From: Tethya wilhelma
Lineage: Eukaryota; Porifera; Demospongiae; Tethyida; Tethyidae
NCBI GenBank assembly: GCA_964030475.1
Contig: CAXIPT010000001.1
Coordinates: 22,474,776-22,538,775, forward strand
Reading direction: 5' to 3'
Length of the DNA stretch: 64,000 nucleotides
The notes beneath the pieces were generated by a model. That model saw only the letters and a program-made list of their open reading frames with translations. It ran no database searches and had not been told where the DNA came from. Shown piece by piece: positions 1-64,000 of this stretch. Each line of letters opens with the position of its first letter. Position 1 is the first letter of the stretch. A program made the translations under genes and the position numbers.

Positions 1-1640
1 GTGTTTATCTATCATTAACACTTATTATGTTCGACAATTGTTGACCCCATTATAACTCTCTATATATAGTTGAACTAAAATAACTCATTGACAATCTATT
101 ATACATAATAAACGTTCAAGTGAATTACATGTGCAGATCAGCATAATTATACAAGATAATAATTATGTTACACACTATCACGTAAATCATGACATTATAA
201 TATTATGACATACTATACCATTGTACATGTATACATGCCATTATTTTAGTAATAGTAGCCCTGGAATTCAAATAAAAACATCAATTTTTAACCTGCCCAG
301 TTAACCTCTCTATGGTACTTGGGTTGTTCTTGGTGAGATTTGTGAGGTTGTAACAAGTGTACTACATGTGAAACATGATTTAAGTGGACACCTGATAACC
401 TCATAATAATAATTATTGACACTGCATGCATGGCATACTAAAAGTCATTGAATGAATAAATAAGACCCCTAACTGCTACACTGTTGTCCTAAGTTAATTA
501 TGTACATGCAGATATGCCATAATTATAATGTAGTGCAAATTCGAGGTATACCCATTCCACTGATAGTATGTCTGTTTATGTATGTATATGGACTAACCTA
601 CTACACAATAATAATTCAATCAAACATTATCGTGGTTCAGCCTAAACTTTATTCACTGTATGTACAAGGGGCACTTGGAACTGGTACTTTACCTTCTGGA
701 ATCAAGATATAACATGAGTTTACTTTCACTAATGGTGTGTATTTATTGATCCTGCGTGAGTTGGTTGTAGTACCAATCAAAACCCTCAAAACTCAGTCTT
801 ATAAATTAGTTAGGTATTGATTAGTTTCTAAACTTAATTCAAGAAAATTTTTAGTTAGTTTTAGTTAACTAACTAAAATTAGGTCTTTTGGGCATATTTT
901 TGACTTAGTTTAGTTACCATTTTGACCAACTCTTCATAATTTAGTTTAAAAAAAGGCCATTAATACTTTTTGCAAACACTAAATGGTTTTTAGTTTTAGT
1001 TCTTTAGTTAACTAAAACAAGTGAGGTCCGTTGTACATGTTCAAGGCTTCAAGTATAATAAACAAGATATCTATGTTTAAATTCTCTGTGATTGTGGAAA
1101 GCCTGGCAGTAAAAATCAAAGATTTGTGGTCCACAGATTGTGGATATGTCACAATTATGTGTCTGCTACTATGTACCCATAACTAGTGCATGGTTGTAAG
1201 CTAATACTGGTGGTAACTTAATTAGTGGCATTGGTCAAGTTTCTAACACAGTGATGTCACTATGTAAACTGTATCCAAGAAATCTTACAATCATAATAAT
1301 CAACATAATTATACTAGTATTCTACTTGCATTTTGCGATAAAAATTGTAACTGATCATGATATTATAATATAATTGTATATTATATTCTACTGAGTTAAA
1401 TTGAGGCAATAATTTACATATTAAATTTTTTTGAACTCCAATCGCTGCATTGTTATTATAATAATATTTACATGTATTTTAATAATAATTATTGTAGTTG
1501 CACATAATTATCATTTGTGCATGTATTAGTGTGCATTTTAAACCAAGAATTAGTGTTTCAAATATAATTATAATAACAAATATTCATAAAGTTCTTTCAT
1601 TTATAATAACTATTAGTAATTAATTTGTATTAATTTTATC
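1..1640. other. AT-rich stretch with no gene seen
   Basis: No reading frame here has convincing coding character. The longest ATG frame (about 70 codons near 500-712) has no recognisable domain, no plausible splice sites and simple AT-rich codons. The segment lies downstream of the 3' end of the minus-strand gene that stops at 1648, so part of it may be that gene's 3' UTR. Confidence 0.6.
841..1022. repeat. Possible small inverted-repeat element
   Basis: The motif TTTTAGTTAACTAA and its reverse complement recur at both ends of this stretch (around 860-880 and 995-1016), with GTTAACTAAC-type palindromes inside. That arrangement resembles a short non-autonomous terminal-inverted-repeat element. 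The ends are degenerate and I could not define a target-site duplication. Confidence 0.35.
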
Positions 1641-1647
1641 CATTATC

Positions 1648-4067
1648 TTAAGCTTGTGGGAAATGGGGCACCACCTGAGTGTAGTAGCCAATCAGCTGAG
1701 CTCCAGGGATGGAAATGCGCAGCCCACTAGCAGTGGTCTCATAGCGTGTGGTGCGATGGCCTGATCCAGAACTACTGGAGGATGATCCAGAACTTCTTGA
1801 ATTTGAGCTCCAAAATCCAACATTACTGTAACTATTACTTGAACTGAAAGATGACCTTACTGCTCTTGAGCTGTAGCTAGCATCAGTGTTAGCGAATTCC
1901 AGTTCGATATTTCTTGAGAGAAGGAATCCAGTGGCATATTGGGGGAGAACATAAGGGGGGTTGGGAGTGTTGGGGGTTCCTGAGGCTGCAGCTAAGACTT
2001 TGTCAACAAACATGTCTTCACTCATCTGGCCAGGGGAAATACGCTGGTTTTTGTTTGTTGCCTTCTGCAGATTTATAAGAGAATAAACTATGATAAGATT
2101 TGCCATTTTAAATTATGAAATGAAAATGATTATATAATTTTAGAGGTCACTTTTACTAATTCTAGTGATGCATGATGTCATTATGTATAAACTATAATAC
2201 TTACAATGAACTGAAACTCAGGGCTCTTGAACAGAGATGGACGGAACCAAGGTCTGTTAATACTTACACGCATTAATTCCCCTTTCACCCTCACATTAGC
2301 AGTGTTCATTTCACTTTGAAAGTTGGAGTCAGATGAATGGCTTGAATATGATGAAGAAGAGCGACTCACTGAATAAAACCACCCATAAGTTTTACTGCTG
2401 CTCCGTGATGCATAGTTGTAGTATGAGTACCGTGAATCACTACTAGAAATGGTTTCACTGGAATTGAATTCAAAGCGTAGCCAACGACTGTCTAGCTGAT
2501 CTTGAGTATCGGCTGCATGGCGAGCTAGACTTGGAAATTTCGGAGCTGCTCTTGTGAGTTGGAACTCAAGTGCACCAATTTCTTCATTTACTGCCTCAAT
2601 TATGCTATCGAACGACAGCTTCGTATCGTTGAGCCTGTTCACTTGGAAGTCAAGATCCTTTACACAAGTGTATAGATCGCTATTGTTGAATATTTGTTCA
2701 TTAGAGTTTGCATTTTTTGTTTCATATTCTTTACATATATCAAGATCATCTTCGTTATTAGCTTTAGCTCTGATTCGACTGCTCAAACATTGTTGTCGTA
2801 ATTGTTCAGTCTCATTGGCAAACTCAGAAAGTTCTTCACCACTTGAAGTGAGCTTGGTTTCTAATGCTCTAAAATCTTCACTAAGCTTAGATGAGGCTTG
2901 GATGGAATCCTTCAAAGCTATGAGAACTTTCTTCTTTGATTCAAATTCACCAATTTTAGCGAGAATCTCATCACGTGTATAGCTCTGTTGTTCACGGACT
3001 CTTTCAGCTTGTGCATCATCACTGTACATGTGTGTGTGTATAATTATGCGTGTGTGGAATACAAGATATCATTAAAATTTGTGATATGGATCATGCAATC
3101 AACATAAAAATTATCATAATTATACTTACACTCGTGATACATTGGTCAGATAGCGGTACCAATTGGAGGGTGTAAAGGTCACAGGATAAATGGTCCTTGT
3201 ACGATCCAAGGCAGCCAAGCCTGATGCTCGCAGAGCCATCCTTGCCTCCTCTAAATCAATGCCAGGTGACTCCACATCCAGATAGCTCTTATACAGTTCA
3301 ACGATTTCCTTTTGTCCAAAAATGAGCCACTCAGTGTAAGCTCCTTCAACGTGAGAATTTAAAGCTGGATAGTTCCGTTGGAACCAACGCTCATACTCAA
3401 TAGCCGGAAGAGCTTTCCTTTGCTTATCAATTTCATCTTCCATTTCTAGTCTCTTTTGATTGTAGAGGTCCTGACTTCTACGATATAGCCCAAAGCGTGT
3501 AACATTTTGTGTAACATTCAAGGGATCTGGAATCTCTTCTGCCAAATAGTTGATAGCTGTTACATAGCGTTCCTTTTCATCTTGAGTCTTCTGGTTAAAT
3601 CCTTTCACTTCAAGTTGGTTCAAAATGTTTTCGTAAATGATGGCCATGCTCTCTCCTGTCTCTATACCACGGAGGGGGTGGATGCCTGGAATAGCATCGG
3701 CAAGTTGAAACATGTTTTCTTGCACACGTGGCGGGATGATGACTTGCATGCCATCATGATGAGGGTCTTCCAGACTAGCTTCATAACGATCTCCGGGAAA
3801 ATAGTCATAATAGTTAAGCACCTTGCCAGGTATGACCATGACCAGGCGGTTGCTGACAGATTCTCTACCAGTGGCTGTTTCACTGACAGGAGGCAGAGCT
3901 ACGTTTCGGACAGTGGCATACAACTTTGCAAGTTTTGTCGTTGATGAATCTTGTATGTTTTTCAAAGTATTTCCTTGTACTTTGGTGGCTAAAAGAACCA
4001 CAAAGAGCACCACATACAGCACAAGTAAATAGATCCACTTCATTTTAGTACCAAACTTTATCAGCAT
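1648..4067 (-). CDS. Secreted protein with uncharacterised C-terminal module (three coding exons)
   Basis: Coding exons read 4067-3130, 3021-2205 and 2064-1648 on the minus strand. All introns are GT-AG (donors GTAAGT; acceptors TACAG and CTGCAG) and phases are consistent, giving about 723 residues. The first ATG in frame is at 4067; a second at 4043 starts a clearer signal peptide (MKWIYLLVLYVVLFVVLLA), so either could be used. The rest matches, exon by exon, the C-terminal part of the plus-strand gene ending at 14507. Exon 2 is exactly 817 bp in both, and shared motifs include NYxDYxPG, a tryptophan-rich RPWFRPSLF / RRWFKPLVF segment and an LIGY...VVPxFP ending. Exon 2 is predicted coiled-coil-like, and exons 2-3 contain Ser-rich linkers. 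Function is unknown; secretion is inferred from the signal peptide. The gene lies head to head with the Ig/IgGFc gene. Confidence 0.85.
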
Positions 4068-4206
4068 TAATTGCAAGCTGGCAGTGTATCCCTCCAAAGT
4101 AATCACTCTCTACATGTATTGAATGAAGTTATACAAATGAACAATAGTATTTGAAGTAATTATCATTAGTAGATTTTATTGCAAAAAGGACTGGCATATA
4201 CTTACA

Positions 4207-4790
4207 GCTGTCTTGATGGAGTTCAGATCACAATAAAACCCAAGACTTGAAGTTACAGAGGTTGAGAGAAAATCTCAGCAACTTATCCTCAAACAATGAC
4301 TGCATGGGCGAGCTCTAAATACTTGCAAACATGAAATCTTACAACTGTATGGCATGCATTTTACCACAATAAAACGTGATGTCACACGTAATTTTGACTA
4401 AAGTGTGGTAAAATTAGACTGTCATTAATTAGCAGTCAATTACTTAGTTTCAAACCAGTTAACGTTGCGAATCACTTCTATTATACCGACTGACAGTGTG
4501 ACGTGTCGAAACTGCAGACTATATAAAAGATGTGAGTAAAGAAATGATGTGATTTTAAAAAGATTCTAGCCTGTTTATATAAATGTCGTGCATATTATTG
4601 TAATATTTTGTGAAAGTGCTGTTCTTGCCCTGCATGTATCAATTGCGTTGCCTTGATTCATATATATACTTAACTGAGAATTGCTTCAGATTCTCTGCTG
4701 TTCGTTTATTCTGTACAGCTGCATGGTGCTGCATGCTTTAACAGTCTGTAAACAATTCAATTTAGAAAAAAAACCAGTAAGTTTATATAA
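4207..4790. promoter_or_regulatory. Divergent promoter region between two secreted-protein genes
   Basis: This segment separates the two divergent genes. On the plus strand TATATAAAAG lies at 4520-4529, about 260 bp before the plus-gene ATG equivalent at 4791. On the minus strand a probable non-coding first exon ends at 4206, with donor GTAAGT reading down from 4205 and an acceptor ending in TAG at about 4110, giving a 96-bp 5' UTR intron. The whole region recurs 2,082 bp downstream (TATA at 6602-6611). Promoter function is inferred from position and the TATA match only. Confidence 0.5.
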
Positions 4791-5579
4791 ATGAAAGCTG
4801 ACAAGAGAAATAGGGTGCAAAGGGTTGGATTGTTGGTAAGTATTTAACTTTTGAAATGCATGTCCTATGATTATTGACTGATCATGCATGAATGTGGCAT
4901 ATTATAGGTGGCACACATGTACATGGCTTTAGTCTTGTGCTACACAGCTGTTAGCACTGAAGCATCAAGATCACTAGAATCAACTCAAAGCAGAGTAAGA
5001 TGTTGCTTGAATCACAACTAATCAGGCTCAGAAACAGCTAGTATTAATATTTAAACATTTGTAGAATTTGTTTTATTATTCATAACTAGATAAGAAGGCA
5101 GCAGACATCTGGTGGTGGTCCAAGATCAGCCATTGCTGAAGCTAGGAGTACCATGGGTAACGATATAATTAAATTGATTATTAATCTAGTGTCACTTTGG
5201 CTAAGCATATAATACAATATTGACTTTTATTTTCACTCAAATACACACACTCCTGTACTACATCATGCAGGTCCAGCAAGCATGGCTAACGAATTCTACA
5301 TTGGTTTCATGCAAAACTTTGTCAAGCCAGCCAATGCTCCCTATGCGGCTCTCCATCTCAATGATACCTATCTCATCATAGCCACAGACGAACCTGATGG
5401 AGCTTCTGTCACTGTCTCACACAGGGGCAAAGAGACTACATATAGCGTGAGACCGGGGACAGAGGAAGTTGTTGAATTGTCTGTGGGAACATTTCTTCTT
5501 GAAGATGGAGTCAGAGTTGAAGGTCACTGGGACCGTAATAAAGGGATTCATGTACAGGCTGATGCTGGGAAAAGAATTG
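4791..5579 (+). pseudogene. Orphan duplicate of the Ig/IgGFc gene's first four exons
   Basis: Exons 4791-4835, 4908-4994, 5090-5156 and 5271-5579 are the upstream copy of the plus-gene 5' exons, with every splice site intact (GTAAGT, GTAAGA, GTAACG and GTGAGC donors). They encode a signal peptide, a short basic linker and the first part of an IgGFc-binding domain. The next downstream acceptors belong to the second copy, so this set has no continuation of its own. It could still act as an alternative promoter if its exons splice into later exons of copy 2; otherwise it is an orphan by-product of the tandem duplication. Confidence 0.6.
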
Positions 5580-5875
5580 GTGAGCCCCTCCCTACATGTG
5601 GAAATAATTGCTATCAGTGATTAGTTGCTAAATAATGTACCACATAGCATTGCGCATGCGCATATGCATGTGCCAGCCACGTGGGAGCTGACGATCTTTA
5701 CCCATCCAAAAGCACTGCTTTCCCAGAGCTTTCCCTGCAACTTCAATGGTAAGATTTCAAGTCATTATGGCTATACCGATTTACTTTCAATGAGTACCCA
5801 GGAATGTTGCATGGAGTCTAGCCAAGCTCTGAGTTTATCAATAAAATTATTGGAGCTGGGATGAACTCAGTTAAA

Positions 5876-6003
5876 CAGGGGGTGGCGGCTCCCATATGTG
5901 CTGTACTTGGAGCCGCGACCGCGGTTAACATCTTGACCATCCAAAATTTCCATTTTGACCGTTGAACCGAGACTAAAATTTGATTTTAACCGTTGACTGA
6001 GCG
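5876..6003. mobile_element. Truncated MITE-like element at the duplication junction
   Basis: This is the left end of the element that is complete at 7958-8469. It begins CAGGGGGTGGCGGCTCCCAT and runs to 6003, where it joins directly to copy 2 of the duplication at a sequence belonging to the minus-gene exon. The truncation marks the duplication breakpoint. Confidence 0.8.
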
Positions 6004-6149
6004 AACTTTGCAAGTTTTGTCGTTGATGAATCTTGTATGTTTTTCAAAGTATTTCCTTGTACTTTGGTGGCTAAAAGAACCACAAAGAGCACCACATACA
6101 GCACAAGTAAATAGATCCACTTCATTTTAGTACCAAACTTTATCAGCAT
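6004..6149 (-). pseudogene. Orphan first coding exon of the minus-strand gene
   Basis: This is the second copy of the signal-peptide exon of the minus-strand secreted gene. It is cut at the duplication breakpoint after about 49 codons, after which the frame runs into MITE sequence and soon stops. The 5' UTR donor and acceptor are still present upstream. It probably yields nothing functional beyond a truncated secreted peptide. Confidence 0.7.
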
Positions 6150-8085
6150 TAATTGCAAGCTGGCAGTGTATCCCTCCAAAGTAATCACTCTCTACATGTA
6201 TTGAATGAAGTTATACAAATGAACAATAGTATTTGAAGTAATTATCATTAGTAGATTTTATTGCAAAAAGGACTGGCATATACTTACAGCTGTCTTGATG
6301 GAGTTCAGATCACAATAAAACCCAAGACTTGAAGTTACAGAGGTTGAGAGAAAATCTCAGCAACTTATCCTCAAACAATGACTGCATGGGCGAGCTCTAA
6401 ATACTTGCAAACATGAAATCTTACAACTGTATGGCATGCATTTTACCACAATAAAACGTGATGTCACACGTAATTTTGACTAAAGTGTGGTAAAATTAGA
6501 CTGTCATTAATTAGCAGTCAATTACTTAGTTTCAAACCAGTTAACGTTGCGAATCACTTCTATTATACCGACTGACAGTGTGACGTGTCGAAACTGCAGA
6601 CTATATAAAAGATGTGAGTAAAGAAATGATGTGATTTTAAAAAGATTCTAGCCTGTTTATATAAATGTCGTGCATATTATTGTAATATTTTGTGAAAGTG
6701 CTGTTCTTGCCCTGCATGTATCAATTGCGTTGCCTTGATTCATATATATACTTAACTGAGAATTGCTTCAGATTCTCTGCTGTTCGTTTATTCTGTACAG
6801 CTGCATGGTGCTGCATGCTTTAACAGTCTGTAAACAATTCAATTTAGAAAAAAAACCAGTAAGTTTATATAAATGAAAGCTGACAAGAGAAATAGGGTGC
6901 AAAGGGTTGGATTGTTGGTAAGTATTTAACTTTTGAAATGCATGTCCTATGATTATTGACTGATCATGCATGAATGTGGCATATTATAGGTGGCACACAT
7001 GTACATGGCTTTAGTCTTGTGCTACACAGCTGTTAGCACTGAAGCATCAAGATCACTAGAATCAACTCAAAGCAGAGTAAGATGTTGCTTGAATCACAAC
7101 TAATCAGGCTCAGAAACAGCTAGTATTAATATTTAAACATTTGTAGAATTTGTTTTATTATTCATAACTAGATAAGAAGGCAGCAGACATCTGGTGGTGG
7201 TCCAAGATCAGCCATTGCTGAAGCTAGGAGTACCATGGGTAACGATATAATTAAATTGATTATTAATCTAGTGTCACTTTGGCTAAGCATATAATACAAT
7301 ATTGACTTTTATTTTCACTCAAATACACACACTCCTGTACTACATCATGCAGGTCCAGCAAGCATGGCTAACGAATTCTACATTGGTTTCATGCAAAACT
7401 TTGTCAAGCCAGCCAATGCTCCCTATGCAGCTCTCCATCTCAATGATACCTATCTCATCATAGCCACAGACGAACCTGATGGAGCTTCTGTCACTGTCTC
7501 ACACAGGGGCAAAGAGACTACATATAGCGTGAGACCGGGGACAGAGGAAGTTGTTGAATTGTCTGTGGGAACATTTCTTCTTGAAGATGGAGTCAGAGTT
7601 GAAGGTCACTGGGACCGTAATAAAGGGATTCATGTACAGGCTGATGCTGGGAAAAGAATTGGTGAGCCCCTCCCTACATGTGGAAATAATTGCTATCAGT
7701 GATTAGTTGCTAAATAATGTACCACATAGCATTGCGCATGCGCATATGCATGTGCCAGCCACGTGGGAGCTGACGATCTTTACCCATCCAAAAGCACTGC
7801 TTTCCCAGAGCTTTCCCTGCAACTTCAATGGTAAGATTTCAAGTCATTATGGCTATACCGATTTACTTTCAATGAGTACCCAGGAATGTTGCATGGAGTC
7901 TAGCCAAGCTCTGAGTTTATCAATAAAATTATTGGAGCTGGGATGAACTCAGTTAAACAGGGGGTGGCGGCTCCCATATGTGCTGTACTTGGAGCCGCGA
8001 CCGCGGTTAACATCTTGACCATCCAAAATTTCCATTTTGACCGTTGAACCGAGACTAAAATTTGATTTTAACCGTTGACTGAGCG
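6004..8085. repeat. 2,082-bp tandem duplication, copy 2
   Basis: This is the second unit of the tandem duplication (see 3922-6003). Here the plus-strand exons continue into the rest of their gene, and the minus-strand first exon is truncated. Together the copies give each of the two genes its own upstream promoter segment. The near-perfect identity means the duplication is either very recent or an assembly duplication of two haplotypes. Confidence 0.95.
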
Positions 8086-9910
8086 GCGAAATTCGCGCTT
8101 GACTGACGACCTTTACCAAATTTGATCGTCATTTTGACCGTTGACCAGCACTAAAATTTCATTTTGACCGTTGACCGGCACTAAAATCTCATTTTGACCG
8201 TTGACTGTCATCTTGCCCGTCCAAAATTTCCATTTTGACCGTTGACCGAGACTAAAATTTGATTTTGACCGTTGACTGAGCGGCGAAATTCGCGCTTGAC
8301 TGACGACCTTTACCAACTTCGATCGTCTAAATTTCATTTTGACCGTTGACCAGCACTAAATTTCATTTTGACCGTTGACCAGCACTAAAATCTCATTTTG
8401 ACCGTTGACCGTCATCTTGACCGCGGTCGCGGCTCCAAGTACAGTACATATGGGAGTCGCCACTCCCTGAAAATTGTCCTATAAATCATTCTTTACAATA
8501 CCATGCTATAGTTTGGCACTTTTATTTGGTGCAAAATTTTCATTAATCAGTAAAACAGTAATGGTTTTTTGGGCTTTTAATATTTTTCCCAATTAAGTCG
8601 AATATCTTCTTGAGTGCAGACAAACCATAGATAATAGCCTACGGGACATTGTTTACTCAGTGTGGTTAAGAATATTTTAGCCTAATCGCTGGTTCTGTCT
8701 TGATCTTCCACCCATGTATGGGAAGGAATGGGAGTGCCTGGGAATGAGGCTGTTTGGTGATTTTATATGAATATCACAAGAAAGATACAGTTACTAGTTC
8801 TTTGTACACAATACATTCTCTTCATGTAGCTCTGTACGGTTTCAATGAGGAAATACATTCGGTTGAAGGATTCACTGCTTTACCTTGCACCAAGCACTTG
8901 ACTGCAACAAGCTACGAATACTTTGCTGTTTCTGTTCAAAAATCCCATGTCACTAGATCAACGAGATATGGGTCTCCCGATAGTGCATTTCTGATCATAG
9001 CTTGCAATGACGATACTCAACTTAGCATCACACCGACACAAAATATCACCGACCCAAACAACCCCAGTGAACTTGTCCTGCCTGGAGAAACTTTCAACAT
9101 CACACTAAACCAGTTACAAACTCTTTATGTCGAGAGTCAAGAAGATTTATCGGGTTCACGAGTCGTTTCAAGCCACCCCATGACATTCATCTCCGGTCAC
9201 GAGTGTGGTAACGTCCCTCACGATGAGCTCCAGTGTGATCACCTCGTGGAGCAGCTTCCTCCAACAATGTCCTGGGGGAAACAGTACCTCATCCTACCCA
9301 CGGCGAATCGGGAAGCGAGTGACGTCATCAAGATCGTAGCAAGTCGACCAAATACGGTTGTATCCATCTCGTGCAACAATCGTAGTGGAGAGTTGGTTGA
9401 TCTTGGAGGGTCAAATTCGAGCATTATATGGAATGCTGGTGNATGTTACCATCAGTGGTGAACTAGAAATCCTTGAAGGCCAACCATTTCAACTCACATG
9501 CTCTGCAAGTGGTTATCCAGCACCCAATATCATGTAAGAAAACATTGTTCAATGCTATTTCCGTAGGAAGTACGATTTCACCTAATTAAACTTTTACAGT
9601 TTAATTATCAAAAAATTTTCCCTTTTTTTCCTCGTAAAGAAGCATTGAGCCATATTATCTCACATTTTAACCAAAAACTATAAGCACAATAATTTTAATT
9701 TGTGATCATTCTCTATCTCTTTCTCTATCATCGGTCCTTCTAGTTGGTCCCAGGTATCGGAGCTCCTTCCTCCTAATGCCAACGACCTTGGTGAGGGGGT
9801 CCTATCAGTGAGGGGGCTGTGGGAGGGAGAGATGACCTCCTTCTGTTGTGAGGTGTCCAATGATCATGGAGCAGCTAGCAAGTGTGTGGCCATCACATTA
9901 CTTAGTAAGC

Positions 9911-9952
<42 letters not shown>

Positions 9953-10807
9953 AATTGCCTAGCAACCAAAGTTTTTATAGACTAATTGCCGGTTAGTGGC
10001 TGGGGTGGAGGTGACAATAGTAGGGGTCATAGGGGGTCAATGGCAAATAAACTAGTTGTATGCCCTTAAGTGTGCAGCACTCGACCATGCATTGAATGCT
10101 GCCCACTTAAGAGTCATGCAACTATAATTTATGTGAGTGTGTGTGTGTGTCTGTGTGTGTGTGTGTATGTGTGTGAGTGTATGTGTGAGAGTGTGTGCAT
10201 GTGTGTATATGTGTGTGTGAAAGAGAGAGAGAGAGAGAGAGAGAGATTTTAACAAAGCATTTTTTTATGATTCTTGTTCTGTTTCAGTTGTTCCAGTCAT
10301 TCAAGTGCCATCTCCTTATTTTGTCACCATTACCCGACATCACCATGGCAACTACGTTCCTCAATTGAACTTTGAACCCTATCCACAGATAGGAGTTGCA
10401 CAAATCGGACAGTCGATCAGTATACTAGAGAACTTTGACCTTAGAATTGATTGTCTAATTGTCAGGGGGTTCCCCACTCCGACTATAATCTGGTCACTTA
10501 ATGGAAATCGACTGAGGAATGATTCAAAGCATGATATCTTTAAGAATGGCTCCCTCTTGATACAGCAGGTGACTCCGATGGCTGATGATGGTCTCTATGT
10601 GTGTATGGCTAGCAATGAGATTGGGAGAACCTCAAACTTTAGCTTTGTTGGTGTACTTGGTAGGTGTGAGTGTGAATCAGTTGCTACTTACATGTGTGTG
10701 TATGTAAAACACATTTTGATACTTGATATCAGAGCAAGCATTTGCATGCATGGAGCTGGTCAATACATAATGTAGGTCAAAGGTGCATTGTTAACAAAAA
10801 TGCACAT

Positions 10808-10847
<40 letters not shown>

Positions 10848-13800
10848 ATCCCAGAGATTGCCTTGCCCTTATCTCCTATCCATGCTCCTGGAAGCTGCAA
10901 ACAAGACTTCAAAAACACCACCGTCATTGAACAAGTTGGTGTTGATCTTTGTATAGGAACACAACCACAAACCACGCTCTATCTGAATTGCAAGACGGTT
11001 AGATCAATACCAGATGCCACCTTCACTTGGTACAAGGATGGTCTCCAGCTACACTCATCGCTGGATGACTTCACCATATATACAAATGGTACACTGGCGG
11101 TGGTGAATCTGAGAACAAGTGTAGAGTCAGAAATATCCAATTTGCTGGATCTCTCTGGTCTGTATACGTGTGTGGCTGAAAACATTGCTGGATCTGCAAA
11201 TGCAAGTAGCTACATTGTACCCTTTGGAAGTAAGTAGTTAAGTCACTGTACACAGAAATTTTCGCCGCTATAAATTTTCGCTTGTTTAAATTTTGTGTGT
11301 TTAATTTTTGCCACTTTGACTGATTCGGTAAAGATCACCATACATTTTAAATTTTCGCGTGTTTAATTTTTGCCACTCGCGCACGTGGCGAAAATTTTAA
11401 ATTAACGGCGAAAATTTCCCGATCTACGGTATAATCTTATAGGTTACAGGCTAGTATTAGTTTAATATCATGAGTTAAAAAATCAAGCCATAACTAGGCT
11501 TTCAGATTTATTTTAGGTTAGCTCTTGTCTTGTAATTTGTGTGTAGGCAAGTGCATATGCTAAGACTTGGATGTCTCTATGCATACATGTGCTATACTGA
11601 TATTCCTTTTAGTGCTCATCACATGCAATCTAGCTCTCACCAATGCTATATATATGGTGTACCAATGATAATACTGTATTTCTCTATTCATGTGCAGACG
11701 TGACTCAGGCCTCAATTATCAACCACCACAGACCACTCCACGTTCTGCTCTACAAGCAGCTCTACTCCAGCATAGCTGAACACATTGACACTCTAGAGTC
11801 AGGAGAACAACACCTAGCTCTCCTCTCAACTGGAAAGATGCTCAACTACAACGACTATAACCCAGGGCGGGATTTTGACGGGGGAGGGGACTCTATCCCC
11901 TCACAGGTGATGGAGCGAATGTTCAATCTGGTGGACGTGATTCCACAAGCGATATCTGTAGTGACTAATTTAGAGGAGGCGTGGCCATTGTCCGATACAT
12001 ACAAGTATCTGATCGATAATGTCGAAGTTATCTCACAAGATCTGGAAAGTGAGGATTTGGAAGAAGCTAGAACATATCTCAAAGAGAAAGTTGAAGATTT
12101 GGGTCAATCTGAACAATCAGTGAAGATGCTTCCTCGATTGAGTCTCTACCTCAACTACAAGAACAAGTACTACCAAAAGAAACTTGAAATTGAGTCCATA
12201 ATGGAGGAAAAGAAGCTAATGCTCCCTGGCACTCTCTACAGTCACTGGTACGATCAGCACTTCCTACAGTTGGAGTCAGAAATCCTCGATGCATTCATGA
12301 AGTGGGATATGTACGGAGATAAAGTAGAAGTGGAGGGAAAACTTGACAAACTGGATTTGCGGGATCACTCTGAACTGTTACAAGAGGCGAGAGCTTTGCT
12401 CATTGCTTCCAAAGAAAGGTCAAAGTACAGAGAAGATAAAATGTACAGACAGATTCAGTTGATTCCGGGACATTGGTTTGACTTGCTGAAGAACAGGTAT
12501 GGGTGAGATCTTGCTAGCTAGTACAAGCTTGGATATTTTGACCGGCTTTATCCTAGTTTTGAGCTACAAGCCCAACTATAAGTATGGAAAAACTGATTTA
12601 AGTGTGTGGATAGGCGACTCTTGATAATGATACTGTTGAGCATTCAATACATATTAAGATCGTTTGTTCACTGGTACCAATCTCAGCATTGTATTTCACT
12701 AGAGATGATGAATGCTGATCAAACTGTCCACCTAGTTTGGTATTTATGTGTACGTTTCTTTCTCTTCATCTCAGGGTTGGCCAGAGTGTTGAACAGATGC
12801 AGTATCACATAGCAAGCCTAGAAGCTCAAAAACGAGTCCTCGAAATCACCAGAAAGTATTTGGACAAAGAAACAAGCAGAGCTGAGAGTTGCAACAATCC
12901 GACTATTGACAATCCATTTCTGAGCATATGTCCCTCAAATCCTCACCACAATCCAGATTCTATCTTCAATCAGCTTGGCCTGGTAGAGTACCACTTGGAA
13001 AGAGAAGTAGAAATATCAGAAATATCTCGCTACGAGTGCTTAGTGACCCGCAACCCAAAAGACTGTCATTTGTACACCCATCTCTATGACTCTGTGATAA
13101 GACTCATGGACACTTATGCCGAGCTCTACTTTGGAGTGCAATTTGTAACCAATGCCTTGTCTCATCGTGATGTCTCCATCCCGGCTATCTCCACCACTAT
13201 AAGCCATCTTCGTGGTGAAATAGAACTCTTACAAACACTGATACACATCACTCTTTTAGACACTGCCGACAGAGATAAGAAAAGTGATGAAGAGTTCGAC
13301 CAAGCTACAAGATCTGTTGGGATTGCTGACTTTGAATTTAGCTCGAGTGAGAAATTTTATGACAGAACAGAGCTGAATTTCACTCTACCTTTGTCTGTGA
13401 ATGATCGTCCATTATGGCACATTAATGAGAGGAGTACGACCTTCTTATCAGATGAATTGAACCGTGAATATCGTTGGGTGTTTGATCATCTCAACACACT
13501 GCACACAAATGTTTCAGCTCGTGTGATGAGGGTTGACATTCATCGCCGATGGTTTAAACCACTGGTGTTTGAAAACACACACCTCCAAATGGTAAGCAAC
13601 TTACAAATTATACCTTTGTTGAGATATGAACTCACGAATCTTGTTCTATACTTTTGAGTTAAACATATATTTGTGTTTATGATTGCTCGAGAAATAGTCA
13701 AGTTTCCCCTTCTACTGCATGGTCTATATAAGGCTATGTTTTAACACACAATCTCACACATGTATATACACACACACCTCAAAGATCAACGACAGTATCT

Positions 13801-14507
13801 TTGTATCACCAGGCTCCACCTACCCCCCAGAAGACTTCCAGTCCTCCCTTCATAACCGCACGTACCAACTGCCACTCTACCCCACGTCTCTCCTACTGGC
13901 CACAAACATCAAACTCACTCTCAACACGCCATTCCCATTCCACACTCTACCAACACTGCTCCGTATGTCACATGACAAGTATGTCAGTGGAGGATTTGGA
14001 CCATTTCAATTTGGGACTCTATTTGATAGCAGGATTGGACGAATCAAGTTTAGGGTAGAAGTGAGAAATGAGAGACTAGTGATGACGCTACCAGGGACAC
14101 ATCTGATTGGCTACTTGTGTGACGTTGTGCCACAGTTTCCACACGAGCCTCTTAACGTAAGAAGAGGTCGAAGGTCAGTTAGAATACCCTCTGCAGAGAA
14201 GCAAGACAAAGATGAGATGAATTTATTTTTAAAAAGTTCTCATTTTGATAACTGGATTTTGACCAAGAAGAAAAATGTTGAATGGGAGAAAGAGGCTGTG
14301 TTTAATCAAGGTCAAGCTAATAGCAGGAGCCTACTCAATACTAATGGAGGGTTTACAGATGTGGACCTATCCAGTGTTTCCATGACGATAGTACCAACTA
14401 CTGTTACTGAACTTCACATGTACGCTAATGCATCATCTTTGCTCCACCCACTTACAAGACGTCCACAAGTGAGGAAGCAAAGAAAGAGACCAAGAAATTC
14501 CCCATGA
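6873..14507 (+). CDS. Secreted multidomain protein: IgGFc-binding domain, three Ig-like domains and uncharacterised C-terminal module
   Basis: The exon model is 6873-6917, 6990-7076, 7172-7238, 7353-7661, 8830-9441, [N gap], 9443-9533, 9744-9904, 10288-10659, 10846-11229, 11698-12496, 12775-13591 and 13785-14507. All introns are GT-AG and phases agree across every junction. Exons 1-2 give a signal peptide (hydrophobic VAHMYMALVLCYTAVS, then an Arg/Gly linker). Exons 4-5 form an IgGFc-binding type domain, with FYIGFMQN, RIALYGFNEE split across the intron, EGFTALPC, and a DVIKIVAS...NTVVSI end. Its C-terminal part is missing at the N at 9442. Three Ig-like domains follow, each with paired Cys, a core Trp and a D-x-G-x-Y-x-C signature (for example DDGLYVCMASN and LSGLYTCVAEN; the first is divergent). 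The last three exons are the module shared with the minus-strand gene, followed by a basic tail rich in Arg/Lys. A role in extracellular recognition or adhesion is inferred from the domains. Confidence 0.85.
7958..8469. mobile_element. MITE-like element with about 48-bp terminal inverted repeats and internal tandem repeats
   Basis: The ends are inverted copies of each other: CAGGGGGTGGCGGCTCCCAT on the left, and on the right a segment whose complement begins CAGGGAGTGGCGACTCCCAT. Both run through TGTACTTGGAGCCGCGACCG to GCGGT. The interior is a tandem array built on CATTTTGACCGTTGACC plus a GCACTAAAA-type spacer, with two copies of GCGGCGAAATTCGCGCTTGA. It has no coding capacity and sits in intron 4 of the Ig/IgGFc gene. 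The superfamily is not assigned; AAA on both sides could be a 3-bp target duplication. Confidence 0.85.
9912..9948. repeat. (GT)n microsatellite
   Basis: This is a perfect GT dinucleotide run, a few bases inside the intron after the donor at 9905. Apparent reading frames across it are low-complexity artefacts. Confidence 0.95.
10131..10245. repeat. Compound (GT)n/(GA)n microsatellite
   Basis: Interrupted GT repeats run into a GA run, all within the intron that ends at the acceptor before 10288. Confidence 0.9.
10811..10845. repeat. (CA)n microsatellite forming a splice acceptor
   Basis: A CA run ends in CACAG immediately before the Ig exon that starts at 10846. The normal polypyrimidine tract is replaced by the CA repeat. 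The acceptor is fixed by reading phase and by homology of the exon to Ig domains. Confidence 0.8.
11247..11431. mobile_element. MITE family A, copy 1 (left end decayed)
   Basis: This copy is made of inverted AAATTTTCGC-type blocks and ends at the right with TTTCCCGATCTACGGTA. Related copies lie at 29803-29973, 34819-34926 and 35126-35312. The best-preserved pair of ends is TACCGTAGATCGGGAAATTT and its complement. A TA target-site duplication is plausible because each good copy is bounded by TA. Confidence 0.75.
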
Positions 14508-15163
14508 CATTATTGAAAAGAAAATTGTGTATTAATGCACCCTTACAATTTTGTGTGTTTGTGATTATCTGTACAGATACATATATGACATAATCCATGT
14601 AGTCAATAGGCAAATAAGTTTATCTACATGCAGTAAAACACATAGCTATTGCATGAGAAAGGTATCATTGCCCTTTTTGCAATTATAATTATAATTATAA
14701 TTGCAAAAAGGGCAATCATTCAGTAGATACCTCTTCCATTGCATATGCCTAACATCGAACCCACAAATAAAAATTAACAAAACCTATGTATAGTTATTAA
14801 TACAAGTAGTAAAAATTTCAAAAAATAACCAGTGTATATAGGAATGGGCAGTGCTGTAAAAGTATTGGAACAAGATATAATATTATATGTCTCAATTTTG
14901 GCACATGACTATACTTCATTTTCATCATTTTGATACCGTTGTAAAATTAAACGATCACAACTTACAATGTTTACAAAAATCCTCACCAATGTTCATTGAA
15001 GTTGACAGATTTTGCAATGCTCATGAAAAAGTTCCACCAAAGAAAGAATGTTCACAAATCTCAATAATAAATATGACACTCAAATTATTATTACACAAAG
15101 TGGGCGTGGCTGATACCGCATGCCAAAATCACATGATCAGCAAGAACGCAGAGACATTGACAA
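14508..15163. other. Intergenic region with palindrome and dispersed repeat
   Basis: No gene is seen. The region contains a perfect 50-bp palindrome (14667-14716) and a dispersed repeat at about 14802-14930. That repeat starts CAAGTAGTAAAAATTT and matches the arms of the elements at 46430-47114 and 51766-52135. AATAAA at about 14764 could serve the Ig/IgGFc gene. The last 250 bp precede the ATG of gene 1 and include a GGGCGTGGC box at about 15101. Confidence 0.6.
14667..14716. repeat. Perfect 50-bp palindrome
   Basis: ATTGCCCTTTTTGCAATTAT and its exact complement meet with no spacer, giving 25 + 25 bp. Weak complementarity continues outward (GGTATC versus GATACC). It probably represents a small fold-back element. 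Confidence 0.85.
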
Positions 15164-18100
15164 ATGGCCCTCAGAAGTCCTTACAGCTACAACCATGGGG
15201 ATAAGTATAATGGTCAGCTGAATGAATTGATCAGAGCTTGCAGATTTGGAGAACTTGGACGAGTGAGATATCTGTTAGTACACCAGGAAATACCAATAAA
15301 CGATACCTGCTGGGATGATAGTGATCATACTGTGACCTATACCCCACTCTCGGCTGCTGCTGAACGTGGAAATGTTGAAGTTATGAAGCTACTGTTTAAA
15401 CATGGCGCTAATCCTGATTTTCTTTGGTCGACCCCATCCTCTACTCCCCTAATGGCTGCTGCCAAGAATGGCCACTATGAAGCTGCAAAACTTCTACTGC
15501 TGAATCGTGCCAAAGTGGATTTCTGTACAAAAGTTGGTCAGACCCCACTCACACTAGCTGCTGGAAGTGGCCATACCAAGCTAGTTAAACTCCTGTTGGA
15601 TAATTGTGCTGATGTAAAACACTGGTCTTCAGCATTGAGACTAGCATGTGAGAAAGGCCATAAGGAATGTGCTGAGATACTTATAGAGCATGGTGCTGAT
15701 GTTAATCACTGTGCCAATGAAGGTACTCCATTGATTTGCGCTGTAAAAAATGACCACATTGCGTGTGCCAAGTTATTGCTAGAGAAAGGAACTGATATAG
15801 GTGTTGAAACTCTATTGAATGTGATTAAGGATAAGAAATTCAGTTTTGCTAGACTTTTCATACAGAGGGGAGTACAAGTTGATGCAAGAGTGTTATCAAG
15901 TACAATCAAATCAAAGAACCCAACCCTCATGAGTGCTGTTCTACAGAATGCTGAGAAACACTTGCTAGTAGAAATGAATGATGATTTGGTACAGGCAGTT
16001 GTGGATGGAGGCCATGAGTTTGCCGAAGTAATTCTACCACATGTATATAATATTAATGTCCGACTCAAACTAGGAGATACAGCCTTGATGGAGGCAGCCA
16101 GGTGTGGTAAAGTAGAACACGTGAAGCTACTTTTAAAACACTCTGCACAAGTCAATGCACAAAATGCATATGGATACACTTCTTTGATGTTTGCAAGCCA
16201 TAGAGGTCACACAAAGTGTGTGCAACAGTTGGTAACAGCAAATTATATTGATCTTAACGTACAAGATAGCAGTGGATGTACAGCCCTCATGATAGCCTGT
16301 AAAAATGGTCATTCTGGTGTTGTTCAAAGTTTGCTGATGAACAATGTTAACTTAGAAGTATTGAGCCAAAGAAATCACTCAGCACTTCATTATGGTGTGA
16401 AATCTAATAATCCTTCAATAGTTAAGATGCTTTTGGATGAAGGTGCAGACGTTCACCAACTAACACCAGATGGCAAAGACATTGTTCAGTTTGCACATGA
16501 GCAGCACAAAAAACCAAGCCATCGTATGATTCAAACAATACAAGAAGTCCAAAGTAAATTATCTGATGCAAAGCTTCCACTGTCCAAAGCTGCCCAACTC
16601 TTACTCCCTTTAGCCCAAGAATGGCGTAATATAGGTACACTGCTTAAACTTCCAGACAGAACCTTGAATACTATTAGTGGTAGTGACAGAGAATGCCTTC
16701 ATGAGATGCTCAGACAATGGTTGTCACAAGTTGACCCTCTTCCTACATGGTCATCACTAGCTGAAGCAGTTGAACCAATCAACTCAATTATAGCAGAAGA
16801 AATTTGTCAGAAGCACTGTAGCAATGAGGTAAGTCCAGCCAGTGAAACAAACCAACCTGATGAGGACCAAGACACTGTAGAGGAACAGAAAGAGGAAGCT
16901 GAGAAGAACAATACTGAAGAGAATGTAGATATTTCAGAGGACAGTGAAGATGAAAGCAGTACACAAAACACTAAAGACCCAAACCATGAAGAACACTTTG
17001 CTGCTGTCAAGAAAGCAATGGAAGAAAAAGGAACATTGAAACACGCTTTATCCCATGGAGTGATGGTTGGTCCTGCTCGATCAGGAAAGAGCTCCCTGAT
17101 GTCACGTCTTGCTGGTGAAATGCCTATATCTGACTCACCCAGTACTGGTGTAGCTGAAAAGGTCATTCAAGTTGTTGGAGTTCGAAAATCTTACTCTATA
17201 GCCCTTGGTGTTCATGACACCATCTGGTTTAAACTACTGTATGACCAAGAAGCCATTAGACTGATGAAACTGGCCACTCAAAACATCACATCCCAACCAC
17301 AGCAACCAGCTACTTCCCAACTTACTGATAGTACAGTGATAACACAACCTACTTCCACTTTGCAAAGTGAAGTGGAGAATACCTCACCTATGGAGCAGTC
17401 TTATGTCAGTGAGCATGTCTCTACCACTGAATTGAGTGTTACAACTCCACCAAAAGAATACTTCACAGGTCCATACCCAGAAGGATACATACCTCCGATG
17501 GAAGTATTTAAAGCTGCTACTGAAGGAAAAGGCTTAGAGTCCCTTCGTCAACACTTTGAGAATTCTTGGTCATTTTATCTGACTGATACTGGAGGACAAG
17601 TGGAGTTTCAAGAAGTGATTCCTCTGTTGGTGTCAGGACCTTCTGTGTTCTTTTTCACATTTCGTCTTGATCAAGACCTTAACCAACGATTCACAATTGA
17701 GTACCATCTTCCTGAAGGTGGAAGGTCAGAGCCATACCAGTCTACCCTCACTGTGGTGGAAGCAATCCTTCAAACCCTCGCCAGTATAGCTTCAATGGGA
17801 ACATTTACTTACAAAGGTCCACAAGTGAAGAGTGTTTCACTAAATCCCAAAATGTTCATCGTTGGAACTCACAAAGACAAGCTCAACCCAGCTACTGCTG
17901 ATTCAGAGATCAAAGAGATAGACGGGTTCCTTCAGAAAGTTATCAAACCCACTTCATACTATAATGAAGAAATAATTCAATTTTCCAGCAAATCGCAGCT
18001 TATCTATACAGTCAATAATTTCTCACAGGATTATTCGGACTTCAAAAAGATTCAGCTAAGTGTTGAACGTGTTGTTTTTCACAATCGGTTCCTAGTACAC

Positions 18101-21100
18101 TTCCCCACTCACTGGCTAATCTTCAGCCTTGTTCTTCGTCAAGAAATGATCAAAGATAGCATCATAAGTTACGAACAGTGTTTCTCTATTGCCAAAGACT
18201 GTGGCATTGCAGACACTGAAGAGCTGGACCATGCACTGTGGTTTCTACACACAAAGATTGGACTAATCCGCCACTTCCCAACACCTGGTCTACAAGAGTT
18301 TGTGATTCGTGACCCACAAATCCTGTTTGATATGGTCACAAAGCTTATTGTGAACACTTTCACCTTTGAAAATTCAGTCAGTAAACGATGTTCTACTGAG
18401 TTTGAAAAGAAAGGAATATTCACTTTAGATGAATTCCTAGCACTTCAACAGGAGTCTACTTCCTTACTTCCACAGGAGAAGCTCTTACATTTGCTGGAAA
18501 ATCTCAAAGTAATTGCTCCATTTCAAGAAGGAGGTCAGAAGAAATTCTTCATCCCCTGTGTTCTAGCCCATTCTGAAGAGTGTGAATTTCAGTCCTTACC
18601 TCGGAGTTCAGACATTCCTCCAATGCTAATTACATTCAAGTGTGGGTACTGCCCCAAAGGTCTCGCTGGAGCTCTCATTGTATACCTCCTCACAAACAAG
18701 ATGGGATCAAAGTTCAAATGGATTCTAAAAACTGATCAAATTTTCCGCAACCAAGTATCATTTCTTGTCAGCTCTTGTGATATCATCACACTCAAGATCC
18801 ACCCCACTTTTTTGGAGCTTATCCATTCTTCAGCTAGGAAGACAACTGAAGAAGCAAAAAAGAGAAATTGCAGCTTAACTCGCATATCAATTGAAAGTGG
18901 AATCAAGCTATTATCATCGCTAATGAACTTCACCTCTAATGCTACATCTTCAATCAGCTTCTACTGTCAAAGTCCAGTCTGCAATAAAAGCCATCCTCCA
19001 CATCCTGCTACAAGTATCGTTGAAGATGATCAAGGATCTGTGTTGTTGTGTGATAAATCAGGTGCAGCTGAAATCTCAGACCTACCTGATGGCTACTCAG
19101 TTTGGATGCAGGAAGAAGTAGCAACTGTTCTTGATAACAATGTATTGTCAAGGAAAAGTGGGGCATTAACGACTCACAGTCATGGATATCATGACAAAGT
19201 ATTGGATACCAATGATGTGAGTGTTGATCTCATTTGCATGTGACTTTTTTAACAGTTACATATTTTGATGTCAATAGTATAAAGTTTATAACAATGTTTT
19301 TATTCCTTATTTTCAGATGAAAGATTGTGACCTGTATGAAGCAACTTCCTACCCAAATATTTCACAACAAATAATTGGTTAGTGAGTACAATTCTGTCTG
19401 TTTGCATTATTTCTCTTTATACTTCCTGAGAAGCAGTGTTTACTTAACCTTGTTCCCAACTTAAGCTCTCTCCTTTGACCTTACACTCACAGTAAGGGAA
19501 GGGGGGAGCCTGGTTGGAAAATCTGGCAGTCATAAAACTGCACAATTGCAGCAGAGGTTAATACGGGCTATAGTTAGCTCATGAATATTCTAATAGGTAC
19601 AAGCACAGTACAAGCTAGTTATTTTGGACACGCGATTGCCTGCAGCTTAGTCGGCAATTTTTTTCGAATAGAAACCTTATGTCAATTTAATGTATATTGT
19701 ACATTTTCTATTTATTTGAAGGAAAGGGCTGGGTGAGATGAAGAGAAATTTTGAATCCAACTTACAGTTTTGAAGTTAACCTTTATCTTGGGCGTCCACT
19801 TGAGCGTCTATCAAGCTTCAACCAACAATGGCAGTGCAGGACTCTTCTGTTTTATATCTCTTAACCATTTTCTCTCCGTGTCACCCTCTGAAAGGTACTT
19901 ACCTATCGTTAGAAGCACACAAAGCTCAGAATCAGAGCCTTATTGCTGGTATGATTTGCCGACAAAAATTTTCCCAGAACATGCACACCATTTTTGTTGC
20001 CATCGTATTTGTACATGGAACCAAGTCTGTTTTCGCTTTGTATAGTAGTTATACAGTATAGATTTGTGCTGGCTGCCAATGGCTTTCGCATCACATGCAT
20101 AGATGAAAAAATAAAAACAAAAAAAAAATGTATATATTCATGAGTAAACTGTAGCCCGTAACCTTAAAGATCGTGCTTTTGCATTTGCACCATTCTCTTT
20201 CAGTCGTTCCGCCAACGGAGAGATCACGTGAATTTGTTTACACGATGACATCATTTTTTAACTAAAGTTTAGCTGACTTAGACGGTAGTATAGGTAGAGG
20301 TATAAAAGCAGCTCATGCATGTTTTTGGAGCAATTGGAGCCAAAAAAACTTGACACAACATTGCAGGTATGTTTTTACAACGTATATGAGATATAACTTA
20401 GAGCATTTAGCATGCCATTTTTTTTACTAGCTGATTTTGTGAACAATATTGTTAACTTACCAAGAGTGACAAAAGTTGTATGTGCGCTAGCACTCACAAA
20501 AATGGTGAGAATAACTCAAGGATTTATGTTTGCAGTAGCTATCTAGGCATGTGGACACGGGAACTGAGTCTTAGACTAGTGCACAAAATGGTCACTGGAT
20601 TGAAGTTATTGCTCAGGCTTGTACACAAACAAATAAACCCAAGTTGGCGCAGGCCGGCGCACACTTCAAGATTGATAAAATCAGATCATTGACAGTAAAA
20701 AATAATAACTACTTCACAATCACTACTCTGCTCTTCTTCACATGTAGCACCACTGTTTTCCTTCTGCAAGTCTGTCCTGATAGTTTACAAGTCAATTGTT
20801 TGTTGCTCTGTTGAAAGTCACCGTTAATTTTTATTAATAACTCAATAATTCATCCATTTACAATTACCAGCGACGACCCTTACCAATCTCAATACATTAT
20901 ATATTCTTGTACCGTATATTTTTCACTCTCTTTTTATATGGGAACAAGCTAATTATTCCATATTTAGATGCTTTGATACATCTATTATTAGTACCCAAAG
21001 CATTATGTCACAAAGCAATGCACATAATAGTCTCCAGATAGGTTTTTGTCCAGAGAGTATAGGTTGCAGGTTTAGGCTTGCAATAAGACCACACTTTTTG

Positions 21101-22760
21101 AGGTATACTTGAGAAAACTTGAATAGTAAGGGATTAAGACAATGTATACTTTCAATATAAAGTATAAGCTTGTAGCTATAGATAAAACTTGGATAGAAAA
21201 ATTCCTATGTGAATAATTAATGAGCTTGCTTCAGGGGTGCCATTTTTTTACCTCTGCAGGGTGTAAATAAAAATGTATGTATTACATGCATTGGGGCGCG
21301 TTCCATTGGCAGAACGGCTGCTTGGCACTAAGCATTGAAGAAGCATTGTTTACTAGTTTTGCAATTAGTTGTCTGCACGTGGTTAGCATGTCACACATGT
21401 GGGTAATTAATGTACTAATCATTTGGTGTGTGGAATGCTAATTATACATTGTTTATTCATTGCATGCAGCATCTCATAGCTACCAGCTAGGTTCTCACAG
21501 TGAACATAAGGCAGCACATCATGGTACCCAAGATCATTCAAGTACAGAACATGTAAGTAAACTTTATGCTTCCTGCATGCGAACAGTATATAATAATATT
21601 ATATTTATCAATTTTAAATTGCCGCCCTAAATTGGAGTCATATTAATTTCACCATCACTAATAGACTATAGCCTAAAATACAGAAGTGTTTTCATGTGTT
21701 GCACATGTAGCCCTTAACTCAAAAGGTCATATAATTTCCCCCTTGCCCATACATACAGTTGGAGCATAGAGATGTGACAAGAGATTTGAATGAAGAGACA
21801 CCAAAGACTCAAGGTTAGCTACTGACACATACACACTCTCTCACCACTTGAACACTGATGTGTAGACTGACTCTCATATATATAGTTGTGGCTCACACAC
21901 GTACCCACATCTCTAGTGTATGTTCATGTGGTATTATAATATACCATAATATTATGGGACTTAAATTTTGCACCTTAATATTTGCTGTTTTCACTGAAAG
22001 AGCCCCATGGACCTGCAAAAATTATTCATCAAATTTTTTCGTGAAAAATGCACTTCTGGCAGAGCCATCTGTTAATTGCAAAATTTATTCAACGAAACGT
22101 TTGTGGAGCACTATCTGCAAAATTTAAGTCCAGTAAAAATTTAGTCCAATACGGTATGTGTTGTGTTTATGACATGAGGGAAGTCTCCATTGATAACCTC
22201 TTGAGAGGGTTTTCATATATAAGACAAAATACTTTAGTGATTTTTTCATGCATGTGTATAGACACACATGAGTATTGTATAAACAGCATCTGCAATCCTC
22301 ATGCATCTGACCTGCATGATAGATCATGACATTCTATGGAAAGAAACTTATAGTTTCTGCTAGATCATTATACTGAAGTAGTGCCTATACTGCTTGCATG
22401 TAGTGTCATTTTATGAAGTATAATTATAACACACATGTATGTTCAATCACTGCAAACGTGTTTACAGATTCAACTGGGATAGTTGATGGATGTGATTGGG
22501 ATGAGATTTGTGACTATTTGGGCAAACTGGATCAACCTCAGATTGTGCGACTGGGTGGGAAATTGGGTTTGGATGTTTTCAATCTTGAGAAGATGAAGAC
22601 CCTCCCTGATGACATGGTGAGAGCATGGCTGAGGAAAGAAGGAAAAGTCACTGAAAAGTGCAGCACTCCTCTTACCTGGAGAGTATTGGTCAAGGCACTG
22701 AGGGAGATTGGACAGACAGGTGTTGCTGATGATATTGAGAGAGCCAAAGGCAATAACTAA
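15164..22760 (+). CDS. Ankyrin-repeat / Death / ROC-COR GTPase / Death-domain protein (gene 1)
   Basis: There are five exons: 15164-19216, 19317-19377, 21470-21552, 21759-21813 and 22468-22760. All junctions are GT-AG and phases agree, giving about 1,514 residues. Residues about 20-440 are ankyrin repeats (TPLxxAAxxGHxxxxKLLL pattern). Residues about 470-555 are a Death domain (LRQWLSQVDPLPTWSSL), followed by an acidic linker. A ROC-type GTPase follows, with a P-loop GPARSGKSS near 635, DTGGQ near 807 and GTHKDKL near 900, then a COR-like region to about 1,240 and a Cys/His-containing segment. The last exon is a second Death domain (residues about 1,418-1,514; MVRAWLRKEG and TWRVLVKAL). By family knowledge, ROC-COR proteins are GTP-controlled switches and Death domains mediate homotypic signalling. 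A cytosolic innate-immune or cell-death role is inferred. The two small middle exons encode a His/Glu-rich linker. Confidence 0.88.
20301..20366 (+). promoter_or_regulatory. Possible internal alternative promoter and leader exon in gene 1
   Basis: GGTATAAAAGCAG (TATA at 20301-20308) is followed about 60 bp later by a good donor, TTGCAG/GTATGT at 20366. If used, it would make a transcript that splices into the downstream exons carrying the C-terminal Death domain alone. This rests only on motif spacing. Confidence 0.25.
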
Positions 22761-25218
22761 GGTTAACTGTACTTTAAAACACATTCAATTTGTTTCATAT
22801 AGTTTGTGCAGTGATTTAGTTTTTTAGTCTTTATAGTCTAGATTTGTTCTATGGTACTGTGATGGTCCATGTTGTGTTTTATCAATTACTAAAGGTGCTA
22901 GTGCTGTCCATCAGTCCACATTTGGTGAGCCCACAATTGATCCCATCTTCTATGTCTTGGATGATGTTCAAGGAAGAGGATTTGTACTGCCCGGCATCTT
23001 GAGTTGTATTAGATCACAATAAAGGGTATGCATGCAACTGTTAATGTTAGTAGGACAATCTGTCTCAACTCTTGTTAACATTAGTTGGTATTCTTTTTCT
23101 ACTATGTTCTCATATTGGTTGCTCTTTGCTATATCTATAGAATTTCGCATTTTAATTATTGCCTTCATATATCTATAATTTTTTTCTCAATATGATGCTT
23201 ATAGTAGCCTCATTCCGAGTCCACACTCACGGTAGGCTAATGCTATGACTCAGCCCCTCACATCTTCTCTCAGTCTCATGCAGTTTCTTTCTGAAGTTCA
23301 TGGTCTTTTGTATTCTTATATGTATAGCAATTTGAAACCCCTCCATTTAAGAGACCACCCTGGTTGGTTGTAGCCATGAAGCTGAAGGATAAACTGCATG
23401 TGTCATCCATCATTTGAGCATCAGACATCTGTGACCAGTGGACACTGGAGGAGGTCATGGATACATGACTTTGATTATGTCATTGTTGCATGCTAGTATA
23501 GTTGTATGTAAGAGTGTTAATTAGTCATTAGTTGTACATTGTTTTCCTGTAACTGTCTTCTTTGTGTACTGGTGTTGCCTCTTTGTCTCTGAACAATAGC
23601 TCTTTGTTTGTAAAGAGGCCCTGCGCGTCTCTATTGCATTACTTATCTTTGTAACACACTCTTCTTTATTATTATTGCTAAAAACTTTGTCACAGTTAAA
23701 ACTGAGTGTGGGTTGTCTGCAGAATTTAGTGAAGCCTTTAGATATTCTCGTAACTCTTGCTATAACAGTCGGCAACTGGGGTATTCTTGATACAAGTAAT
23801 TAAAATCCTCACTGCATCCATATAACATTTCACACCCATAATAAGGTTCTCAAATAATTATGTTTATTGAATACCAAAATTAATTATACCTAAACATGGC
23901 CTAGCTGTTACATACAACATAATAAATTTTGTGTTAGAGACACTAAAAAGAAATTTTTCCTCTTACATGTCTGTTATACTTTTAAGCAGGTGTTCCTATA
24001 CTCCACTGGTTGGTTTTGGTGATGACATTACGTGGTCTTATCTTCTTGTCACCAGACAATAAGTGGTTTAGCCTTCACTCAGTCGGAGATGGACAGTGTG
24101 GTGTTGGCTCCATGCCATGAGAGGATGTCAGGACCACTAGATCCTTGGTCATGTAGTCATGCTGATCATCAGTGTTCTGATGGACAAAGTAAAAGATAAT
24201 TATATTATTTTAGTGAGAGAAGTACGTATACACATAGATTCCATAATGGTCCACTGTAGAGCTTCTGCTCAATAGTGAGAGAAATAATATAGCAGACCCC
24301 ATAAGAGCACCTCAGCCAAAAGATATGAGATTCGATAAATACCACGTACATGATCACTGTACAAGCCTAAATCCTGGTCTCCTCCCTGTCTTAGAGGGTG
24401 TACATGTGTGGGGATGAACCCTTTTATTTTAAATTATTAATTGGTGCGTACTGTATGTAGACTCTAATTAAAGTGCCACCAAATATTCAATGCATGTTTA
24501 AGAGGCACAATAATATTTGGTAAAGGGTATATAGTCAGCACAGTGACACAAGCAAACCACCAAGTCTGTAGAGAGCCTCCATTCATCTCTGTGCCTTAAG
24601 AATTCATAATTCTATAGCTCGATCTGCTTCAAGATACGTGATCACCTATATAATGCCCAAGCCCCTGGATCCGAGAGTTTTGGTTCAGTGCATGCATACA
24701 ATATTCATGGAGAGAGAGCCTAGGATGAGGCTAACGTTCCTATCTTCCGTTAGGCTGAAATTGAAGTTGGATTCTAAGATATATTGTAGGTGTCAGGAAT
24801 TAATTGTATTTTGCTTCTACTTTCTTTAGCCCTGTCCACATCAACACTGACATCAACAAGACTACACTCATCGGAGCCTCCAACACCCGTCTAACATCAT
24901 CCTTAGTGACAGTTACCGTGGCCTGGGCAAGTTCTAACACTAATCAAACTTTGAACTCTAAAGGAAAGAAGTGAACTGATTCTGGTTGCCCCCATTAGCT
25001 ATATGAGTTTAGATATATAAATTTGTTTTGACTCTAATCATTGCGTGCAATTGAGGTGGAATCGTGGTCATCAGTGGAGCATCAGTCCAGACAACTGCGC
25101 ATGCTCAGTGATTTTGTGGGAAACTTTAGAGTTATTCTAATTAATTGTAGCTATAACTGTAGCTAGCTGTCAAAAAAATTTCTTTGAGGAGTGGTCTCAT
25201 CATTTGTCTCCGAGCATC
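22761..25218. other. Intergenic region between gene 1 and the ANK-Death paralogue
   Basis: No convincing gene is seen. AATAAA at 23018-23023 is a reasonable polyadenylation signal for gene 1. Short open frames (for example on the minus strand at 23521-23775) lack recognisable domains or clear splice sites. Confidence 0.55.
23018..23023 (+). terminator. Candidate polyadenylation signal of gene 1
   Basis: This is a canonical AATAAA 258 bp after the stop codon of gene 1. It is the first clear match that I saw downstream. Confidence 0.4.
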
Positions 25219-27071
25219 ATGGCGATGCCCGAACCAGAACTGCTCAAAGCTTGCAGACAAGGATCATTGGAACAAGTGAGATCTCTTTTATTGCGTAAGA
25301 GTGAAGTGAATTGGAATTATGGACCTTTTACACCCCTTTCTGTTGCTGCTGAACATGGAAATGTTGAAACTATGAACTTGCTGTTTGAAAGTGGCGCTAA
25401 AGTTGACTTTTTTGGGAGTGATTGGGATGGTGAATCCTTGAGTCCTTTAAGTGCAGCTGCTATGAATGGCCACTATGAAGCTGCTGAGTTCCTACTCCTG
25501 AAAGGGGCCAACCCAAACTTCTCCCACAGTCCTTTACATGACTGGACCCCACTCAAGTTAGCTGCTACGAATGGCCACTCAAAGCTAGTTAAGCTACTGT
25601 TGGATAATGGTGCTACTCTCCACTCCTCACCACAACATGACATAGCTCTTCAGCTCTGACACTGGCTTGTAAGGGAGGACACACCGAATGTGCTCGACTA
25701 CTTCTACAACTTGATAAGGACATCAATCATGTGGCAAAGTTCGAAGGTACCCCATTAACCTGTGCTGCTGATGGTGGCCATGTAGAATGTACTAAGCTAC
25801 TGCTAGAGAAAGGAGCTGATGTACACATACCTGACAGTGATGGCAACACCCCACTGATGCTAGCTAGTAAAAATGGTCACCTTGTGGAAGTTCAACTCCT
25901 TCTAGAGCATGATGCCAACATATCAAGTCGAGCCAATGCTCTTTATTTGGCTTGTCAACGAAATCATACTGAAGTCACACAAGCATTGATCAAGAATGGA
26001 ACTGATGTAAACCATTTCCCAGAGAAGGCTGAAGAAAACTTGCTCAACATGATTGTGGGCAAGAAATTCGATATTGCTCTTCTTTTGGTACAGTGTGGAG
26101 TACCAATAAATGCAAGGTCATTATCAAGCGCAATCAAATCAAAGAACCCAACCCTGATGAGTGCTGTTTTGCCCAATGCTGGGAAACACTTGCTAGTAGA
26201 AATGAATGATGATCTGGTACAGGCAGCTGTAGATGGAGATATCAACTTTGCCCAAGAAGTTTTACCACACATACATGATATCAATGTCCTACTCAAATCA
26301 GGCAATACAGCCTTGATGGAGGCAGCCAGACGTGGTAAAGAGGAACACATGAAACTGTTATTGGAACATTCTGCTCAAGTTAACATTCAAAATACAAATG
26401 AAGACACTGCGTTAATGATAGTCAGCCAAGGAGGTTACACAAAGTGTGTTAAACTGCTACTGAAACAGAAAGATATTCACGTCAACCTACAGAACAACAA
26501 GGAGTGTACAGCCCTCATGTTAGCCAGTGAGAATGGACATGTCAGTGTGGTGGAACTGTTGCTACGGAACGATACCAACCTTGAAATTTGCAATACTAGA
26601 GGATGTTCGGCATTGTTTTATGGCGTGAAATCAAATTCTCCTACTGTAGTCAAGATGCTTTTAGACAGAGGAGCAGATGCTACACGAAAAACTAGAGATG
26701 ACAAAAACATAATCCAGTATGCATATGAATGTCAGAAGGAACCAGACCAGCTCATTATTATGATGCTGAAAAAAGCACTGGGGATGCCTTCAGCCAATGA
26801 ACTTGATAAACCCATGCTGGAAGTAGTATTTAGTCTCTTGGTCCCCATTGCTAGCAACTGGAAATCAATTGGCGTTTTCCTTGGAAAATCAGACAGAGTC
26901 TTAATTAACATCAAGGATAACAATGATACTGTGGAAAGCTGCCTTTATGAGATGCTCAAACAATGGTTGTCACAAGTTGACCCTCTTCCTACATGGTCAT
27001 CACTGGCTGAAGCAGTTGAACCAATCAACTCAACTATAGCAGAAGTAATTCGTCAGAAGTACTACAATCAG
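25219..27071 (+). pseudogene. Ankyrin-repeat / Death-domain protein with frameshift (gene 2)
   Basis: This is a close paralogue of the N-terminal half of gene 1. Translation starts at ATG 25219 (MAMPEPELLKACRQG) and runs through ankyrin repeats to a stop at about 25657. Homology continues without loss in another frame from about 25650 (ALTLACKGGHTECARLLL). A single-base loss near 25640-25655 therefore breaks the gene, or is a sequencing error. The second part (to 27071) has more ankyrin repeats and a Death domain (YEMLKQWLSQVDPLPTWSSL). It ends at a donor, CAATCAG/GTATGT, in phase 0. The same position in gene 1 reads straight through into the GTPase exon. No ROC-COR exon follows directly; the nearest is at 32417, beyond an ANK fragment and a NACHT gene. 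If spliced to it, the product would resemble gene 1. Confidence 0.75.
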
Positions 27072-27177
27072 GTATGTAAATCAGATGTGTACACCCCTAG
27101 CAACAAACATTTCTTGCTATGGGAATACTTGGCCAAAAGAAGGTGTGAGGTTCTGTGTGATTTACACCATAGCTTTT

Positions 27178-27325
27178 TATCCCAGATGTAATTGGTACTT
27201 CAAAGGAAATTTCAAAGTGATAAATTTGTTATTTTCAAGTGATAAATATGTTATTGCCATGACAGTAGTAAAGAAGAATAATACACAGCTATATACACAT
27301 GATACTATAAATTACATCTGGGATA
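27178..27325. mobile_element. MITE with 16-bp perfect terminal inverted repeats
   Basis: The ends are TATCCCAGATGTAATT and its exact complement, and the element is 148 bp. It contains a local repeat of AAGTGATAAATxTGTTATT. A TA target duplication would fit. It lies just beyond the donor of the ANK-Death paralogue. Confidence 0.8.
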
Positions 27326-27838
27326 ACTATTACTTGTCAGACACTTGTATAAACCATTGCTAGTGTTCAAACAAGTGACCCTTGGTACCATGTGTAGCAA
27401 TTAATAGCGTCTTACCCATATAGGCTCTCTCCTTTGACCTTACACTAAAACTAAACCCACAGTCCTTGGGCTAAGAGGTTAGAATAAGCAATTGTATTCT
27501 CGTATATTTGTTATGTTCAGTTTTCGTTTAACCCTTTCTTATCTCAGTAGTGTCAAGTAGAGGGCTGAATGTCTGGTTGGCTACAGAGTACAATTAAGTA
27601 AGAGAGTCTAGTGGTGGCATTACTTGGGCCTTAGCCAATTCTCTCTTGCAAATTTCTACCCTTGTCTGACAATGCATGTAAATGTCCGGGAATAGCTTGA
27701 CCAAGGGTCACAATAATATTGCATGTGAATCTACATTTGTAGTATGAAGCCTTATGACATCAAAGGAAAAACTATTACTTTAAATCCCATACTATGTACA
27801 GAGTAAACGCTACTAGACCGCAACATCCTGTGGTTGGA

Positions 27839-27934
27839 AAATAGACCACGGCTAGGGATAATAGAGCACGGCTGGGCATAATAGAGCACGGCTAGTGATA
27901 ATAGAGCACGGCTATAGGGATAATAGAGCACAGT
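27839..27934. repeat. 20-bp minisatellite, about five copies
   Basis: The unit is close to ATAATAGAGCACGGCTAGGG, with small variations and an insertion in the last copies. No function is evident. Confidence 0.85.
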
Positions 27935-28223
27935 TGCAGCAAATACAGTTTGTTTTAGAGTTAGAAAGCAAATTAAGACTGATACAAGTTCACCTGTCTT
28001 TCAATGGAACCACTCCTTTTGCCGCCGCTTCATTGGCCTCTTTCTCTGAACCTGGAGCAGCAAACTTAGATGTCAGGCTACTCTTGGCAATGCGCTGACT
28101 TGAGCCTCTTCTTTGGAGGGCTATCTAGCTCCAAAACTTTGCTTCAAAAACACAGAACTGTACTCAAATTGCTCAGCCATTCTAGTCAACGAAGAACTGT
28201 TAGACTTTTTCATACTACAAACC
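27935..28223. other. Non-coding stretch
   Basis: Short open frames cross this segment but I recognise no domain in them. It lies between a minisatellite and a fold-back element, in what may be an intron or intergenic DNA. Confidence 0.4.
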
Positions 28224-28385
28224 AGTTAATGCACCGTAAACGCTCGTACTCTACGTAAATTATTGGGTTCGGGAAAGTTCTCGAATGGCTCATGTAGCAC
28301 GAGGTGAAGCCTCGTGCTACATGACCTTCTTGAACATCCCCTCACCGAATAATTTACATGGAGTACTCGCGACGGTGCATTAACT
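28224..28385. mobile_element. Fold-back MITE, 162 bp
   Basis: The element begins AGTTAATGCACCGT and ends with its complement. Imperfect complementarity continues across almost the whole length to a perfect central stem (TGTAGCACGAGG / CCTCGTGCTACA). Confidence 0.85.
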
Positions 28386-28414
28386 AATACGTGTAGGACT
28401 CCTTATTTTCAAAG

Positions 28415-29233
28415 GAAATTCAAATAGAGGAAATAATCAATGTCTGGACAGAGAATTTTATGGTGAAAGTCCATTGATGTGTGCAGTTCGGAACAATGAT
28501 ATGAAAGTTGTGAAAGAGCTTGTGCATCATAGAGCACATGTTGACAAGAAGACATTGTCATGTGCAATACAATCAAAGAAAACAGCCATCACTAGTTTTC
28601 TCCTTGAAAAAGCAGATGAAGATATTGTGCAAAAAATGAATGATGATCTGGTACAGGCAGCTCTAGACGGTGACCATGACTTTACTGAAGCTGTTTTTCC
28701 ACATGTATGCGATATCAACATTAAACTCAAATCAGGCAATACAGCCTTGATGGAAGCAGCGAGGTGTGGAAAGGAGAACCATGTGAAGCTCCTGTTGAAA
28801 CATTTAGCTCAAGTCAACACGCAAAATACAAATGGTGAGACTGCCTTAATGATGGCCAGCCAAGGAGGTCACACAAAGTGTGTTGAACTGCTACTGAAAC
28901 AGGAAGATATTGACGTCAACCTTCAGAACAACAAGGAGTGTACAGCCCTCATGTTAGCCAGTGAGAATGGGCATGTCAGTGTGGTGGAACTATTGCTAGC
29001 AAAAAGAGCCAACCTTGAAATTTCCGACACTAGAGGATACTCAGCATTGTTTTATGGCGTAAAATCAAATTCTTCTGCTGTAGTCAAGATACTTTTAGAC
29101 AGAGGAGCAGATGCTATACGAAAAACACGAGATAGAAAAGACGTNATAATTCAGTTTGCTTATGAGTGTCATAAGGAACCAGACCATCGTATCATTAAGA
29201 TGCTACAAGAGTCAATGGTGGACAAAACAACAG
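28415..29233 (+). CDS. Partial ankyrin-repeat exon of a third family member
   Basis: An open frame with six or so ankyrin-type repeats (GESPLMCAVRNND, TALMEAARCGKENHVKLLL, TALMLASENGHVSVVELLL) is very similar to the middle of gene 1 and gene 2. The N-terminal repeats are missing. It is preceded by a possible acceptor (TTTTCAAAG at 28414) and ends at a donor, ACAACAG/GTATAA at 29233. An N at 29145 adds one extra codon relative to the paralogues. No Death domain follows. A possible next exon is 30082-30254, with matching phase but no domain that I recognise. It could be the sensor part of the NACHT gene downstream, or a truncated duplicate. Confidence 0.6.
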
Positions 29234-30995
29234 GTATAACTTTGTCTGTGTATATTCTACTGATACCAACCAGACAGAAATATTTGTTGTTGCAAAAAAT
29301 TGACAAAAACTAGCTAGTCTAAGAAATTCATTTTCAATTTCATGCACACAGCATGCACCCAGTGAGGATATTGCAAATACATTTTTCACAACTTTAATTC
29401 CGCTTGGATATTAGATTGGCATAATATTATTATGAAAGATTTGTGCAAGAGTAGTTGTTTTGAAAAACAGTGTTGAGTTCAGTACAACAAATTTAACTTG
29501 CATGGAAGTACACTGTAACTGTTGTTGTTCTTCCCCACTTTCATAGATAGTTAGTAAAATCTTCTTCACTGTATGAATACTGTATAGCAGGTATTTTTGG
29601 TGCTGGTTATAGAGGAGGTAAATTTTTCGTAGTCTTTGAAAATTTCACTTATTCGTTCAATCTGTTAACCACACCCCAGCCATTATTCATGAGTAAATAT
29701 TTTGTGGTCGGTCAGTCAACCACAAACCCCCTGAAAGTTCCCACTGATGTGTACAGATGTGTAGCCTACCTTATCCTCTTTGAGCTTTTCTTTGCCCCTT
29801 GGTACCGTAGATTGGTAAATTTTTGTCACTAAATGTATAAATTTTCGCTTGTTTAATTTTCGTCACTTTGACCAATTTGGTAAAGATTGCAATACGTTTT
29901 AAACTTTAGCGCATTTAATTTTCGCCTCTCACATGCGTGGTGAAAATTTTTTAACAGCGAAACAGCGTACACGTGGTATTTTCACTTGATTCTCTTGTTA
30001 GCACACACCTTTGGGTAGTCCATCCAACTTTTTCTGCATAGTGCAAAAATTTGTTGTTTTTTTTCTGTTTTTTTTTCTCAGTTGTGCAATTGCTTAGACA
30101 TATAGGATATGCTAGCCTTACAGAAATTACTCTAACCAATGGAATGCTTGATAGTAAATCTCCTGAGCAGACTATTATTCAGCTAAGGCAGTCAACCATA
30201 TCCTTTAGTCACTCTTATCTCAGCAGAATCAACCAAATCTTCAAGACTATAGAGGTAGTAGAAATTAACCAAGACTGAAATATGCCTCAGAATGCCNGGG
30301 GGAGGGGAGGGGCATGCACCAGACCTCCCTAGGTTGAGTCGCCACCAAAGGCAGTGACAAGCCACAGCACTCAAGAGTATATAATATAGAAAAACAGAAA
30401 AGAGTATCGAACATGCTATTGCCCTGTACAATAATATGTATAGGGAAAGTCATGTGCTTGAAATTTGAACTAACCAGTCAGAACGTACCAGTAGTTGTAC
30501 AATATATACACATGACATCTTTTAGAAATGGAATGTTTGACATGGCTACTATAGCTAGCTGCTTCGTTCCAGGCCCAAGAGAGAGCTGGGAATGAGGATA
30601 GCTGTGCATCTGAGCATCTTAGACAGTGGTTGTAACCTGTGTGCTACCCAAAAGATGTTTGTAGCATAGACATAACACAATATGGCAAGTGCTATATATA
30701 TAGTGGTAGCCTTGCTGCAATTTATTCAGTGCACATTTTTCCCTTGGACACTCTGTCTTTCTTGCTTTCTTTGTTTATACCGCTGTTTCTCTGCCATTCC
30801 ATTTTTTTTGCTTTCCTAGCTACTTCTACTCATCATCTAAAGAATGCCACTATTTTCAAGAAAATTGAATCATGTTTAAGTATACGAGAAAGTCACATTG
30901 CTTTCCACATATGTATTGTACAGAGCAATAGCACACATTCAATATTCTAGAAGTGACAATAATGGGCAAATTAAATACCCTACTCTTATAGATGA
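29234..30995. other. Intron or spacer with candidate exon and MITE
   Basis: The segment contains a family A MITE (29803-29973), a single N at 30297 and one candidate exon at 30082-30254. That exon has acceptor TTTTTTCTCAG and donor GAG/GTAGTA, 57 codons, no known domain and phase compatible with the ANK fragment upstream. Nothing else is recognisable. Confidence 0.4.
29803..29973. mobile_element. MITE family A, copy 2
   Basis: It starts TACCGTAGATTGGTAAATTT and carries the internal ACTTTGACCAATTTGGTAAA block shared with the copies at 11247 and 35126. The right end is decayed. Confidence 0.7.
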
Positions 30996-32477
30996 ATGGA
31001 ATGTAATTTTAATAAGGATTATCTATTAAAAAATTGCTCTGGTGTTACTCATGTACCCAATTATGTTCCAACTTCAGATTCAATGCCTAAAGTGCTCCAT
31101 ATGCCGTCAAACCCAATACAAAGGTATGCTCTATACCTCAAAGGAGTGTATCAAGGTCCATTTGTGTTATCAGACAAGTTCTCAAACCTCACATGTGGTG
31201 TATTTATCAATCTTGCTCTTGTGAAGAGTGGTCGAGTCAGTCGTTCTGAGGCTGAGAAGTTCACGAGAGATACTTTTCACGGTCACATCGATGACATTCT
31301 CCAGAAGAAGGAGCCCATCAAACTAGAGGAGGTGATGAAGCCAGTAGAAGGTCAGAGTAAAATGAAGTGTGTATACATACATGGTGCACCTGGTATTGGG
31401 AAGAGCACATGTGTGAGGGAGCTTTGTAGGAGGTGGGATGAAATTGAAGCTATGCGAAGGTATTCACTGGTTATTCTTCTGCAGCTATGGGAGAAGCGAG
31501 TGCAACAAGCTCAAAGCGTAAAAGATTTGTGTTACCATTTTGACCGAGAGCTACATGAAGCTGTAGCAGCTGAGATTGTAGCTTGTAAGGGAAAGGATGT
31601 ACTGTTTGTACTGGATGGCTTTGATGAACTTCCAACTTCACTTCAAAAGTCTTCTATATTTGTGAAACTCATTCGAGGCATATATCTTGCCCATTGCACA
31701 GTACTGGTTACTAGTCGTCCTTCTGCTACTGAAAACCTTAGAGTAGCCACCATCAGTTATGCAAGCAAATATATAGAAGTGATTGGCTTTACTCAGGAGG
31801 TCATTGAGCAGTATGCTAGAGCGTTCTTTACTTCCAAACCTGATGTGCTAACTGACTTTATGACCTACTTATCCACCTATCCAGCTATCAGAAGCTTAAT
31901 GTACATTCCATTGATTTGTGCAATAACAGCAGAAATTTACAGTTACAGTAGAACAGCCAATAGGCCTATACCCTACACTATGACTCAATTATACACTGAA
32001 ATATGTCTGACACTACTGCAACGACATTTAGGTGAGGATGACCCACTAGCAGAGCAACTGTCTGTGACTGATAATTTACAAGATCTTTCACCACTACTAC
32101 TAGAATCATTTTGTTCTTTAGCTAAACTAGCCTTTGAAGGACTTGAAAGAAATAAGATAGTATTTCACAATCTTCCCATTAACTTTGTTAATTTTGGTTT
32201 CATGAATTCCCAAGCAGAACTGTACATGTGGAGGAAAGCTATCATTTCTCATAGTTTCTTACATCTCACCCTCCAAGAATTTCTTGCTGCCTTTTATATA
32301 TCTCAACTTCCATCTAGTGATCAGCGGAGAGTGTTTAATAAGCATTCTAAAACACCTTCATGGAATGCTGTATGGAATTTCACATCTGATCTTACACTAT
32401 ACCACATTGGGATAAGGTTATTGATACCACCGAACAAAGGACACTTGATTCAGATGACTCAGACCAAGACAATGTAG
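30996..32477 (+). CDS. NACHT-domain NTPase (NLR-like), truncated C-terminus
   Basis: The open frame begins at ATG 30996. A pre-NACHT segment is followed by GAPGIGKST (Walker A, residues about 129-137), VLFVLDGFDELP (Walker B with the NACHT acidic extension, about 202-213), a TSRPS sensor-1-like motif and a terminal HLTLQEFLAAFY winged-helix/superhelical signature near 426. Known NACHT proteins use nucleotide-driven oligomerisation in innate immunity, and sponges have large NLR families. Here no leucine-rich repeats follow. NLR-like homology ends near 32400, and the frame closes at 32477. A ROC-COR reading frame opens in a different phase at 32390 and shows gene-1 homology from 32417. The gene is therefore truncated, a fusion needing a frame change, or mis-assembled. 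The true first exon may lie upstream. Confidence 0.8.
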   Translation: MECNFNKDYLLKNCSGVTHVPNYVPTSDSMPKVLHMPSNPIQRYALYLKGVYQGPFVLSDKFSNLTCGVFINLALVKSGRVSRSEAEKFTRDTFHGHIDDILQKKEPIKLEEVMKPVEGQSKMKCVYIHGAPGIGKSTCVRELCRRWDEIEAMRRYSLVILLQLWEKRVQQAQSVKDLCYHFDRELHEAVAAEIVACKGKDVLFVLDGFDELPTSLQKSSIFVKLIRGIYLAHCTVLVTSRPSATENLRVATISYASKYIEVIGFTQEVIEQYARAFFTSKPDVLTDFMTYLSTYPAIRSLMYIPLICAITAEIYSYSRTANRPIPYTMTQLYTEICLTLLQRHLGEDDPLAEQLSVTDNLQDLSPLLLESFCSLAKLAFEGLERNKIVFHNLPINFVNFGFMNSQAELYMWRKAIISHSFLHLTLQEFLAAFYISQLPSSDQRRVFNKHSKTPSWNAVWNFTSDLTLYHIGIRLLIPPNKGHLIQMTQTKTM

Positions 32478-35015
32478 AGGAGCAGAAAGAAGAAACTAAA
32501 AAACACTTTGCTGCTGTTAAGAAAGCAATGGAAAAAAAAGGAACATTGAAACACGCTCTGTCTCATGGAATGATGGTTGGTCCTGCTCGATCAGGAAAGA
32601 GCTCCCTAATGTCACGTCTTGTAGGAGAAATGCCTATGCATGACTCACCCAGTACTGGTGTAGCTGAAAAGGTCATACAAGTTGTTGGAGTTCGAAAATC
32701 TTACTCTATAGCTATTGGTGCACATAAGAGTATAAGAGGTCAGAAAGTCACCTGGTCTAAACTATTGAATGACCAAGAAGCCATTAGACTGATGAAACTG
32801 GCCACTCAGAACATACCATCCCAACTACAGCAACCAGCTACTACCCAACCACAGCAACCAGCTACTACCCAATTCACTGATACTACAGTAATAACACAAT
32901 CTTCTACCACTGTGATTCTAAGTGTACCGGAGATTACTTCATTTATAGACCTATCTGATGTCAGAGAGCCTCTTTCTACCATTAAACAGAGTGTTACAAC
33001 TCCATTCTTAAAAGAAGACTACACAACTCCATACCCAGAAGGGTACATACCTCCAATGGAAGTATTCAAAGCTGCTATTGAAGGAAAAGGCTTGGAGTCC
33101 CTTCGTCAATACTTTGAGAATTCTTGGTCATTTTATCTGACTGACACTGGAGGACAAGTGGAGTTCCAAGAAGTAATTCCGCTATTGGTGTCAGGACCTT
33201 CTGTGTTTTTCTTCACATTTCGTCTTGATCAAGACCTCAACCAACAATTCACAATTGAGTACCGTCTTTCTGAAGGTGGAAGGTCAGAGCCATACAAGTC
33301 TACCCTCACTGTGGTGGAAGCAATCCTTCAAACCCTCGCCAGTGTAGCTTCAATGGGTACATTCACTTACAAAGGTCTACAAGTGAAGAGTGTTTCACTA
33401 AAACCAAAGATGTTCATTGTTGGAACTCACAAGGACAAGCTTAAACCAACTACTGCTGATTCTAAAATCAAAGAAATTGATCAGCGTCTCCAGAGAGTCA
33501 TCATGTCAACCTTACACTATGACCAAGACACAGTACAATTTGCCAGCGATTCACAGCTTATCTACACAGTGAACAATTTCTCAAAGGATGATGAAGACTT
33601 TATAAAGATCCGGTCAGGTGTTGAACGTGTCGTTTTTTGCAATCAGTTCAAAGTTCCCTTTCCAACTCACTGGCTAATCTTCAGCCTTGTTCTTCGACAA
33701 GAAATGATCAAAGATAGCATCATCAGTTACAATCAATGCTTCTCTATTGCCAAAGACTGTGGTATTGCAGACACTGAAGAGCTGGACAATGCACTATTGT
33801 TTCTACACACAAAGATTGGACTAATCCGCTACTTCCCAATACCTGGTCTACAAGAGTTTGTGATTCGTAACCCACAAATCCTGTTTGATATGGTCACAAA
33901 GCTGATTGTGAACACTTTCACCTTTAAAAATGTTGGTAAAAAGCCTTCAACTGAGTTTGAAAAAAAAGGGATCTTCACTGTAGACAAATTCCTTGAACTT
34001 CAACAGGAATCTACTTCCTTACTACCACCAGAGAAGCTCTTACAATTGTTGGAAAGTCTTCAGATAATTGCTCCATTTCAAGAAGAAGGTCAGGAAAAAT
34101 TCTTTATCCCCTGTGTTCTTGCCCATTCTGAAGAGTGTGAATCTCAGTCCTTACGTCAGAGCTCAGACATTCCTCCACTGTTGATTACATTCAAGTGTGG
34201 GTACTGCCCCAAAGGTCTTGCTGGAGCTCTCATTGTATACCTCCTCACAAATAAGATGGGGTCAGAATTCAAATGGCTTTTGAAGACAAATCAAATTTTT
34301 AGAAATCAAGTATCATTTCTTGTCAGCTCTCGTGATATCATCACACTCAAGATCTACCCCACTTTCTTAGAGATCATCCACTCTTACGAACATGGAACAA
34401 CTATTAATACTGGATATCATGTAAAGCACAGTAATATTTGTGATAAAGTTTGTAATTATGTCGAAGATGGTATTAGGAGTTCAAACTGCTTTTCAAAAGT
34501 TCAATATTATAAGAGTTTCTATTGCAATAGCTCTGACTGCAACGTTGAAGTTTTGCCGCATCCTGCTACATGTGGCATTAGAAATGATCAAGATGGTACT
34601 AGATACTTATTGTGCACGGAACAAGGAAATAATGCCTCAAAGCCACCCCAAAGCTTTTCAGTGTGGTTTCAGAGTGAGAAGCAGACAGAAGAAACTGGAA
34701 ACTGTTCCCAGCAATCATTATCTCATTTAGAGGATGGTGATAAAACTTCTAGCAAATCAATTTTTGTGCTTGATAACCGAGCTCACCCAGGAACACTATC
34801 TGCTCATGATGTAAGTGTATACTGTAGATCAGGAGATTTTTGCCATTAAAAAATTTTCGCTATGTCCGCATGTGATGAAAATTAAAAATGTATATATAGC
34901 GGCCAAAATTTCCCAATCTACAGTATTATAGCTTTAGGTTGGATTGTATATCAATTACATCTGTTGTAGTATTAGTTGTTTATTTCATCCATACATATAT
35001 TGTACTGTTGTTTTG

Positions 35016-35097
<82 letters not shown>

Positions 35098-36334
35098 NCC
35101 TTGGAAGTACTGTCAAGTTACATTGTACCGTAGATCGGGAAATTTTCACCGTTAAAAAATTTTCGCCACGTGCACGAGTGGCGAAAATTAAACGCGCGAA
35201 AATTTAAAATGTATGGTGATCTTTACCGAATCGGTCAAAGTGGCGAAAATTAAACACGCGAAAATTAAACAAGCGAAAATTTATAGCGGCGAAAATTTCC
35301 CAATCTACGGTATATATGTTTTTATTTAATTTTCTTGCAAATGTATCTATTGTAATAAGAATATACAATACATATTTCGTTTATACAGGTTGAAGGATCT
35401 TGCTCTCATCTTGCAAAGAGGCTGAAAACTATAGAGGAACCTACGTACATGACAACAGAAAAAAGGGAAATCATTAAAGCTTGCAAGCCTGTGACCAATA
35501 AAGAAGTGGATGCAGAACCTCTTAAGGAAGCAGTGAGACTGATTCTTCTCACTTGTAACGAGGATGAAAAGTGGGCTGTTTACGAAAGACTGAAGCCACC
35601 AACCATTAGTGGTGAAGGTGAAACCCTTCAAAGAGCTCTCCTTCTACCTGAGAATAACACTGTGATTGGAAGGTTTGGTGGATACACAGTTGCAGTTTTG
35701 ACAACAGAACAAGGCAAGAAATCAGAACGTGAGCTCAAACTGGCTTTGGATTTTTTTTCCTAATGCAGTAGCCATTATTGCTGTTGGAGTCGGGTATGGA
35801 AAGGACCGAGACTCTATCAAGTTTGCTGATGTAATGGTTTCAGATCACATTGAAGATGCTTCCCAAGTCTCTGTGTTGCAGAATGATGCCAGTGAGCAAA
35901 TACGAGTTGAACAGAGAGGCCCACGTACTGCAATAATAAACGAACTCCTCAGATACTTTAGAAAGACTGAGGAGTGGGAAATTGAAAATGACTTTAAGGT
36001 ATCGAGAGAAGGACGAACTGCTATTGCTAAAGTAGGTACTATTGTGAGCAGTGAAGTATTAATGAGATCAGAAACTTTGAAAAATCAATGCATGGATCTT
36101 GCAGCTGAAACCATTGGAGGTGAAATGGAAGGTTGTGTACTGCTGAACATGGTTGAATGGATGGACCATGAGACTCAACACCGACCTCTTAGTGTGATCG
36201 TGATCAAAGGAGTTGCCGACTATGGAGACAACCAAAAGGACAAGGAATGGCAGTTCACTGCAGCCAAAGCAGCTGCTGATTTTGTTCATTACTGCCTTGA
36301 AGAGACTGGAGGAGGGGCAAAGTTTGTGCCATGA
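32417..36334 (+). CDS. ROC-COR GTPase spliced to a nucleoside-phosphorylase-like effector domain (gene 3; one frameshift)
   Basis: Exon 32417-34810 is a close paralogue of the gene 1 GTPase. It has an acidic linker, P-loop GPARSGKSS (32578), DTGGQ (33142), GTHKDKL (33424), a COR region, and a donor CATGAT/GTAAGT at the same place as gene 1's donor. The next exon (35389-36334, acceptor TTATACAG, phase 0) instead encodes a PNP_UDP-type domain: GRFGGYTVAVLTTEQG, IIAVGVGYG, GGEMEG (ribose-binding Glu) and KGVADYGD (catalytic Asp position in nucleosidases). The frame breaks at a run of eight T (35751-35758); seven would keep it open. Its start is unclear: it could be fed by the NACHT exon, by the ANK-Death paralogue (phase 0) or by its own leader. 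By analogy with bacterial and fungal defence proteins, the effector may hydrolyse a purine nucleotide. That is inference. Confidence 0.8.
34819..34926. mobile_element. MITE family A, copy 3 (short)
   Basis: It begins TACTGTAGATCAGGAGATTT and ends TTTCCCAATCTACAGTA. It lies only about eight bases after the splice donor of the ROC-COR exon, so insertion occurred at the very start of the intron. Confidence 0.75.
35017..35098. repeat. Poly-T tract ending in an assembly N
   Basis: A run of about 81 T ends in N at 35098 and lies in the intron between the ROC-COR and phosphorylase exons. It is probably an assembly or poly-A-type retroposition artefact. Poly-Phe frames across it are meaningless. Confidence 0.9.
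35126..35312. mobile_element. MITE family A, copy 4 (best preserved)
   Basis: It has complete ends, TACCGTAGATCGGGAAATTT on the left and AAATTTCCCAATCTACGGTA on the right, and is 187 bp long. Internal GCGAAAATTAAAC blocks repeat several times. Confidence 0.85.
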
Positions 36335-36978
36335 GAATATACAAAGCATAATGCAATACACGTACATTTTCACATATTATTACATAATCACATCTTCAAG
36401 AAGTAACAAAAGGAATTGCATATTACTCGTCAATATATGTAGCTAATTATTGAAATTGAAATCAAGTGTACAATAGCTTCACTATAATGCTTCAAGGTCA
36501 CTGAGTTTCTGTTGTCGAAATTCACCCAGCAATAAAAATTGTTCAAGAAAAGCCATCGTTCGTGCAGTCTTAAGAAGTCATTTTTAACTACAAATCTCTA
36601 ATCATGGACATGTATAATATCTACGTTCTGACCTTTCAGGAAATTTGGCTGTTCAGTAAGACACTCCAGGAAAAGCTTACCAATTTAAAGATCACATCAA
36701 GATTTGGCGGCCACCAAAGTTCCACCCAGCAGAGCTATATGTTTGTTATAGTCATGATCATCCTGACATATATATATACAGAGACGAGGTTAGAGGCTGA
36801 AATTTTGGCTACTCAAACTTCCTAGCTGTTCGTATACTGTTATATATTTGTTTTGCTGTCATTCTTTAGGTAAAGATGATGTACCAGGTCAGACAATAAG
36901 CCATTAACAAGAAATGGGTAAGTAATTATAGCCTTTCCCTTTATACAGAACAATCATGATTGAATTGCAATATTTGTA
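36335..36978. other. Downstream flank of gene 3
   Basis: Nothing recognisable is seen apart from possible 3' UTR sequence (AATAAA at about 36531). Short open frames here have no domain. Confidence 0.4.
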
Positions 36979-37188
36979 TACCGTATAGCTCCAAATTTTC
37001 GTGGTTCAAAAAGTTCGTGAAAAGTCTGTCTTTGCCGTTTTGAGCTAATTTTCGTGAATCACGATCTCTGAAATTATATTGCCGATATACAGTTTTCTAA
37101 ATTTTCGTGGAAAAAATTTTCGTGATATACGGTCAAATCACGAAATTCACAAAAATATTGTACCACGAAAATTTGGAGCTATACGGTA
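36979..37188. mobile_element. MITE family B, 210 bp
   Basis: The terminal inverted repeats are TACCGTATAGCTCCAAATTT and its complement, with further inverted AAATTTTCGTGG blocks inside. TA borders suggest a Tc1/mariner-type target site. Confidence 0.85.
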
Positions 37189-37443
37189 GTCCTAACTCAT
37201 TGACATGCAGGTTTTGGTATAAGGCTAGCTGACATAAAGGTTGCTGCATGAGTCACAAATTCCAACTAGATCACAATCATACATTATTCTTACTGTGGCC
37301 ATTAAATTATGATTCCATGTAATGTGGCTAACCATGGATCTGCAATGGACAGCAATCAACTTATGAGTGAAAGAGAAAATTTATGTCTATATAGTAGAAG
37401 TCGATCCTGTACTATTATCCTAAATTCCCCCTTGCACACACAG

Positions 37444-37502
37444 TTGGAGCATATATAGATGTGTGACAAGAGATTTGAATGAGAAGACACCAAAGACTCA
37501 AG
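37444..37502 (+). pseudogene. Relict of gene-1 exon 4 downstream of the phosphorylase exon
   Basis: This segment and its flanks (about 37425-37620) match the exon at 21759-21813 and its following intron closely, including acceptor ACACAG and donor CTCAAG/GTTAGC. An inserted TATA disrupts the frame (a stop soon after GGAGCATATATAG). No Death-domain exon follows in recognisable form. It shows that gene 3's locus derives from a gene-1-like gene whose original C-terminal exons decayed. Confidence 0.8.
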
Positions 37503-37638
37503 GTTAGCTACTGACACACACACACACACACACACTCTCACCATTGCTGATGTGTAGACTGACTCTCATAGTTGTGGCTCACACACATACCCATCTCTAG
37601 TGTATGTTTACTAGTGTGGTATGTGTTGTGGTTGTGAC

Positions 37639-37709
37639 ATAGCCTCGTGAACCAGTCCCTCCCCGCTATGCTTATTGCATAGTGGGGAGGGACTAGTTCA
37701 CGAGGCTAT
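37639..37709. repeat. Near-perfect 71-bp hairpin
   Basis: ATAGCCTCGTGAACCAGTCC, then CTCCCCGCTATGC, is followed by a 5-bp loop and the complementary arm with one mismatch. It is a fold-back element or a non-coding hairpin and is not within any exon. Confidence 0.85.
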
Positions 37710-38660
37710 TACTTTCTTACCTCCTACTATATGATCAGTATAATTATAGCAAAAAATCTGATAATCTGTTAATTTTGTCATATGAATAGATTTGCATGGA
37801 AAATGCCCATAAACTGTGTGCTAGAGAAGGGGCATGTCACAGCAGTATATAGCATATTATAGCATTCCAGAGAATTGGCAGGATATGCAACATATACTGA
37901 TTATGACATCTCAACCTACATAACAAACTCCTGTAAGAACGAGCAAAGTTGGAAGTGATGCACATTTAGAACAAAATTGATGTTGTTATTAGTTTCTGTA
38001 TCCAGTTTGAAGCTATTGTTCATTATTATTAGTAGATTTTTGCCTTATCACACTCTATATGAAGACCAATGTGGTATGGTGGTCACTTACCACTCATGAA
38101 ATAGATACAGACAATTGACTAGAAAATTAATTTCTGAATTTGTTAAAGGGAGTGGCTGCAAGGTTCTTCAATTTTCACTCCTATTACGAAAAGCAGTCAT
38201 GAGCATTGAAATCTATTGTCAGTTACCATTAATCAGTGATCGAAAAACAGCATTCAAGCTCTTGGATTTTGCTTGCTTGACCCCTGCATCACATCTTGAT
38301 TCCAACCCAGTTGTGAGTACAATAGGCATTGTTGTGCCAATCCCTTATATCTATTCAAGGTCCTGTGTAACTTTGTTGGATTTTCTCCACTACTGTCCAT
38401 AAAAATAATTAATATGTTAGTATGATACTTTGCGTATAAATGCATGCAGGACTCATTGTTCATAAACTTTTCGTGGTATGATAATTCCATTTAAGGTAGT
38501 TATTAAGTTTCTGTGTAAGATAATAAGCATTAGACTTCTATAGTTTGTTGTTAGTACTTTTTATTTTTTTGCTGCTGCTCTAGGCAATGTCAGTGTGTGC
38601 ATTCACTGTAATATATCTTTCCTTTATTTAATTTTACTACAAATGATAAATAATTACCGT
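37710..38660. other. Non-coding spacer
   Basis: An open frame at 38115-38402 has no recognisable domain. Nothing else is seen between the hairpin and the next element. Confidence 0.4.
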
Positions 38661-38869
38661 AGATCTTCTAAAAATTCAAGCAAAAAAATCAAATACGTTT
38701 GAGCTTTCCCAGATTTTTAGAGCTATTTCGTCTGCATGCGCCGCACACATGCTCAATTGCATATAATTGTTATATATGTGTGATGATTTTTGCCAAAAAT
38801 TACGGGCAAATTTGAAAAATTTGGTAGAAGGTGCTGAATAATAAGAGGTGCCGAATTTTTAGAAGATCT
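38661..38869. mobile_element. MITE family C, 209 bp
   Basis: The terminal inverted repeats are AGATCTTCTAAAAATTC and its complement (17 bp). The interior is non-coding. Confidence 0.7.
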
Positions 38870-39086
38870 AATTGGGCAACTATGTATAATGATCGTAAAA
38901 CAAGAATAAAAATAGTTCACTCAAGAATGACTAAAATTAATAGTTTTTAAACAATACAGTAATTATAAATATGTGGTTAAATGTAGTGATTTGTGGAAGT
39001 GTCATGTATAGCAACAGCTTAATAGTATTCTCATGCTGCCATTATGTTTATATGTATGTGCCTCTAATTTTTGTTCCTAATTCACT

Positions 39087-42000
39087 TCAACAATTTAATT
39101 TCATCATCATAATCTTAAGTCCTTGTTGATCTTGTGGTAGTAGAGGAGAGCTCTCACCATCATCATCCTCTGACTGGTAGTCTTCTTCCTGAATAGCAAG
39201 GAGGTGGGCAGTTCTAGAACATTCACCTCCAGGTATCAAGACAGATATTTCGATAGAGATAGCCTCATTTTCCTGTGATGGGGAGATGTGAGATAGAGGA
39301 GTCATTGCTACAGCTTTCTTGTAAGCGAAATGATGAGCTTTTTCCTGATAGAGTTCATTCTGTGGATTCTGTGAGCATTCATTAAGATCGTCTAGAACTG
39401 GTATGCCCTGATCAAGCTTGTGTTGTGAAGTGAGCATTGGTGATTCCAGGTCAATGAGGGTACTCCTAGCAGTGGTCACATGTTCAGTATGGTTGCTAGT
39501 GTAAGTGCATTGATCTGCAGTTGATGTCAGTTCAGCCCCACCTCCTTCATTTTCATTTTCAGTGGTTTCTTCATCTAAGCTTATTGTAGAAATAGTATCC
39601 AAGGGTTCAGGGAGAGCATTGACTTCGGTCTCACTGACTTGTAAGAATTCCTCATCTGATTCACTCACTGTGTTGTCCATGGGTTGACTATTTGCTACTA
39701 GTGGCTTACAAAAAGTAGAAGTTATCTTTTGGAATAGGTTGTTGATGATGAAGAGGTTCACATGATGTACAAGGATAACTATAAAGGTAACAAATGCAAT
39801 GCCAATTGAAATGTAAGCAACCACAGTCTGGTTCCCCTTGACTTCGTTGACAAGGAAGGTGGCAATGGTCAGAGTAATGAGGTTTAAGAGAGATATGCAA
39901 TCCAGTAGAGTGTTTTGCCTCTTTTTGTATATTTTGCTTTTTTTCCATTCAGTGATAATTATCTGAAAAATAAGCATGCTTGTAACCACAATACCTATAC
40001 TGAGGAGGTTGATAGAAGGATCTCCAAGAACATTCACAGCTGATATAAGATACAGGAGAACACGCACTAGGAATAGCAGTCCAATCCAATAACGATGGTC
40101 TTTGTTGAAGGGATTGTGATAAGCATCAATGAAGGCAATGACTTTACCATTTCCAAAGATCCATCTCAAGGGTCCTCTGTTAGGACAATAGACAAGCCAC
40201 TGCCAAGCAAAGAGGATGAAAGTGAATAGTGTACCGAATATGAGAATGAGAAGGGCTGTGATGAAGAGGGGGATATGCTTTCCACTGAGATATGGGATGT
40301 TGGCGTCAACTAACCAGACAACTTCGGATGTATGCAAACCATCAAAGTATTTGATATTTAGTGTTGTAAATTGCAATGCAGCAATGATTGTACGAAGGAG
40401 CTTTGTATAGGAGAGTAGAATAAGAGTAGCCAGTGTTGCTATTGGGTTCTTTCCAACAAAGAGCATAGAAAACCTTGTTGAATGGTCACTAATGACGATA
40501 ATTGCAACAACCAGGGAAATGACATAGAGAGGAAATGCTAGTTGTAGCCAGGTTTTTACATAGGCATCCATTCCATCATAGAAGCAGGTCTCAAATCCAA
40601 AGTCTAGATTAAGCCATGCTATGAATACAGATAATATCCTTGTTCCATCGTGTGGAAAGAAAATAGCACGATTTGCGGCAAATATGTTAGCATAGAAAAT
40701 GAGAGCATTGAAAGTTCCTTCAGCTACAACAAAGTTTACCTTTAGAATAAAAGCAACTAGGACTATTCCAGCTAGAGCAAAGACAATAATCAATGCAAAC
40801 CAGTTGTTAGAACACGGCCTGCAATGTGAACTACCAAAAATTAGGCTTAAACTGTCTGCACAAGATCCACAGAGTCTTCCTATGCGATTGAAAGAACACA
40901 GTTCATTTGAGCCATTTTCAATGTTTAAGTCGATGTAGATATTTTCAGTTGGTGATTTACAGTAGTCAAAAGGACAGTATTTGTGTAGTGTATAACCATT
41001 GTGATCTGTAGTGTTTACATAGTCAAACCATACATTGTCTTTTCTCTGGACTACTTCTGTGTTGATATCACAATTGGTTATGTAATTAGGATAGATAACA
41101 GGGTCACATTCACAATGTGAATTGTTTAAGTCTGTAAATCCAATTGGACACGGTGTGATGTTCACTGTGAGATTTGCTATGGATATTCCTTCATCTTTGC
41201 ATGGACCATCGACATAGAGATAGAGCTCCTCAGTGTTGTGTGGAGTGAGGATGCTATAAGTTAACTCTGTACAACTACCATCTCCATTAGTTGACTGAAT
41301 AGATTGTCCCTCACCAAGTGTTGCTTCTAGTGTTGATAAATATGCATGTATTTTAGGCACACCAGTGGTACTGATTGCTATAGAGGTGTTGATATGGTCA
41401 ACTGCAACAAGTGACACGGTAAACCTCTCTCCCTTTCTGACATACTTTGGCTGAGGATGGTAACTACAGTCTGATTGGTTGTCTTTGCAGAAACAAACAC
41501 GAACTGGATCAGATGATATTACTTTGGTTGAGTTGAAATCTTGTACCTCAAGATCAGTAATGCTGACAATGTAAGAGACGCTGCTAAGCAAATTGTTTTG
41601 GGATGATATAGAAATAGGGAACACTCTACACCTGTCCAATAAACCACCATATAGAGCATCTCCAGCTATTTTTGCAGAATTCTTAGTTATATTCGTGTTC
41701 CAATAATTAATATCAGGGCTGTGTTCTTCTATAAAGATATTGAAAATATTATATGGCATTAGGCCTTGAAGAAAGCATTTATTGTCAGTTGTGATCCTAT
41801 TGCTAATAGGTGATGCCAAACATGTAGCGGAGGTTGTGTCATCAGCAACATACACTGCTCCTCCAAAATTGGCAATGTTGTTCTTCAGTTGTAATGACAT
41901 CCATGCTGATGAGTTGGAAATGCAAATATCATATACAGTGTAACTGAGACACTCTACTTTGGTTTTTTGCAAGTATACTTTAGCACTTCCTTCCAAACAC

Positions 42001-44498
42001 ATTCCACCGCCTCTCTCAGCATGATTCCCTAGAATGTTAGTTTTTGATCCATCAGTGAGCCTTATTATTGAACTGATAGCATGAATTCCTCCACCTCTAA
42101 ACGCGGCATTATTTCTACTTACTGTGAGCTGATTCTTGAAGTTGAGTTCACTCTGGTAGGCATAGATTCCTCCACCAGACGATGATGCGGTGTTTTCGGA
42201 TATAGTCATTTTTCCATAAATGTAAACATTAGATTCTGTAGCTGCAATGGCCCCACCTTGTACAGCTCTGTTGTACATGAAGTTGGCTCTACCCTTGAAG
42301 ACTAGTTCACTTTGAAAAACACTTAGTGCTCCTCCTTCTTCGGATGTGTTGGAGTTCTCAATGTTAGTGTACCCAGCGAATGTCACATTGCAAGAGTAAA
42401 ACAACAGTGATCCGTAATTTCTTGAAACTGTGGTGTTGCCAGAAAAGTCTAGTGTGCTTTGTATGGCATATAATGGACCTTGGCTACCTACATTATTTTG
42501 CATAACAAGAAAACCATTGCTATTAAAAGAAGTAAAAATTAAGTAAAAACCTGATCCTTTTTCAGCATCATTGTTAGTTAAAGTGCAATTAACTATTGAG
42601 AGCGGTGAATGTTCAGGATTAACAGCATAGACTACTCCACCTTTTCCTTTATTGCCAGTCACGCTATTGTTGCTGAGTATACTATTAATTATGATGATAT
42701 TGGAACTTTTATCAGCCAGCATTGCTCCACCAGCTCCATTCACTACCTTAACAGTGTTACTGTTGAAAGTACTGTTAACTACAGTGATATTAGGACTTGA
42801 ATTAGCAAACACTGCTCCACCAGCTCCACTCTGATCTCCAGTCACAGTGTTGTTGTTGAGTACAGTATTAACTATAGCGATGTTAGGACTTGAGTAAGTA
42901 TTCACAGCTCCACCAGCTCCCACCTGATCTCCAATCACAGTGTTGTTGTTGAGTATACTCTGAAGTATTGTTATGTTAGAACTTGAGTAAGCATACACTG
43001 CTCCACCAAATCCATCCTGTTTCCCAGTCACAGTGTTGTTGTTGAGTATACTAGTCACTAAAGTGACATAAGGACATGAAAAAACACATATTCCTCCGCC
43101 AGCTACTTCTTGATCTCCAGTCACAGTGTTGCTGTTGAAAGTACTATTAACTATAGTGATGTTAGGACTTGATTTACTATACACAGCTCCACCAAATCCT
43201 ATCAGACCTCTAGTTATAGTGTTGTTGTTGAGAATACTATTTACTATAGTGATGTTGGAACTAAAGTAAACATTCACTGCTCCACCCCATCCGTTCTGAT
43301 TTCCAGTCACAGTGTTGCTTTTTAGTATACTATTGACTATAGTGATATTAGGACTTGTGTTAGCATATACTGCTCCACCTGCTCCATTCTGATCTCCAGT
43401 TACAATGTTGTTGTTGAGTGTACTTTTAACTATAGTAATGTCAGGACTTGAGTAAGCATGCACTGCTCCACCAGCTCCAACCTGACCTCCTGTCACAGTG
43501 TTGTTGTTGAGTGTGCTGTTAACTATAGTGATGTTAGGACTTGAATCAGCATTCAGTGCTCCACCCCATCCACTCTTAACTCCAGTCACGGTGTTGCTTT
43601 TAAGTATACTATTGACTATAAAGATATTAGAACTTAAGTTAGCATACATTGCTCCACCAGCTCCATCCTGATCACCAGCCACAGTATTGTTGTTGAGTAT
43701 ACTGTTAACTATAGTGATATTAGAAGTTAAGTAAGTATACACTGCTCCACCAACTCCATTTTTATCTCCAGTCACACTGTTGTTGTCGAGTACACTATTG
43801 ACTATAGCGATGTTAGGACTTGATTCAACATATACTGCACCACCAAATCCTTTATCTCCACCTTGGACTTTATTGTTTTTAAAGATGCATTGTGTAATAC
43901 TAATAGCAAATGTTTCAATAACTATGATCGCTCCACCCACTGTACAAAAAACTGTTGGATTACCGGCATATTGGCATAAAACCTTCTTTCCAGCTTTCTT
44001 TCCAGTATTGGAGACGAAAGAGCTCCTTGTGATATTAGTATTGTGTAAATTATATAGGTATAATCCAGTTCCATTACTTCCCTGACCATCAAAAATACTA
44101 TGTTCCACTGTTAAATTTTGGACCCAAATGACTTCATTATCCACACACCGAAAGACTGCTAATCCTTTCATGTTAACAATACTAATTGACTCAAATCTGA
44201 ACCTAGTAGACTCATGGCATGTGATTGATGTTTCAGAGTGGGAAGCTGAATTTGATTCAAAGGATAGAACTGTTTTATTTTGAATTAAAAGCTCGGATTC
44301 AAGGCTGTGGTTCCCAGGTAGAAGGATAAGAGTGGTGTTGGAGGCAAAGTAGTTGCTGGATTTGTTAGCATACTGGGAGAGAGTGAAGCAAGGCACACCT
44401 TCTTCAGGACATGGGATGTTTGATGATGGTGTGACATAGTAGGTGTCAGCAGACGTGAGCACCAATAAGGGCAATAGGAAGAATGGTATAGTGGTCAT
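39087..44498 (-). CDS. Giant beta-helix repeat, multi-pass membrane protein (Pmp-like)
   Basis: This is a single 1,803-residue open frame. It has an N-terminal signal peptide (IPFFLLPLLVLTSA) and then a parallel beta-helix region. Residues about 216-620 contain some thirteen 31-residue repeats of the form GGAVYxxSSPNITIVNSxL then NNNTVTGDQxG. More degenerate GG-A/I repeats resembling chlamydial Pmp repeats follow. A Cys-rich segment (CSFNRIGRLCGSCADSLS) precedes 8-9 hydrophobic membrane segments (about 1,236-1,584) and an acidic cytosolic tail of about 200 residues rich in Ser/Glu. The layout suggests a surface receptor or adhesin with an extracellular beta-helix stalk; this is inferred from topology. 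N-glycosylation sequons (NxT/S) are very frequent. Similar proteins are multicopy in sponges and other early animals as far as I know. There are no introns, unlike most of its neighbours. Confidence 0.9.
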   Translation of the reverse strand: MTTIPFFLLPLLVLTSADTYYVTPSSNIPCPEEGVPCFTLSQYANKSSNYFASNTTLILLPGNHSLESELLIQNKTVLSFESNSASHSETSITCHESTRFRFESISIVNMKGLAVFRCVDNEVIWVQNLTVEHSIFDGQGSNGTGLYLYNLHNTNITRSSFVSNTGKKAGKKVLCQYAGNPTVFCTVGGAIIVIETFAISITQCIFKNNKVQGGDKGFGGAVYVESSPNIAIVNSVLDNNSVTGDKNGVGGAVYTYLTSNITIVNSILNNNTVAGDQDGAGGAMYANLSSNIFIVNSILKSNTVTGVKSGWGGALNADSSPNITIVNSTLNNNTVTGGQVGAGGAVHAYSSPDITIVKSTLNNNIVTGDQNGAGGAVYANTSPNITIVNSILKSNTVTGNQNGWGGAVNVYFSSNITIVNSILNNNTITRGLIGFGGAVYSKSSPNITIVNSTFNSNTVTGDQEVAGGGICVFSCPYVTLVTSILNNNTVTGKQDGFGGAVYAYSSSNITILQSILNNNTVIGDQVGAGGAVNTYSSPNIAIVNTVLNNNTVTGDQSGAGGAVFANSSPNITVVNSTFNSNTVKVVNGAGGAMLADKSSNIIIINSILSNNSVTGNKGKGGVVYAVNPEHSPLSIVNCTLTNNDAEKGSGFYLIFTSFNSNGFLVMQNNVGSQGPLYAIQSTLDFSGNTTVSRNYGSLLFYSCNVTFAGYTNIENSNTSEEGGALSVFQSELVFKGRANFMYNRAVQGGAIAATESNVYIYGKMTISENTASSSGGGIYAYQSELNFKNQLTVSRNNAAFRGGGIHAISSIIRLTDGSKTNILGNHAERGGGMCLEGSAKVYLQKTKVECLSYTVYDICISNSSAWMSLQLKNNIANFGGAVYVADDTTSATCLASPISNRITTDNKCFLQGLMPYNIFNIFIEEHSPDINYWNTNITKNSAKIAGDALYGGLLDRCRVFPISISSQNNLLSSVSYIVSITDLEVQDFNSTKVISSDPVRVCFCKDNQSDCSYHPQPKYVRKGERFTVSLVAVDHINTSIAISTTGVPKIHAYLSTLEATLGEGQSIQSTNGDGSCTELTYSILTPHNTEELYLYVDGPCKDEGISIANLTVNITPCPIGFTDLNNSHCECDPVIYPNYITNCDINTEVVQRKDNVWFDYVNTTDHNGYTLHKYCPFDYCKSPTENIYIDLNIENGSNELCSFNRIGRLCGSCADSLSLIFGSSHCRPCSNNWFALIIVFALAGIVLVAFILKVNFVVAEGTFNALIFYANIFAANRAIFFPHDGTRILSVFIAWLNLDFGFETCFYDGMDAYVKTWLQLAFPLYVISLVVAIIVISDHSTRFSMLFVGKNPIATLATLILLSYTKLLRTIIAALQFTTLNIKYFDGLHTSEVVWLVDANIPYLSGKHIPLFITALLILIFGTLFTFILFAWQWLVYCPNRGPLRWIFGNGKVIAFIDAYHNPFNKDHRYWIGLLFLVRVLLYLISAVNVLGDPSINLLSIGIVVTSMLIFQIIITEWKKSKIYKKRQNTLLDCISLLNLITLTIATFLVNEVKGNQTVVAYISIGIAFVTFIVILVHHVNLFIINNLFQKITSTFCKPLVANSQPMDNTVSESDEEFLQVSETEVNALPEPLDTISTISLDEETTENENEGGGAELTSTADQCTYTSNHTEHVTTARSTLIDLESPMLTSQHKLDQGIPVLDDLNECSQNPQNELYQEKAHHFAYKKAVAMTPLSHISPSQENEAISIEISVLIPGGECSRTAHLLAIQEEDYQSEDDDGESSPLLPQDQQGLKIMMMKLNC
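42630..43850. repeat. 93-bp coding tandem repeat array
   Basis: The beta-helix repeats are also similar at DNA level: blocks such as GTGTTGTTGTTGAGTATACT and CCAGCTCCA recur every 93 bp about thirteen times. This points to recent expansion or gene conversion among repeats. Confidence 0.85.
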
Positions 44499-46429
44499 AA
44501 ATGGATTGACTCCTCAAGCATGTACCTGTTGAAATCGTTTTGATGAAATAATAATGATAGTATTGTCTGGTAATATTCATCATCTATATTATAGTCTGTG
44601 AGTGCACTAATCTGAGTTCGATTAGCTAATGGCAGAGTAGACCATGATGTAAGTTGTACTGTTCACACTCCCTTTACAGCTAGGAAGTTTTACTAGAAAC
44701 AGTTATCAACAGTTAATACTGCTGGGCTAATGTTTTAACTTAATTGTACGAATACTGCTTAAAAGGAAAGCTTTTTATAGAAAGCTTTTGTAGATCACGA
44801 TATACCCTTACTAATATTTATGTCTAATAATTCTCTATAGTGCATACATGTACAAATTTCACACAGATGTTGATCACACATGTCAACCTAATCCATTTCA
44901 AACATGAATTTTTTTGATGTGAGCCATCCACAAATTAAGGTTACCCTCCACGAAACTTTCCCTGTATAATTATGTTGTCACAGCTAAGTAAGTCTGACAC
45001 TTGGCATGTAATCTTATGCCCTTCCAGGAAAAATGTGGTTTTGTGTAATTTGGTATAGCAGAAGTCCTATGACAAAATTTTACACCTAGCTGAAGCAGCT
45101 GATATACACGTGGAGTTCAATTACATCATCCACGTACTTTGAACTTCATGTCTATATATATCTTAAGTGTGCACTAACTATTGGATAGTCAGGTGTTTAG
45201 AAGATAAAATAAGGTTAGATATGTTAATGTTTCAGATAAAACGGAACCTTATGCATAACTAATTTTGTACTTCTTTGATGCACATCTAAATAATTAATGA
45301 TCAATCATCACTTTCCTTGTCATACCCATGCACTGAAACAAATCTATAGAGATACAAGTTTATCATGTACATGCTATTCTGCTGGTGGTAAACCCCTTAC
45401 CTACATAATTATAAAAATTAATTGATGGATTAAAATATTTTAAAAAATTAATTAAAACAATATATTGCTAGCAATTCTTTGTAAGAAAACAATTCCCAAC
45501 TGGACTATATACGAGATAGTCAACAAACATTACAATTTCTATTCAGAACTACACCTGGTTGACTCCAAATGGTTAAATCTCAAGTTTTTGATAACTACAG
45601 TAGTTTTTTTTCATTGACTTACCTTGTTTAAACAACTTGGGCTCTTCTTTCAGGTGTACTAGGTGATCACAACCTCTAAATTGCTTGGAACTGGTATAGT
45701 AGTAATGCACAAAATTTCTTGGTAACTCACTCTGAATCTCACTATACACTGCCAAAATCTCCCCCACACCATTACATAATATGGTAACATGTAGAAGTGT
45801 TTTTGAATGAAGCCAAATGTGATTCAGAAGCCTCCTAGCTAAGATCAAAAGTGCCAGATGTGCTAGTTATATTAGCCACTGATATGGTATTAGAACTGTA
45901 CATAAGTGGTTCTTTTATATACCACTTGTGCACTGAGAATTAAGTTAACAAGTTCAAACTAATTCTATCACTAAGAACTAGCCTAGATCAGGCTAAGCAA
46001 GAATAGACTCTTTAGCTTACAACAAAAGCAGATCCTAACCTTTTGATCAGCTTATTCTACAATAATCTGACTACCATTTGGAAGTCCTTATTGCAACAAA
46101 CTTCAGTTGAAGTACCTATTCTACTAATAAATTTCTATTGTTGTTGCATGCATAAGTTTAATGCATGTTCCTATTTTTATTGTAGCTATAGGTATTATTT
46201 GCTGCCAGTTGAAAGGTGAAGAAGGAAAAGAAGGTGAGAGCAGTCAGATTATTATGTTGCTATGGCTGGTGGCTGTGCATGTTTACTTAATTGTGGTCTG
46301 TAACCTGGGTCAGAAAGTTCCCACAAAGGATGTGGTGTTGCACAATTAGCATGCCAGTGGTTTCTCTCAAAAAAAAAACCTTAGCTGGTTCTGAAACCAC
46401 ACCACCTACTAGTAGACAGTATATATATA
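44499..46429. other. Upstream flank of the beta-helix gene, no clear gene
   Basis: The minus-strand gene's promoter must lie in the first part. One open segment on the minus strand (45848-45573) ends with a reasonable donor (AACAAG/GTAAGT at about 45625) and could be an exon, but it has no recognisable domain. The rest is AT-rich. Confidence 0.35.
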
Positions 46430-47114
46430 CAAGTAGTAAAAATTTGCAAAAATAAGCAGTGTAGGAATGGGCAGTGCAGTAAAAAGCAATGAAACAAGGC
46501 AAGAATCGGAACTTCGGCACATGACTACTTCATTTTCAGTCGATCTCCTAGGCATGTTGTGATTCTCAGCTCTGGTCAGTAGTCATGCATGATATCACTT
46601 GGTTAATTGGGATGAAGTATCAGTAGGCATGCAGGTAAATGTTTGTTTGATCAAAAGACTTTAACAGGATCCAGATAAGATCTGGAAAATTTTTTGTCCA
46701 GATTCTGAAATTTTAAAGAGTTTAAAAAGCTTAGACCTAAGCCGCTTGATTAGGCCTAAGCTGGTCTAAGCTTAGATCTAAGCTTCATGATTAAGCCTAA
46801 GCAGGTCTAAGCTTAGGCCTAAGCTTCAATGATTACGTCTAAGCTTAGACCTAAGCTTCATGATTAGGTCTAAGCTTAGGCCTAAGCTTCAAGATTAGGT
46901 CTAAGCTTAGGCCTAAGCTCGAGTGATTAGGTCTAATCAAAGAGGCTTAGATCTAAGCCTTGAAAAGTGTTTGAAAACTCAGAATTTGGAAAAAAAAAAT
47001 TTCCGGATCTTATCTGGATTCTGTGCCGAAGTTCCGATTCTTGCCTTGTTTCATTGCTTTTTACTGCACTGCCCATTCCTACACTGCTTATTTTTGCAAA
47101 ATTTTTACTACTTG
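46430..47114. mobile_element. 685-bp element with about 91-bp terminal inverted repeats and palindromic array
   Basis: The left arm (46430-46520, starting CAAGTAGTAAAAATTTGCAA) is the near-exact complement of the right arm (47023-47114). The centre (about 46730-46965) is an array of TAGGTCTAAGCTTAGGCCTA-type palindromes. Arm-like sequences recur at 14802-14930, about 48340-48410 and 51766-52135. It has no coding capacity. Confidence 0.88.
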
Positions 47115-47129
47115 TTCATTCACTTTTTT

Positions 47130-47690
47130 CAACACTAAGGTGCATGAAGGCTAGCAGAGACTGGTCAGTCTCTGAAAAAAGCAGGAGTGCTTCCAGGAAC
47201 ATTAAATGCGCATGCACATTATATGAGTGCAAACCACATGGTATATTGACGACCTTTACCTACCTAAAATGGCTACGTTACAGTACAGTAATTTTTATAC
47301 GAGAATTTCAAAGCTGCCTAGATTTTATTTGTTAGCTTTTAGGCAGCAAACGAGTATCAAAGAACGTACTTCAGAAGAAATAAAGTTACTGTGTACAGTC
47401 AAAGTTGGCTCAATGTCTTTTGTTTCTCTGGAAATCGCGTTCAAGTAAGTCAGTTAGGAAGGGAGGGAGGGAGGAAGAAAGAAAACAAAATTGCATTGTT
47501 GTGGCTTCTCGCCAGCGCTCTCTCCAGGGTGCTCTAGGAAGTTTCTGCCAGATTTGTTGGTGCATGCAGTTATAAAACTACCTAAGAGAGGCCTCTATGT
47601 ATGTTTGAAGGCTTAGCTATCTTTCCCTGAGAGTTTATAAGCATGAACATTTTGTATTGTGTCAATGGGACAGTCGGCCCATTCCTACTA
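47130..47690. repeat. Dispersed repeat, inverted partner of 58795-59310
   Basis: About 550 bp is homologous, in inverse orientation, to 58795-59310. Shared blocks include TTACAGTACAGTAAT and TTTCAAAGCTGCC, and the end is GGACAGTCGGCCCA. It is moderately diverged, has no intact coding frame, and belongs to an unclassified mobile family. Confidence 0.7.
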
Positions 47691-48944
47691 TACGTACTAC
47701 CGTACGTATGATAAGCAGTTTAGATTCCATGAATCAATTTCACCAAAGTGAAACATGGCCCATGGAATCATTCATTGTTGTACATGTTTGTTTGTGTTTG
47801 TGTGTGTGTGTGTGTGTGTTTGTGTGCATGTTCATGTGTGTTGGAGGTGAATTTGGTGTCCTAGCTAGCATCAGTATCCCCTTTTCAGTCATAGTTTTAA
47901 ATGTATGGCATATAGTGACAGCAAGTCAATAACAAGTAATATAAAATCTTTTAAACAATAAGCAGTTTGGGAATAGATATATATATAGTAATGCTGTAAA
48001 AAAATACATGCAGGCAGGTCACTTGACCCCAGAAAGTAGTGTGGTTTTGCTTAAGTACAGCTTTACCACATTTGTGGTTAATGGAATGTCTGTACTTAAT
48101 GTATGGGGCATACGCGTAACTTTTGAATGGTAAGGGGTAGCACTTTTAAAAAGCATCAAACCAATCTACGTGAAATTTGTAATCAAATGGTATCTATAGT
48201 AGCACAATTCATAGATATATGACCAAGTTATGAAGAAATTTTGAAGGCTCAAGTGAAAGGGAATAGACTTTAGTTTGCTGCAAGACTTTGGCATTAAGAT
48301 AAAAGCCGTCATGTACTAAAATTGCTTGTTTCAGTATACTTTTAGCCCTGTCCATTCCAATATACACTGCTTATTTTAATTTATTAAATTTTTTCTACTT
48401 GTGTGTATCTGGCCTAAGAGTGATTTTTTTAATATCAAAAAGAAATGGAGTTGTGTTAGATAAGCTTTGATGTGCTGAATTGTTCATAATTTATAGCTGA
48501 ATCATAGTCAGGACTAGCTTAGTAATGCTCAGTGATTTTATTTACAGCATCACTTGCACATTGTGTGCTCACTGAAAACACAGGAATGTGACCCCTGTGG
48601 AAATAAATTAAAGGAGACTAAACACAAAATTAATATTACAATGCAATAGTTAAAATGGATAATGAGGGAAGGAAATGGGAATTGACCAGTTTAATTTTTC
48701 CTCAATTGAGTCTGATAGGCCAATCTTTCATACAGTGCTGTTAACGTTGTTTACTAAGCCTAGTATATCAAAATAACACACTATTGCTTGTAATATATGT
48801 AGTGGTTACAATGAAGTGAATCATTGTAGCTACTTATATGACTTACAAGCTGGTATTAATGATTTAATGAATCCTTTTATACGTACATCACCACCCATCA
48901 CATAGCAATGGGAACCTGCATACTCTAAAATCTAAGGAAGAAAA
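47691..48944. other. Repeat-rich non-coding region
   Basis: The region contains a (TG)n microsatellite near 47793-47824 and, at about 48104-48250, a TATGGGGCA..TAACTTTTGAxTGGTAAGG block also seen in the MITE at 62098. A fragment of the 91-bp arm repeat lies near 48340-48410. No gene is seen. Confidence 0.5.
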
Positions 48945-49641
48945 TAACTTACAAAAAGCTACAGTCAATAGAAAAGTACGTGGGTGCTGAACCACCTAAG
49001 GAATCAGTTAGACTGATTCTCCTTGTGTAACAAGAACAAAAAGTGGGCTGGATACAAAAGGCTGAGCCAATAACTACCTATTATTGTAATGATAATGGCA
49101 TAACCCTTCAAAGAACCTTCCTTCCACCTGAGCTCAAAGTGGTTTCAGATTTATACATTCCCTTGTGCTGAAGCCATCATTCTATTGAAGTTGGATGTGG
49201 AAAGTATGCTATCAAGTTATGGTGTCAGATCACATTGAAGATATTGACACCTCAAGCTTAAGGATCTCAAGTCTTTGTTGTCAATGAATACATGGAGAGG
49301 CCCACATACTGAAATATAAACAAATGATAGACTAAGGAGTGGGAAACAAAAATAGTTTATGATATCCACTAAAGGATGAAATGCAGTTGCTAAAGTATAC
49401 TACTATTGCCAGCACTGAAGCACTAATGTGTCTGAAAAACTTGTACATATATGTCTTGAGAAAGTTGTATTGTTGCTGAACATAATAATTTGAGCCAACA
49501 AGCTAAGACTGTCCTCTAAGTACAATCGTGATCAAACTGACTATATGAAGACAATAATAATGAGTATCAGTTGATGGCACTGTTCACTGCAGCCTAAGCA
49601 GCTGCCAATTTTGTTCATAACTGTTTTAATGAGAAGCATTA
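48945..49641 (+). pseudogene. Decayed copy of the nucleoside-phosphorylase-like exon
   Basis: This stretch aligns along its whole length with the exon at 35389-36334 (for example TCAGTTAGACTGATTCTCCT and AAAAAGTGGGCTG). It carries many stops and indels and has lost parts. It keeps the order of the phosphorylase domain up to the AAAxAAxFVH end. No ROC-COR sequence is recognisable upstream, so it is an isolated relict exon or the end of a lost family member. Confidence 0.8.
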
Positions 49642-50074
49642 GTGTCTGATGTATAATTAATGTAATTAATTAATGTTTTTAATTAAATTTTAACTCATAC
49701 TGTCTCTTACATTCATCTCAAGATATACTATTTTTGTATTTCAAAAGACATGCAAGCCTGTTTATGTACTGTATACTACATGTAATAATTTTATAGTAAA
49801 TTAGTAACAAGAGCTCAGAGAGCTCGTACCCGTGCACTGCAAGTGAAGGATCTCTCAAGCCCACAGAGTCTCATGCAGTTTTCGGTGAGTCAAAATCCGG
49901 ATACTGCAATATGAAAGTATACGGACTACTGGCTACTACGTAATCTAAAGTGGCCACGTGGCATGAAAGAGCGTAGAAACAGAAATCACTGATTCTGCGA
50001 TCTTGAAACATGGAAAACAAGCGTTTTCTAGCTTCTAAGATGTCTCTTTGCATCGCCAATTCAGATTCTAAGCG

Positions 50075-50101
50075 TTTCGTCCATAGTATTGGACTCGTCA
50101 G
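50075..50101 (-). ncRNA. Hammerhead ribozyme core, left arm
   Basis: On the minus strand the sequence reads CTGACGA, then GTCC-loop-GGAC (a 4-bp stem II with an 8-nt loop), then GAAA. These are the conserved hammerhead core boxes CUGANGA and GAAA. Stems I and III were not established and the cleavage-site triplet is unclear, so activity is unproven. Confidence 0.65.
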
Positions 50102-50285
50102 GAATATAAAAATGAAAAAATGGCTATATAATTACAAAAAATAGAATACCTTGAAGCATACCATAGCAAAAGAACAATAGTACGAACACGTGCACCAAAC
50201 ACAATCAAGGCACAATAGAACAAAAAAAAACAAAAAAAAACATAGGGCTGTCTGACTAGGTTTTTTTTTTGTTCTATTTCTATAT

Positions 50286-50483
50286 TTGTATATTCCTTTT
50301 AATTCGTATCATCCGCTTCATTCTAAGAAGAGTTTCATTAAGGCAGAACTAATTTGCAATGTTAGGCTCTCTTCTAACTTTAGAGATTTTCAAGACATCA
50401 GAAAACAAGTTTTTCAACTGGCTCCGAAACAGGGTAAAAGGTTCTTGTGTGATATTTTTAATGAGATTAATTATTTATCTTGA
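50286..50483 (+). pseudogene. Reverse-transcriptase C-terminal fragment
   Basis: The frame contains FNSYHPLHSKKSFIKAELIC followed by a spaced R..SNFRDF..... segment. This resembles the region after the RT core in Penelope-like and some non-LTR elements. The rest of the polymerase is absent. Confidence 0.5.
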
Positions 50484-50833
50484 AGTAAATATCTTGGTGT
50501 CAAAAGGAGGACAGACCTAAAGGATCACCATGCCAGTGTTTTTTAACTGTTCAAAACCCTTTATTTCATGGAGTTGCTTTGCTTTGTTTTGTTCTTATCT
50601 TGAACTAGATGTTGTCATTCTTATGCGTCAACTTTCAATATTGGAAAGTTTTTAGGGCTGTCTGGTCAACGTTGATCAGACAGCCCTATGTTTTTTGTTT
50701 TTTTGTTCTATTGTGCCTTGATTGTGTTTGGTGTTCATACTATTGTTTGGTGTTCGTACTGTTATGGTACACTTCAAGGTATTCTATTTTTGTAATTATA
50801 TAATATAGCCATGTTTTCACCGATGCTTTATTC

Positions 50834-50860
50834 CTGACGAGTCCAACACTATGGACGAAA
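50834..50860 (+). ncRNA. Hammerhead ribozyme core, right arm
   Basis: CTGACGA, GTCC-loop-GGAC and GAAA appear in order on the plus strand, differing from the left-arm copy at one loop base within the core. After GAAA the sequence is AGCTTAGAATCT, versus CGCTTAGAATCT in the left arm. Preservation of the core in both arms supports a ribozyme origin. Confidence 0.65.
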
Positions 50861-50880
50861 AGCTTAGAATCTAAATTTTA

Positions 50881-51765
50881 CAACATTTCAATGAACATTA
50901 TTTTAACTGTAAAAAGGCCAGCTCACAGTTTATGTTGATTTGCATGCGCTTTCACCACTAGCCCTTATTTTGTGCATAGATAATGTATTGTAGGGCACTA
51001 TGTTAGCCCTACATTATCTGTTTTGTGTACAAAAGCGTACTTGCAAATGAACACAAAAATCCTACAAGGAACCACGCCTCTAAGTAGGCAGGGTCAAACA
51101 ATTTTTGTTTATCTAGTAAGTAGTTTCATTAAACAGGAAGTCCCTGTCATATTCAGGGCTATTTCTGGCAATGCTTTGACTTGGGTAATATCATCATGTA
51201 CTGAGAATTTAATATACTATTTCTATGCTAAGAACTTTCTTTGTGATCAAATAATTATATGGAGCATAATATAAAATTATTTTTGCTAATTTCTTTCCTA
51301 TACAACAAATTTTAGCCTTTTGTTTTCATGTTAGCAAAATCTCACACCAAAATAATGAATATTCATGTCAATAATGATCTGTCAATGAAACACGTTAGGT
51401 AGATACCTTAGCAGGTAGCCAAATTTTTTCAGGAGATAAATATCATGACCCTCTATAATCTAGACTAGTGTGATTGGTAAGAAGAAGAAAACAGTAGGTG
51501 TGCATTATATAGAAAAGCTCCAGGCAGTATTTTTCATATTTTTGAACCCCATTTTGGATTTAGGCATATATTAATGGAAAAAATATTTGTACAAAAATGG
51601 TTACCATAGCAACAGAGAAACATTTTGCCTAATTAATTATTCATTTTTGCTGATTTAGCAAAGTATAAAATGGTCACATGATCTAGTAATTTTGACTTGA
51701 ATCTATACCTACGTTTCCATGGTTACTAATTAGTTTAAAAGTTATTGCAACTTTGAATATTATAC
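50881..51765. other. AT-rich non-coding region
   Basis: I see no gene, clear repeat or regulatory element here. Confidence 0.5.
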
Positions 51766-52135
51766 ACAAGTAGTAAAAAATAAGCATGTGCAGGAATTAA
51801 TGGGCAGTGCTGTAGCTAAAAATATCGCCCAAGGAATGTCTCAATTCGGCACATGGCTACTTCAGTTTTATCTTTGATGCTTCATAATAGTACTAAATGC
51901 AATGATCTACAGCTTATTATTGGTTCATATTCATACCAAGCAGTTGGCTAAGAAGTGAAGTAAAGTATATAGCAGACAGGTTACTTTGAGTAGATTGCTG
52001 GCCAAGAGTTGGGCGAAAAAAAATGAAGTAGTCATGTGCTGAAATTGAAACATTCCTTGTTCCAACAAGAAAAAAAAAAAATTAGAAATATAATGCAAAC
52101 ATAGGAATGACCAAATCATAAAAACTGAGTAAACA
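51766..52135. mobile_element. Decayed terminal-inverted-repeat element
   Basis: The left part (CACAAGTAGTAAAAAATAAG, then GGGCAGTGCTGTAGCT, then TCAATTCGGCACATGGCTAC) belongs to the same family as the arms at 46430-47114. The right part (about 52025-52070; ATGAAGTAGTCATGTGCTGA) is the inverted counterpart. Confidence 0.65.
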
Positions 52136-52154
52136 AGATCTAGATAAGAATGAT

Positions 52155-52368
52155 TGTCAGATTGAGCGAGGAGTTCATTTCACTGTGTCACCTATGTCTG
52201 TAGTATGAACGAACTGTGAATAATGTATTTTGACATTAGTACTTAATTATGATGTAATTTCTGGTATATATGCTATGTAAATAGTGAACACTTGTTTTTA
52301 TCTGTGTGTCTATATTGTGCTGGTTACAAGAAGAATAAATATTCTTTACGACTTGAAGTAACACTACA
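52155..52368 (+). mobile_element. Probable 5' long terminal repeat
   Basis: A segment starting TGTCAGATTGAGCGAGG and ending CACTACA is followed at once by TGGTGTCAGGAGTGG, a typical primer-binding-site type sequence starting with TGG. The gag ATG follows 25 bp after the putative end. No 3' partner was found in the window, so the left boundary is uncertain. Confidence 0.5.
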
Positions 52369-52392
52369 TGGTGTCAGGAGTGGCCGAGAAAG

Positions 52393-53406
52393 ATGGCAAC
52401 AGCAAGTATTCAGCTAAAGCCACCCGAAGCCTTTGACTTCAAGCAACCAGACAGCTGGATGCGATGGAAGAGACGTTTTGAACAGTTTAGAGTCGTGTTC
52501 GGGCTGGACTCAGAAGACGAGAAGAAGCAAATAAGCACGCTATTGTACTGCCTTGGGGAAGAAGCAGAAGTGGTGCTGGCTTCAACCAATATCTCAGAAG
52601 ACGACAAGAAGAAGTACGCCTCAGTCGTAGGCAAGCTAGATGAGTTCTTTGCTGTCCGAAAGAACGTCATATTTGAGAGAGCCAGCTGCAGGTTCAATCG
52701 TAGGTCACAAAACAAAGGCGAATCAATTGAACAGTTTATTACAGCTCTGTATCATCTTGTCGAGACATGCACTCTTAGGGATGAGATGCTGCGTGACCGA
52801 ACTGTCGTCGGTATCAGAGACGCCGCACTCTCTGGACGTTTGCAGATGGATGCATCCTTGACACTAGACAGAGCCAAGAAGATGGTGAGGCAAAAAGAAG
52901 CCATCGCTGCACAAGGTCTGCAGCTGCGAGCTGACGGCAGCAAAGACTCGCCAATCATTGTTGATGCTACCACAAGCCACAAGACAGGGAAAACCTGGAA
53001 GCAGCGTAAGAACAAACCACAAGGAGGGTCAAAGACCACCGCTCAAAAGGCACTATGTACACGATGTGGTAACAAGGATAGTAAGGCTGATAAATGCCCA
53101 GCCAAAGGTGAAACCTGTCGTAAGTGCAACAGGAAAGGTCAATTTACTGCTCAATGTTTTTCCAAGACAGTTGCTGAGACTACTACTGACGAATTCAGTT
53201 TTGACACTGTGTTTGTAGGAACTATGAGAGGTGCTAAGGAATTTTCGTGGAATACCTCAGTCAACGTCGGTACTACCTCTGTAAATTTCAAGTTAGACAC
53301 AGGAGCTGAAGCGTTGGAAATAAGGCTAATAAACTACAAAAGAAGAAACTACAGTCGTAAGTATAAGTACACTACATTTACTGAATATGTTATTGTTAGT
53401 AGATAA
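52393..53406 (+). CDS. LTR-retrotransposon Gag with start of protease (truncated)
   Basis: The gag-like protein has a capsid-type region (FDFKQPDSWMRWKRRFEQF, ESIEQFITALYHL). A basic linker and two Cys-rich knuckles follow (CTRCGNKDSKADKC and CRKCNRKGQFTAQC; the second has Gln where His is usual). A retropepsin start, FKLDTGAE, comes next, and homology breaks off near 53310. Reverse transcriptase, RNase H and integrase are missing. The element is a Ty3/gypsy-type remnant that can no longer move by itself. Confidence 0.85.
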   Translation: MATASIQLKPPEAFDFKQPDSWMRWKRRFEQFRVVFGLDSEDEKKQISTLLYCLGEEAEVVLASTNISEDDKKKYASVVGKLDEFFAVRKNVIFERASCRFNRRSQNKGESIEQFITALYHLVETCTLRDEMLRDRTVVGIRDAALSGRLQMDASLTLDRAKKMVRQKEAIAAQGLQLRADGSKDSPIIVDATTSHKTGKTWKQRKNKPQGGSKTTAQKALCTRCGNKDSKADKCPAKGETCRKCNRKGQFTAQCFSKTVAETTTDEFSFDTVFVGTMRGAKEFSWNTSVNVGTTSVNFKLDTGAEALEIRLINYKRRNYSRKYKYTTFTEYVIVSR

Positions 53407-53418
53407 TGTATGGATTGT

Positions 53419-54411
53419 TTACACTGGGTACTGCCTACTAATATGCAAACACACATTTGCTAAAGCCTCCCCAGCAGTTTTCCCACACCTCTCTCTCCAC
53501 ATAAATTCATCAAGATGAAGAGCCAGCTGTTCAGAGCTAATCCCCTTCATCCGTTTGAACTTTGTCTTGACCCGGTTCCAATAGCTCTCGACAGTCTGGG
53601 TATTGACTCCAGTGGTAGGATCAACAAAATGGAGTGAGTGATTGACAACCCCATGCCCTGCAATTCCTGGTAGGGATGCCACTCTCCTGTATGCTCGCCA
53701 ATCATCACTCCAAATTGTCGTACCAGGTAGTGTGTGCTGTTGGATGATCGGCAGAAGAGTTGCACGGTCTCTACTGGGAACCAACTCCATGTAACCAAGA
53801 GCAGGGGTGTGTGAGGTGTCAACAAGTCCGAAGACCCACTGTTCCCTTCCTGGTCGTCGTCCACGATTGTACTACATGTACATACATTGTTTGTATGCAG
53901 TATGTTAAAGTCTGTCTATACTAAAAATTATTTTAATTTACTAATTAATTTTTAATTGTAATTATACCTTTGGTTTGTGAGTGAGCAAACTTTCATCGAT
54001 CTGCACAACAACACCAGGTCCACCTAATCTGATTGGTGTTTGGAGCAGCCAAGTTGTGCAGACCTCCCTCAACCACTGGTACACTGCACAGGCAGATGCC
54101 TCAGTTACCTCGGCCTCTTCAGCAGCATCTGTGACTGGGTAGTTCCTAGCCCACCAGTACATCAAGATCATCCACTTCTTCAAAGGTAGACGAGACTTAG
54201 AAAAAAAACTACCATCTCTGATTGATGTGCACTTGTGACATGCAGGGCAGCGAAACCTGGTGCCATCACTAACATCAGATCTGTCTGAGAGCTGCATAGC
54301 GGTGCCACAGGGACATGTCTTGTTTGTAGCCAAAAGACCCTTTCTTTGCAGATAGGTGATCAGCTGATCAGTTTCTCCAAAAATCACTGGACCTAGCTGC
54401 AAGATGGGCAT
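53419..54411 (-). CDS. IS1595/Merlin-type DDE transposase, one intron, apparently intact
   Basis: Exons 54411-53968 and 53871-53419 join in phase 0 (donor AAG/GTATAA, acceptor GTACATGTAG), giving 298 residues. The N-terminus has a zinc ribbon (CPCG...CPAC). A helix-turn-helix-like segment leads into the DDE core: QIDESLL (first Asp), NRGRRPGREQWVFGLVD across the intron, IWSDDWRAY (second Asp), NHSLHFVD and VESYWNRVK (Glu). This is the ISXO2-like domain known from bacterial IS1595 and eukaryotic Merlin elements. The intron shows eukaryotic residence. Terminal inverted repeats were not identified, so it may be an immobile or domesticated copy. Confidence 0.85.
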
Positions 54412-54561
54412 GTTGAACTTTCCCGCTCGCGGGAATCAATTTATTTCTACACATGCGTATAACCTATCAAGTGACCACACCCCTTAATTAATTGTAGGGG
54501 GCGTGCCCATGTCCCCGCCCACTTAATTAGACCGTTCGCGCCCTTTGTCCGTTCTTTATAG

Positions 54562-54852
54562 GAGATCCCAGCACTTCCATCTTCACTGACTTCCACATTG
54601 CCTCGGCTCTCTTGATTTTTCCCCAATATCAAGGCCCTTGTAACTGTTCTATGTACTCTCCCAGTTACCTCTTGTAGTGCTGAGAGGTCCTTTAGTGGAC
54701 TCAAAAGGATAAAATCTCCTCTTCGCTCTGGAATGATAAATGAACGTCTTTCTGGTTTAGCTTTACTCCATATGCATCTTGACATACCAGTTGACATTGA
54801 GGAAATTATTGATGAGTTTTTCAGACGTAACCCTAGGCGAATACAACTGTGA
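54562..54852 (+). pseudogene. hAT transposase C-terminal dimerisation fragment
   Basis: The plus-strand frame ends at TGA 54850-54852 and contains FFPNIKALVTVLCTLPVTSC, then SAERSFSGLKRIKSPLRSGM and ERLSGLALL. This is the classical hAT C-terminal dimerisation domain (TCSAERSFS core). An in-frame TGA (54613-54615) lies just before it and the rest of the transposase is missing. Confidence 0.85.
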
Positions 54853-55204
54853 AGAGTGAACATGAACTTCTCTTTGTCTTGCTTGTTTTTTAATACACAC
54901 ACACTACACTACACTTTGATATAATAATACGTAATTAACTGCACGTGATGAAATGAATGGGCGTGGCTTCTGGTAAAAATTTTCGCGCGCGCTCTGCGCG
55001 CGATTTTGCTCTCCCTTTATTAAAATCCTGGCTACGCCGCTGAGGCTTAATACTAGCCACAAAATTGCTATCAAATGCATACCATCAGGACAGGGACTTA
55101 CACAAACATTTCCATTCCCCCTAGCTCCGTGTATGCCAAATGAGACTGCGACCATGCAACAAGAGCACACTAATGGATGTATTTTGTTCCAAGTAATTCT
55201 GTGT
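54853..55204. other. Repeat-like flank
   Basis: The segment contains the GC-rich palindrome CGCGCGCTCTGCGCGCG near 54985-55001 next to a GGGCGTGGCTTC box. No gene is seen. Confidence 0.45.
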
Positions 55205-56812
55205 TCAGCACATTTGTCCTCTCTACATCTCTTCTACTGATCTCATTGATTCCCTCTTATTGCTTCACCAACCCCACCTCCTCACCTATACCTTTCTACT
55301 TACAGAAGGCAGTAATTAAATGTGGAATACATAGCAAGTTGTCAGAATACTTGTAGACAAGCCACAGTCCCACCACAATTGCTACATGACACTCAAAAAG
55401 CATAGCCAGGAGTAATGAAGGAAAACAAGGGCATGATTGGTGCATTCCACTACCAGAAATGGTTGGCAAACAAACAATTGGAATGCAAAATTACTATCAT
55501 ACTTAATGATAAACTTTAGGAAATTAGCTATCGATAACAATGTACATCTACAACTGATACTTGATTATGAAAATCTGGTTAAACCAATATCTAATGGATC
55601 AGTACTAACTTCATGTGGTGAGCTGACTACAATGTATGGTACCAATCCACAGCTAGTCATTTTAGAGTTGTCTAGTTGTATGGGTACATAGAACGGCTTT
55701 ATATGTATTTGGAAAAAAGGAATCTTATGTTGAAAAGACAATTGGGTATATATATATATATCAATTCTTTGAATCAAGCAAATCTAAATGCACCCATAAT
55801 TGTCGGCAATTTTGCATCCTTGCAAGTGTTTGCTTGCCATTTACTTACAGGCTCTGATTACATTACAAACATTTAATTGGAGAAACATCTTCTGATCAAC
55901 AAATGGCAAGATTTGATTCGGCAAGCAATGCAGTTGATAAAAAAGGTGTTCCTATCTACTATTAAAGAAATTAGTGCAGCCAATCAAGAACCTTCTATTG
56001 GCAGAGACTACTATGCAGGAGATGTAGAGTGATGTAAGCTTATAGGCAGACACCTCTGAATGTGGCTCTGGTGTTATATTTCCAGACTTTTTAGATATAA
56101 TGATTGCTGATCCAACACTGAATGAGGTATAAACTTGGCGTACTAGAGCATCCAGAAGTACGGTACTTAATAGGCATATGCAATTGCAACAGATGTTTCT
56201 TTCTGTGATAAAAATTCCCTGATAAAAATCTGTTAGAGAGTGATTTCTATGAGGCTCAAATAACACCGACTGACCTCTCGCCATTAGGTAGGTTAAGGAA
56301 TGATTACAAAGGTTACAAAAATCAGTATTATGAATATTATGAAAAAAGTGAAAAACATTGATCAATACATCATAATTATAATTATGATGCTAATCTAAAG
56401 ATTTTGGTGGTAGCCATAGTCACAGGACCTCTAATTTCTGTTGAATCATCAAATTTTAGAACTGATAGCTTTATGATTTGGGAAGAATTATATCTTAAAA
56501 ATTCACACTTTCATAGTGAACATTTTTAATCAGTTTCTATTTAGTGCACATCATCTAGGGACTTATAATTGCTATAACCCAAACACAAAGCAAAAATTCC
56601 TAAATTTGAAAATGTGATTATGTAGATGATGTTGACCAAATTTAGTGATAGAAATATAGAAACTGAAAATCACTTTTTTGCTGGAGTAATTAAAGATGTG
56701 TACTTTTTGTCAAGTCTGCAATTTCTTGACTCCAAACCCAGGCCCACCCATCGGGAATGACAATATTAATGCTACCATCAGCCCTGTAAAGGTGCAGGTA
56801 GGTTAAGGAAAA
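55205..56812. repeat. 1,608-bp tandem duplication, copy 1
   Basis: This unit is repeated at 56813-58419 with a constant offset of 1,608 bp. I noticed one base difference (TATTGCTTCACC versus TATTTCTTCACC). Its frames are broken. A segment near 55805-55860 (FACHLLTGSDYITN) faintly resembles a transposon-associated TGCDT-type motif, so it may be a decayed mobile element. Confidence 0.9.
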
Positions 56813-58419
56813 TCAGCACATTTGTCCTCTCTACATCTCTTCTACTGATCTCATTGATTCCCTCTTATTTCTTCACCAACCCCACCTCCTCACCTATACC
56901 TTTCTACTTACAGAAGGCAGTAATTAAATGTGGAATACATAGCAAGTTGTCAGAATACTTGTAGACAAGCCACAGTCCCACCACAATTGCTACATGACAC
57001 TCAAAAAGCATAGCCAGGAGTAATGAAGGAAAACAAGGGCATGATTGGTGCATTCCACTACCAGAAATGGTTGGCAAACAAACAATTGGAATGCAAAATT
57101 ACTATCATACTTAATGATAAACTTTAGGAAATTAGCTATCGATAACAATGTACATCTACAACTGATACTTGATTATGAAAATCTGGTTAAACCAATATCT
57201 AATGGATCAGTACTAACTTCATGTGGTGAGCTGACTACAATGTATGGTACCAATCCACAGCTAGTCATTTTAGAGTTGTCTAGTTGTATGGGTACATAGA
57301 ACGGCTTTATATGTATTTGGAAAAAAGGAATCTTATGTTGAAAAGACAATTGGGTATATATATATATATCAATTCTTTGAATCAAGCAAATCTAAATGCA
57401 CCCATAATTGTCGGCAATTTTGCATCCTTGCAAGTGTTTGCTTGCCATTTACTTACAGGCTCTGATTACATTACAAACATTTAATTGGAGAAACATCTTC
57501 TGATCAACAAATGGCAAGATTTGATTCGGCAAGCAATGCAGTTGATAAAAAAGGTGTTCCTATCTACTATTAAAGAAATTAGTGCAGCCAATCAAGAACC
57601 TTCTATTGGCAGAGACTACTATGCAGGAGATGTAGAGTGATGTAAGCTTATAGGCAGACACCTCTGAATGTGGCTCTGGTGTTATATTTCCAGACTTTTT
57701 AGATATAATGATTGCTGATCCAACACTGAATGAGGTATAAACTTGGCGTACTAGAGCATCCAGAAGTACGGTACTTAATAGGCATATGCAATTGCAACAG
57801 ATGTTTCTTTCTGTGATAAAAATTCCCTGATAAAAATCTGTTAGAGAGTGATTTCTATGAGGCTCAAATAACACCGACTGACCTCTCGCCATTAGGTAGG
57901 TTAAGGAATGATTACAAAGGTTACAAAAATCAGTATTATGAATATTATGAAAAAAGTGAAAAACATTGATCAATACATCATAATTATAATTATGATGCTA
58001 ATCTAAAGATTTTGGTGGTAGCCATAGTCACAGGACCTCTAATTTCTGTTGAATCATCAAATTTTAGAACTGATAGCTTTATGATTTGGGAAGAATTATA
58101 TCTTAAAAATTCACACTTTCATAGTGAACATTTTTAATCAGTTTCTATTTAGTGCACATCATCTAGGGACTTATAATTGCTATAACCCAAACACAAAGCA
58201 AAAATTCCTAAATTTGAAAATGTGATTATGTAGATGATGTTGACCAAATTTAGTGATAGAAATATAGAAACTGAAAATCACTTTTTTGCTGGAGTAATTA
58301 AAGATGTGTACTTTTTGTCAAGTCTGCAATTTCTTGACTCCAAACCCAGGCCCACCCATCGGGAATGACAATATTAATGCTACCATCAGCCCTGTAAAGG
58401 TGCAGGTAGGTTAAGGAAA
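56813..58419. repeat. 1,608-bp tandem duplication, copy 2
   Basis: This is the second unit. The right end diverges from copy 1 after GGTTAAGGAAA. The near identity implies a recent duplication or an assembly duplication. No intact gene is present. Confidence 0.9.
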
Positions 58420-58794
58420 GGAATTTCTATAATAATTATGAAAACACTGTAACTTTGTTACTATACTAAGTTACTATATCCATTTAAGCAAGAAATGTTC
58501 CGAAGTAATCTTTAAACAAGCTGATTCTGTAATGAAAGTCACCTAATGCAGGAGCTACATTGGGGTACATTCATTCTCAGTAAGCAATCTTGTTCACTGG
58601 TTTGCTGGATCAAAACTAGTGCTTGGCTTGGATCGTTTGCTTTCAGGGTAAGGGATGCTTTGGTAGTTACTATATACAATCTCAGGGCTTCCCTCAGGAC
58701 CATCCTTACTGAATAGACTAGCTGACACTTGGCAAGGGTAAAGCTAGACTAAGTTCTTTTCTTATGTTCAACAATCTTATCTTATATATGGCAG
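58420..58794. other. Non-coding spacer
   Basis: I see no gene or clear repeat in this stretch. Confidence 0.5.
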
Positions 58795-59310
58795 TACGTA
58801 CAGGGGAAGGATTGGGCCGACTGTCCGATTGACACTTAATTGCAATACAAAATGTTCAAGCTTATAAATTTTCAAGCTAACCCTTTAAACATGCTCCCTT
58901 AGATGGTTTTCTAACTGTATAGACCAACAAAACTCAAAAAGCTTCATTAAGCACCCTGGAGAGAGTGCTGATGGGAAACCAGAACAATGAAATTTTGTTT
59001 TCTCCTTCCTTCCTTTGTGACTTACTTAAACCCGATTTGTAGAGAATTGAAAGACACATTGAGCCAACTCTGAGTGCACAAGGTAACTTGAGTTTATCCA
59101 AAGTATATTCTATAATACTTGTCTCTTGCCCAAACGAATCTGGGCAGCTTTGAAACTCTCAGGTACATATTACTGTACTGTAATGTAGTCAATTTATGTA
59201 GGTAAAGGTTACCACGTGATGTGCACTAGTGTGCATGCATATTTAATATTTCACTCTTGCTTTTTGTTTTGGCAGAGACTACTCAATCCAATAAACACCT
59301 TAGTGAGAAA
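58795..59310. repeat. Dispersed repeat, inverted partner of 47130-47690
   Basis: This is the complementary copy of the family described at 47130. It begins near GGGCCGACTGTCC and ends near the ACACCTTAGTG block at about 59296-59306. Confidence 0.7.
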
Positions 59311-60013
59311 CCTCAGAATGTGAAATGTCACCATCCTCTTTGAGTTGTTTCAACATTTGACGTGTTAGTAGACCAATATGCAACTCATTACCTGCATGCA
59401 TGTGCAGTGTAAGTAAATACATTTGATCGCATGACAATTGTGTGTGTGTGTGTGTGTGTGTGTGTGCTCTTGTGGTGTGTGTATGTGTGTGATAATGACA
59501 TATCATTGAGTTGCATTTCACAAGAATACACTACAGAGGTAATGTCAGCACCAGTATCACGAACTTTGACAAATTTTCCCTGAAGATTCTTGACAACACT
59601 ATTCTAGTAATCGACCAGAACATGTATAATAGGGTCATTTCTTTGCAAAAACAAATTTGTGTTCTTAAACAATTGCAGAGCAGAATGGTAAAATAGAAAA
59701 TACACTTCCGTCAGTGAGTTTTCATAGGCTGACACCAGTCGATCAAAGTGTGCAGATGAATCTTCTGCAAGATAACATATTATTAAAATTATCTGACAAG
59801 ATTGTATTTTATCAATTCACAGTGCACAAACCTTCTGAAAGAAAGAATGACTTCAGTCCAGGATACTGCTACAATGTTCTATCAATTGCTGTTTAAAGGC
59901 TAAGCCATCTCATACTGACATGTTTAAGAATCTTTCGGTATTCAACATCGCAGAACTGGTAATAGCCAACAAGAACATTTTTTCTCTTATTACACTTGTC
60001 AAAATAGTAATCA
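59311..60013. other. Microsatellite and undefined open segments
   Basis: A (GT)n run lies at about 59440-59464. The plus-strand open segments 59511-59696 and 59714-59896 have no recognisable domain and no evident splice structure. Confidence 0.4.
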
Positions 60014-61045
60014 TCAGCTCCTCAACATCAAACAAAGTGGCACACCTATAATATATAAAGATAGAAAAATAAGTATCGGATAATGATTCAATTTCACATT
60101 AAATACCTGAGTAAATGCTTCTGCTGCTTTTCCTGATATGCTGTGAATAATATTGCAGGGGCACCCCATGAAGTAAACTGAAGAGTTTTCTGAAGCAATC
60201 TTGTCATTATGAAATTTCTCTTTCCTGGATTTACAGAAGTGTTGTCCCAACACAGTTATCCTGTGGAACAACAACGCTCAGAAGCACCTCATCCATTTTG
60301 TTAAAAATGGCCTCAGCAGGTGCAGAAGTCTCACCTGTATTGTAACAGAAATTATAGAAATTTATTGTTATAATTAAACCATGCAACTTATCAGTCGTCA
60401 GGCACATATCCAGTAAATGTGTTACCACCTTGCCAGACTCCGAGTCAATGAAACAAACTGATAAAGGGTTGAGTTTTCTAGCCCATTGTCGTTAGACCCA
60501 TGAACGGCGATCAATAATGGCCCTAATTTTATAGCATCTACAAGAGCAGATTCAAAATATGGCCCAATTGAGAGAGCCATTGATAATGCAGGTGGTCTTT
60601 GTCCGAGCAGATGCATATCCCAGCAATGGAGCTATCAGGAAATACATCTTTCATCATTGGTCCCAGATAATCTGAAACAGCTATGGGGATGTTGTGCTGA
60701 ACTAATAGGTTAGCCATCTTGACTTCTGCTCGAATTATCTGTACGTACAGTAAAACCAAAAAATAAAACAATAAGAAAACACCTAACTTATGAGCAATTA
60801 CCTTGTCCTTTAACATCAGTGCTTCGGGGCTAGGTCCAAAATTTAGCTTTTGGTTGTTCTTTAGAGACTGAACATTTTTCTTGTGCTGCACTGTGGCAAA
60901 TTAGTCTCTCTCTCTCCTTGATGTCCACATGACACATTCTTAACACATACAGTACAACGAAAAGTGTGAGGATTGCTAGGTACAGGCACTGCAAAAGGCC
61001 ACTTCTTCTTCCATGATGTTTGAAATTTAGTTTTGTATATAGCAA
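60014..61045 (-). pseudogene. Decayed BED-finger / hAT-like transposase
   Basis: Read on the minus strand from 61045, pieces in several frames appear in the order expected for a transposase family common in fish, cnidarians and sponges. First is a Cys/His finger remnant, then RAEVKMANLLVQHNIPIAVS, DYLGPMMKDVFPDS, DAIKLGPLLIAVHGSNDNGL, VVTHLLDMCLTTDK, AEAIFNKMDEVLLS, DNCVG and last VYFMGCPCNIIHSISGKAAE. Several frameshifts and stops separate the pieces. The superfamily name is from memory of related proteins. Confidence 0.75.
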
Positions 61046-61382
61046 CTCCCGTCCATTTCTTTATAGAATGAGTATTTGTCTTGGACCATTTAGGTGATGA
61101 AGGACCTTCTTCTGATCGCCATCACCATGATACAGTAGTGTGGCTACAGTCAGCTGACAGTCAGCTGGTATGGGTTTAATTATTGGTAATTTTGTAATTG
61201 TGCTGGCAGTGTCACTGAACTGTATACATGGAGAGGAGGTTGCCAATTAGAGATCACGTGAAAAACGAGATTACTTAAAAGTTGCTTAATAAGCGATCTT
61301 TTTCTGCAACATTTACAGAGGTACACCTACAGTACACAGTACCACACCCATAAATCTCACGTGAGCTAAACTGCAGAGCCTC
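61046..61382. other. Spacer between decayed transposase and Cys-rich frames
   Basis: No gene is seen. A TCAGCTGACAGTCAGCTG direct repeat lies near 61149-61166. Confidence 0.4.
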
Positions 61383-61904
61383 ATGGCAAAACTTGAAAAG
61401 CAGAAAAACAAAAAAGTGTGTCTATCAGAAAGTGGAAACGAGGCAAGTCTGAAAAATGCTTGTCTCTACCAAAATACTAGTTTGTAGAGGTTATATTATA
61501 GCTCTATACAAAGGCTCTGTAGGAAACCCCCAGACTGCATGTGGCATCATCCTGTGTTGTGAATGTTTGCGGCCGAGAGTATTGTATTCCCAACGCAAGT
61601 TGAGCTATGCAGAGGAGAGAGCTGTTTCACATACTACAGATGAGCTGCTGTATACATGTGGTACTTCATTACAAGGACTAATAATAGTTGATTGCCAACG
61701 CATGGACCCTCCATGCGTTAAGACGAGCGGTTGTTTACAAGAGGTAATGTAACATGTGAAGATCCAGTTGAAATTCCATACTACTCTTTAGAGAGGTTCC
61801 CGTTAGTGTGCATGCATTGTGCATGTGAACAGGACAGTGCACATGTAGAAGAGGGTCACTACCCAATTTGTACATCGCACGAAGGGAAGACCCCAGTGTT
61901 TTAA
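61383..61904 (+). pseudogene. Cys-rich coding remnant with frameshifts
   Basis: Three frames seem to continue each other. They are MAKLEKQKNKKVCLSESGNE from 61383, a segment with KLSYAEERAVSHTTDELLYT-CG (61456-61752), and after a frame change near 61720 a segment VTCEDPVEIPYYS...VCMHCACEQ...CTSHEG ending at 61904. Regularly spaced Cys/His suggest a zinc-binding fold. I do not recognise the family; a transposon-related origin is possible given the neighbours. Confidence 0.4.
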
Positions 61905-62097
61905 ATGAATAAGGAAACTTAATTAAATCTCATTTCTATGCAATGTTTTTTATAGTATTTTTAAGTTAATGTGGTCTGAAGACTTAATTTTCATATTAAA
62001 TTTTCCATTGGAGAATTAACGTGGATGAATGTAGGTGTGTCTTAAATTTGCAGACACGCCCTATAAAAAAAGAGCATCCCTCACAAAATTTTCTTTT

Positions 62098-62332
62098 AAA
62101 GTCCATCTGGTTTGAGAATGCCGCCGGAAGTCAGTAACGAGATTCATAGCAATACTTTTTTATATGGGGCAAAATAGCTAACTTTTGACTGGTAAGGCAT
62201 AGGAAGCTGGAAAAGCAACCAAAAGAACAAGGAGGACGAGTGCTTTCCAACGGTGCTTGAAATTTTGAAATCGGTTGGATATTTAGAGTTATTCAATTTT
62301 TTCTACTGGCATTCTCAAACCAGATGGACTTT
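62098..62332. mobile_element. MITE with 25-bp perfect terminal inverted repeats
   Basis: It begins AAAGTCCATCTGGTTTGAGA and continues ATGCC, and ends with the exact complement. It is 235 bp and non-coding, with an interior block TATGGGGCAAAATAGCTAAC related to the sequence at 48104-48130. Confidence 0.85.
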
Positions 62333-64000
62333 AGTTGCCTAATCAAAGTCTTAAGAAGAGCAACCAAGTATCATGGAATAGTTTCAGGCAACTTGCATTT
62401 GAATTCCAAATAATGCACACTTTTGTGTATCATCAATTCTATGAATTATGCATTAGTATAGAAATTAATGGCAGCCATAATATAAAAAGGTATTTTATCT
62501 AGCTACTCAATGAGAGACCCTTAAAACTGATGACAAAAGCGACGAAGAAACCAAGTTCCTTCAAGAATCAGCTTTAGAAAACAGGGCTAAGGCTAGAAGA
62601 AGAATTGGGGGGTATGAACATGTTTATGTTTGTTACTTTAGCAATGGTTTTATGCAATGTTCATTAGAAAGAGAAAGAGCTAAATAGTAGCTTAAGAAGC
62701 CTTTTTAGTACTATGCACTCAGAATCATTCGCGTGAATATTTGTATTGTGCTAATTAATGGGCCACCTGTGCCATTCCTTTGCTACCGTACTGGAAATGT
62801 ATGCTTTTGGGAGAATGGACTGTGAGTATAAAAGTGTATATAGATCTGTTAACAGTACTTTCACCTCATGTTAGTAGGGGTTTGTCTGAGATGGAAAGTT
62901 TGGAGCAGCTTACAAATCCAATGGCTGCAACAACTGTTCATGGAGCAGTAACTTTGCTAGATGAAAATTAGGAAAAAAATTTCCTCTTAAAGTCTTAAGA
63001 TAAGCCATTCAAATAGAGAACTGTGAAATATCCCGACAATGAACAAGTAGTACAAGATTCTTCTCAAAAACAGAAATCTTGTTTTAGAATCTGAGAGAAA
63101 CATTGACATCTTATACAAGGGCTAAGATATGCTGCTGTGGTATAATATTTTCTTCCTAAGTGGAAGCTAAAATGGTTGATGTTCCTTCCATTGCAAGAGA
63201 GAAATATCTTCAAAAGGTATATCGTTGACAGGATAGTTACGTATGCTATGGGAGGAGCAGATTGACTCTTAAACTCTGGGAGTGAGCTATCAGTTGAATT
63301 GTATTGTCAATGGTAAAGTTTACCTCTCTATTCCTTGAGAGGAAGAACCTGCAATGATTCAAAGAAGTTGCAGATGTTGAGGATGATTAGCTCGACTGGC
63401 AAGTGATGCTGAATATGCTGTGATCATAGCCGTGGTGCATCTGGAAATCAGTAGAGATCATGCATCAAACCATGGACCATACAGTCCACAGCACTGCTTA
63501 CTACCTATCTATCCCACCAGGCTGTTCCTGCCAGCTTTCCCTTTTTAGCCTTACTTTAATGCAATCTCTAATAATAATATATTGCACTAGACCCCTATCC
63601 CTTGCCCTAGCCCTAACCACGACCTCAGCTAGTAGACTAGCCTAAGCACCAGTCTCTTGCTTGTGCTTCATATATTACATAATAATAATCCATATACTAG
63701 TTATGAATATGCTAATTAGGATACTATTTTACTTCTGCCATCAACCGTGCATCTAGACCACTACAAAACGAATTCTAGAGATTGCTGTGTTTGTGTTTTT
63801 TGACCCTTGGTGCACATACACAGTACGGTAGTCGTTTTGTCTCTCTGTCTGTCAGTCCCATCGAAATCTCAAGAAAGACAGGACAAAATTGATGGTAGTT
63901 ATGTTCATAACTCAGTACAAATATATTTTTTGCTATCCAAAATGCTCTAATTGCTTAGATTTGAGGCTTTTGTGCTTCTTTGAGCACCTAGCTTTGATAA
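62333..64000. other. Terminal segment with no recognised gene
   Basis: Only short open frames are present (62780-62971, 63460-63645), without recognisable domains. No repeats of note were seen. Confidence 0.5.

Follow-up and report, generated by a model that had tools for sequence, protein, structure and literature searches.

An animal ROC-COR multigene family with a probable exchangeable effector slot after COR in the sponge Tethya wilhelma

Organization of the locus

The window, by which we mean the whole 64,000-nucleotide stretch analysed, corresponds to C1:22474776-22538775 of the Tethya wilhelma genome assembly (124.6 Mb in 204 contigs), in which Wnt, an animal-specific family, is matched at nine places as against none in 14 control genomes. 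Two genes built on a ROC-COR GTPase core, here gene 1 and gene 3, are found in it, with the following features.

15161..19216, + strand: gene 1 main exon, with ankyrin repeats, a mid Death domain, ROC and COR, and a phase-0 donor at its end (open reading frame, Pfam, relatives)
19317..19377, + strand: gene 1 predicted tail exon A (AG/GT borders and phase)
21470..21552, + strand: gene 1 predicted tail exon B (borders and phase)
21759..21813, + strand: gene 1 predicted tail exon C (copies in the tails of L010, L020, L024, L032 and gene 3)
22468..22760, + strand: gene 1 predicted last exon, Death-like domain (borders and phase; Pfam Death below cut-off)
30996..32477, + strand: NACHT frame, cut short (open reading frame, Pfam, comparison with 87 other NACHT matches)
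32406..32450, + strand: chimeric junction of NACHT to ROC-COR, in unlike reading frames (ends of relatives, frame comparison)
32429..34810, + strand: gene 3 ROC-COR exon up to a phase-0 donor (open reading frame, Pfam, relatives, G motifs)
34811..35388, + strand: gene 3 predicted intron (repeat copies at 34820-34926 and 35126-35313; poly-T beside an N at 35098)
35389..35763, + strand: PNP exon, first open piece, N-terminal part of the nucleosidase with the Glu12-like residue (open reading frame, alignment)
35753..36334, + strand: PNP exon, second open piece in another frame, with GGEMEG, KGVADYGD and the stop (open reading frame, alignment)
37421..37622, + strand: copy of the gene 1 tail stretch 21732-21934, 3' of the PNP exon, 82% identical and spanning exon C

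Related genes stand in tandem arrays around the locus, and the window contains four stray N letters as well as perfect tandem duplications of 1425 and 1549 bp.

It had been proposed in the initial annotation that the two genes share nearly the same GTPase core and a matching splice donor after COR, and both points are borne out, as the cores are 75% identical and the donors are both in phase 0, after 19216 in gene 1 and after 34810 in gene 3. The ROC-COR open frame of gene 3 (32390-34849) scores 43.1 bits with COR-A PF16095 (cut-off 35.3) and 19.0 bits with the Pfam Roc model, which is below the cut-off of 27, and its G1, G3 and G4 motifs are intact (GPARSGKSS, DTGGQVEF and VGTHKD). PF16095 is above cut-off in gene 1, in gene 3, at locus L021 elsewhere in the genome and in P0028, a protein from another assembly, and the order is that of Roco GTPases, with COR placed after a Ras-like G domain bearing G1, G3 and G4 motifs; searched by sequence against the PDB, the ROC-COR profile returned nothing at E 0.01. 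The exons by which gene 1 would reach the Death tail ascribed to it, three short predicted ones and a Death-like one, join with consistent phases, and Death is the sole Pfam match of the last exon, at 14.3 bits and E 0.045, below the cut-off of 22.6. A Pfam scan of the gene 1 main frame (15161-19240) matched no kinase family, and the N-terminal part consists, by Pfam, of ankyrin repeats and a Death domain rather than the N-terminal LRR of bacterial ROC-COR proteins.

State of the window copy of gene 3

Gene 3 had been read as splicing in phase 0 from its ROC-COR exon to a single PNP exon at 35389-36334. The splice borders and phase fit, in that a GTAAGT donor lies right after 34810 in phase 0 and an AG right before 35389, so that the reading frame would be preserved across the proposed junction. 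However, the second exon is not one open exon; it is split by a frameshift within a run of T, where the frame open from 35359 ends at 35763 and what follows is read in a different frame (35702-36334). Both sequence motifs pointed out at the start, GGEMEG and KGVADYGD, are found in the window copy, and by alignment it keeps the catalytic Glu and Asp on which the PNP assignment had been made to depend, with Glu12-, Glu174- and Asp197-like residues all in place. As regards PF01048, neither window piece matches alone, but 21 of 34 aligned relatives do so at E ≤0.01 (best 2.7e-8), and since the relatives match, the silence of the window pieces is put down to the frame break and to divergence. The curated PF01048 cut-off is exceeded in few copies (L017, P0003, P0019 and P0022).

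Upstream, none of the 87 other NACHT matches extends past residue 482 (32441) of the window NACHT frame, and no relative of the ROC-COR frame begins before its residue 8 (32411), most of the close ones beginning at residue 14 (32429). NACHT and ROC-COR lie in different frames here, as opposed to an NLR, in which NACHT is in frame with the effector. In view of this out-of-frame junction and of the frame break in the PNP exon, the window copy of gene 3 is probably broken, or else mis-assembled, an assembly error being possible on account of the break in a T run, the four N letters and the long perfect tandem duplications. It may further be proposed, at slightly better than even odds, that the locus is a dead chimera in which recombination brought together a piece of NACHT, a ROC-COR lacking its 5' part and a PNP exon with a frameshift, that no protein is made from it, and that only the sister copies have the architecture in genuine form. 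The closure of the PNP-exon frame at 35763, the disagreement of the NACHT and ROC-COR frames at their junction and the tandem array of related genes around the locus all favor such a chimera. However, the PNP exon is open but for the one break and appears to have been under constraint (dN/dS against L009 of 0.68 in the first part and 0.27 in the second), and the signs of possible assembly error also weigh against it.

COR and PNP in one frame in sister copies

COR and PNP are contained within one open frame at three other loci of the genome. L021 (C6) has a 1426-aa frame with three repeats of about 100 aa, a complete ROC-COR and then PNP; the repeats look like death domains, and against Pfam they give nothing above cut-off, with no LRR match in L021. 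L013 (C1) has a frame of 998 aa and a ROC that is interrupted by a frame break, and L022 (C6) has a 789-aa frame from which most of ROC is missing. A full ROC-COR-PNP protein of 1071 aa, P0028, is encoded on a 48.8-kb ENA contig of another assembly. The ROC-COR-PNP fusion exists in uninterrupted frames of sister copies. Two separate adjacent genes might be suspected in the window itself, where ROC-COR and PNP occupy separate open frames about 0.5 kb apart, but this arrangement was rejected because of the single-frame copies at the three loci and in P0028, and the phase-0 splice borders in the window also speak against it, so that it is regarded as very improbable.

Other assemblies add to this picture. 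A search with the PNP region of L021 returned two proteins, P0028 and P0029 (25% identity, other build), and among the best 120 of the 309 protein matches to residues 20-1050 of P0028, none but P0028 itself covers more than 72%. The PNPs P0006 and P0007 and the ROC-CORs P0039/P0041 and P0040 probably represent, in other assemblies, exons belonging to a single gene, as they have equal longest-contig values (706516 and 1055012). The CORs of P0039 and P0040 fall in a 98/98 clade with those of L018 and L012 in the COR tree, and the PNPs of P0006 and P0007 cluster with that of L018 (92/85) in the PNP tree. Among viral contigs, two stretches fit a pattern for relatives of P0028 and no relative was encoded. 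The ROC-COR profile gave 0 matches at E 0.001 in the 2835 ORFs of 80 bacterial PNP loci, and the whole fusion was thus not seen in bacteria at these loci.

The tail slot and its exchange

The genome holds at least 61 ROC-COR pieces at 55 or more loci, both being lower bounds, and the tails of 55 loci were counted on the same strand up to 3.5 kb downstream. PNP follows ROC-COR at nine of the 55, within 2 kb at seven; the nine include a 27-residue PNP fragment beside a decayed ROC-COR and the PNP of L012, which is 3.3 kb off. Based on hand-picked lists, Death comes first at no fewer than 27 of the 55, some of these places possibly belonging to a following gene, and neither tail is present at 19, which is an upper bound, as L011 was counted here despite a Death piece. 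The second PNP piece of gene 3 has 24 genome matches (19 in open frames of at least 312 aa), and the PNP places counted were 23 of 24 matches, the one omitted being a 30-residue piece at a locus already counted. The Death-like exon of gene 1 has 150 scored genome matches, itself included; the Death places near ROC-COR loci were chosen by eye and comprised 34 of 150 matches in the first count, and 22 of 150 from one search with 16 of 150 from another in the later count. At the 55 loci, no PNP was found in reversed order or on the opposite strand, and the nine successions from ROC-COR to PNP compare with 0.42 on average, and never more than 3, in 2000 local shuffles, in which PNP places were moved by up to 200 kb with random strand. 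The modular effector system suggested in the initial annotation is therefore recognizable here, in that the tail after a ROC-COR core is Death in some genes of the genome and PNP in others. PNP also occurs after ankyrin-Death without ROC-COR, at L009, L011 and L017.

The two trees, taken together, show exchange of the tail. L020, L021 and L022 have PNPs that cluster as one 100/100 clade, whereas the COR of L021 groups with P0028 (99/95) and those of L020 and L022 with gene 1 and gene 3 (100/100); one clade of PNP tails is thus spread over different COR clades, although the COR tree alone forces no more than one change of PNP/Death label, the exchange resting on the comparison of the two trees. 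Remnants of former tails persist, as in L018, where a Death piece interrupted by three stops is found some 0.45 kb 3' of the PNP. Exon C, of which copies are found only in tails of ROC-COR genes (in the window and L009-L032), is present in L024 and L032, both of them Death-tailed; L010 and L020 have it after COR and ahead of PNP, and the window has it on the 3' side of PNP. From its position on either side of PNP it would seem that PNP exons entered one and the same tail at different places. We assign a probability of roughly 0.6 to our main reading, that this is an animal ROC-COR multigene family with an exchangeable effector slot after COR, filled by a Death-like or a PNP-type tail, of which gene 3 is a probably broken member.

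Fold, active site and relatives of the PNP domain

The nucleosidase-like character claimed for the PNP tail is consistent with structure prediction, as the PNP domain of a relative was modelled with a phosphorylase/nucleosidase fold that is MTAN-like, the best fold matches being MTA/SAH nucleosidases. In the P0028 model, which is of middling confidence (pLDDT 66, pTM 0.57), the Roc-COR half matches 3dpu and LRRK1 and LRRK2 structures in a fold search, and the other half is an MTAN-like nucleosidase. The PADLOC PN-superfamily effector model is matched with E down to 9.8e-13, a match that does not fix the substrate. In sequence, the domain is closer to bacterial conflict-effector PNPs (best 148.8 bits) than to PDB MTANs (best 29.7 bits), the bacterial scores being favored by the picking of bacterial loci with patterns from the same alignment, and five of ten bacterial relatives occur with EAD1 and EAD8, TPR or restriction modules.

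The Glu174- and Asp197-like positions follow from profile alignment (PDB titles name Glu12Gln and Asp197Asn mutants), and the Glu12-like site is taken to correspond from its position and from the active site of E. coli MTAN. An active-site table of 43 rows was drawn up, which, like the PNP tree, omits P0010, P0011, P0015, P0017 and the partial PNPs of L023, L024 and L028. Seven rows are substituted at one or more of the three sites: five of the nine ROC-COR-linked rows, with Gln at the Glu174-like site in L021 and L022, Gln and Ser in L020, Asp at the Glu12-like site in L018 and Val at the Glu174-like site in P0028, and two of the 34 others, P0006 and P0007, which are themselves probably ROC-COR-linked. 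Fisher p is 0.002, or 1e-5 if these two are moved to the ROC-COR-linked rows, values to be taken as indicative, since the rows are related. It is possible, then, that ROC-COR-linked PNPs are largely pseudoenzymes that bind a nucleotide or a partner without cleaving it, as both the excess of substitutions and the Val of the P0028 fusion would suggest. We nevertheless consider this unlikely as a general account, as L010, L012, L013 and the window copy have all three catalytic residues canonical, catalysis may survive a change of Glu to Gln or to Asp, and the domain is under purifying selection (dN/dS 0.10-0.45 in 15 pairs, rough values, as synonymous sites are near saturation in most pairs). Among ROC-COR-PNP pairs within 2 kb, none of the seven combines an unbroken frame with three canonical residues; in the window copy, L010 and L013 the residues are canonical and the frame is broken.

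Alternatively, the tail may be an active signalling enzyme rather than a suicidal one, releasing a base or sugar phosphate messenger or acting on NAD or MTA/SAH. The MTA/SAH nucleosidases among the best folds are in keeping with this, and messenger generation has been predicted for conflict-system PNPases in the relevant passages of Kaur et al. (2020, PMC7159879). However, the sequence lies closer to bacterial effector-type PNPs than to solved MTANs, and the best-described Detocs PNP cleaves ATP according to the text of PMC11249213, so that a signalling role appears rather improbable. Returning to nucleotide cleavage, tails of canonical PNP type most likely cleave purine nucleotides, ATP or dATP by analogy, and for the substituted tails binding without cleavage is just as likely. 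Given the frequency of substitutions in ROC-COR-linked PNPs, destruction of ATP cannot be assumed.

Relation to known systems

Immune ATP nucleosidases are switched by a STAND NTPase, a two-component relay or CBASS, whereas the switch here is ROC-COR. Immune ATP nucleosidases and Detocs PNP effectors, with eukaryotic homologues, were reportedly described by Rousset et al. in 2023. Eukaryotic immune-like PNP proteins and ATP-cleaving PNP effectors are already known, as the relevant passages of PMC11249213 and PMC10197012 relate, and the family described here resembles them, in eukaryotes too, in having a PNP superfamily effector within an immune-like architecture. Fungal PNP_UDP NLRs and PNP-STING fusions likewise place a PNP effector on an immune sensor or switch, although, in the accounts given in the text of PMC10197012 and PMC12424679, PNP is N-terminal and the switches are others.

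The bacterial ROC-COR (AP-GTPase) conflict proteins have at least 24 alternative C-terminal domains, as stated in the text of Kaur et al. (2021, PMC8195603), and share with the present family a ROC-COR core, a swappable C-terminal effector and paralogues with differing effectors in each genome. They differ in their N-terminal LRR, where ankyrin and Death, or other repeats, are found here, and PNPase is absent from the effectors named for them in the text of PMC8195603. In the same text, PNPase is listed among the C-terminal domains of Amphimedon TRADD-N proteins, which are alike in that, in a sponge, Death-type domains are followed by PNPase as a C-terminal domain that varies, and no ROC-COR is named for them there. 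TRADD-like_N PF20694 matches the present genome at one place, and TRADD-N as a hidden partner was rejected for that reason, with the proviso that PF20694 is a single model, which other TRADD-N clades may escape. The DAPK1 group of Roco proteins, as presented in the relevant section of PMC6337361, is similar in having ROC-COR without LRR and, in relation to Death-tailed members, a C-terminal Death domain; however, a kinase precedes ROC-COR in that group and none was found in the gene 1 main frame, and that section makes no mention of PNP tails for it.

Searches of the main text of open-licence papers brought up no animal ROC-COR combined with a PNP tail in a Death/PNP slot; the fusion is not described in the relevant passages of Kaur et al. 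(2020), and in the Dysidea avara NLR paper the words PNP, phosphorylase and LRRK do not occur. PNP effectors of eukaryotes and ROC-COR proteins of bacteria that swap effectors are known, and the animal ROC-COR-PNP combination appears new by the open-licence papers searched.

A model of ROC-COR tail switching and its implications

A model may be proposed by which the N-terminal ankyrin/Death part would serve in sensing or recruitment, upon which the ROC-COR GTPase would change its conformation or oligomeric state and switch on the tail, possibly by its release or assembly; Roco proteins are described as cycling between monomer and dimer in the relevant part of a review (PMC6337361). Death tails would then recruit adaptors, and PNP tails with an intact active site would cleave the glycosidic bond of purine nucleotides, with ATP or dATP as the possible substrate by analogy with bacterial immune ATP nucleosidases, and so stop the cell or the invader. 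Tails could be switched through insertion of a PNP exon into the tail region separating COR from the Death exon, or through exchange of a gene's 3' half, with the old tail left to decay. A wider interpretation, which we advance tentatively and at less than even odds, is that an animal has retained a bacterial-style ROC-COR switch with many killing tails, in the form of receptors of the LRRK/DAPK type, gated by GTP, in which a Death adaptor and an ATP-type nucleosidase replace one another as last exon from locus to locus, linking sensing to nucleotide destruction independently of NACHT, with some tails serving as pseudoenzyme decoys or guards.

ROC-COR GTPases are of medical importance (LRRK2, DAPK1), and if the model is true, nucleotide cleavage would offer a simple readout of how ROC-COR relays its GTP state to an attached effector. 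A GTPase-gated branch would be added to the known eukaryotic PNP effectors, and animal Roco proteins would be tied to the bacterial effector-swapping ROC-COR conflict proteins, with a bearing on what the ROC-COR switch originally evolved to control.

Duplications, Repeats, and Other Open Frames of the Window

Duplicated and repetitive sequence occurs at several places in the window, both within gene 3 (between its ROC-COR exon and its PNP exon) and at a distance from it.

3922-5346 with 6004-7428: perfect tandem duplication, 1425 bp
55263-56811 with 56871-58419: perfect tandem duplication, 1549 bp
34820-34926 and 35126-35313: repeat copies inside the predicted COR-PNP intron of gene 3

Past position 5346 the 1425-bp duplication continues at 373/374 bases, and both duplications represent either recent duplication or an assembly artefact. 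The intronic repeat includes TAGATCxGGxxATTTT and CCCAATCTAC, and a sequence resembling it was seen by eye near 29800. Elsewhere, 39087-44513 (-) holds one 1808-aa open frame that, by eye, is repetitive in its N-terminal part and has several hydrophobic segments in its C-terminal part. The open frames at 1648-4109 (-) and 11634-14507 (+) are kin in opposite orientation, with motifs in common by eye. At 52357-54435, transposase-resembling (-) frames adjoin a (+) open frame with zinc-knuckle-like motifs, and from visual inspection these appear to be remnants of mobile elements.

Nucleosidase Domains and Their Context

In the alignment, ROC-COR-linked nucleosidase copies are enriched in catalytic-residue substitutions, both in proteins of other assemblies (the fusion P0028 and the probably ROC-COR-linked P0006 and P0007) and at loci elsewhere in the T. 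wilhelma genome (L018, L020, L021, and L022).

G000:C6:594600-604500, frame 1489-5766 (-): L021, 1426-aa open frame
G000:C4:3598644-3598844 (+): PF01048 match, 31.4 bits, within a 1116-aa open frame

Upstream of ROC-COR-PNP, the L021 frame carries three tandem repeats of ~100 aa, death-like by eye, for which a Pfam search returned no matches above cut-off. The C4 match is not a member of the ROC-COR/PNP family under study.

Covariation at the ROC-COR Nucleotide Site

Among the ROC-COR relatives P0028-P0148 in the matches listed, the P-loop residue following GK covaries with the first residue of DxGGQ, positions that contact Mg2+ in Ras. Both were legible in 116 of 121 relatives, which pair Ser with Asp (37), Asn with Asn (66), or Asp with Asn (13), with no discordant pair among the 116. 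The T. wilhelma ROC-COR copies that were read have Ser/Asp; L030, a ROC-COR of a different type, has Thr instead. This covariation may stem from common ancestry.
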